DNA from: Bernardetia sp.
GTDB taxonomy: Bacteria; Bacteroidota; Bacteroidia; Cytophagales; Bernardetiaceae
Length of the DNA stretch: 33,194 nt
NCBI RefSeq assembly: GCF_020630935.1
Contig: NZ_JAHDIG010000055.1
Span: 1 to 33,194 of the forward strand
Reading direction: 5' to 3'
In this document: positions 1 through 33,194 of the stretch, piece by piece
Layout: every line of letters begins with the position of its first letter
Numbering within the stretch: the first letter of the stretch is position 1
Made by a program: the position numbers and the translations under genes
The notes under the pieces: generated by a model
What the model saw: the letters and a program-made list of their open reading frames with translations, nothing else
Databases searched by the model: none
Told to the model about the DNA's origin: nothing

Positions 1-66
1 TAAAATTTACTCTACACTTCATTCAAGCTACTTTTTTCCATTCTTAAACAACTTCTATATTATTTA

Positions 67-639
67 TTACAAATAAAATTTTTTGGAATGAATCAAAACC
101 TCAACATCTTGTGGTACAAGATAACGAATAGATTTTTGTTCTTGAATAAGATTACGAATATAAGTTGCCGAAATATTGAGTAATGGAGCTTCTATACATT
201 TTACTTTTGGATGTGAATGAAACTCTGTTTTGGGAGTTCCCTCTCTTGGATATACCAACACACCATAATATTCTAAAATCTTCTCATGGTTTTTCCACTT
301 ATGAAAATGTGTTAAGTTGTCTTCTCCTATCAAAATTTGAAATTGATAATTAGGATATTTTTCTTGAATATAGGTAAGTGTATCAATAGTATAACTTGGT
401 TTAGGAAGAGAAAACTCTATATCACTCACATTTAGTTTTTCATTTCCAGCAATAGCAAGCCGAACCATATCATACCTATCAAACTCATGAAGAAGTGAAG
501 ATTTTTTTTTGTGAGGATTATGAGGAGAAACCACAAACCACACTTGGTCTAAATCTGAATTTTCTGCTATTGTATTAGCTGTAATTAAGTGTCCGACGTG
601 AATGGGATTAAAAGAGCCAAAGTAAAGACCTATTTTCAT
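67..639 (-). CDS. nadD: Nicotinate-nucleotide adenylyltransferase NadD
   Basis: Transfers AMP from ATP to nicotinate mononucleotide to give deamido-NAD, the penultimate cytoplasmic step of NAD synthesis. The 190-residue length is normal for the family. The N-terminus has the nucleotidyltransferase signature GSFNPIHVGH (residues 8-17, with the two histidines that bind ATP phosphates), and the C-terminal half has ISATYIR, the second family signature, which contacts the nucleotide. The start is an ATG directly before the first beta strand (MKIGLYFG). It lies 10 bp downstream of the gmk stop on the same strand, so gmk-nadD is probably one transcript, a common pairing in Bacteroidota. Identification is firm from the motifs. 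Confidence 0.96.
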   Translation of the reverse strand: MKIGLYFGSFNPIHVGHLITANTIAENSDLDQVWFVVSPHNPHKKKSSLLHEFDRYDMVRLAIAGNEKLNVSDIEFSLPKPSYTIDTLTYIQEKYPNYQFQILIGEDNLTHFHKWKNHEKILEYYGVLVYPREGTPKTEFHSHPKVKCIEAPLLNISATYIRNLIQEQKSIRYLVPQDVEVLIHSKKFYL

Positions 640-649
640 AGTTTGTATG

Positions 650-1225
650 TTATGCTTTTTTCAAAATAAATTCTTCCACAACTTGCTCGCTGTATCCTAA
701 GGCTTCACTTAATGAATCATTAATAATCACTTCATCAAAAAAAGGAGCAAATTCCATTTCAATTTCAGCTTTCTGTACTCTTTCTTTAAGCGTTTCGTCA
801 GTTTCTGTATTGCGTGAAATAAGTCTTTTACGAAGTTCTTTTATAGAAGGAGGTTGTACAAAAACAGCTAGAGCAGCATCTCCAAACTCTTGCTTGAGAG
901 CTACACCACCTTTTACATCGACATCAAAAACTACGACTTGCCCCATACTCCAAAGGCGTTCTACTTCGCTACGAAGCGTTCCATAATAAAGTCCATCATA
1001 GACTTGTTCGTATTCTATAAACTCTTGATTTTCTATTTTTTTTCTAAACTCTTCCACCGAAATAAAATAATAATCTTTATTTGGTTTTTCATACGGACGA
1101 GGTGAGCGAGTGGTAGCAGAAATTGAAAAACTCAAAATTTCAGGGTAAACACCTAGTAAGTGTTTGACGATGGTGGTTTTGCCAGCTCCAGAAGGGGCAG
1201 AGAAAATGATTAGCTTTTGGCTCAT
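650..1225 (-). CDS. gmk: Guanylate kinase Gmk
   Basis: Phosphorylates GMP to GDP with ATP in the cytoplasm. The P-loop APSGAGKTT follows the start within about 10 residues, and the GMP-binding segment TTRSPRPYEK...DYYF follows it in the usual order. The frame stays open upstream to a TTG at 1276, but the ATG at 1225 gives MSQKLIIFSAPSG, the standard N-terminus of guanylate kinases, and a normal 191-residue protein, so I use it. A candidate promoter -7 box lies about 90 bp upstream. It is the first gene of a two-gene unit with nadD. Confidence 0.95.
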   Translation of the reverse strand: MSQKLIIFSAPSGAGKTTIVKHLLGVYPEILSFSISATTRSPRPYEKPNKDYYFISVEEFRKKIENQEFIEYEQVYDGLYYGTLRSEVERLWSMGQVVVFDVDVKGGVALKQEFGDAALAVFVQPPSIKELRKRLISRNTETDETLKERVQKAEIEMEFAPFFDEVIINDSLSEALGYSEQVVEEFILKKA

Positions 1226-1314
1226 AAGGGATTGTAAAGTAGTTGCTTTATTGTTAATTAACTGATTTTTAACCAAAACAGTTTTAAAACATTTGCTTGC
1301 AATTATTTTACATA

Positions 1315-1322
1315 CAAAATTA
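1315..1322 (-). promoter_or_regulatory. Candidate -7 box for gmk-nadD
   Basis: Read on the minus strand this is TAATTTTG, an exact match to the Bacteroidota sigma -7 consensus TAnnTTTG, about 90 bp upstream of the gmk ATG. I see no TTG at the proper distance for the -33 box, so the call rests on one box only. A 7-bp hairpin (1341-1347 with 1358-1364) lies just upstream of it. Confidence 0.4.
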
Positions 1323-1418
1323 CGAAAAAATAACCACTTTATAGAGCTTTTTTAAAGGCTCTATGTAGTAAGTTGAAAATATAATTGAGGTAACAATAAG
1401 AAATGAAGTAGATTTTAT

Positions 1419-1426
1419 TAGTTTTG
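1419..1426 (+). promoter_or_regulatory. Candidate -7 box for the export permease
   Basis: TAGTTTTG fits TAnnTTTG and lies 57 bp upstream of the permease ATG. No TTG is found 17-23 bp upstream; the nearest, at 1385, is about 31 bp away. Weak evidence in AT-rich sequence. Confidence 0.3.
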
Positions 1427-1483
1427 TGATTCATTAAAAAAATGTATTCAGTATAGAAAGACATTACAACATTAAGAAATAGA

Positions 1484-2365
1484 ATGAATCAAAACCCTTC
1501 TCAAAACACTCCTGCTCTACCAAGCGATTATTGGACAGAAGAAATTGTGCCTACTGGTAGTCTTTTTGATTTAAAATTAAGAGAAGTTTGGAAGTATAGA
1601 GACTTGATATTACTTTTTGTAAAACGTGATTTTGTAGCACAGTACAAACAAACCGTTTTAGGTCCTACGTGGCATTTTATTGTCCCTTTTGTTACGACAG
1701 TTTTGTACGTAATTGTTTTTGGTAATATAATGAATGTTAGTACAGACGGCATTCCTCCGTTCTTATTTTATCTGACAAGTAATTTATCTTGGTCATTTTT
1801 TGCTAAGTGTTTGCAGGGAACAGCTACTACATTTTCTGCTAACCAACATATTTTTGGAAAAGTATATTTTCCACGCCTTGTTACGCCTATTTCAACAGTT
1901 ATTTCAGCTTTGCTCAACTTTGGAATCAGTCTTTTACTTCTTATTGGGTCGGTAGCTTATTTTTATATTTTCACAGATGAAAAAATAAGTCTTACCAACT
2001 GGATATTTTCTCTGCCTCTTCTACTTTTTATTAGTGGGTTGTTGGCACTAGGCTTAGGTATTATTATTTCTTCATTGACTACAAAGTATAAAGACCTAAC
2101 AGTTTTCATTAGTTTTGGTGTTCAGCTTCTAATGTTTTTTTCAGCTGTTTTATACCCATTGTCTCAAATTCCTGCACAATATGCTTGGGCTGCAAAATAT
2201 AATCCACTTGTTCCTTTGATGGAAGCCTTCAGAATGGCTTTTTTAGGAGCAGGAAGTGTAAAGTTCATAGATGTAGTTTACACAGGAATTTTAGCTGTGG
2301 TTGTCTTTATTATTGGAATCGTGATTTTTAACCGAACAGAGAGAACATTTATGGACACCGTATAA
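1484..2365 (+). CDS. ABC-2 polysaccharide export permease (Wzm type)
   Basis: A 293-residue inner-membrane permease of the family that exports undecaprenyl-linked O-antigen or capsule chains. Features seen: a cytoplasmic amphipathic N-terminus with the family motif RDFVAQYKQTVLGPTW (about 48-63), about six hydrophobic segments (near 62-84, 95-110, 134-164, 173-197, 207-226 and 262-283), the cytoplasmic loop motif KYKDL (201-205), and NPLVPLMEAFR (240-250), all typical of Wzm/TagG-like proteins. Such permeases need a Wzt-type ATPase, normally encoded next door. Here the next gene is pseB and no ABC ATPase occurs in the window. It opens the glycan block, but the 125-bp gap before pseB means co-transcription is not certain. 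The family is clear; the exact glycan exported is inference. Confidence 0.9.
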   Translation: MNQNPSQNTPALPSDYWTEEIVPTGSLFDLKLREVWKYRDLILLFVKRDFVAQYKQTVLGPTWHFIVPFVTTVLYVIVFGNIMNVSTDGIPPFLFYLTSNLSWSFFAKCLQGTATTFSANQHIFGKVYFPRLVTPISTVISALLNFGISLLLLIGSVAYFYIFTDEKISLTNWIFSLPLLLFISGLLALGLGIIISSLTTKYKDLTVFISFGVQLLMFFSAVLYPLSQIPAQYAWAAKYNPLVPLMEAFRMAFLGAGSVKFIDVVYTGILAVVVFIIGIVIFNRTERTFMDTV

Positions 2366-2455
2366 ATCAATGATAAATTATTAATTTTCAATGATAAATA
2401 GGGGCTTAATAGGGCTAAACATTTATCAAAATAACTTCAAAAACATTAACATCTG

Positions 2456-2463
2456 TATTTTTG
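2456..2463 (+). promoter_or_regulatory. Candidate -7 box for pseB and the nonulosonate operon
   Basis: TATTTTTG fits TAnnTTTG and would start transcription about 20 bp before the pseB ATG at 2491. No clear -33 TTG is seen upstream, so this is only a candidate. The 125-bp spacer after the permease gene, with its duplicated CAATGATAAAT word (near 2368 and 2389), would be a natural place for a separate promoter. Confidence 0.3.
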
Positions 2464-2490
2464 TTTTTTTACAGATATTCATAAAAATAT

Positions 2491-3534
2491 ATGTTAGACT
2501 TAAACAATAAATCAATTTTTATTACTGGAGGGACAGGCTCATTTGGTAAGAAATTCGTCAAGACTATTTTAGAGAAATATCCACAAGTAAAGCGCCTGAT
2601 TATCTTTTCAAGAGATGAACTCAAGCAGTTTGAAATGGCACAAACTTTTTCGCCTGCCACCTATCCTGCTATTCGTTATTTTATTGGAGATATTCGTGAT
2701 AAAGAACGTCTGATGCGTGCGTTACACGGAGTAGATATTGTGATTCATGCAGCAGCTTTGAAGCAAGTACCGACAGCAGAATACAACCCTTTTGAGTGTA
2801 TCAAAACAAATGTTTTGGGAGCTCAGAACCTCATAGAAGCCTGTATTGACTCTGGAGTAAAACAAGTCGTAGCTCTCTCAACAGACAAAGCTGCAGCTCC
2901 TATCAACTTATACGGAGCAACCAAACTTTGCTCAGACAAACTTTTTGTGGCTGCTAACAATATTGCAGGTAGCAACAAAATCAGTTTTTCAGTAGTGCGT
3001 TATGGAAATGTAATGGGTTCTCGTGGTTCGGTCATTCCATTTTTTATGAATAAACGCAGTGAAGGCAAACTACCTATCACGCATGAAGGAATGACACGCT
3101 TCAACATTTCTTTAAAAGAAGGTGTAGATTTGGTTCTTTTTGCTTTAGAGAATGCTAAAGGAGGAGAAATATTTGTTCCCAAAATCCCATCATATCGTAT
3201 TTTAGATGTTGCTGAAGCAATTGCACCAGAGTGTGAGAAAGAAATTGTGGGCGTTCGTCCAGGAGAAAAAATTCACGAAGAAATGATTACAGAAAGTGAT
3301 TCTATGAATACGATTGAGTTAGAAAATCATTTTATTATCGTTCCTAATGCTCCTTTTGCTTCTTATGAAGAGCAGGTCAATAAATACTTAAAATACCACG
3401 GAGGCAAACCAGTAGAAGATGGTTTTTCATACAGTTCTGGACAAAATACAGATTGGCTAACTGTTGAGGAGCTACGTGAACTTATTAAAGAACACGTAGA
3501 TTCTAATTTTGAAGCCTTTGAAGCAACAAGTTAA
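2491..3534 (+). CDS. pseB: UDP-GlcNAc 4,6-dehydratase (inverting), PseB
   Basis: First step of pseudaminic acid synthesis: converts UDP-GlcNAc to the 4-keto-6-deoxy-L-IdoNAc sugar nucleotide by 4,6-dehydration with C5 inversion. The 347-residue length fits the short soluble FlaA1/PseB type rather than the long membrane-anchored PglF type. Seen: the Rossmann motif GGTGSFG (13-19), the family segment SRDELKQFEM (40-49), the catalytic cluster TDK (131-133, Asp132/Lys133) and YGATK (141-145, Tyr141), the same order and nearly the same numbering as in FlaA1, plus RPGEKIHE near the C-terminus. It is followed directly by the aminotransferase PseC. PseB rather than LegB is a family assignment from these motifs. 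Confidence 0.93.
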   Translation: MLDLNNKSIFITGGTGSFGKKFVKTILEKYPQVKRLIIFSRDELKQFEMAQTFSPATYPAIRYFIGDIRDKERLMRALHGVDIVIHAAALKQVPTAEYNPFECIKTNVLGAQNLIEACIDSGVKQVVALSTDKAAAPINLYGATKLCSDKLFVAANNIAGSNKISFSVVRYGNVMGSRGSVIPFFMNKRSEGKLPITHEGMTRFNISLKEGVDLVLFALENAKGGEIFVPKIPSYRILDVAEAIAPECEKEIVGVRPGEKIHEEMITESDSMNTIELENHFIIVPNAPFASYEEQVNKYLKYHGGKPVEDGFSYSSGQNTDWLTVEELRELIKEHVDSNFEAFEATS

Positions 3535-3550
3535 TTTTACCTTTAAGTTT

Positions 3551-4732
3551 ATGAATATTACCACTACTTTTTCTATTCCTTATGGAAAACAGAATATCAC
3601 TCAAGAGGATATAGATGCTGTTGTAGAGACACTACAAGCAGATTTCCTAACACAAGGACCAAAGATAGAAGAGTTTGAGCAAAAATTTGCTGATTACGTA
3701 GGTTCAAAATATGCCGTAGCAGTTTCAAACGGAACGGCTGCACTTCATTTGTGTACGTTGGCTTTAAATGTAAATGAAAAAAGTAAAGTTATCACAACCC
3801 CTATCACTTTTGCAGCTTCAGCAAACTGTGTGCGTTATTGTGGTGGGGAAGTAGTTTTTGCAGACATTGACCCAAAGACAGCACTCATAGATGTAGAAAA
3901 ATTAGAAGAACTTTTAAAATCTAGTCCAAAAGGAACTTATGATGGAATTATCCCAGTAGATTTTATGGGTCTGCCTGTCAATTTAGAGAAAATCAAAAAA
4001 CTAGCCGATGAGTATGACTTATGGATTATTGAAGATGCTTGTCATGCCCCAGGCGGATATTTTGTAGATTCTGCAAATCAAAAACAAAACTGTGGAAATG
4101 GAAATTATGCCGATTTGGCTATTTTTTCTTTTCACCCAGTAAAACATATTGCCTCTGGAGAAGGAGGAATGATTACGACAAATGATAAAAACCTTTATGA
4201 TAAATTAATCAAACTTCGCACGCATGGCATAACTAAAAACCAAGACTTACTACAGGAAAACCATGGTAGTTGGTACTATGAAATGCAAGATTTGGGTTAT
4301 AATTATCGAATTCCAGATATTTTGGCTTCTTTAGGTATTTCACAACTTTCAAGAGCCGATGAGATGATGCAAAAACGCCAAGCCATTGCCAAGCGTTACG
4401 ATGAGGCATTCCAAAACTCTGAAGTTTGTTTTTTTCAGTATCCAAAAGATAAAGTTTTCCACGCCTATCATCTTTATGTTATTCAAGTAGAACAACGCAA
4501 AGAACTCTATGACTACTTGAGAGAAAACAATATCTTTGCCCAAGTACATTATATTCCTGTTCACACCATGCCTTACTATCAGTCTTTGGGCTACAAGAAA
4601 GGCGATTTTCCAAATGCTGAAAAATATTATGAATCTTGTTTGAGCCTTCCTATGTATCCAACACTTACCGAAGAAGAACAGAATTTTGTAATTGAGAAAG
4701 TATTAGAATTTGTAAAAAATAAAGTTGAATGA
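3551..4732 (+). CDS. pseC: UDP-4-amino sugar aminotransferase PseC
   Basis: PLP-dependent DegT/DnrJ/EryC1 family enzyme that aminates C4 of the PseB product, using glutamate as donor. The PLP lysine is in SFHPVK (Lys198) followed by SGEGG, and the cofactor-contacting motif EDACHAPGG lies at 161-169. The closest known pattern is the PseC-type SFHPVKxxxxGEGG. The frame is open upstream to a TTG at 3509 overlapping pseB, but the ATG at 3551 gives MNITTTFSIPYGKQNI, a normal family N-terminus, and 393 residues. The gap to pseB is 16 bp, so the two are almost certainly co-transcribed. A palindromic intergenic element follows its stop. Confidence 0.93.
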   Translation: MNITTTFSIPYGKQNITQEDIDAVVETLQADFLTQGPKIEEFEQKFADYVGSKYAVAVSNGTAALHLCTLALNVNEKSKVITTPITFAASANCVRYCGGEVVFADIDPKTALIDVEKLEELLKSSPKGTYDGIIPVDFMGLPVNLEKIKKLADEYDLWIIEDACHAPGGYFVDSANQKQNCGNGNYADLAIFSFHPVKHIASGEGGMITTNDKNLYDKLIKLRTHGITKNQDLLQENHGSWYYEMQDLGYNYRIPDILASLGISQLSRADEMMQKRQAIAKRYDEAFQNSEVCFFQYPKDKVFHAYHLYVIQVEQRKELYDYLRENNIFAQVHYIPVHTMPYYQSLGYKKGDFPNAEKYYESCLSLPMYPTLTEEEQNFVIEKVLEFVKNKVE

Positions 4733-4737
4733 GTTAT

Positions 4738-4782
4738 CGGTCTGACCTTAGTTCATTAGGTCAGTCTTGCTAGAGCAGACCG
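4738..4782. repeat. Palindromic intergenic element after pseC
   Basis: An outer pair CGGTCTG (4738-4744) / CAGACCG (4776-4782) encloses an overlapping inner pair TGACCT (4743-4748) / AGGTCA (4758-4763), so the RNA could fold as a branched hairpin. A T-rich run follows about 10 bases later (4790-4800), so partial termination between pseC and the next gene is possible. It could also be a dispersed palindromic element. Confidence 0.5.
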
Positions 4783-4828
4783 TAAATAGTTTGTTTTTTC
4801 TCTATTCTTAAACAACTTAAATGTATAA

Positions 4829-5707
4829 ATGATTTCTTCAAACAAATACATACAAAAATTAGGTATTGGAACTGTTCAGTTTGGTTTAGATTATGGAATC
4901 AGTAACAATACAGGCAAAGTTTCTCAGGAAGAAGTAAGTCAAATTCTACAACTCGCTAAAAAAAAAGGAATCTCATATTTAGATACTGCTAGAGCATACG
5001 GAGATAGCGAGCAAGTAGTAGGACAAAATATTTCTACTGATAATTCATTCAAAATTGTATCTAAGTTTTCTCCTAATACACAAAATATACAACAAGAAAT
5101 AGAGACTTCTTTACGTCATTTGCAAGCAGACAGTATTTATGCTTATCTGTTTCATGACTATGATACATTTATTAAATCTCCCTCTTTATGGGAAGAGTTA
5201 AAGGATATAAAATCACAAGGTAAAGTTAAAAAAATAGGTTTTTCGTTATATTATCCATCTCAATTAGAAACTCTTTTTGAAAAAAATATTGATTTTGATA
5301 TTCTTCAACTTCCTTATAATCTATTTGATAGAAGATTTGAATCTTATTTTGAAAAGTTAAATTCAAAAAATGTAGAAATACATATTCGCTCAGTGTTTCT
5401 ACAAGGTTTATTTTTTATGAATAAGAAAGATTTGTCTTCTCATTTTGATTCTTCCCTTGAAAAACTATCTCATTTACATACTTTAGCCGAAAAATATAAC
5501 CTCCAAAAAGCTACTTTACCTTTATTTTTTGTCCTGAATAACCCTAACATAGATATTGCTCTTTTAGGTTTGAGTGGAATTTCTGACTTAGAACAAAATT
5601 TAAGTATCATTGAAGAATTTGAAAAAATTGAGAAATTGGAACTAGACTTATCTTCTTTCAAAGAAGAAAAGGAGGAAATTATATTACCTTTTTTATGGAA
5701 AAAATAA
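4829..5707 (+). CDS. Aldo/keto reductase in nonulosonate cluster
   Basis: A 292-residue NAD(P)H-dependent aldo/keto reductase with the whole catalytic tetrad in place: Asp52 and Tyr57 in YLDTARAYGDSE, Lys79 in IVSKF and His109 in YLFHDYD. The N-terminal LGIGTVQFGLDYG is the usual first strand and turn. It sits between the PseC gene and an SDR/cytidylyltransferase pair. No canonical pseudaminic acid step needs an AKR, so it may modify a carbonyl on a precursor or on the side chain made by the neighbouring tailoring genes. That role is inference; the family is secure. Its stop overlaps the preferred start of the next gene by one base (TAATG). Confidence 0.85.
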   Translation: MISSNKYIQKLGIGTVQFGLDYGISNNTGKVSQEEVSQILQLAKKKGISYLDTARAYGDSEQVVGQNISTDNSFKIVSKFSPNTQNIQQEIETSLRHLQADSIYAYLFHDYDTFIKSPSLWEELKDIKSQGKVKKIGFSLYYPSQLETLFEKNIDFDILQLPYNLFDRRFESYFEKLNSKNVEIHIRSVFLQGLFFMNKKDLSSHFDSSLEKLSHLHTLAEKYNLQKATLPLFFVLNNPNIDIALLGLSGISDLEQNLSIIEEFEKIEKLELDLSSFKEEKEEIILPFLWKK

Positions 5708-6480
5708 TGAATTTATTATCACTATCACAGAAAAATGTATTGGTTACAGGTGGTTATGGCTACTTGGGAAAAGCAATTTGTGAAGGTTTGGCAGAAGCTG
5801 GTGCAAGTGTGGTAGTTTTAGCAAAATCAGAGGAGAAGTTTCAGACTGCCTTTGCAGAATCGCCTTTTAAAGCAAACATACATTTTCATACTTTTGATAT
5901 TTCAGATACTGATTCTATTCGAAAAGGATTTGAAGAAGTCAATAAGCAATTTGGAAAAATAGATGTGCTGATAAATAATGCTTTTTATTCTAAAGGACAA
6001 TCACCAGAAAAAATGAGTGATGAAGATTGGAATTATGGAATTGATGGCAATTTGAATGCTACTTACAGATGTATTCGGGAGGTAATTCCTTATTTAAAAG
6101 AAAATGGAGGAAAAATTATTAATGTATCTTCTATGTACGGTCTGATTTCTCCTGATTTCTCCATATATCAAGACAATAATTTTTTAAATCCACCTCATTA
6201 TGGAACAGCCAAAGCTGGAGTTCTACAGCTCACTCGTTATTTTGCCTGTTATTTAGGAAAAGATAATATCCAAGTAAATGCTATTACACCCGGTGCATTT
6301 CCAAGTGAGGAAGTACAAAAACACAAAGAATTTATAGAAAGTCTAAAAAATAAATCACCACTCAAAAAAATAGGCAAACCAGAAGATTTAAAAGGAGCTT
6401 TTGTTCTTTTAAGTTCAGAAGCATCTAATTTTATTACTGGACAAAACATTGTGATAGATGGAGGCTGGACAGCATGGTAA
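5707..6480 (+). CDS. Short-chain dehydrogenase/reductase (PtmA-like position)
   Basis: Classical NAD(P)-dependent SDR. From the ATG at 5707 it has 257 residues: dinucleotide motif TGGYGYLG (14-21), NNA of the central strand (near 90-92), catalytic serines in NVSSMYG (141-142), YGTAK with Tyr165 and Lys169, and a C-terminal FITGQNIVIDGGW typical of the family. A second in-frame ATG four codons earlier (5695) would overlap the AKR gene by 13 bp. I prefer 5707, which overlaps its stop by one base. SDRs occur beside nonulosonate cytidylyltransferases in other bacteria (PtmA beside PtmB in Campylobacter), but the substrate here is unknown. The stop overlaps the next gene by 7 bp, indicating translational coupling. 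Confidence 0.87.
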   Translation: MNLLSLSQKNVLVTGGYGYLGKAICEGLAEAGASVVVLAKSEEKFQTAFAESPFKANIHFHTFDISDTDSIRKGFEEVNKQFGKIDVLINNAFYSKGQSPEKMSDEDWNYGIDGNLNATYRCIREVIPYLKENGGKIINVSSMYGLISPDFSIYQDNNFLNPPHYGTAKAGVLQLTRYFACYLGKDNIQVNAITPGAFPSEEVQKHKEFIESLKNKSPLKKIGKPEDLKGAFVLLSSEASNFITGQNIVIDGGWTAW

Positions 6481-7304
6481 AACATAATGTAGGAATTATC
6501 ATACAAGCTCGTATGGGTTCGACACGTTTGGAAGGAAAAATTCTTTTCAAATTACCTTATAGAAGTTCTGTATCTGTATTAGAACAAATCATTCGAAGAG
6601 CAAAAGCTACAAAAAATGCAGATAAGGTAGTTGTAGCCTCATCTATAAATTCTGAAAATGATATTTTAGAAAATATTCTGAAAGATAAATGTTTACTATT
6701 TAGAGGAGATGAAGAAAATGTTCTATCTAGGTTTTACAGCATTGCTAAAGAAAATAATTTTGAAACAATAGTCAGACTGACAGCCGACAATCCTTGTTTT
6801 GACCCTATTTACATAGAAAAAGCAATCTCAGAACACATTTCTAATAACGCTGATTATACCTACACAAAAGGACTTCCTTTAGGTATGAATGTAGAAGTAT
6901 TATCTTTTTCGGCTTTAGAAGAAGCTCACCAAAATGCTTCAAAAAAAGCAGAGACAGAACATGTTACACCATATATTACTTCTAAGCCACAAAAATATAA
7001 ACTTCATTATCCTCAAGTGATTTCTAAAAAAGAAGAAATAGAAAAATGGCGTCTGACAATGGACAACCCAACAGATTATTCTTTAATGTGCTTACTTTAT
7101 GAAAATTTGTATAAAGATAATCCTCTCTTTGGCTGGAAAGAAATAAATACTTTTCTAAGTCAAAGACCTTGGGCAGTTGCTATCAATCAAAGCAATTTTC
7201 AAAAACAAATATTTACTTCTTTTGAAGAGGAAAAAACAACAGCTATTCAACTACTACGACAAAATGATTTGTTACATACTGCAAACTATCTAAATAAGTT
7301 ATAA
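6474..7304 (+). CDS. SpsF/PseF-like cytidylyltransferase
   Basis: A 276-residue nucleotidyltransferase of the SpsF family (COG1861 type), expected to activate the nonulosonic acid as its CMP derivative. The N-terminal nucleotide-binding loop is QARMGSTR (11-18) followed by a GK, and the metal-binding segment reads RLTADNPCFDP (101-111). These differ from the IPARGGSK loop of NeuA/PseF, so this is the SpsF branch rather than classical PseF. It is the only CMP-transferase candidate in the block and lies directly before the PseI synthase gene, so I infer it fills the PseF step. The start ATG lies inside the end of the SDR gene. Confidence 0.85.
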   Translation: MVKHNVGIIIQARMGSTRLEGKILFKLPYRSSVSVLEQIIRRAKATKNADKVVVASSINSENDILENILKDKCLLFRGDEENVLSRFYSIAKENNFETIVRLTADNPCFDPIYIEKAISEHISNNADYTYTKGLPLGMNVEVLSFSALEEAHQNASKKAETEHVTPYITSKPQKYKLHYPQVISKKEEIEKWRLTMDNPTDYSLMCLLYENLYKDNPLFGWKEINTFLSQRPWAVAINQSNFQKQIFTSFEEEKTTAIQLLRQNDLLHTANYLNKL

Positions 7305-7380
7305 TTTATATGTATTGAGGTAAGATTTTTATTTGTGATAGAATAAATATTCTATTTATTTTGAAAATAGTATGTCCACT

Positions 7381-7396
7381 ATGCTACTAGCATTTT
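7381..7396 (+). terminator. Weak hairpin with T-run before pseI
   Basis: ATGCT / AGCAT stem with a 3-base loop followed directly by six T residues, in the 151-bp spacer between the cytidylyltransferase and the synthase. The stem is only 5 bp, so this is at best an attenuator or weak terminator. The same spacer holds a perfect GAATA-AA-TATTC palindrome further upstream. Confidence 0.3.
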
Positions 7397-7455
7397 TTGC
7401 AGAGATACACATCATCAATTTTTTAGAGTACAATAAAATTTGAAATACTATTAAA

Positions 7456-8475
7456 ATGAAGACAATAAAATTAACTGATAAATATACAATAGGAGAAGAT
7501 AAAGTTTTTGTTATTGCAGAAATTGGCTCTAATCATAATCAAAGCCTTGAGTTAGCTTATGAAACTATTGATGCAGCCAAAGAAGCAGGAGCAGATGCTG
7601 TAAAATTTCAATCTATCAGTGTAGATAAGTTGTACATAAATCCTAGCAAAGAAACTATTGAGTTACACAAAAGAATTGATTTACCTGAAGAGTGGCACTA
7701 CCTTCTACATGATTACTGCAAAAAGAAAGATATTTTATTTTTTTCCTCTCCTACGTATCTGGAATCTATTGATATTTTAGAAGAACTTAATACTCCTATT
7801 TACAAACTTGCCTCGGCTCAAGTTGGTACATTTCCCCAACTTGTTGAAAAGGTAGCTTCTCTACATAAGCCTACCATACTCTCAACAGGTTTGGTAAACT
7901 ATGGCGATTTGGAAAAAGTGGTACAGATTTTTGAAAAGGCTAAAAATGACAAATACATCATTCTACATTGCAATAGTATTTATCCAACTCCTTTTGAAAG
8001 AGTGCATTTGCCTTTAATGGATACTTATAAAACTATGTTTGACTGCATTGTTGGCTTTTCTGACCACACAACAGATATTTTTGCATCTATTGCAGCCGTA
8101 GCTAGAGGCGCAAAAGTAATCGAAAAACATTTTGCTATGAGTCGCTCACTACCTGTTCCTGACGCTCCTTTTTCATTAGAACCCGAAGAGTTGAAACACA
8201 TGATTGAAGGAATAAGAGCAACAGAAAAAATGCTCAAACCTAATGTAAGACTAGATATTGAACAGGAAGAAAGAGGTTTCAAAAATGCCATTGCTACTCG
8301 TTTGGTCTTGAATAAAGATAAAAAAGCTGGAGATTCTTTACAAAAAGATGATTTTATATTTAGAAGAAATAAAGAGGGGATAAATTGTTCTGAATTGGAC
8401 AGTATTCTTGATAAGAAATTAAATACTGATGTAAAGCAGTTTAGTATTTTAAAAAAATCTTATATCATTCGATAA
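7456..8475 (+). CDS. pseI: Nonulosonic acid synthase, PseI/NeuB family
   Basis: Condenses phosphoenolpyruvate with a 6-deoxy-diacetamido hexose to form the nine-carbon sugar. It has 339 residues and a TIM-barrel with AEIGSNHNQSLE (21-32), the strand DAVKFQ (47-52), LHCNSIYPTP, GFSDHT and IEKHF, all hallmark NeuB-family blocks. A C-terminal SAF/antifreeze-like domain (RLVLNKDKKAGDSL onward) covers the active site in dimers of this family. The substrate-side loop reads PVPDAPFSLEPEE and lacks the PDH of sialic acid synthases. PseB and PseC upstream and PseG downstream argue for pseudaminic rather than legionaminic acid, but the sequence alone does not prove it. The spacer before it is 151 bp, the longest in the block. 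Confidence 0.9.
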   Translation: MKTIKLTDKYTIGEDKVFVIAEIGSNHNQSLELAYETIDAAKEAGADAVKFQSISVDKLYINPSKETIELHKRIDLPEEWHYLLHDYCKKKDILFFSSPTYLESIDILEELNTPIYKLASAQVGTFPQLVEKVASLHKPTILSTGLVNYGDLEKVVQIFEKAKNDKYIILHCNSIYPTPFERVHLPLMDTYKTMFDCIVGFSDHTTDIFASIAAVARGAKVIEKHFAMSRSLPVPDAPFSLEPEELKHMIEGIRATEKMLKPNVRLDIEQEERGFKNAIATRLVLNKDKKAGDSLQKDDFIFRRNKEGINCSELDSILDKKLNTDVKQFSILKKSYIIR

Positions 8476-8487
8476 TTTTCAATAAAA

Positions 8488-10347
8488 ATGAAAAATAAGT
8501 ACCTAAAATTTTCTTTTTTTCTATTTTTAGCAATCATTACAAATCCTTTTTTCACGAAGGAAGTGCTTGAATTGAGCTTTGTAGTACACAGTTATGTTTA
8601 TCAACTACTTACTGGCATTTTATCTCTTACTTTTCTAAGTATTAGTATAGTTGTTATACTTTCAAAAGAGGAGAATCTAATTCGTTTTTTAAAGCCTAAA
8701 ATCAATAGATACGAAGATTACTTAAACAGACATTATATAGATGAGAAGCTAAATCCAAATATATTAGCTATTTATCGTATTTCTTTCTCTATCGTAAACT
8801 TTATTCTGATTTATAATTATTTCTTATTTTTTGATGTAATATGGTTTCATATTGAATACGAATCAAATATACTACTATTAAAATCTGCTCTATGGGTCTG
8901 GTTATTAGCTTCTTTACTACTTCTTTTTGGTATAGGAGGGAGGTTAGTTGGAGTTGTTCAACTCATTGTTGCTGTGTTTATTACACGAAATGTATATACT
9001 TTTGGTATTTTCGAATTCACGATTCTGTGTAATATTTGGGCTTTTGTTCTTCTTAGAACTGATTACAAATTCTCATTGAATAATTTTCTATATAAACAGA
9101 AGAATGTTCTTCGCTTTATTGCACTAACACCTAAACAAACCCCTGTTATTTTTTTATATGTATTGGGAATTTATTTTGGTTTCATTTTTTTATTAGCTGG
9201 TGTAGATAAACTCATTGACCCACTATGGTTTGAAGGGAATGGTTTTTATGCTTTTTGTACAATGCCTTGGACACTCCCAAAGTATTTAGAGTTTATAACG
9301 AGGAGTAGAATAATAACTTATATAGCCAACTATTCTTCCGTCTTTATAGAGATAATATTTCTTCCTTTATTTCTTTTTCGCAAAACACGAACATTGAGCA
9401 TTTGCCTTGCTACTACTTTATTCTTAGGTTTGATTTATCCTTTTAATATCTTCTTCATTGGTATTTATGCTGTTCTTTTTGGTTTTTTGCTATCTAGTAG
9501 TTTTCCTATATTTACATCACTGATTGATAATGAAGAAAAGAAATTACAAATACTTCTTCCTTTTTTGACAAAAAAACGTCTTATATTAGGTAGTGCATTT
9601 ATAGCCATTTATTTTATTTCGTACAATTTTTCTAAAATTTTATTAAACAGTACAATAAACAGCATAAATGCTATGCAAGAGGTTACAGAGACTATTCCTA
9701 GTTCAGACAGTTACGATCTCAACTCTTTGGTAGTAAAACATCAATCAGAGCAAGAAGAGTATTTGAATGATTTACACTTAGAAGAACTTTACTCATTTTC
9801 CAAAATATTAAAAACTTGGTTTATTCGGTTTTCAGAAGTAAAGTTGTTTTCTAGTAGGCATCTGATTGGTCAGTATGCATATAGAGTAATTATTACAAAA
9901 AAAGATGGAACAAAAGTAGAACCTATCAAATATTTTATGAAAGATAAAAGCAGAGGAGAATTTGATAGAAACTACTTTATGCTTAATATCTTTCAAGGCG
10001 CAATGTATATGCATGGAGATATGGCAAACCGACTAGCATATAGAATAAAATTAGAGCCTCGCTATGTTCTTATATATCGTTTTTTGCATTACTCTGCACA
10101 AAAATCTAATTTAGATATGAATGAGATAGCATATATTTCTACTTTTGTTGCTCCTATAAAAGTACCTATAGAATATAAAGGTACTGTGAAACAAAATGAA
10201 AAAGAATGGAAGGAAATGATTAGGTTTTCAGAAGGTAAAGGTTATGAGATGATAGAAAAACCCATAATACAGCCTTACCAAGCTAGAAATATTAATCAAT
10301 CAAATTATCTTCCTAGGGTCTTATATAAATCTTTACAGAAAAAATGA
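8488..10347 (+). CDS. HTTM-like polytopic membrane protein
   Basis: A 619-residue membrane protein in the middle of the glycan block. About eleven hydrophobic segments are visible (near 8-22, 34-58, 93-116, 131-149, 153-166, 172-190, 219-238, 278-297, 301-316, 321-338 and 366-384). The segment AGVDKLIDPLWFEGNGF (237-253) resembles the HTTM family (horizontally transferred transmembrane domain, related to vitamin K-dependent gamma-carboxylase). Residues after about 390 form a soluble, charged tail of about 230 residues that I do not recognise. It starts 12 bp after pseI and overlaps the ATP-grasp gene by ATGA, so it is translated within the operon. Possible roles are membrane modification or handling of the glycan; neither is shown by the sequence. 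Confidence 0.7.
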   Translation: MKNKYLKFSFFLFLAIITNPFFTKEVLELSFVVHSYVYQLLTGILSLTFLSISIVVILSKEENLIRFLKPKINRYEDYLNRHYIDEKLNPNILAIYRISFSIVNFILIYNYFLFFDVIWFHIEYESNILLLKSALWVWLLASLLLLFGIGGRLVGVVQLIVAVFITRNVYTFGIFEFTILCNIWAFVLLRTDYKFSLNNFLYKQKNVLRFIALTPKQTPVIFLYVLGIYFGFIFLLAGVDKLIDPLWFEGNGFYAFCTMPWTLPKYLEFITRSRIITYIANYSSVFIEIIFLPLFLFRKTRTLSICLATTLFLGLIYPFNIFFIGIYAVLFGFLLSSSFPIFTSLIDNEEKKLQILLPFLTKKRLILGSAFIAIYFISYNFSKILLNSTINSINAMQEVTETIPSSDSYDLNSLVVKHQSEQEEYLNDLHLEELYSFSKILKTWFIRFSEVKLFSSRHLIGQYAYRVIITKKDGTKVEPIKYFMKDKSRGEFDRNYFMLNIFQGAMYMHGDMANRLAYRIKLEPRYVLIYRFLHYSAQKSNLDMNEIAYISTFVAPIKVPIEYKGTVKQNEKEWKEMIRFSEGKGYEMIEKPIIQPYQARNINQSNYLPRVLYKSLQKK

Positions 10348-11546
10348 AAAAAATACTTGTCATAGGTGCTGGCTGGGAACAGTATGCGCTCTTAGAAACC
10401 ATAAAAAAAGAGGGGCATAGTATTATTGCTACTCATCCAAATTTACAAGCACAGAGTTTTGAGTTTGCAGACCACCATTATATAAAAGAAAGTACAGACA
10501 TTGCAGCTCACTTGCGTATTGCACAAGCGCACAAAATTGATGCTATCTTGACAGATAATTGCGATTATTCATTTTATACAGCTTCTATAATTGCTTCCAA
10601 ATTAAATCTGCCTTTTGCTCCTATTGACTCAGCTATCTTATCAAACGATAAATTCGAACAGCGTGAGCGTTGCAATAATACAAAGGTTAGACAACCTATT
10701 TATCGCAAAGTAAAAACAATAGAAGCCTTAGAAGAAGCTGCTTCTCAGGTTGGTTTTCCATTGATTTTGAAACCTATTGATAGTCGTGGTACATTTGGGG
10801 TTACTATTATTAAAGAAGAAGAAAGTCTGAAATCAGCTTTTTATGATGCTATTTCTAACTCTCCTTCACACACACTTATTTGTGAAGAATTTATTGAAGG
10901 TACTTTAGTAACTGTTGATGGATTTTGCTTTAGCAATGGACACCAGTCTCTTGCTGTTGCTTCTCGTAAATTTGAAAAAGGTAGTAAGCCTGTTACGAAA
11001 GAAATTATCTATCCTGCACAATTTTCAGAGGATTTAAACAAAAAGCTACTTGAAAACCATAATGATGTAGTTTCTCTTTTGGGGTATCAGTACGGACACA
11101 CGCACGGAGAATATATAGTTAATCAGAATGAGGAAATATTTTTGGTAGAATGTACCAATAGAGGTGGAGGGGTTTATACCTCTTCTGTGATTGTTCCTTT
11201 ACTCACTCAAATTGATTTGAATAAAGTTTTACTTCATCAATCTTTAGGAACAGATAATTTTAAAGTAGAAAACATGGGGTTAGGTTTTATGAAAAAATCT
11301 GTAATGCTCACTTTCTTAGACTTTGAAGTAGGTAAAGTAATCAAATCTATCAATATGAACAATATGCTTTCAAAAGATTATACAGTTCGTTTTAGGAGCA
11401 TTTATGGAGAAAATGATATGGTAGAGTCTATCGAAAATTGTGCATCTCGTCATTCTATGTTAGTGATTCAAGGTGCAGATAGTAAACAGACTTTATCAAA
11501 TTTTTCTGACTTTAAAAAAGAACTAACTATTGAATATTATAAATAA
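10344..11546 (+). CDS. ATP-grasp carboxylate-amine ligase
   Basis: A 400-residue ATP-grasp enzyme. It has an N-terminal Rossmann-like pre-ATP domain (ILVIGAGWEQYALL), lysines at 103 and 143 (LILKP) in the usual ATP-binding positions, the linker glutamates CEEFIEG (180-186), and the metal-binding segment LVECTNRGGG (268-276, Glu269, Asn272, Arg273). The family joins a carboxylate, through an acyl-phosphate, to an amine or thiol. Here it lies between a membrane protein and an HMGL-like aldolase gene, so the acid could be the product of that aldolase and the amine a deacetylated sugar. This pairing is inference. Start and upstream stop overlap as ATGA, showing tight coupling. Confidence 0.85.
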   Translation: MKKILVIGAGWEQYALLETIKKEGHSIIATHPNLQAQSFEFADHHYIKESTDIAAHLRIAQAHKIDAILTDNCDYSFYTASIIASKLNLPFAPIDSAILSNDKFEQRERCNNTKVRQPIYRKVKTIEALEEAASQVGFPLILKPIDSRGTFGVTIIKEEESLKSAFYDAISNSPSHTLICEEFIEGTLVTVDGFCFSNGHQSLAVASRKFEKGSKPVTKEIIYPAQFSEDLNKKLLENHNDVVSLLGYQYGHTHGEYIVNQNEEIFLVECTNRGGGVYTSSVIVPLLTQIDLNKVLLHQSLGTDNFKVENMGLGFMKKSVMLTFLDFEVGKVIKSINMNNMLSKDYTVRFRSIYGENDMVESIENCASRHSMLVIQGADSKQTLSNFSDFKKELTIEYYK

Positions 11547-11599
11547 AAAACATTTTGTTTAAATATTCTTATAAAAATTCAATTAAAAATAGTGAGATT

Positions 11600-12592
11600 A
11601 TGATAAATATTGTAGAAAATACGTTGAGAGATGGTTCTTATGTAATAGATTTTCAATTTGATAGATTCCAAACAGCACGTATTACAAAGGGATTGTATGA
11701 CTTAGGATTTGAATACATCGAAGTCGGACACGGATTAGGTTTAGGTGCTTGGAACAATCCTAAAACTGGTCTTTCAAAAGAAGATGACCAAACGTATGTA
11801 AGAGCAGCCAAAGAAGCTGCTCCAAATGCCAAAATTGGAACTTTCTTTATCCCAAATATCGGTACAAAGGAAGATATTGATAAAGCTGTAGATGCAGGAA
11901 TTAGTTTTATCAGAATTGGAAACAATGTAGATTACTTTGAAAGAATACGAGAGTATGCTGAATATGCAAAGAAAAAAGGACTTATTGTAGGAGTAAATCT
12001 TATGAAAAGCTATGGAGTAAAATCGTATGAGTTTACCAAAATTGTTCAAGAAATAGACAAATGGCAAACTTCTGATGCCATCTATTTAGTAGATTCAGCA
12101 GGTTGTATGATGCCACACGAAGTGTACGAATACATAGACCGAACCAAGCAAGTCATACAAACACATTTAGGGTTTCATGGACACAATAACTTAGGATTAG
12201 CGATTGCAAACTCTTTAGAAGCTGTTAGAGCTGGAGCAAATTATGTAGATACCTGTGTGCGTGGAATGGGCAGAAGTGCAGGCAATGCACAAAGTGAAAT
12301 TGTAGTTCATTTACTACAAAAAATGGGAATTAGCCCCATTGATACTGAAATCTATGATTTTTATGAATTTGCAAATAAAGAAATTGTACCTCTTATGCCA
12401 CGAGTGCAAGGTCTTACAGATGAGGAAATTCATATTGGAATTAGTCGTTTTCATACCAGTTATATGCCAGTAGTAAATGCAACCTCTGAAAAATTCAATG
12501 TTGATAAAAAACGATTAATTAAAAAAGTTTCAGATATTAATTGCATTAATCCTAGCCAAGAGTTGTTTGAAGAAATAGCGATGACTTTGTAA
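11600..12592 (+). CDS. HMGL-like aldolase (DmpG / isopropylmalate synthase fold)
   Basis: A 330-residue TIM-barrel enzyme of the pyruvate carboxyltransferase/HMG-CoA lyase superfamily, most like the aldolase domain of 4-hydroxy-2-oxovalerate aldolases. Catalytic and metal residues are present: RDG (10-12, Arg10 and Asp11) in NTLRDGSY, and GFHGHNNLGLA (191-201) with His193 and His195. RGMGRSAGNA (221-230) is the expected glycine-rich loop. The frame is open upstream to a TTG at 11555, but the ATG at 11600 begins MINIVENTLRDG, the normal first strand. No aldehyde dehydrogenase partner (DmpF) is nearby, so aromatic degradation is unlikely. In a glycan operon beside an ATP-grasp ligase it may make or split a small hydroxy acid used as an acyl substituent (inference). 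Confidence 0.8.
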   Translation: MINIVENTLRDGSYVIDFQFDRFQTARITKGLYDLGFEYIEVGHGLGLGAWNNPKTGLSKEDDQTYVRAAKEAAPNAKIGTFFIPNIGTKEDIDKAVDAGISFIRIGNNVDYFERIREYAEYAKKKGLIVGVNLMKSYGVKSYEFTKIVQEIDKWQTSDAIYLVDSAGCMMPHEVYEYIDRTKQVIQTHLGFHGHNNLGLAIANSLEAVRAGANYVDTCVRGMGRSAGNAQSEIVVHLLQKMGISPIDTEIYDFYEFANKEIVPLMPRVQGLTDEEIHIGISRFHTSYMPVVNATSEKFNVDKKRLIKKVSDINCINPSQELFEEIAMTL

Positions 12593-12634
12593 ACCAAAAC
12601 AAATAAGATTACACTTTATTTACTTAATAATTTA

Positions 12635-13294
12635 ATGAAAGATACAATAGCCTTCAAAGAAATTTCAGAGCAGATGGTAAGTCGTTATTCCCAACGCTAC
12701 AAAAAATTAGGATACCATGTTCAAACACTCGGTTGGGGAAACACAGAACAACAAACCTATCGTTTCCAACAGACATTAGAGGGAATAAATTTTTCTAATC
12801 AAAAATCTATTCTGGATATTGGCTGTGGCTTTGGAGATTATTTAGCTCTCTTGAAGGCTCAGAATAAGGAGTTTCAAAATTATATTGGATGGGACATTAA
12901 TCCTGATTTGATTAGTGAAGCTCAAAAAATATGGTCAGAAGAGCAAAAAGCTAGATTTGAGGTAGCAAATATTGGAGAAACTGCTTTATCACAACCTGTG
13001 GCTGATGCAGCTATTATGTTAGGCGTTTTGAATCTGAACTTAAAAGATAAAGTAGATAATTATCAGTATTCTTTCAATTTTATCAAAAATGCTTTTTCTT
13101 TGGTCAATGAAGTATTGGTAGTAGATTTTTTGAGTGATAAACTAACAGATAATTATCCAAAAGAAGATTTTGTTTTTTATCATAATCCTGCAAAAATGCT
13201 AGACTTTGCCCTCTCTCTTACTCCAAATGTAGTTTTGAAGCATAATTATGCTGCCATTCCTCAAAAAGAGTTTATGCTTTTCCTTTACAAATAA
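12635..13294 (+). CDS. Class I SAM-dependent methyltransferase
   Basis: A 219-residue methyltransferase. SAM motif I is LDIGCGFGD (60-68) and the acidic end of strand 2 is GWDINPD, the residue that binds the SAM ribose. About 50 residues of N-terminal extension contain many aromatic and glutamine residues. The ATG at 12635 follows a 42-bp AT-rich spacer. The fold is clear, but substrate and atom methylated are unknown; in this block an O-methyl on the sugar or its acyl chain is a reasonable guess. The next gene follows after 7 bp. Confidence 0.8.
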   Translation: MKDTIAFKEISEQMVSRYSQRYKKLGYHVQTLGWGNTEQQTYRFQQTLEGINFSNQKSILDIGCGFGDYLALLKAQNKEFQNYIGWDINPDLISEAQKIWSEEQKARFEVANIGETALSQPVADAAIMLGVLNLNLKDKVDNYQYSFNFIKNAFSLVNEVLVVDFLSDKLTDNYPKEDFVFYHNPAKMLDFALSLTPNVVLKHNYAAIPQKEFMLFLYK

Positions 13295-13301
13295 AAAAAT
13301 A

Positions 13302-14114
13302 ATGCAGATTTTTGATTTTAATATTCATCTTCCTTTTATAGAACATGAAGATGTAAATGTAGTCATTGACCAAGATTTAAACCTTAATGTTGAAGGAATC
13401 TCTAAAGGTCTTCAAAAGCATCAAGAAACAATAAATAAAGCAGTTGGAGCTAATTTTTTATTGTTCAATACCAACCTTTTCGATGAAGATGTAACGCCAT
13501 TTTTTCAAAAAGCAAATCAACTCTTTGATAAAACTTCTTTTACAGCTTTAGTAGATTTTCGCAGATTTGATGCTTTTGAGTATATAGAAAAAGTAGTGAA
13601 AGCAGGTGCAAAAGCAATTATGTTTAATTCTTACCTACAAAAAATAAGTGAAGCAGATTTTGTAGAGGTAGGCAAAATATGTCAGTTTGCTCAAGAAAAA
13701 GGCTTAATTATTTGTATTGATGGAAGTTATGGAACTTCAAAGATGTATGCTTACGACAATCTAAAACTAGCTTGTTTTGTAGCTGATTTGGTTGAAAAAA
13801 CGCCTATTGTAATTGTTCATAGTGGAGGATATAGAATTATTGAGAGTATGCTTTTGGCTGCTGATAAGAAAAATGTTTGGCTAGATACTTCCTTTTCGCT
13901 TCCTTATTATATTGGTTCTTCTTTAGAGCAAGATTTTGCCTTTGTATATAAAAAAATGATAAATAGAGTAGTTTTTGGTACAGACCATCCGTATCATAAC
14001 TTTGATGAGGCTATCAAAGTACATAAAGATTTCTTTGAAAAACATAACTTTACATCAGAACAACAAGAACAGATTTTTTATCAGAATGCTCTTCAACTTT
14101 TTAATCTTGATTAA
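13302..14114 (+). CDS. Amidohydrolase-fold protein with altered metal site
   Basis: A 270-residue TIM-barrel protein of the amidohydrolase_2 (COG2159) type. The last-strand motif FGTDHPY (Asp228) and the strand 5-6 histidine VHSGG (His173) are clear. The first-strand HxH that binds metal in the family reads NIH here (Asn7, His9), so one ligand is replaced. It may therefore bind one metal differently, or act on a substrate without hydrolysis. The open frame reaches back into the methyltransferase gene, but the ATG at 13302, 7 bp after that stop, gives the normal MQIFDFNIH strand. Within the operon it could process the acyl side chain (inference). Confidence 0.65.
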   Translation: MQIFDFNIHLPFIEHEDVNVVIDQDLNLNVEGISKGLQKHQETINKAVGANFLLFNTNLFDEDVTPFFQKANQLFDKTSFTALVDFRRFDAFEYIEKVVKAGAKAIMFNSYLQKISEADFVEVGKICQFAQEKGLIICIDGSYGTSKMYAYDNLKLACFVADLVEKTPIVIVHSGGYRIIESMLLAADKKNVWLDTSFSLPYYIGSSLEQDFAFVYKKMINRVVFGTDHPYHNFDEAIKVHKDFFEKHNFTSEQQEQIFYQNALQLFNLD

Positions 14115-14125
14115 TTAATTTTTCT

Positions 14126-15610
14126 ATGAACAAACTTCTTATTCTTACTGAGGCAGGTAAGTCTATTGGTTATGGACATTATATGCGTTGCTCTGCACTA
14201 CAAAAAGAAGCTAAAAAGCAAGGTTTAAAAACAAAAATGCTTTTACATGTAAATGGAAGTGAGAGTTTTGAAGTAGAAGGAGAGATATATAACTGGCTGG
14301 AAGACAAAATATTGAAAATAAATATTCTCTCAAAGGAGTTTGATATTGTTTTGATAGATTCTTATTTGGCAAATGAAAATATCTATTCTGATTTGAAGCA
14401 AAATTTTAAAAAAGTTGTAGTAATAGATGATTACAACAGAATAGATTATGATGCAGATTTAATCATTAATCCGAATGTTTTCTTTGAGCAGATAGATTAT
14501 ACTAATCAAAAAGCAAAATGTATTGGGGGGAAAGAATTTGTACTGCTACGCCCTATTTTTATTTCTTCAAAAGAGCATGAAAATCGCCAAACAACGGATA
14601 AAAATATAGATAATCTTTTGATTACGATAGGTGGCACAGACTTTCGCAACCTCTTGCCTAAACTCATTAAAGTTTGCCTAAATCAAAATTTAAAAAAAGT
14701 ACAAGTTATTTGTCCACAAGAAAACGAACGAAAAGAATTAGAAAAAAAATTTCTTCGTAATGAGAATATTGAGATTTTGGGAAAGCAATCTGCTGAAGAA
14801 ATGCATGAGTTATATCTCAAAAACAACTTAGTTATATCTGCTTGTGGTCAGACACTGTACGAACTAGCAAGTCTTGGCAAACCTACTATTGGCATTTGCT
14901 TGGCGATTGACCAAGTTCCAAATCAGAAATATTATCTTGAAAAAAGTTTTTTGTTAGAAAATATCAATTGGGATGATATAAATATCGCAACAAAGATTAG
15001 TTCTCAAATAACTAATTTTCAAAACCTTGATTTGAAAAGGGTTATTCAAAATTATGCACCTACTTTAATAGGAAAAAATGGGGTAAATAAATGCATCGAA
15101 GCAATATTTTCTAATCAAACACTTACCTTCAGAACTGCTCAATTACAAGATGCCAAAATCTATTTTGAATGGGCAAATGATGAAGCTGTTAGAGAAAATG
15201 CTTTTAATAGCGAACCTATTGTTTGGGAAAATCACTTGGCTTGGTTTGAAAGTAAAATTGCTTCATCTTCTCTCTTACTACTCTTTTTTTTAGAAAGCTC
15301 AAATACTCCTATCGGGCAAGTTAGGGTAGATTGGAATACAGATACTCAAGATAGAGAAGAAAAAAATGGTTGGATAGATTATAGTGTTAGCAAAAACTAT
15401 AGAGGAAAAAAATTGGCTACTAAAATGCTCATTCATACTGTCAAGTTATTACAAAAACAACCTACTTCTATATCATTAAAAGGTATAGTAAAACAGGAGA
15501 ATATGGCATCTCAAAAAGCTTTTTTAAGAGCAAATTTTGAGCATATCGATAGCCAAAACGTAAATAACTTTGAGTGTCAAGTTTTTCAATACAAAACTGA
15601 CTTAAAATAA
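14126..15610 (+). CDS. pseG: PseG-PseH fusion: UDP-sugar hydrolase and GNAT acetyltransferase
   Basis: A 494-residue two-domain protein. Residues 1-about 325 are PseG/SpsG: GYGHYMRC with the catalytic His18, VIDDYN, ITIGGTD, and SACGQTLYELASLGKPTI near the end, a GT-B-like fold that removes UDP from UDP-2,4-diacetamido-trideoxy-altrose. Residues about 330-494 are a GNAT domain: LTFRTAQLQDAKIYFEWAND, YRGKKLATKML as the acetyl-CoA loop, and QENMASQKAFLRANF, the standard C-terminal helix. This matches PseH, which N-acetylates the 4-amino group before PseG acts. The fusion puts two consecutive steps in one chain. No separate PseH is present, so this domain is the likely one. Confidence 0.9.
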   Translation: MNKLLILTEAGKSIGYGHYMRCSALQKEAKKQGLKTKMLLHVNGSESFEVEGEIYNWLEDKILKINILSKEFDIVLIDSYLANENIYSDLKQNFKKVVVIDDYNRIDYDADLIINPNVFFEQIDYTNQKAKCIGGKEFVLLRPIFISSKEHENRQTTDKNIDNLLITIGGTDFRNLLPKLIKVCLNQNLKKVQVICPQENERKELEKKFLRNENIEILGKQSAEEMHELYLKNNLVISACGQTLYELASLGKPTIGICLAIDQVPNQKYYLEKSFLLENINWDDINIATKISSQITNFQNLDLKRVIQNYAPTLIGKNGVNKCIEAIFSNQTLTFRTAQLQDAKIYFEWANDEAVRENAFNSEPIVWENHLAWFESKIASSSLLLLFFLESSNTPIGQVRVDWNTDTQDREEKNGWIDYSVSKNYRGKKLATKMLIHTVKLLQKQPTSISLKGIVKQENMASQKAFLRANFEHIDSQNVNNFECQVFQYKTDLK

Positions 15611-15618
15611 TTGATTAA

Positions 15619-16326
15619 ATGATAAATTTTCAAGACAAAAAAATACTGGTAGTCGTGGCTCATCCTGACGACGAACTTCTAGGTGTGGGGGCAACGATGC
15701 ACCATCTTATCAACAACTATAATTGTCAGGTAAGGGCAATTATTTTAGGTGAAGGCATTACCTCTCGTTCTGATAACAGAGACAGAGAAAAATGGGAAAA
15801 AGAACTTCAAACACATAGAGATAATATTTATTCTGCTCAAAAATGTATTGGTTACCAAAGTGTAGGGATTTATGATTTTGCCGATAATCGTTTTGATACA
15901 GTCGCTTTACTAGACTTGGTAAAAGTAATTGAGAAAGAAAAACAAGAGTTTGAGCCTACTATTATTTTTACACACCACGGAGGAGACCTAAACATTGACC
16001 ATCGACGAACATTTGAAGCCGTCATGACAGCAATTCGTCCTATGGAAAATGAAAAAGTACAACACATTTTTACTTTCGAAACGCCTTCTTCCACTGAGTG
16101 GCAAGCCTTCAACTATCCCAACCCTTTCCAACCTAATTTTTTTGTGAGTGTAGATGAAGAAAATGTAGAAGCAAAAATTAAAGGAATGGAAAGCTATGAA
16201 TTTGAAAAACGCCCATATCCACACCCTCGTTCGCCAGAAGCCTTGAAAATACAGGCTAGACGTTGGGGAGTAGCCGTAGGAAAGCATTTTGCAGAAGCCT
16301 TTATGTATGTACGTGGAATTATGTAA
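15619..16326 (+). CDS. PIG-L family deacetylase
   Basis: A 235-residue LmbE/PIG-L type zinc-dependent N-deacetylase. It has the metal and catalytic motif AHPDDE (14-19) and the second metal site HHGGDLNIDH (119-128, His128). Family members remove N-acetyl groups from amino sugars. It is the last gene of the block, 8 bp after the PseG-PseH gene. A deacetylase after two acetylation-dependent steps suggests that one acetyl group is later exchanged for another acyl group, which would give the ATP-grasp ligase a free amine. That is inference; PIG-L proteins in glycan operons can also act on other sugars. Confidence 0.87.
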   Translation: MINFQDKKILVVVAHPDDELLGVGATMHHLINNYNCQVRAIILGEGITSRSDNRDREKWEKELQTHRDNIYSAQKCIGYQSVGIYDFADNRFDTVALLDLVKVIEKEKQEFEPTIIFTHHGGDLNIDHRRTFEAVMTAIRPMENEKVQHIFTFETPSSTEWQAFNYPNPFQPNFFVSVDEENVEAKIKGMESYEFEKRPYPHPRSPEALKIQARRWGVAVGKHFAEAFMYVRGIM

Positions 16327-16396
16327 AACTTTTTCTTTCAAAAAAGCGTTTTTTATAGAGGTTACTCTTATTTTTACAGATTCTAAATAATCTCAC

Positions 16397-16414
16397 TAAT
16401 TTTGAGTAATTTTG
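16397..16414 (+). promoter_or_regulatory. Two overlapping -7 boxes for iscA-like gene
   Basis: TAATTTTG occurs twice, at 16397-16404 and 16407-16414, both matching TAnnTTTG. No TTG lies at the right distance for a -33 element. The leader to 16508 also has two small inverted repeats, AGTTC/GAACT and AATTCT/AGAATT (near 16446-16476), which might be operator sites. Evidence is suggestive only. Confidence 0.35.
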
Positions 16415-16507
16415 TATTTGCATTTAATTTTTATCAAGAAAAAAGAGTTCACAGAACTTTCAATTCTGGCTAGAATTATTTTAATAACTTACTAGAAACG
16501 AAACGTT

Positions 16508-16834
16508 ATGATTACAATCACAGACAAAGCTGCCGACCAAATAAATTTGCTCAAACAAAAAGAAAATCATGCTCCCAATAGCAATATCCGTGTATCTGTA
16601 CAAGGAGGAGGCTGTTCAGGCTTAATGTATGACCTTGCTTTTGATGCGTCTATTCAAGATGCTGATGAGGTATTTGAAGACAAAGGCATCAAAATATTAG
16701 TCGATAAAAAAAGTTTACTTTACCTTTTGGGAACTTCTCTTGACTTTACAGATGGTCTGAATGGAAAAGGATTTCAATTTGTAAATCCAAATGCTTCACG
16801 CACTTGTGGGTGTGGGGAAAGTTTTTCAGTATAA
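16508..16834 (+). CDS. IscA/SufA/ErpA-type iron-sulfur carrier
   Basis: A 108-residue A-type carrier that holds and delivers Fe-S clusters to apoproteins in the cytoplasm. The three conserved cysteines are present: Cys36 in GGGCSGLMY, and Cys100 and Cys102 in the C-terminal CGCGESF. The length is typical. The ATG at 16508 starts MITITDKAAD, the usual first strand and helix. No other suf or isc gene lies beside it. It is set apart from the glycan block by about 180 bp with its own candidate -7 boxes, and a strong terminator follows. Which A-type subtype it is cannot be decided from the sequence alone. Confidence 0.93.
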   Translation: MITITDKAADQINLLKQKENHAPNSNIRVSVQGGGCSGLMYDLAFDASIQDADEVFEDKGIKILVDKKSLLYLLGTSLDFTDGLNGKGFQFVNPNASRTCGCGESFSV

Positions 16835-16865
16835 ATAATTCACTCTCTAAAGAGTGTGCTACATT

Positions 16866-16905
16866 AAAAACTCCTTTCAAAGATTATTTTTGAAAGGAGT
16901 TTTTT
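16866..16905. terminator. Bidirectional terminator between iscA-like gene and AAA ATPase
   Basis: Perfect 16-bp inverted repeat (16866-16881 with 16889-16904, core ACTCCTTTCAAA) around a 7-base loop. It is flanked by A-runs on one side and T-runs on the other, so it would act on both strands. It lies between two convergent genes, as expected. Confidence 0.88.
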
Positions 16906-16923
16906 ATAGAGTATATTTTATTT

Positions 16924-18153
16924 TTATACTAAATCTTTTTCTATTTGCTCTACTTTTTCTTCTTCTTGATTAGAAAGCACCACTAAATTCCCATCATCTA
17001 AGGTCAATATATTGATTTCTTCATTTTTCAAGTATTCTCCTTTTTCTATAATTTTGTTTAAGGTTTCAACTATTTGAGTAGAATGGGTAGAAAAAACAAG
17101 TTGATTTTCTGGATGAGCAGTTGCATACCACACTAAAAACTCTGTGAGTGTTTTGTGTAACTCTGTTCTTACGTGTGCTTCTGGATGCTCTATAAACCTT
17201 AAAACAGGTCTTTGATGTAAAGCAGCTAAAAATAAATCTTGTACCATACGGATAAGTTCCTGCTGATGCGTAGAAGCATTTTGAAGATAGACATATTTTT
17301 CTGGCATTTCATAAAATATTTTTTCACCAAAAGAATCTGTCTGATATGTTCCTTGAAGAAGAGTATTGATAAGCTCAGTAGTAGATTCTATTTTCAGATT
17401 GGCATCTGTGCTAAACTTCATTACATCAAAAAACACATCCTTTAGTGTTGTATTTCTTTTAAAAACAGGCAGTACATTATTCTTAATATGCTGTACAAAA
17501 CGTAATTGGAAAAGTTCGTGTTCGGAATCAAAGCGTAAAAATCCTTTGTTTTTAAGCGTTTGTTCCATTTCATCAAAAATAGTCTGTACACGATTTCCGA
17601 TAGCAAACCAAATACTTCTATTGTTTGGAATATAAAGCTCTTGTGTATTGTCTCCAAAAACAATATTTAGTCTGGCTCTAAGTGCATCCAAAACCTCTTG
17701 CCACTCTTTTGAAGAACTATCCAAACCTTTATTCTTTAAGGCTACTAGCTCCTCTACGGCTTCAAAAGAATTATCTAATATTTTATCTCCAAAATCATCT
17801 ACAAAAAATAAATCTAAATCGTTGTTATCATTAATGTAAAAACAAACTAGCTCTCCAGAAGGAGTGTAATAGTCGATTGTAAAGTCTTCTAAATGCCTAG
17901 TAGAACCAAAATGATGTACAAAGGCAATTCGGACAGCTTGTTTCATTCGTCCGAAAAAGTTATGCCTAAAAATTTGAGGAGCATTTGCCGAAACTTCATT
18001 TATAATCTCATCTTGCAAGTGGTGCATAAAATAAGCTACTTTCATAAGGGTACTTTTCCCACAAGCATGCTCGCCCACAATGACATTAAATTTACGTAAA
18101 TATAGGTCAGCTTCTTTTATCTGCTTAAAATTCTTAATGTGTATTCTTTCCAT
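16924..18153 (-). CDS. AAA family ATPase (AAA_15/OLD-like ATPase half)
   Basis: A 409-residue ABC-type AAA ATPase of the RecF/OLD-like group. The N-terminal strand and Walker A are RIHIKNFKQIKEAD...GEHACGKST (27-35). A degenerate signature is NASTHQQELIRM, the Walker B/catalytic region is FIEHPEAHV (near 330), and STHSTQIVETL follows as the switch histidine region. The usual acidic or asparagine residue before PEAH is a histidine here. No TOPRIM domain follows, so it is not a full OLD nuclease, and no nuclease or toxin gene lies next to it. Such solitary ATPases occur in defence and in DNA metabolism, and neither is shown here. It ends 18 bp past a bidirectional terminator. Confidence 0.8.
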   Translation of the reverse strand: MERIHIKNFKQIKEADLYLRKFNVIVGEHACGKSTLMKVAYFMHHLQDEIINEVSANAPQIFRHNFFGRMKQAVRIAFVHHFGSTRHLEDFTIDYYTPSGELVCFYINDNNDLDLFFVDDFGDKILDNSFEAVEELVALKNKGLDSSSKEWQEVLDALRARLNIVFGDNTQELYIPNNRSIWFAIGNRVQTIFDEMEQTLKNKGFLRFDSEHELFQLRFVQHIKNNVLPVFKRNTTLKDVFFDVMKFSTDANLKIESTTELINTLLQGTYQTDSFGEKIFYEMPEKYVYLQNASTHQQELIRMVQDLFLAALHQRPVLRFIEHPEAHVRTELHKTLTEFLVWYATAHPENQLVFSTHSTQIVETLNKIIEKGEYLKNEEINILTLDDGNLVVLSNQEEEKVEQIEKDLV

Positions 18154-18298
18154 ATTTTTATAATTATATCAAAACAAAATGAGCGTCAAATGGTCGGATA
18201 AAATAAGGTTTCTATGCAATTATTCATATCAGAGATTAGATAACCTATACAGACAAATATAACCTAATTTTTGTAAATGTAAAAAAACAGCTTTACAA

Positions 18299-19186
18299 CT
18301 AAAAATTATTTAATTTTACCTCTGAAAATTTATATTTCTCTGTACTTTGAAATGTAATGGAATAATCAGATTCTCCTTTGAGAAGTTTTTCTACTAACTC
18401 TTTTTCCACAGGCAAATAAAAATAATTTGGATGTATTGCATCAGAAACAAATGTTCCTAAAGGGATAGAAAATTCTCCTGCATGTCCAACAAGTTGAATG
18501 TAGGCAGTAGGACTATTTTTAAACTCACTTTCTCCTTCAAGAACAAGTTTAAGAACGTGGTTATCTTTTATTCTATTTTCTAAGACAATCAGTCTAAGTG
18601 TTGCATCAGACTTTTTGAAAACAAGTTCTTTTCGCTCACGTAATTTATTTTTTGCTCTTATACTTCCCTCTGCCATTTTGTTTTTTTGATTGTTTTTAGG
18701 AGAAAAAAGTAACAAATAACGAGGCTGGACAATACCTTTATAAGATATAATAGGTTTGGAAGGATCTCCATTGTTAAATAAAGTGCCTACAAAGCGTTTT
18801 ATTTCTGCTAAAGAATCTGATTTTGTCATCGGAATAGACTCTGCCAATGCGCTAAACCTCGCAATTCCTGCATCCTGTCCAACATTAAAAACCAATCCAT
18901 TGACACGTAAAGTAGAATCCTTCGCCTTAGTAAAAGATGGATAGAGGCATATATTGACATTATCTTTATTTGTAGCAATTTGTTGTTCTGAATATTTAGT
19001 AATTTGAACCAAAAGAGGCTGGTTATTAGTATCATTCAAAACATATAATTCAGATGCTGGATAATCCGTACTATCTCCAAATTGCTGATAAGTAAAAGCT
19101 AACAAATTAGATATAGAAATACAGTTTATCATCAAAAAGAGCAATAAATAACGCCTCAGAACATAATTTTTTCTCTTGTTTTGCAT
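18299..19186 (-). CDS. Unrecognised secreted protein
   Basis: A 295-residue protein I do not recognise. The N-terminus has basic residues (KRKNYVLRRY) followed by a hydrophobic stretch LLLFLMINCISISNLLAF, a probable Sec signal, so it should be periplasmic or outer-surface. The remainder is soluble and mixed, with a short very basic patch (about 165-190, KNKLRERKELVFKK) and no recognised catalytic motif. It lies 22 bp downstream of the membrane-protein gene at 19209-20435, so both are probably co-transcribed and may act together in the envelope. Reality as a gene is supported by length, signal peptide and spacing. Confidence 0.7.
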   Translation of the reverse strand: MQNKRKNYVLRRYLLLFLMINCISISNLLAFTYQQFGDSTDYPASELYVLNDTNNQPLLVQITKYSEQQIATNKDNVNICLYPSFTKAKDSTLRVNGLVFNVGQDAGIARFSALAESIPMTKSDSLAEIKRFVGTLFNNGDPSKPIISYKGIVQPRYLLLFSPKNNQKNKMAEGSIRAKNKLRERKELVFKKSDATLRLIVLENRIKDNHVLKLVLEGESEFKNSPTAYIQLVGHAGEFSIPLGTFVSDAIHPNYFYLPVEKELVEKLLKGESDYSITFQSTEKYKFSEVKLNNF

Positions 19187-19208
19187 ATATTTTAGATATT
19201 TCTAGTGA

Positions 19209-20435
19209 TTATTTTTCTCCTGTCATATATCTTCTCATTTCTTTTTCCAAAAGCAAACGTTCTCCCATTGTTAGTGATTCTACATCTATCAGAATACGAT
19301 AATCCATAGGACTTTCTTGTGCTTTTTTAAAAGCTACATTTACAGCATCTATCGGCTCGGCAATATTTTGAACCATCAATGTTAGTCCTGTTACAGATAC
19401 AACAGTCAGTTGAGCATCTTGTGGATTTACTGAATTGATAATAGGTAAGATATCATTTACTTCTGCTTTTGCAGTAATTTGCTCAAATGCTTTTATACCA
19501 AATAAGCGAGTAGAGTAAGAAATATTGCTTTCTCTAAATTCAATCTGTGTTTTACTAAAAGTAGCAGACAAAACGAATCCTATCCAAACTACTCCTGTGA
19601 TAATTCCTGATGCATAAAAAAGTGCAAAGGCAACTCCAAACCCTCTTTTGGGAAGTACCCAATTTTGAAGCAAATAGAGTCCTCCAAAAGTCATTATGCC
19701 AACAAGTGCAATCCAAAATACATTGTACGTATTATTCCAAACTGCCATGTCATCACTACCTTGTTTGATAATACTGATATTTATAGGGCGTGGCAAATCA
19801 TAACTAATTTCTGTAATTTGCAGAGTATCTGGAGGCATCATAAACTCTGCCAGTGGATAGTTGTAAGAAAGCTCTACATTGTCAGCATTGAGAAACTGCC
19901 TAGAAAAATTAGCATAACTCTTGTCCTCTGGATTCTGAACCAAGTAGACAGGAAAAGAAACAGTCGTTCTTAATTTGTTGATAAGCTGCTTTAGTACAGC
20001 TTTTTCACTATAAATTCCTAGTTCTATAGGTTTCAATCCCCAACGCACTAAAGAAATATTCAGTGTCAGTTCGTTTCTTGAAAATAAATTTCCTTGCCTA
20101 ATTGTCCAATCTCGCATTACCTCTATATGGCTAAAATTATCAAAGGGAATAGATGTAATAACTTCCTTCCCAAAATATTTTCGCTCTGAGACAATCAAGG
20201 CTTCTTTTTCTTTATCTATGGTTAGTTTTTTGATTTTACCCACTTTCAAATCCAATACGCCCAATGTCATGAGAGCAAGTCCAAAAATCAGCCAAAAGAA
20301 ACGTATTTTTTTATATACTTTTCTAAAAAAAATAAGTCCTATAAACACACAAAAAAAACCCACTCCGATAACAGCATAAGCAGGTACAAGAGATGAAATA
20401 AAAATGATTTGATGGTCTGTATAAATTGTTTCCAC
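19209..20435 (-). CDS. Unrecognised membrane protein
   Basis: A 408-residue protein with two N-terminal membrane segments (about 11-37 and 46-62), a soluble region of about 160 residues, and two more segments near 235-255 and 265-292. The last 115 residues are soluble and resemble a pair of alpha/beta repeats without known motifs. The segment after the first helices (KKLTIDKEKEALIVSERKYF) looks like the beta-rich PH-type domains seen in bacterial membrane proteins, but this is a weak resemblance. It is followed closely by the secreted protein gene. I cannot assign a function. Confidence 0.7.
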   Translation of the reverse strand: METIYTDHQIIFISSLVPAYAVIGVGFFCVFIGLIFFRKVYKKIRFFWLIFGLALMTLGVLDLKVGKIKKLTIDKEKEALIVSERKYFGKEVITSIPFDNFSHIEVMRDWTIRQGNLFSRNELTLNISLVRWGLKPIELGIYSEKAVLKQLINKLRTTVSFPVYLVQNPEDKSYANFSRQFLNADNVELSYNYPLAEFMMPPDTLQITEISYDLPRPINISIIKQGSDDMAVWNNTYNVFWIALVGIMTFGGLYLLQNWVLPKRGFGVAFALFYASGIITGVVWIGFVLSATFSKTQIEFRESNISYSTRLFGIKAFEQITAKAEVNDILPIINSVNPQDAQLTVVSVTGLTLMVQNIAEPIDAVNVAFKKAQESPMDYRILIDVESLTMGERLLLEKEMRRYMTGEK

Positions 20436-20541
20436 TAAAAATCAATTACGAATTAAAAATTACGAATCATGGAATAGTCAGCAAAACTAATTGAAAATCT
20501 GATTAGATTATATAAACTACACAATTCTAAATTAACTACTA

Positions 20542-21084
20542 TCAATTAAACGGAATTATGGCAAAACGATTTGGTTTGAGTTCTTTATTGAAGTCTTTCA
20601 ACAATGTAGAATCATTTAAGTTGTGATAATATTTTCTAGCAATAGATGTCCAAGTTTGTTTTTTTTCTACAAAATGAACACCCTTTACAGGAACAATATA
20701 CCACATTTCGCCCAAAACTGAATTACTCTTGATAGAATTAGAGTTTTCAATATTGAAAGCACGAGCCAAATTTGTAGCCGAGCCATATCTATTTTCAGTA
20801 TCTTTATAAAGTGCATACAGCCTAAAATTTTGAGCATCGTAGGCATCAAAATAATTATCATACACTTTTCTATACATCAAAGAATCCGAAATACGTCGTT
20901 TTCCAATCTTTTCCTCAAACTCTATAGCTAGTTCTTGGCTACTATTTCTAAGACTATCCAATTCTGTTTTTAGAGCATCGTTTTCTTTCTGCCAAGCAGC
21001 CTTTTGTATCAGAAAAAGAAAAATTAGAAAAAGTGTAAGTCCAAAAACACTCAAAACTGTTATGATAGTAGTACGCTGAACCAC
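20542..21084 (-). CDS. Membrane-anchored protein with coiled coil and LysM-like domain
   Basis: A single membrane span (TIITVLSVFGLTLFLIFLFLI) follows a short N-terminus. It is followed by a charged, coiled-coil-prone stretch (QKENDALKTELDSLRN) and a C-terminal LysM-like module (VHFVEKKQTWTSIARKYYHN...FAIIPFN), which suggests peptidoglycan binding in the periplasm. No ATG exists in frame before the membrane span. I use the GTG at 21084 (VQRTTIITV, 180 residues). The frame is open to a TTG at 21156, but that stretch contains a GTTGGT/ACCAAC hairpin of the dispersed family described below, so it is more likely untranslated. The start is therefore uncertain, the gene is likely real. Confidence 0.6.
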   Translation of the reverse strand: MVQRTTIITVLSVFGLTLFLIFLFLIQKAAWQKENDALKTELDSLRNSSQELAIEFEEKIGKRRISDSLMYRKVYDNYFDAYDAQNFRLYALYKDTENRYGSATNLARAFNIENSNSIKSNSVLGEMWYIVPVKGVHFVEKKQTWTSIARKYYHNLNDSTLLKDFNKELKPNRFAIIPFN

Positions 21085-21115
21085 AAAAAATAAGTTTAAT
21101 TTTTTACCACAGTCC

Positions 21116-21137
21116 TTGTTGGTATCCCCACCAACGA
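21116..21137. repeat. GTTGGT-type hairpin, copy A
   Basis: GTTGGT (21118-21123), loop ATCCCC, ACCAAC (21130-21135), extended by one wobble and one Watson-Crick pair. Shares CCTTGTTGGT with the minus strand at 23991-24000. Lies at the 5' end of the LysM-like gene. Confidence 0.7.
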
Positions 21138-21215
21138 CTAAGACTAATATTACCAAAATAATAAAGCAAGATAAGAGACTGTAAGGAGAAATTCAAACCC
21201 TATTTTTTATAAGTC

Positions 21216-21242
21216 TTGATTCCAAAAAAATTCATACTTTTG
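21216..21242 (+). promoter_or_regulatory. Promoter of gcvT
   Basis: TTG at 21216-21218 and TACTTTTG at 21235-21242, 16 bp apart, fit the Bacteroidota -33/-7 consensus TTG...TAnnTTTG at the short end of spacing. Transcription would start about 40 bp before the gcvT ATG. Confidence 0.6.
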
Positions 21243-21290
21243 CAGTAGCAAAATATTGCTTGATTTTAACCTAAAAACACGTACAATAAA

Positions 21291-22409
21291 ATGGCTGAAA
21301 CTACTCCATCAACAGAACTAAAAAGAGTTGCTCTACACGATATTCATACAAAACTAGGAGCTAAACTAATTCCATTTGCTGGTTATGAAATGCCTGTTTG
21401 GTATGCTTCACAGATTACAGAACACCACGCTGTTCGTGAAAAAGTAGGAATGTTTGATGTCTCACATATGGGAGAATTTTCTGTAAAAGGAGAAGAAGCC
21501 GAAGCATTTTTGCAGTATGTAACTTCCAACGATGTAGCTACACTTTATGATGGCAGAGTACAATATTCTTGTTTTCCGAACGACAAAGGAGGAATTGTAG
21601 ATGATTTGCTTGTTTATAAAATGGCAGAGAATGATTATTTGCTTGTTGTAAATGCTTCAAATATTGAAAAAGATTGGAATTGGCTGATGAAACATAAGCC
21701 AGAAAGCGTAGAGATGACAAATATTTCTGATGAAATGAGCCTTTTTGCTGTGCAAGGTGCTGTGGCTGTAGATGCACTTCAACCTCTAACAGAAGTAAAC
21801 TTGAAAGAAATTCCTTATTATCATTTCAAAAAAGATACGTTTGCAGGCGTTCCAAATGTAATTATTTCAAATACAGGCTATACAGGCGCAGGAGGTTTTG
21901 AAATCTATGTCAATAATGAAAATGCTGTCGAAGTATGGGAAGCCATTTTGAAGAGTGGAGCAGAACACGGAATTGTTCCTGTTGGGTTAGCTGCAAGAGA
22001 TACGCTTCGCCTAGAAATGGGATTTTGTTTGTATGGAAATGATATAAATGATACTACTTCGCCTTTGGAAGCTGGTTTGGGTTGGATAACCAAATTCAAT
22101 AAAAAATTTATTAATAGTGAAGCCTTAGAACTTCAAAAGAAAGAAGGCGTTACAAAGAAATTAATAGGTTTTGAAGTTTTAGATAAGGGAATTGCTCGCC
22201 AACACCATAAAGTTTTTGATGCAGCAGACGGAGGAAATCAGATTGGAGAAGTTACTTCGGGTACAAAATCACCTTCGTTGGGAACATCTATCGGAATGGC
22301 ATACCTTAAAAAAGAATTTACAAAAGTGGATACTGAAATCTTTGTAGAGGTAAGAGAAGGAAAAAGAATTAAGGCTGAAGTCAGAAAGTTTCCATTTTTA
22401 CAGAAGTAA
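21291..22409 (+). CDS. gcvT: Aminomethyltransferase (glycine cleavage T protein)
   Basis: The T protein of the glycine cleavage system, which moves the aminomethyl carbon from lipoylated H protein to tetrahydrofolate and releases ammonia. It has 372 residues, the normal length. Seen in order: GAKLIPFAGYEMPVWY near the N-terminus, GMFDVSHMGEF with the conserved folate-site Asp, GYTGAGGFEIY, and LGWITKFNKKF in the C-terminal part. It starts with ATG at 21291 behind a good promoter. P and H protein genes are not in the window, so the system is dispersed, as is usual in Bacteroidota. Confidence 0.96.
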   Translation: MAETTPSTELKRVALHDIHTKLGAKLIPFAGYEMPVWYASQITEHHAVREKVGMFDVSHMGEFSVKGEEAEAFLQYVTSNDVATLYDGRVQYSCFPNDKGGIVDDLLVYKMAENDYLLVVNASNIEKDWNWLMKHKPESVEMTNISDEMSLFAVQGAVAVDALQPLTEVNLKEIPYYHFKKDTFAGVPNVIISNTGYTGAGGFEIYVNNENAVEVWEAILKSGAEHGIVPVGLAARDTLRLEMGFCLYGNDINDTTSPLEAGLGWITKFNKKFINSEALELQKKEGVTKKLIGFEVLDKGIARQHHKVFDAADGGNQIGEVTSGTKSPSLGTSIGMAYLKKEFTKVDTEIFVEVREGKRIKAEVRKFPFLQK

Positions 22410-22422
22410 AATAGCACTTTGT

Positions 22423-22563
22423 AGGTAAGCAAGATAACTTTATCGAAAAATAGTTTTTATAATATACTATAATTCATTTTTTGGGGTTATTGGTATAAAT
22501 TCTGACTACTATATAGATAAGTGCAAGAAGTTTTTTCTTTGAAAAGTACTATCTTGCTTATCT
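22423..22563. repeat. 14-bp inverted repeat pair behind gcvT
   Basis: AGGTAAGCAAGATA (22423-22436) pairs with TATCTTGCTTATCT (22550-22563), one G-T wobble, enclosing 113 bp. The word AAGCAAGATAA also occurs before gcvT at 21164-21174, so the gene is flanked by the repeat. The right arm overlaps the -7 box of the next gene. Confidence 0.5.
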
Positions 22564-22566
22564 TTG
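22538..22566 (+). promoter_or_regulatory. Promoter of the small secreted FN3 protein
   Basis: TTTG at 22538-22541, 17 bp, then TATCTTTG at 22559-22566: both boxes match the Bacteroidota consensus with allowed spacing. The start of transcription would be about 50 bp before the ATG at 22621. Confidence 0.65.
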
Positions 22567-22620
22567 TCAAAACGCCATAATAAGTTTTGCTCTACTATCT
22601 CTGAAAAACACAACACGGCT

Positions 22621-23259
22621 ATGCGAAAAAAAATATTTTACTCTTCCTTCAAAACTTTGGTACATAGTATAAGTTGTTTGTTACTAATATTGCTTTGTGC
22701 TTTTCACACTCACGCCTATAGTTATGCACAAGAGGTTAGTATGCAAGCACAAGCTACTTCTCCAAAAACAGTTATCTTGCGTTGGCAACTCAAATCGGCT
22801 GCCGAAACTGTTCCTATTTCCTATTTTGAGGTAGAACGCAGTATAGATGGTCGCAATTTTACGACTATTGAAACTGTTCAGAGCAACGATACAGAATATT
22901 ATTCTTTTGTAGATAAAAAAGCATTTGCCTCTCGCCTACACTACCGTTTGAAAATTCTGAATGCTGATGGCGATGCTACCTATTCTGAAATTATGCCAGT
23001 AGATGTCATCTTGACATTGGCATCCAATCAGTTTGTACCTTCGAAAGTAGAAACCTCATATATCAAAATTCACTTGCCAAGTACAGATATGCACGCTACT
23101 GTACAAATTTATGATTCAGATGGAGTGCTTTATTTTTCTATGGAAGCAGATAAGTCTCCCTTAATTATTGATATAAATGGGTGGCAAAATGGGAATTATT
23201 TTGTTCATTTTCGCTCGGCACAGCGTACGGAAGTAAATCAGATGTTAGTAGAAAGATAG
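22621..23259 (+). CDS. Small secreted protein with FN3-like and T9SS-like sorting domain
   Basis: A 212-residue secreted protein. Residues 1-36 form a signal peptide (MRKKIFYSS... LLLILLCAFHTHAYSYA). The middle part has the pattern FEVERSIDGRNFTTIETV...YSFVDKK...YRLKILNADGD common to fibronectin type III-like repeats in Bacteroidota exoproteins. The last 70 residues (VQIYDSDGVLYFSME...IIDINGWQNGNYFVHF) follow the pattern of type IX secretion C-terminal domains, which direct export and surface attachment. There is no catalytic domain, so it looks like a bare FN3 plus sorting module. The ATG at 22621 is chosen over an upstream TTG (22564) because it begins the signal peptide. A strong promoter precedes it and a terminator follows. 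Confidence 0.75.
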   Translation: MRKKIFYSSFKTLVHSISCLLLILLCAFHTHAYSYAQEVSMQAQATSPKTVILRWQLKSAAETVPISYFEVERSIDGRNFTTIETVQSNDTEYYSFVDKKAFASRLHYRLKILNADGDATYSEIMPVDVILTLASNQFVPSKVETSYIKIHLPSTDMHATVQIYDSDGVLYFSMEADKSPLIIDINGWQNGNYFVHFRSAQRTEVNQMLVER

Positions 23260-23325
23260 AATGTAAATACAGATTGATAGGTTTTAGAGTAGTGAGTCGA
23301 AAGCCACGGCTGGATAACGAAGACA

Positions 23326-23366
23326 TAGCTCTAACTCGCTTGGAAGTTAGCTAGAGCTACTTTTTT
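23326..23366 (+). terminator. Terminator after the small secreted protein gene
   Basis: Outer stem TAGCTCT (23326-23332) / AGAGCTA (23353-23359), with an alternative inner stem CTAACT (23331-23336) / AGTTAG (23345-23350), and a run of six T after C (23361-23366). The G/C content is higher than in the surrounding DNA. About 35 nt upstream (23290-23325) looks structured too, so a stable 3' RNA fragment is possible. Confidence 0.65.
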
Positions 23367-23385
23367 CATTCATTTTTTTGAAACA

Positions 23386-23738
23386 CTACGCCAAACGAGG
23401 GGAAATCTTATTGTGATAGAAATTTAATAGTTTTTCTTTTATCCTATATAAAGTGTTTCTTCGCCCTCTTTCTATAATTCTACTAATTTCTTCTAAGCTG
23501 TCCATAGGATGCACAAAATAATACATATTGTTACCTCTATCTATTGCATATTTAGTACTTGAACCATATAAAATTGAGCCATCTGCTTTTTTTCTCATCT
23601 CTATTGTGACTAAAAAAAATCTTTTTCCTCTCTTATATGAGTTATTTCAGCTTCACGAGTATTACTCCATTTATTTAACCCAAGTATTACATTTTTAAGA
23701 ATTTTGTTTACATATTTTTTTTCATTTTTCACAAGCAT
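23386..23738 (-). pseudogene. Unrecognised small gene broken by a frameshift in a poly-T tract
   Basis: Two minus-strand frames lie end to end. The 5' part (ATG at 23738, stop at 23610) encodes 42 residues ending ITHIREEKDFF. The 3' part, ending at 23386, is open in another frame and continues KRFFLVTIEMRKKADGS and on to ISPRLA; its own ATG is at 23598 (70 residues). Both meet at a run of eight T on the coding strand (23612-23619 are A on the plus strand). One extra T would join them into a continuous 117-residue protein with a smooth junction (EEKDFFLVTIEMRKK). I do not recognise the protein. A real indel, phase variation or a sequencing error are all possible. Confidence 0.55.
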
Positions 23739-23787
23739 TATTTAGTTTATATCAATAAACCTTATCACGGTTAATTTTGTAAAGTTC

Positions 23788-23833
23788 ATTTCTCCATAGG
23801 GCTGGGTTTGCAAACCCAACCCTATGGAGAAAT
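23788..23833. repeat. 46-bp near-perfect palindrome
   Basis: Left arm 23788-23810 (ATTTCTCCATAGGG then CTGGGTTTG) and right arm 23811-23833 are reverse complements with one mismatch (C23802 opposite A23819) and no spacer; the centre is GGGTTTGCAAACCC. It is far more GC-rich than its surroundings. It could be a cruciform, a REP-like element or a terminator-like hairpin. Confidence 0.85.
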
Positions 23834-23891
23834 AGGCACGATTTGATTTTCTAAATTTATTAAAAGAATTAAATATTTTGTTCCATTTTAC

Positions 23892-23927
23892 TGTTGTTGG
23901 TGTTTTAGTGAAATGACACCAACAACA
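23892..23927. repeat. GTTGGT-type hairpin, copy B
   Basis: TGTTGTTGGTGT (23892-23903) and ACACCAACAACA (23916-23927) form a perfect 12-bp stem around a 12-base loop. This is the strongest member of the family in this window. Confidence 0.8.
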
Positions 23928-23958
23928 AATATACTCATAAGTTTGTATTGTATACTTA

Positions 23959-23995
23959 TTGGTTATCGTAACGACAAGCTGAAACTAAAGACCAA
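23959..23995. repeat. GTTGGT-type hairpin, copy C (degenerate)
   Basis: TTGGT (23959-23963) and ACCAA (23991-23995) around a long loop with GTAACGACAAGC. The minus strand shares CCTTGTTGGT with copy A. It is about 30 bp from copy B and may be part of the same element. Confidence 0.45.
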
Positions 23996-24055
23996 CAAGG
24001 GTGTGAACGACTTATATTTGACGAATATAGTATTTAGTAAAAATATAAAATAATC

Positions 24056-24087
24056 TTTGTAGAAACGCACATCTTTTCGTAATTTTG
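24056..24087 (+). promoter_or_regulatory. Promoter of rpmH
   Basis: TTTG at 24056-24059, 20 bp, TAATTTTG at 24080-24087. Both boxes and the spacing fit the Bacteroidota housekeeping sigma consensus (TTTG...TAnnTTTG). Transcription would start about 70 bp upstream of the rpmH ATG. Confidence 0.75.
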
Positions 24088-24162
24088 CCCTTCATTGTTT
24101 TAAAACACTCATAAAAACAGTTTAGAGTTGTGAAACTTTAGGCTTATTTAATCTCAATTATT

Positions 24163-24318
24163 ATGAAACGTACTTTTCAACCTTCACAACGCAAGCGTAA
24201 AAACAAACATGGTTTTCGCTCACGTTCAGAAACTCCAGGAGGACGTAATGTTCTTCGTGCAAGACGTGCGAAAGGTCGTCATAAACTTACTGTTTCTGAC
24301 GAGCGTACACACAAGTAA
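24163..24318 (+). CDS. rpmH: 50S ribosomal protein L34
   Basis: A 51-residue very basic protein: [20 protein letters not shown], then [20 protein letters not shown] and a short tail. This is the universal L34 pattern (KRTFQPS...HGFRxR...GRxVLxxRRxKGRxxL). L34 sits in the large ribosomal subunit near the exit-tunnel side of the 23S rRNA. Unlike the classic rpmH-rnpA arrangement, no rnpA follows. The gene stands alone between its own consensus promoter and a strong terminator. Confidence 0.97.
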
Positions 24319-24359
24319 GAATTACTCTAGTGTTTCTACTGCACTTCAACGCATATTAT

Positions 24360-24399
24360 AAAGGCTTTTTAGTATAAAATTATACTGAAAAGCCTTTTT
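24360..24399 (+). terminator. Terminator after rpmH
   Basis: AAAGGCTTTT (24360-24369) pairs with AAAAGCCTTT (24388-24397), and the stem continues with a T-G wobble and AGTATA/TATACT to about 16 bp, followed by a T-run. The A-run before it could let it act on the opposite strand too. Confidence 0.85.
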
Positions 24400-24411
24400 A
24401 CTTTTATAAAT

Positions 24412-24431
24412 GTTAAAGGCAAGCCTTTAAC
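24412..24431. repeat. AAAGGC-AA-GCCTTT hairpin, copy 1
   Basis: GTTAAAGGC (24412-24420), AA, GCCTTTAAC (24423-24431): a perfect 9-bp stem with a 2-base centre. It lies 13 bp beyond the end of the peptidase gene and shares the core AAAGGCAAGCCTTT with 27509-27532. Confidence 0.7.
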
Positions 24432-24444
24432 CTACACTTTTATG

Positions 24445-25848
24445 TTATTCCATCAAACTCTGACTAAACTCTATCAAAAGTTCATACAAGTTTTGATAAG
24501 CAAAAAGTGATAAGTTTTGAGGGGTGTCGTTTATATCGTGATAGGCTTGGCTACCTCCATTCAGATAAATAAAAAAACTAGGAACTCTGTTTTTATGAAA
24601 AAAATAATGGTCAGAATTGGCTGCTTCGCCTCTACTAGCTATATTTTTTACATAGTTTTTTTCTTGATTGATTTTTTTCAATAGTTCAAATTCTTTTTCA
24701 TGAATAGTAGCATTTACGACTGTTGCGCCTTCTTCTCCAGTTCCAACTAAATCCAAATTGATAAGAAAATGAATATTTTTAAGTGGAAAAAGTGGATTTG
24801 TAGTATAAAACATCGAACCCAAAAGTCCGATTTCTTCTGAACCAAATGCCATAAAAGCTACTGAGTATTCTGGAGGATTTTGAGCATAATATTTTGCTAG
24901 TTCTAAAAGCATCGCTACACCAGAAGCATTGTCATTTGCCCCAGCAAAGAAAACATCTTTTCCCATCCTACCCAAATGGTCGTAATGTGCAGAGAAAACA
25001 ATCACTTTTTCTGGATTTTTTGTCCCTTTTACATACCCCACTACATTTTGTGAAGGCTGACTTTCAATAAGTTTTGACTTTACATTAAACTTTAGCTTTT
25101 GAATTTTTCCTTGTTTTTTAGCTTCTTTCAAATCTTGTAAATCTATCAAATCCAAAGGCTCATAAATAGGAAAAATACTGTCCAATACTTCAAAATGTGG
25201 TTTTGAATACGCAACTGGTGAAGGAACACCAACCAACTTTTCTGTTCTGACAAAAACAGCTTTTGCCTCTTGTATTTTATCTATAAATGCTGCATTTTCC
25301 AACTGAATTTTCTTTGTCCATTTATCAGAATACATCACAGCCGTTTTTTTCAAGGAGACTTTTTGAAAGGCATTTTGAGCCGAATCGTTCTCAAAAAAAG
25401 CTGAATCTAAATACAAAACACCCACTTTTCCTTTTCCAGAATTTGAAAAAGAAGTTATCAAATACTCTTCTCCTACTTGAAAGTTTTTTTCTGTAGATTT
25501 TAATTGTACTTTTTTTGGAAAAGTATTGACAGATTTTAGATTAAATGATTGAAAATAATTACCTTTGTACTTTAATAATCCTATTCGTTCAAACTCTGAA
25601 GCAATGTATTGTGCAGCTATTTGCTCGCCACTATAAGCATAGCCTCTGCCGTGCATTTTAGGGCTACATAGCTCACTAATTGTATTTTTTGCTGATTTTA
25701 TAACGTTTGTATGATGAGTTAGTTTGTTTTTAGAATCGCTTTGTGCCATAAGATTAGACACATTGAATAAAAACATTATAAAAAAAACACAACAAAACTT
25801 ATATAATTTTGCTTGAAAGTCTTTCTTAAAAAAATCTGTATTTGTCAT
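24445..25848 (-). CDS. Secreted M28 family zinc aminopeptidase
   Basis: A 467-residue exported peptidase. The N-terminus (to about residue 36) is a signal peptide (KFCCVFFIMFLFNVSNLMAQ). The M28 catalytic domain is in the last 190 residues: HYD (His288, Asp290), GANDNASG (Asp306), FGSEE (Glu338 as general base, Glu339), NLDLVG (Asp366) and NSDHYFF with the last histidine. All five zinc ligands and the catalytic glutamate are present. The 240 residues before it contain an inserted PA-like region. It probably cleaves N-terminal residues from peptides outside the cell or in the periplasm. It is divergent from the next gene with only 34 bp between the starts. Confidence 0.9.
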   Translation of the reverse strand: MTNTDFFKKDFQAKLYKFCCVFFIMFLFNVSNLMAQSDSKNKLTHHTNVIKSAKNTISELCSPKMHGRGYAYSGEQIAAQYIASEFERIGLLKYKGNYFQSFNLKSVNTFPKKVQLKSTEKNFQVGEEYLITSFSNSGKGKVGVLYLDSAFFENDSAQNAFQKVSLKKTAVMYSDKWTKKIQLENAAFIDKIQEAKAVFVRTEKLVGVPSPVAYSKPHFEVLDSIFPIYEPLDLIDLQDLKEAKKQGKIQKLKFNVKSKLIESQPSQNVVGYVKGTKNPEKVIVFSAHYDHLGRMGKDVFFAGANDNASGVAMLLELAKYYAQNPPEYSVAFMAFGSEEIGLLGSMFYTTNPLFPLKNIHFLINLDLVGTGEEGATVVNATIHEKEFELLKKINQEKNYVKNIASRGEAANSDHYFFHKNRVPSFFIYLNGGSQAYHDINDTPQNLSLFAYQNLYELLIEFSQSLME

Positions 25849-25882
25849 TTTAATCTTTGATTTATAATTAGATAGAACCTGA

Positions 25883-26374
25883 ATGTTATCTAAAAATTTT
25901 ATTTTTACGGCTTTATTTTTTACAATAGTCCTTTCTTGTATTTCTTGTTTCAGAAAAAAAGAACAGAATCAATATACAGAACTTTATACGATTGTACCTA
26001 CTGATTCTAGCAGTTTTACAACTTCTTTAGAAAATATAGAATTTCTCAAAAAAACTACCTTTGAGTTAGATGGTACTTGGAAAGTAGAAGAAGAGGTTGC
26101 TCAAAAAAGTTCAACTTATTTTATTTTTGAAGGGCGAAAGGTTTATCCAAACCTTTATGAGAGAGAAAAAAGAGAAAATGACTACCAAACTTTTGCCACC
26201 TATAACAAATGTCCCAACGAAGGAGGCATTTTTGATAAAACAGGACGTTTTTTAGTCATTGGAAGTGGAGACGAAAATCAACGATGTTATGAAATAAATT
26301 ATTTCAAATCTTCTAACCTTGTACTTTATGATATTGAAAATAAGGTAGAATTAAATCTAAATAAAGTTAGATAA
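25883..26374 (+). CDS. Small lipoprotein, lipocalin-like
   Basis: A 163-residue protein. The signal peptide ends at VLSC (Cys19), a lipobox, so it is probably an inner- or outer-membrane lipoprotein. After a linker, the part from about 62 reads TFELDGTWKVEEEV...YFIFEGRKVY, then RFLVIGSGDENQRCYEINYF and NLVLYDIENKVELNL. This resembles the short beta-barrel lipocalin-like proteins of Bacteroidota, though the match is by pattern only. A cysteine pair (in NKCP and QRCY) may form a disulfide. It is divergent from the M28 peptidase gene and ends 15 bp from the convergent zinc-ribbon gene. Confidence 0.65.
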   Translation: MLSKNFIFTALFFTIVLSCISCFRKKEQNQYTELYTIVPTDSSSFTTSLENIEFLKKTTFELDGTWKVEEEVAQKSSTYFIFEGRKVYPNLYEREKRENDYQTFATYNKCPNEGGIFDKTGRFLVIGSGDENQRCYEINYFKSSNLVLYDIENKVELNLNKVR

Positions 26375-26389
26375 TCCATCTTATTTATT

Positions 26390-27436
26390 CTATTCGTATT
26401 CATCTTCATATTCGTCGTCCTCAATTTCGTATTCTAGTTCTTCGTTGTCTTCAAAGAGCTTAATAGCAGGCTCATAATTAGCACACATTTTCAAGCATCT
26501 TGAAAGCCAATGTACAGCTTCTTTTATGTAAGGCAATGCTGCTTCATCTCCAGTAAACTCCTCATCTTCCAATAAAAGTAGAGCCGAATCAAGATATGCC
26601 TTTCCAAAATCGTAAAGTACACCAGGTTGGTCTTTTACATAGAGAAACATCGACTCATAAAGAGGTTTTGCCTCATCCACTCTGCCTAAATATCCTAATC
26701 GGTTAGCTTTTGTAAGTTCTGCATACGAGGAATCAATATCTGTTTCTATTTTGTTTTTAGCTATAAAATCAGCTATTGCCCCCACCACAAAAGGAAGATT
26801 TTTCCAAAAACGAGGGCGCAATTCCCTTTCCGTACAGCTATCACATTGAAAAGTAGATTCAAAAACAGAAGCCTTGTCTTCTTTTCCGTAAAAGTATAAT
26901 TCTACTTTTGGTGTAACTTGAACTCGGTTATAGTAATTACAAACTGGGCAGATTTTATAGTCATTCAAATCTGTATAATTACCATGTTTATTGAAAATAG
27001 TATCACAATATCTACAAAAAATATAGCGTGTAGGGCGTACATAAGACAAATCTATGCTACTTCTACAGGTAGGACATTCAGATTTTCTGAAATTATGGAG
27101 TTCGTCTTGAGCTTTGAGTTCTTTTTTTCTCTCTTCTACTTGAAGCTCTGTGTATCTTCTATCTATCATACTTTTTATATCGAAGGCTTCTTCTTCTTCT
27201 ACACGAATCATAAAACCATTGAAATGAGGCAGCAAAAACTCATCTACAGCCGTTCTTGCGCCTGCTTTTATAATGATAGAAAGACGATTGCGATATCTAA
27301 CCACTTCTTGAATCTCTGAAAAGGCAAGCATTTCTCCATCAAAATATATTCCTTCCTCTTCGATAGAACCTTGCTTATCAAAAAATGAAGTAGGCTTATT
27401 TTTAGCATCTAAAAAACGAAAATCAAAGTCGAACAT
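26390..27436 (-). CDS. Zinc-ribbon protein with TPR-like C-terminus
   Basis: A 348-residue cytoplasmic protein. The first 100 residues form a beta-rich region (YFDGEMLAFSEIQEVVRYRNR). Then come cysteine pairs CPTC, CRYC, CPVC and CDSC (about 140-205), enough for two zinc ribbons. The part from about 230 looks like TPR helices (LTKANRLGYLGRVDEAKPLYE, GVLYDFGKAYLDSA). The tail is strongly acidic (EDNEELEYEIEDDEYEDEYE). No enzymatic motif is seen. It could be a scaffold or a regulator; I do not know its function. A 10-bp inverted repeat (27462-27471 with 27476-27485) lies just upstream of its start. Confidence 0.7.
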   Translation of the reverse strand: MFDFDFRFLDAKNKPTSFFDKQGSIEEEGIYFDGEMLAFSEIQEVVRYRNRLSIIIKAGARTAVDEFLLPHFNGFMIRVEEEEAFDIKSMIDRRYTELQVEERKKELKAQDELHNFRKSECPTCRSSIDLSYVRPTRYIFCRYCDTIFNKHGNYTDLNDYKICPVCNYYNRVQVTPKVELYFYGKEDKASVFESTFQCDSCTERELRPRFWKNLPFVVGAIADFIAKNKIETDIDSSYAELTKANRLGYLGRVDEAKPLYESMFLYVKDQPGVLYDFGKAYLDSALLLLEDEEFTGDEAALPYIKEAVHWLSRCLKMCANYEPAIKLFEDNEELEYEIEDDEYEDEYE

Positions 27437-27461
27437 AGAAATATCAGTTATCAGTAAATAG

Positions 27462-27485
27462 TTATCAGTAAACAGTTACTGATAA
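27462..27485. repeat. Inverted and direct repeat upstream of the zinc-ribbon gene
   Basis: TTATCAGTAA (27462-27471), ACAG, TTACTGATAA (27476-27485) is a perfect 10-bp stem. The left arm is also repeated directly as AGTTATCAGTAAA near 27447, so the region has two direct copies and one inverted copy. It lies 26-49 bp upstream of the ATG at 27436 and could be an operator, but nothing else supports that. Confidence 0.5.
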
Positions 27486-27508
27486 TGCTAAATGGAAAGT
27501 AGAAGTGT

Positions 27509-27532
27509 AGTTGAAAGGCAAGCCTTTTAACT
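27509..27532. repeat. AAAGGC-AA-GCCTTT hairpin, copy 2
   Basis: AGTTGAAAGGC (27509-27519), AA, GCCTTTTAACT (27522-27532): 11-bp stem with one G-T pair. Shares the core AAAGGCAAGCCTTT with 24412-24431. It lies in the 272-bp gap between the divergent zinc-ribbon and transporter genes. Confidence 0.7.
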
Positions 27533-27708
27533 AAATCAATAGTAAATATAACAAAGTATTTGGGTAAAAATCACTTCTTAAATTTTCCTAATTCCAAATT
27601 GTTTCAAAATTATTCATTATAAATTCATAAATTCGCAGTATTGAATAGCTATAATAGCAAAAAATATTAGAATTATTTACTTATAAATCAACACACCAAT
27701 TAAAATTT

Positions 27709-29298
27709 ATGGCAACAGAAGGAATACCAGCCAAACCACAAAAAGACCCTTTTGAGGGAGAGTTACAAGAAATGTTTGGACACCCCAAAGGACTTTTTTA
27801 CTTATTCTTTGCAGAGCTTTGGGAACGCTTTAGTTTTTATGGAATGCGTGCTTTGCTAACACTTTATATGACTGATGTCCTTTTCAATGGACTTCCCAAT
27901 GGTGAGGAACTTTCGATTGTAGTTTATGCTGCGTATGGTTCTTTAGTGTATGCGACTCCTTTTATAGGTGGTATGGTTGCTGATAAGTTAATAGGATATA
28001 GAAAAGCAATTATGTTAGGAGGAATTTTGATGACTTTAGGGCATTTTGTTTTGGCAATAGAAAATACATATGCTTTTTATATCGCACTTGCTTTAATAAT
28101 TGTTGGAAACGGATTTTTCAAGCCAAATATTTCTTCTTTCGTTGGTTCTCTTTATAAAGAAGGAGATGCTCGCCGTGATGGAGGTTTTACTATTTTTTAC
28201 ATGGGAATCAACATTGGTGCTGCTGCTGCTCCTATCTTTTGTGGTTGGTTGGCTGATGCTTTTGGTTGGCACTGGGGATTTGGTGCAGCAGGTGTAGGAA
28301 TGCTTGCAGGACTTATATTCTTTTGGGATGGAATGCGTAAAGGTGTTTTTGGAAATGAAGGTCATCCTCCAAATGGAAAAGGAACTCTAGCAAAAACAGC
28401 AGAATCTGTTGTATATGTATTAGCATTTATGTCTGTTCCAATATTTACATTTTTAGTATGGGAAAATCAGTATGTTTCTTGGATTTTGTATGGTGCTTTA
28501 GCTGTTTCTATTGCTTATGTAGTTTATATCATGACAATCGTCTCAAAAGAAGAAGTCCAAAGAGTTCTTGTAGTTTGTATTCTTACTTTTTTCATTACGG
28601 TTTTTTGGTCTTTCTTTGAGCAGAGTGGTAGCTCCCTCACACTTTTTGCTAAAAATAGTGTAGATTTAGTTTTGATGAATGCTGCACAAACCAATTCTAT
28701 TAATGCTATTTTTATCATAATATTTGCTATTCCTTTTTCTATGATGTGGATATGGCTTTCTAAAAAGAAAATGAACCCATACACACCAATAAAATTTGCT
28801 TTAGGTATTGCTCAACTTGGTTTAGGATTCTTGATTTTTGCTATTTCTATTCGTTTTGCTAATGAATCTGCATTAGTGCCAATGATATTTTTAGTATTAG
28901 GTTATTTACTAATGACAACAGGAGAATTATTTATCTCTCCAGTAGGACTTTCTAAAGTAACAGAACTTACTCCAAAACAATTTGTAGGCTTTATGATGGG
29001 GGTTTGGTTCTTATCTTCTGCTTTTGCTCATCATATTGCTGGAATCATTGCTACATTTACAGCAGGTAATGGAGGTGATGGACAACAAACAGCCACAGAA
29101 CCTACTTTCATAGATGGCTTGGTAGAAATGGTTACAGGAGTAGCTCCAGAACAAGCAGCCAATTTTACAGAAGGAATGGAAAAACTCTATACATATTCTA
29201 CTGTATTCTCACAAGTAGGATTTGCAGCAATTGGTTTTGCTATTTTGGCTCTTATTCTTTCTCCATTAATGATAAAATGGTCTAACGGAATTAGATAA
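27709..29298 (+). CDS. POT/PTR2 family proton-coupled peptide transporter
   Basis: A 529-residue inner-membrane symporter that takes up di- and tripeptides with protons. Family signatures are clear: the first-helix motif AELWERFSFYGMRALL (ExxERFxFYG, with the proton-coupling glutamates), GNGFFKPNISSFVG in helix 4, DGGFTIFYMGINIGAAAAPI in helix 5, and FFEQSGSSLTLFA in helix 7. About 14 hydrophobic segments are seen, typical for the bacterial subfamily. The secreted M28 peptidase in the same neighbourhood could supply peptides, but the two are not co-transcribed. It is followed by a structured intergenic element and a terminator. Confidence 0.93.
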   Translation: MATEGIPAKPQKDPFEGELQEMFGHPKGLFYLFFAELWERFSFYGMRALLTLYMTDVLFNGLPNGEELSIVVYAAYGSLVYATPFIGGMVADKLIGYRKAIMLGGILMTLGHFVLAIENTYAFYIALALIIVGNGFFKPNISSFVGSLYKEGDARRDGGFTIFYMGINIGAAAAPIFCGWLADAFGWHWGFGAAGVGMLAGLIFFWDGMRKGVFGNEGHPPNGKGTLAKTAESVVYVLAFMSVPIFTFLVWENQYVSWILYGALAVSIAYVVYIMTIVSKEEVQRVLVVCILTFFITVFWSFFEQSGSSLTLFAKNSVDLVLMNAAQTNSINAIFIIIFAIPFSMMWIWLSKKKMNPYTPIKFALGIAQLGLGFLIFAISIRFANESALVPMIFLVLGYLLMTTGELFISPVGLSKVTELTPKQFVGFMMGVWFLSSAFAHHIAGIIATFTAGNGGDGQQTATEPTFIDGLVEMVTGVAPEQAANFTEGMEKLYTYSTVFSQVGFAAIGFAILALILSPLMIKWSNGIR

Positions 29299-29329
29299 TA
29301 AAAACTTTATCTTTATAGACAAAAAATTC

Positions 29330-29456
29330 TTTAGAGTACTGGACATCCATAGATATTTCCTGTTCTGTAAGCCACAGAACAGGGAAAAGTACCGTTCGTT
29401 GGTATTTTAGCGACAGCGACACCAACAACTTTTTATCTCATGTCTAGTACTCTAAA
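29330..29456. mobile_element. Structured intergenic element with 17-bp terminal inverted repeats
   Basis: The ends 29330-29346 and 29440-29456 pair over 17 bp with one G-T (G-U in RNA), core TTAGAGTACT...AGTACTCTAA. Inside are a perfect 10-bp hairpin (CCTGTTCTGT 29359-29368 / ACAGAACAGG 29374-29383, loop AAGCC) and a GTTGGT/ACCAAC hairpin (29398-29403 / 29421-29426). As RNA it would be a three-way junction; as DNA it looks like a small non-coding mobile element (MITE-like). No coding capacity is seen. Which of the two it is cannot be told from one copy. Confidence 0.6.
29398..29426. repeat. GTTGGT-type hairpin, copy D
   Basis: GTTGGT (29398-29403) and ACCAAC (29421-29426) with a 17-base loop containing AGCGACAGCGAC. 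It forms one arm of the 29330-29456 element. Confidence 0.65.
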
Positions 29457-29493
29457 AATCCTTATTCTTTCTTTGCTTGAATAAGGATTTTTT
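29454..29493 (+). terminator. Terminator after the peptide transporter gene
   Basis: AAAAATCCTTATTC (29454-29467) and GAATAAGGATTTTT (29479-29492) form a perfect 14-bp stem with an 11-base loop, flanked by A-run and T-run. It begins inside the right end of the structured element. Confidence 0.85.
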
Positions 29494-29510
29494 AATTTAA
29501 TGTAAAAACA

Positions 29511-30110
29511 ATGAGCGATAATACTATTAAAATTCTAGTCATTTTAATTATCACAACTATTTTTTGTGGTATCATTGGAACGGCTGGCTATCTTTTTTAT
29601 ACGACTTACAAGACGGAAACTATCTGTTCAGATTACACAAGTGGAAACACTGAAGCTGTAAAAAAACAGATTTTAGACGAGTCTATTTCAGTAGATTATG
29701 GCTGTCCATATCCATTTTTGGCATATTCTAGTAAGATAGGAGATATTGATATGGTAAAATTTCTAATAGAAAACAATGCAGAAATAGAAAAACGTTTTAC
29801 TTTCAAAAATCCTAAAACTTATCCATACAAAGTAGTTCATACACCACTCTTTTATGCGATTTATGAAAAATACGAACAGAAAAAAATAGATTTTCCAATG
29901 GAAATTAATGAGAACTATATTGCTTGTTTGGAGCTTTTAATAAAAAATGGAGCAAGTTTAGACACGCCTTGTGGAAGGGAATATGAAGAAAATGCAAGCG
30001 ATAGTTTGAAGACCGTTTTTAGAAATGAAAGTCCAGATAAACAAACAGCTAGAGAAATTATAAAATTGATAGACAATAAAATGTTGAATAATTTTGCAGC
30101 AAAATATTAA
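29511..30110 (+). CDS. Membrane-anchored ankyrin-like protein
   Basis: A 199-residue protein with one N-terminal membrane span (IKILVILIITTIFCGIIGTA, about 6-28) and a soluble part with two or three ankyrin-like units: PFLAYSSKIGDIDMVKFLIENNAEI (about 73-97), a degenerate middle unit (TPLFYAIYEKYEQ), and ACLELLIKNGASLDTPCG (about 142-160). The topology is uncertain: the soluble part may face the periplasm or the cytoplasm. It starts 18 bp after a strong terminator. No promoter with both boxes is seen, so its expression may depend on read-through. A short inverted repeat CGTTGA/TCAACG lies between its stop and tilS. Confidence 0.65.
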   Translation: MSDNTIKILVILIITTIFCGIIGTAGYLFYTTYKTETICSDYTSGNTEAVKKQILDESISVDYGCPYPFLAYSSKIGDIDMVKFLIENNAEIEKRFTFKNPKTYPYKVVHTPLFYAIYEKYEQKKIDFPMEINENYIACLELLIKNGASLDTPCGREYEENASDSLKTVFRNESPDKQTAREIIKLIDNKMLNNFAAKY

Positions 30111-30163
30111 AAAATCCTCGTTGATAGCTACATTTGAGCCTCAACGACGGTTTACAAACTCTC

Positions 30164-31558
30164 ATGAAAACCTTAAAACAAATCCAGCAATTTTCTAAAA
30201 AGAATAATTTTGAACTACAAGATAAATCAATCCTTGTGGCGTGTAGTGGAGGTGTGGACTCAATGGTTTTGACAGATATTTTATCAAAACTAGACAACAT
30301 AAAAAAAATAGGAATTGCTCATTGTAACTTTTCACTTAGAGCAGACGAATCTGATGGAGATGAAAAATTTATTAGAAATTATGCAAAAGAAAAAAATATA
30401 GATTTCCATTCTATCAAGTTCAACACCAAAAAATTAGCAGAAGAAAAACAAAAATCTATTCAACTGATAGCTAGAGAATTACGCTATGATTTTTTTGAAA
30501 AAATAAGTAGCAAAGAAGGTTATGAGTTCGTAGCTACAGCACACCATCTTTCCGATTCTTTAGAAACGTCGCTCTATCATTTGAGCAAAGGAAGTGGCAT
30601 TTCTGGGCTGCGTGGAATTGTCCCCAAAAGAAGCATATATAAAAACAGTCAAGCCAAAATTATTCGTCCTTTGCTTTGCCTTACCAAACAGGAGATTTTG
30701 AATTATGCAAAGGAAAATAATCTAAAATGGCGAGAAGATGCCAGCAATCAAACCGAAAAATATAAAAGAAATTTCATTCGTCATCAGATTGTTCCTAAGC
30801 TAAAAGACATCAATCCAGATACAGAAAAAACGTTTTTAGATACCTCCGAACGCCTTAGAGCAATGGAAAATTTACTGCGTTTTCATCTAAAAACATTTGA
30901 AAAAACACTCTCCAAAAGAGAAGATAAAAGCATCTTGATAAGAACAGAAACTATTAGAAATATAGTAGAACCTTTGCTTATCGTTTCAGAGTTTTTGAAA
31001 AAGTATGGTTTCTCTTATAAGCAATCTAAGCAAATTTTAGAACAACTTGATAGCCAAGACACAAAGAGTAAGACATTTTTTGCCAAATCACATACACTTT
31101 TTACAAATCAAGAAGAATGGATTTTGAGAGACAAAAATGATAAAAAAACTAACTTTGAAGAGATTGAAATAGATTTTAATGATAATGGAAAATACCTTAT
31201 TAAAAATAAAAAGGACAAAACGATTCTTACTTTAGAAAAACAGAATGCAGATAAAGCAGACTTTAAAAGCAAGTCGATGTATGTAGATGCTCATAAACTC
31301 AAATTTCCTTTAATGTTAAGAAAATGGCAAAATGGAGACAGATTTATCCCTTTAGGAATGAGAAATTCGAAAACGATTGGAAATTTTCTAACAGATTTGA
31401 AAATTCCGATATATCAAAGAGATTTTGTTTATATATTGGAATCAGACAAAACCATTTTTTGGGTGGGAATTATTGAAGAAAGTAAAGTAGAGCATTTGCG
31501 AATAGGCGAAAAATATAGGTTAGAATCAAATTCTAAATATATTATGAAAATTTCCTAA
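30164..31558 (+). CDS. tilS: tRNA(Ile)-lysidine synthetase TilS
   Basis: Attaches lysine to C34 of the CAU-anticodon isoleucine tRNA, using ATP, so the tRNA reads AUA. The PP-loop motif SGGVDS (28-33) is near the N-terminus, followed by the N-type ATPase domain (TAHHLSDSLETSLYHLSKGSGI) and the C-terminal TilS domain (RKWQNGDRFIPLGM, KIPIYQRD). The 464-residue length is that of long-form TilS. The frame is open upstream to a TTG at 30134; the ATG at 30164 gives MKTLKQIQQF and a normal distance to the PP-loop, so I use it. Essential gene in most bacteria. Confidence 0.94.
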   Translation: MKTLKQIQQFSKKNNFELQDKSILVACSGGVDSMVLTDILSKLDNIKKIGIAHCNFSLRADESDGDEKFIRNYAKEKNIDFHSIKFNTKKLAEEKQKSIQLIARELRYDFFEKISSKEGYEFVATAHHLSDSLETSLYHLSKGSGISGLRGIVPKRSIYKNSQAKIIRPLLCLTKQEILNYAKENNLKWREDASNQTEKYKRNFIRHQIVPKLKDINPDTEKTFLDTSERLRAMENLLRFHLKTFEKTLSKREDKSILIRTETIRNIVEPLLIVSEFLKKYGFSYKQSKQILEQLDSQDTKSKTFFAKSHTLFTNQEEWILRDKNDKKTNFEEIEIDFNDNGKYLIKNKKDKTILTLEKQNADKADFKSKSMYVDAHKLKFPLMLRKWQNGDRFIPLGMRNSKTIGNFLTDLKIPIYQRDFVYILESDKTIFWVGIIEESKVEHLRIGEKYRLESNSKYIMKIS

Positions 31559-31679
31559 AAATATTCATAAAATTGATTTTGTTTAATAGTAGTTATTTTT
31601 AATAATTATTTCAAAGTTAATAGCTAAAAAATAATATTAAAAAACTTCAAACTTTCTGATATAAAAATCGTTGTTATAA

Positions 31680-31841
31680 GTGAAGCTACAAATAAGTAGT
31701 TTTTTAATAACATATCTAATCAATGTCTTGTTAGTTGTTGTTGGAGCATTTTTAGTTTTCTCCATTTCAATTTTTTTAACTAGAAGGCAAATTGGAAAGC
31801 TCTATTTTTTTAACTGTATTTCTCTATTTTTTCGGCTATGA
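31680..31841 (+). CDS. Possible small membrane protein overlapping the repeat-protein start
   Basis: A 53-codon frame starting at GTG 31680, with one hydrophobic span (FLITYLINVLLVVVGAFLVF) followed by a positive RRQIGK. Its stop overlaps the next gene's start as ATGA, an arrangement typical of translational coupling. However, T-rich DNA easily gives hydrophobic frames, there is no ATG, and no homology can be judged. The rest of the 279-bp gap between tilS and 31838 shows nothing else. Confidence 0.2.
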   Translation: MKLQISSFLITYLINVLLVVVGAFLVFSISIFLTRRQIGKLYFFNCISLFFRL

Positions 31842-33194
31842 AATCATTTATACTTTCTTTAGTATGTCTTCTTTGCGTTCCTCTCTATCTACAAGCACAA
31901 AGTCTTAACTATCCAACAGGCATTTCTTATCAAGGCAAACTTCTAAATAATGGGCAACTTTATGAAGGAACAGAATCTATCCTGTTCGAACTCATTTCAG
32001 AAAACAACATCATTAGATGGTCTGAAACACAGCAAGTTACAATCACAAGAGGACTCTACTCTGTGATTTTGGGAAGTGTTGTCCCTTTTGGAGACGACCT
32101 TTTTACAGAAAATAATGATTTGATGTTGAGAATAAAAATAGGAGACAATCCTCCTATGATGGTTTCTGCACTCAATATAGTTCCTTATGCTTACATGGCA
32201 AAAAGTGTTGCAGATGGTGCTATCACAACAGAAAGTATTGAGGGAGAAGGAAGCAATAAAGTATTGGTAACCAATGAGCAAGGAAATGTAACATGGGTAA
32301 ATCAATCTGAATTGCAAACAACTGCTGCTTCTTTGGGTTCGGCAGGGGGTGATGTAAGTGGAAACTATAACAACCTTCAAATAAACTCTAATGTTATAAC
32401 AACAAATGAAATTCAAGATGGAACAATAGTTACTGAAGATATAGCAGATAATTCTGTTACAGTAGAAAAACTTTCAGATGATGTAGTAGAGACTATAAAA
32501 ATAAAAAATAATGCTGTAATTGCTTCTAAAATTTCTACTGGAGCAGTTGAAACAGATAAAATCCAAGACAATGCCATTACTACTGATAAAATAGTAGATG
32601 GGGCAATCACAGAATCTAAAATACAAGGAGGTGGAAATAATAAAGTAATGACCACTACTGGAACAGGGGATGTAATTTGGGTTGATAGAAGCACTTTTAC
32701 TTCAGGCTCTTTAGGAAATGCAGGAGGCGACTTGAGTGGCGATTATTCAGCTTTAGAAATAAATGCAGGCGTAATTACAGAAACAGAAATTGCTGATAAC
32801 GCTGTAACTGAAGATAAAATACAAAACAGTTCAGTAACCACTTCAAAAATTCAAAGTACAGGAAACGATTTAGTTCTGACAACAGACGCAACGGGAAACG
32901 TGATGTGGGAAAATAGAAACTCATTTACTACTGGTTCGCTTGGTTCTGCTGGTGGCGATGTAAACGGAAATTATTCCAACCTACAAATCAATCCAAATGC
33001 TATTACGGAAACAGAATTAGCTAACAGTTCTGTTACCACTTCAAAAATCCAAAGTACTGGAAATGATTTAGTTCTGACGACAGACGCAACTGGAAACGTG
33101 ATGTGGGAAAATAGAAACTCATTTACTGCTGGTTCGCTTGGCTCTGCTGGTGGAGATTTGAATGGAAATTATTCCAACCTACAAATCAATCCAA
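31838..33194 (+). CDS. Secreted protein with 66-residue tandem repeats (3' end outside window)
   Basis: At least 452 residues, cut by the window edge. A signal peptide (MKSFILSLVCLLCVPLYLQA) is followed by a domain of about 105 residues (GISYQGKLLNNGQLYEG...NIVPYAYMAKSV) similar to those that start Bacteroidota proteins with short hydrophilic repeats. The rest is built of units with AITTxKI/AVTExKI steps and a GxxLxSAGGDxxGNYxxLQIN segment. The last two units are about 66 residues (198 bp) each and nearly identical. The composition (T, S, N, A, D rich, no cysteine in the repeats) suggests an elongated surface or adhesin-like stalk. No sorting domain can be seen because the C-terminus is missing. 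Confidence 0.75.
   Translation, partial: MKSFILSLVCLLCVPLYLQAQSLNYPTGISYQGKLLNNGQLYEGTESILFELISENNIIRWSETQQVTITRGLYSVILGSVVPFGDDLFTENNDLMLRIKIGDNPPMMVSALNIVPYAYMAKSVADGAITTESIEGEGSNKVLVTNEQGNVTWVNQSELQTTAASLGSAGGDVSGNYNNLQINSNVITTNEIQDGTIVTEDIADNSVTVEKLSDDVVETIKIKNNAVIASKISTGAVETDKIQDNAITTDKIVDGAITESKIQGGGNNKVMTTTGTGDVIWVDRSTFTSGSLGNAGGDLSGDYSALEINAGVITETEIADNAVTEDKIQNSSVTTSKIQSTGNDLVLTTDATGNVMWENRNSFTTGSLGSAGGDVNGNYSNLQINPNAITETELANSSVTTSKIQSTGNDLVLTTDATGNVMWENRNSFTAGSLGSAGGDLNGNYSNLQINP
32841..33194 (+). repeat. 198-bp tandem repeat, at least two near-identical copies
   Basis: The unit beginning at 32841 recurs at 33039 (period 198 bp, 66 codons). Over the 156 overlapping bases, about a dozen differences are visible. 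A more diverged copy precedes it (from about 32640). The second copy reaches the window end, so the array continues. Confidence 0.85.

Follow-up and report, generated by a model that had tools for sequence, protein, structure and literature searches.

In 2017 Kurniyati reportedly described the flagellin glycan of Treponema denticola as a pseudaminic (Pse)-type sugar with a 2-methoxy-4,5,6-trihydroxyhexanoyl group. The mass of this glycan is given as 450.2 Da in PMC9481697. Its acid is of the kind expected from aldol addition, reduction and methylation, and the masses add up accordingly (274 + 176 = 450 Da). Our genome G612, which is probably T. denticola, gave no match in the aldolase profile search and holds no other profiled module gene within about 9 kb of NeuB; because of the missing aldolase match the structure cannot be credited to the aldolase class described below. 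Shewanella oneidensis modifies its flagellin through sfmABCDE; the sugar, in the part of the paper available, is Pse-like and mono-N-acetylated (274 Da) and bears an O-methylated polyhydroxy moiety of 236-264 Da (PMC3765264). The Sfm set and the operon studied here share a PseI-like synthase, an SDR, a SAM methyltransferase and an ATP-grasp_4 protein, a match at the level of families. In the same available text the chain-building place may be taken by a TPP enzyme, SfmB, whereas no TPP-enzyme match was found among the operon proteins that we scanned; the word "aldolase" is absent from that text. As far as the accessible part of the C. difficile work goes, an ATP-grasp_4 protein is needed there too for an amide-bearing sugar on type B flagellin, and mutation of its gene, CDR20291_0245, removes the peptidylamido-sugar (PMC5207246). 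Unlike what we propose here, that sugar sits on a GlcNAc-rhamnose chain, and an aldolase is not among the genes named in that part. Our literature search returned no paper giving an aldolase route to large O-methylated groups on pseudaminic-type sugars.

The operon considered here lies in a stretch of 33,194 nt from Bernardetia sp. (contig NZ_JAHDIG010000055.1), which as a whole is called the window. Its genes are:

2491..3534, + strand: PseB, inverting UDP-GlcNAc 4,6-dehydratase (TIGR03589, 538.1 bits, cut-off 407.75)
3551..4732, + strand: PseC aminotransferase, start from the ORF translation (TIGR03588, 490 bits, cut-off 423.5)
4829..5707, + strand: aldo/keto reductase (AKR), possible 2-oxo acid or sugar reductase (PF00248, E 1e-36)
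5695..6480, + strand: SDR oxidoreductase, candidate reductase of a 2-oxo acid (PF13561, E 2e-50)
6474..7304, + strand: CMP-sugar transferase (PF02348, E 2e-31)
7456..8475, + strand: NeuB/PseI-family nonulosonate synthase (PF03102, E 3e-74; PseI and NnaB models below cut-off)
8488..10347, + strand: polytopic membrane protein, "HTTM" in the sequence-only reading, an insertion in the operon and not core (without Pfam match at cut-off)
10344..11546, + strand: ATP-grasp_4 protein, predicted carboxylate-amine ligase (PF13535, E 2e-13)
11600..12592, + strand: Tyr/His-class aldolase, HMGL-like and DmpG-type, beginning at ATG 11600 (PF00682, E 1e-37)
12635..13294, + strand: SAM methyltransferase, predicted to O-methylate the acyl group (PF13649, E 5e-10)
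13302..14114, + strand: Amidohydro_2 protein, possible lactonase (PF04909, E 2e-14)
14126..15610, + strand: PseG-PseH fusion, hydrolase plus GNAT (Pfam Glyco_tran_28_C and GNAT; TIGR03590 141.5 bits, TIGR03585 26.1 bits)
15619..16326, + strand: PIG-L de-N-acetylase family protein, predicted to free an amine (PF02585, E 5e-20)

PseB and PseC score above their equivalog cut-offs in NCBIfam, while PseI (262.6 versus 340.25 bits), PseG (141.5 versus 153.55) and PseH (26.1 versus 93.1) miss theirs, and the NeuB protein scores higher as N-acetylneuraminate synthase (NnaB, 289.9 bits, also under cut-off) than as PseI. The locus had been read from sequence as a complete pseudaminic-type operon with added tailoring genes; because of these scores the first part is a fair description but not a strict one, and for the second Pfam confirms the ATP-grasp_4, HMGL-like, methyltransferase, Amidohydro_2 and PIG-L families. 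Of the tight spacing claimed for these genes, the ATGA overlap at 10344 is real, and gaps of 12 bp (NeuB to HTTM), 7 bp (methyltransferase to amidohydrolase), 11 and 8 bp agree with the stated 7-12 bp, but this does not extend to the HMGL gene, which follows a gap of 53 bp when its start is taken at ATG 11600, as in homologues, or to the methyltransferase gene, 42 bp further on. Taken as a whole, the earlier observation is partly confirmed.

The order NeuB, ATP-grasp, HMGL, methyltransferase, amidohydrolase, PseG, PIG-L is common to the window, to a genome of the same family with one additional gene after NeuB (G008) and to a locus from Pseudomonadota (L014), so between the window and L014 the module order is kept across a phylum boundary. 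Most of the conserved module genes in G008 and L014 are near 70% identical. In loci of Chlorobium, Bacteriovorax and Woesearchaeota, too, the ATP-grasp, HMGL, methyltransferase and amidohydrolase genes stand in one row that includes NeuB and PseG. Contrary to what had been supposed, the membrane protein does not belong to the module: NeuB directly adjoins ATP-grasp in L014, and a different gene occupies this position in G008. Its name is also unproven: Pfam and NCBIfam gave nothing at E 0.001, at E 10 the only matches were MauE (0.017), DoxX (2.6) and a single viral family, none of them reaching cut-off, and no PDB sequence matched at E 1. AKR and SDR found no match in L014, and the module has no conserved reductase.

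The ATP-grasp protein has K143, E269 and R273 invariant in an alignment of 11 rows, and methyltransferase relatives adjoin the ligase in G008, L010, L014, L020, L022 and the spirochaete genome G658. The amidohydrolase is indeed altered, with N-x-H in place of H-x-H and without the K-x-H-P motif of L025. Its modelled fold best resembles a probable 2-pyrone-4,6-dicarboxylate hydrolase; by sequence, uncharacterised hydrolases and decarboxylases are closest, and the probable lactonase 4i6k is weaker. The PIG-L protein passes the PF02585 gathering score (72.9 versus 28.2 bits) and misses the BshB1 equivalog cut-off (38.9 versus 182.5 bits). It had been assigned the amine-freeing step, which it is predicted to carry out. 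PIG-L is not general, however: outside the window it was found next to the ligase only in G008, L014 and G658 (twice in G658, one short), and no deacetylase was recognised in the more distant loci scanned with Pfam. Since G658 has the ligase, methyltransferase and amidohydrolase without the aldolase, a PhyH oxygenase being in its position, there are several acid makers, among them the aldolase.

The aldolases DmpG and BphI come with an adjacent acylating acetaldehyde dehydrogenase. The HMGL protein of the window resembles them in sequence, matching 8ih7 and 1nvm near full-length (residues 16-343, C-terminal part included), and differs from them in its glycan-locus setting, with no acylating acetaldehyde dehydrogenase among the operon proteins scanned. 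It misses the equivalog cut-off for 4-hydroxy-2-oxovalerate aldolase (TIGR03217, 226.9 versus 286 bits) and passes that of the broader PRK08195 subfamily (252.4 versus 229 bits); annotators should note that its top-scoring named models are those of a catabolic aldolase. R16, D17, H199 and H201, the metal and pyruvate residues of DmpG/BphI, are kept in 69/69 aldolase rows, window included, although this conservation is partly selected because the scan patterns contain parts of these motifs. In contrast, Y14, F82 and H285 stand where BphI has His20, Leu87 and Tyr290, so this branch has the catalytic His and stereochemical Tyr exchanged. We sorted the rows by the positions of BphI His20 and Tyr290 into 33 Tyr/His and 36 His/Tyr (DmpG-type) rows, and the exchange in 33/33 therefore holds by definition; Leu87 is independent of the sorting and is Phe in 33/33 Tyr/His rows and Leu in 36/36 DmpG-type rows. 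In the accessible part of the BphI study, Leu87 and Leu89 affect aldehyde binding and Tyr290 affects C4 stereochemistry (PMC3962088). Five loci encode an aldolase with an additional C-terminal domain. That of L025 matches PF02826 just under cut-off (E 8e-5, 22.5 versus 25.1 bits gathering score), and its model appears to be like 2-hydroxyacid dehydrogenases: Foldseek finds D-2-hydroxyacid dehydrogenases and dipicolinate synthase A at E 1e-8 to 1e-6, but with low TM-scores of 0.28-0.39. The other extra domains scanned gave no match to PF02826 or elsewhere in Pfam, and no PDB sequence was hit when searched by profile.

We compared 30 Tyr/His-class with 36 DmpG-type loci, fetching 10 kb on each side where the contig allows. 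NeuB or PseG occurs in the fetched span of 12/30 versus 0/36, NeuB in 11/30 versus 0/36 (Fisher exact test, P-value = 5e-5) and ATP-grasp in 16/30 versus 1/36 (P-value = 2e-6), both P-values being uncorrected for relatedness of loci. The ATP-grasp gene is on the same strand in 15 of its 16 loci, within 3.4 kb in 14 of those. The sequence-only reading would fail if such homologues were mostly found without nonulosonate genes, and the comparison did not refute it: NeuB, PseG, PseB or a CMP-transferase is present in 17/30 loci and in none of the 36 DmpG-type loci, and any nonulosonate gene or ATP-grasp in 24/30 versus 1/36. Only five of the 30 have NeuB or PseG together with ATP-grasp. In 13/30, some of them on short contigs, the fetched span lacks any nonulosonate gene, so in some loci the acceptor may be something other than a nonulosonate.

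The same aldolase class is accompanied by two activation sets. Besides the ATP-grasp set (16/30), nine of the 30 loci have an acyl-AMP/CoA ligase with a PF04199 hydrolase, and eight of these nine an aminoglycoside-type N-acyltransferase (Antibiotic_NAT). One of the two sets is present in 25/30 loci and neither in 5/30, ATP-grasp never occurs together with the AMP-ligase/PF04199 pair (0/30), and AMP-ligase, PF04199 or NAT is found in 0/36 DmpG-type loci. The separation is not perfectly clean: L074 has ATP-grasp with AMP-ligases, L022 has ATP-grasp with a weak PF04199 match on the opposite strand, L037 and L078 have the AMP-ligase alone, and L088 has AMP-ligase, N-acyltransferase and NeuB beside an HMGL protein of another class. 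Antibiotic_NAT acyltransferases are known for amino sugars, and their presence points to amide bonds as the linkage made by the second set. Judging by gene content, some loci thus seem to reach the same end via acyl-CoA chemistry.

We consider it fairly probable that the operon in the window is of pseudaminic type and includes a module for N-acyl tailoring, in which a 2-oxo acid made by aldol addition undergoes reduction and O-methylation and is joined by an amide bond to a nonulosonate amine. The Tyr/His-class aldolase would join pyruvate and an aldehyde into a 4-hydroxy-2-oxo acid, a reductase would turn the 2-oxo group into a 2-hydroxy, and the methyltransferase would O-methylate it. The amidohydrolase might keep or make the free acid, e.g. 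by opening a gamma-lactone, PIG-L would take an N-acetyl group off the sugar, and the ATP-grasp ligase would couple the acid to the freed amine. We infer every chemical step, the identity of the aldehyde and the order of steps, as well as the acylated nitrogen, which by analogy would be N7. The core of the scheme first read from the sequence survives here and is partly supported; that scheme gave no role to the amidohydrolase.

The ligase logic could also hold with an HMGL protein that is not a pyruvate aldolase and either condenses an acyl-CoA with a 2-oxo acid, in the style of isopropylmalate or citramalate synthase, or cleaves a larger acid. Both chemistries occur among HMGL-fold enzymes, the models for isopropylmalate, citramalate and homocitrate synthase match too, if more weakly (98 bits and less), and the His/Tyr exchange suggests a chemistry or substrate unlike that of DmpG. 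We nevertheless think this unlikely in view of the DmpG-type match that includes the C-terminal part, the PRK08195 score and the retained metal and pyruvate residues. It is similarly improbable that the extra genes serve another part of the glycan, the ATP-grasp enzyme adding an amino acid or peptide-like group to some other amino sugar and the nonulosonate being only acetylated: the ATP-grasp, HMGL, methyltransferase and amidohydrolase genes lie between NeuB and PseG, with PIG-L next, in the window, G008 and L014, and the Chlorobium, Bacteriovorax and Woesearchaeota rows agree, even though the 13 class members without nonulosonate genes, the peptidylamido-sugar of C. difficile and the abundance of ATP-grasp relatives (165/247 spirochaete genomes at E 1e-60) would suit such a role. 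Surface-glycan loci are mosaics, and HTTM, AKR and SDR vary between loci, as they might if unrelated sugar-tailoring genes were hitch-hiking with no joint pathway. An order of seven genes kept in three genomes, together with one activation set in 25/30 loci and both, as defined, in none, speaks against this and leaves it very little credence.

A wider reading may be offered, tentatively and at slightly under even confidence. A widespread, undescribed pathway would use the swapped His/Tyr pyruvate aldolase, in some cases fused to a reductase-like domain, to make 3-deoxy-aldonic acids (2-hydroxy or 2-methoxy, 4-hydroxy), which would be amide-linked to pseudaminic-type and other amino sugars by one of two independent chemistries, via ATP-grasp or via an acyl-CoA ligase and an aminoglycoside-type N-acyltransferase. 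The aldolase residue pattern gives genome searches a handle on such sugars, and with the two activation sets amide formation can be put to a direct test on purified enzymes.

In the window, the first half of the operon (2491-16326) encodes, in order, PseB, PseC, an aldo/keto reductase (AKR), an SDR, a CMP-transferase, NeuB/PseI and a polytopic membrane protein, and the second half an ATP-grasp ligase, an HMGL aldolase, a methyltransferase, an amidohydrolase, a PseG-GNAT fusion and PIG-L. Homologues place the HMGL start at the ATG at 11600 and not at a TTG upstream, and the ATGA overlap at 10344 described in the sequence-only reading is confirmed. That reading also counted the membrane protein (8488-10347), which it named HTTM, among the tailoring genes. 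This was not borne out and we reject it as a part of the module: it is without a match in L014, a locus of Candidatus Thiobius zoothamnicola (Pseudomonadota), and in the stretch fetched from G008, a genome of the same family; neither AKR nor SDR was found in L014. Window, G008 and L014 share seven genes in the same order. G008 reads NeuB, a 372-aa protein that by eye resembles a methyltransferase, ATP-grasp, HMGL, methyltransferase, amidohydrolase, PseG and PIG-L, the seven shared genes being, in that order, 73, 73, 73, 69, 71, 48 and 80% identical to those of the window. In L014 the first five are 63-71% identical to the window, and PseG and PIG-L 44%. A ligase with more than 30% identity was found in 1 of 59 sampled relatives, G008 alone (search at E 1e-20), and the aldolase at E 1e-50 in 3 of the 395 genomes sampled from the phylum, one of them that of the window itself. 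The gene module is real, recurrent and patchily spread, as if it were mobile. Elsewhere in the window four minus-strand ORFs (18299-19186, 19209-20435, 20542-21156 and 26390-27436) were without a Pfam hit at E 0.01, and the first of them adjoins an AAA_15 ATPase ORF (16924-18153). On a short Omnitrophota contig (L020:1720-3971) an amidohydrolase and a methyltransferase occupy a single open frame; next come another amidohydrolase and then the aldolase.

The aldolase loci compared are the best 80 from a scan of an 84,980-species collection, together with L008, L010 and L011 from separate searches. Their HMGL proteins were sorted into classes by the residues at BphI positions 20 and 290 (numbers mapped via the 8ih7 alignment): DmpG-type proteins have His at 20 and Tyr at 290, those of the window's class Tyr at 20 and His at 290. 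Among the matches listed, the 85 aligned rows fall into 33 Tyr/His, 36 His/Tyr and 16 with other combinations or cut; the cut proteins L060 and L069 are placed in no class. The 33 Tyr/His rows are made up of 30 loci, the window, L045, which repeats locus L010, and L088b, a distant additional HMGL in L088; the last three stand outside the 30. As the two residues define the classes, only position 87 and gene context are independent of the sorting: Leu87 is replaced by Phe in all 33 rows of the window's class and retained in all 36 DmpG-type rows among the matches listed. Metal and pyruvate residues are present in 69 of 69 rows of both classes among these matches, a conservation partly selected by the scan patterns. 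We take His20 to be catalytic, and presume the role of the metal residues likewise. For BphI, Leu87 and Leu89 have been linked to aldehyde binding and Tyr290 to C4 stereochemistry (PMC3962088). In the maximum-likelihood tree a branch with 100/100 support separates the two classes, if these alone are counted; 14 ungrouped rows may fall inside them and several long branches are unsure. L088b groups there with another HMGL class.

Gene context differs between the classes. Among the matches listed, NeuB occurs in 11 of the 30 non-redundant class loci (window excluded) versus 0 of 36 DmpG-type loci; NeuB or PseG in 12 versus 0; any of NeuB, PseG, PseB and CMP-transferase in 17 versus 0; ATP-grasp in 16 versus 1; and any nonulosonate gene or ATP-grasp in 24 versus 1. 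The PseG of L030 was counted only under a looser threshold and is absent in stricter counts. Fisher P-values (5e-5 for NeuB, 2e-6 for ATP-grasp) are guides only, the loci being related, and the iterated gene profiles started from proteins of the window, Chlorobium and G393, so that divergent genes can escape. ATP-grasp together with NeuB or PseG is seen in five of the 30 class loci, and ATP-grasp lies on the aldolase's strand in 15 of its 16 loci, 14 of these within 3.4 kb, again among the matches listed. One His/Tyr locus, L027, has a PseC-type gene.

It appears that ATP-grasp is not the sole activating enzyme that accompanies the class. Among the matches listed, nine class loci without ATP-grasp have an AMP-binding ligase and a PF04199 'cyclase' hydrolase:

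AMP-ligase with PF04199 hydrolase: L016, L017, L018, L023, L026, L028, L032, L076, L083

An Antibiotic_NAT N-acyltransferase is present in eight of them, L016 being the exception, a methyltransferase match in five (weak in L016), and in seven a small protein whose sole Pfam matches are glyoxalase-like and far under the cut-off. Pfam names for this set come from L083 and L018 and the other loci were assigned by profiles seeded on these two, so divergent genes can escape. The 30 class loci thus divide, among the matches listed, into 16 with ATP-grasp, nine with AMP-ligase and PF04199, none with both and five with neither; among these five, L011 breaks off at the aldolase, and both L019 and L030 span less than 5 kb. 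The division is blurred in L074, where AMP-ligases accompany ATP-grasp, in L022, where ATP-grasp is joined by a weak opposite-strand match to PF04199, and in L037 and L078 (AMP-ligase alone). None of AMP-ligase, PF04199 and Antibiotic_NAT was found in the 36 DmpG-type loci among the matches listed. In L088 the main HMGL belongs to a third class (His/Phe), and AMP-ligase, N-acyltransferase and NeuB genes are present. Nonulosonate genes were looked for in L017, L028 and L032 and none was found; the acceptor there may be another amino sugar. Since members of one aldolase class occur beside one or other of two unrelated routes for acid activation and amide formation, and in many loci beside either of two unrelated kinds of hydrolase, the product of the aldolase should be an acid destined for an amine, and we take this pattern as the strongest argument for that reading.

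In the window's amidohydrolase the H-x-H motif is without its first His, and the K-x-H-P motif, present in L025 (Hydrogenedentota), is missing. For its predicted model (pLDDT 83.6, pTM 0.86, six sequences) the best fold match is a probable 2-pyrone-4,6-dicarboxylate hydrolase (E 4e-8), followed by uncharacterised amidohydrolases, other lactonases, deaminases and decarboxylases. Among PDB chains the nearest by sequence are uncharacterised hydrolases and 5-carboxyvanillate decarboxylases, and the probable lactonase 4i6k scores more weakly, at E 4e-7. 4-Hydroxy acids close easily to gamma-lactones. Because of this, and because a PF04199 hydrolase goes with the other activation set, we lean weakly towards a lactonase, which the fold search slightly favours and the sequence search less so.

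Some aldolases of the class carry an extra C-terminal domain: those of Chlorobium (L010/L045; L045 is from C. ferrooxidans DSM 13031), Hydrogenedentota (L019, L025), Cloacimonadota (L021) and Bacteriovorax (L022). Of four scanned, the L025 domain matches PF02826 (2-hydroxyacid dehydrogenase; E 8e-5, slightly below the gathering score), and those of L010, L019 and L021 do not. When the L025 domain was modelled with AlphaFold2 (pLDDT 83.5, pTM 0.63, five sequences), the fold search returned S-adenosylhomocysteine hydrolase, dipicolinate synthase A, phosphite dehydrogenase and D-2-hydroxyacid dehydrogenases, with E-values between 1e-8 and 1e-6 and TM-scores between 0.28 and 0.39; no PDB sequence was matched in a profile search. 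The obvious guess for the domain is a 2-oxo acid reductase, an allied NAD enzyme being possible. In the window, reduction of the 2-oxo acid would fall to the SDR or the AKR. NodB-type deacetylases labelled by eye in L010 and L022 were dropped as unsupported: Pfam gives only GH57 for the first (E 0.013, under the cut-off) and nothing relevant in L022.

The ATP-grasp profile proved too broad as a marker (165 of 247 spirochaete genomes) and led to G658 and G511. The spirochaete G658 (L134, L137; G658:C79) has PIG-L, ATP-grasp, amidohydrolase, PseG, NeuB and methyltransferase, most in two copies (a partial duplication affecting ATP-grasp, amidohydrolase, PseG and PIG-L), and a PhyH-type oxygenase lies between ATP-grasp and methyltransferase, at the aldolase's place in the window; the best aldolase-profile match in G658 is at E 1e-18. 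The acid maker seems exchangeable, with ligase, methyltransferase and amidohydrolase constant. Two further spirochaete loci were met: L129 (G550:C90:1-20000), with four consecutive ATP-grasp genes near a PseC-type aminotransferase, and L132:4350-10897, with CMP-transferase, PseG, two ATP-grasp genes and NeuB and without an HMGL-profile match. A further HMGL class (TLRDGGYYTNW or similar; 512 aa in both L090 and L092) lies directly upstream of a CMP-sugar-transferase-like gene in L090:10004-12853, L086, L091, L092 and L093; in L090 the two genes overlap by 4 bases and a HAD-phosphatase-like gene (by eye) follows. Here an aldolase may supply the ulosonic acid that is then CMP-activated, replacing NeuB or KdsA.

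The acyl group of the T. denticola flagellin glycan is reportedly 2-methoxy-4,5,6-trihydroxyhexanoyl (Kurniyati 2017), which is what the proposed pathway would make. A search that found the aldolase in G444 at 1.6e-146 returned nothing at E 0.001 from three single-contig genomes of 2.8 Mb, namely G612, which we take to be probably T. denticola, G466 and G478; none of the other profiled genes lies near the G612 NeuB. T. denticola was therefore dropped as a proof case, its likeness being chemical only. Across spirochaetes the aldolase was found in 0 of 247 genomes at E 1e-100, in a scan without a positive control. The mass of the T. denticola glycan is given as 450.2 Da (PMC9481697).

In S. oneidensis a mono-N-acetyl Pse-like sugar (274 Da) is extended by C9H16O7 with up to two extra CH2, O-methyl being seen by NMR, and the shift is slightly smaller when SfmE (ATP-grasp) is lost than when SfmA-D are (PMC3765264); a TPP enzyme may occupy in Shewanella the acid-maker place held by the aldolase in the window (PMC3765264). 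Also described are a C. difficile ATP-grasp_4 mutant that retains the core trisaccharide and loses the peptidylamido-sugar (PMC5207246), and Clostridium methyltransferases of unclear role beside Pse genes (PMC13317340). Our literature searches returned nothing joining nonulosonic acids, ATP-grasp and aldolase, or pseudaminic acid and 4-hydroxy-2-oxovalerate aldolase. The module follows a known logic, in which ATP-grasp enzymes tailor pseudaminic-type sugars, and its product is predicted. The new part, as far as these searches show, is the acid-making aldolase and the second activation set.
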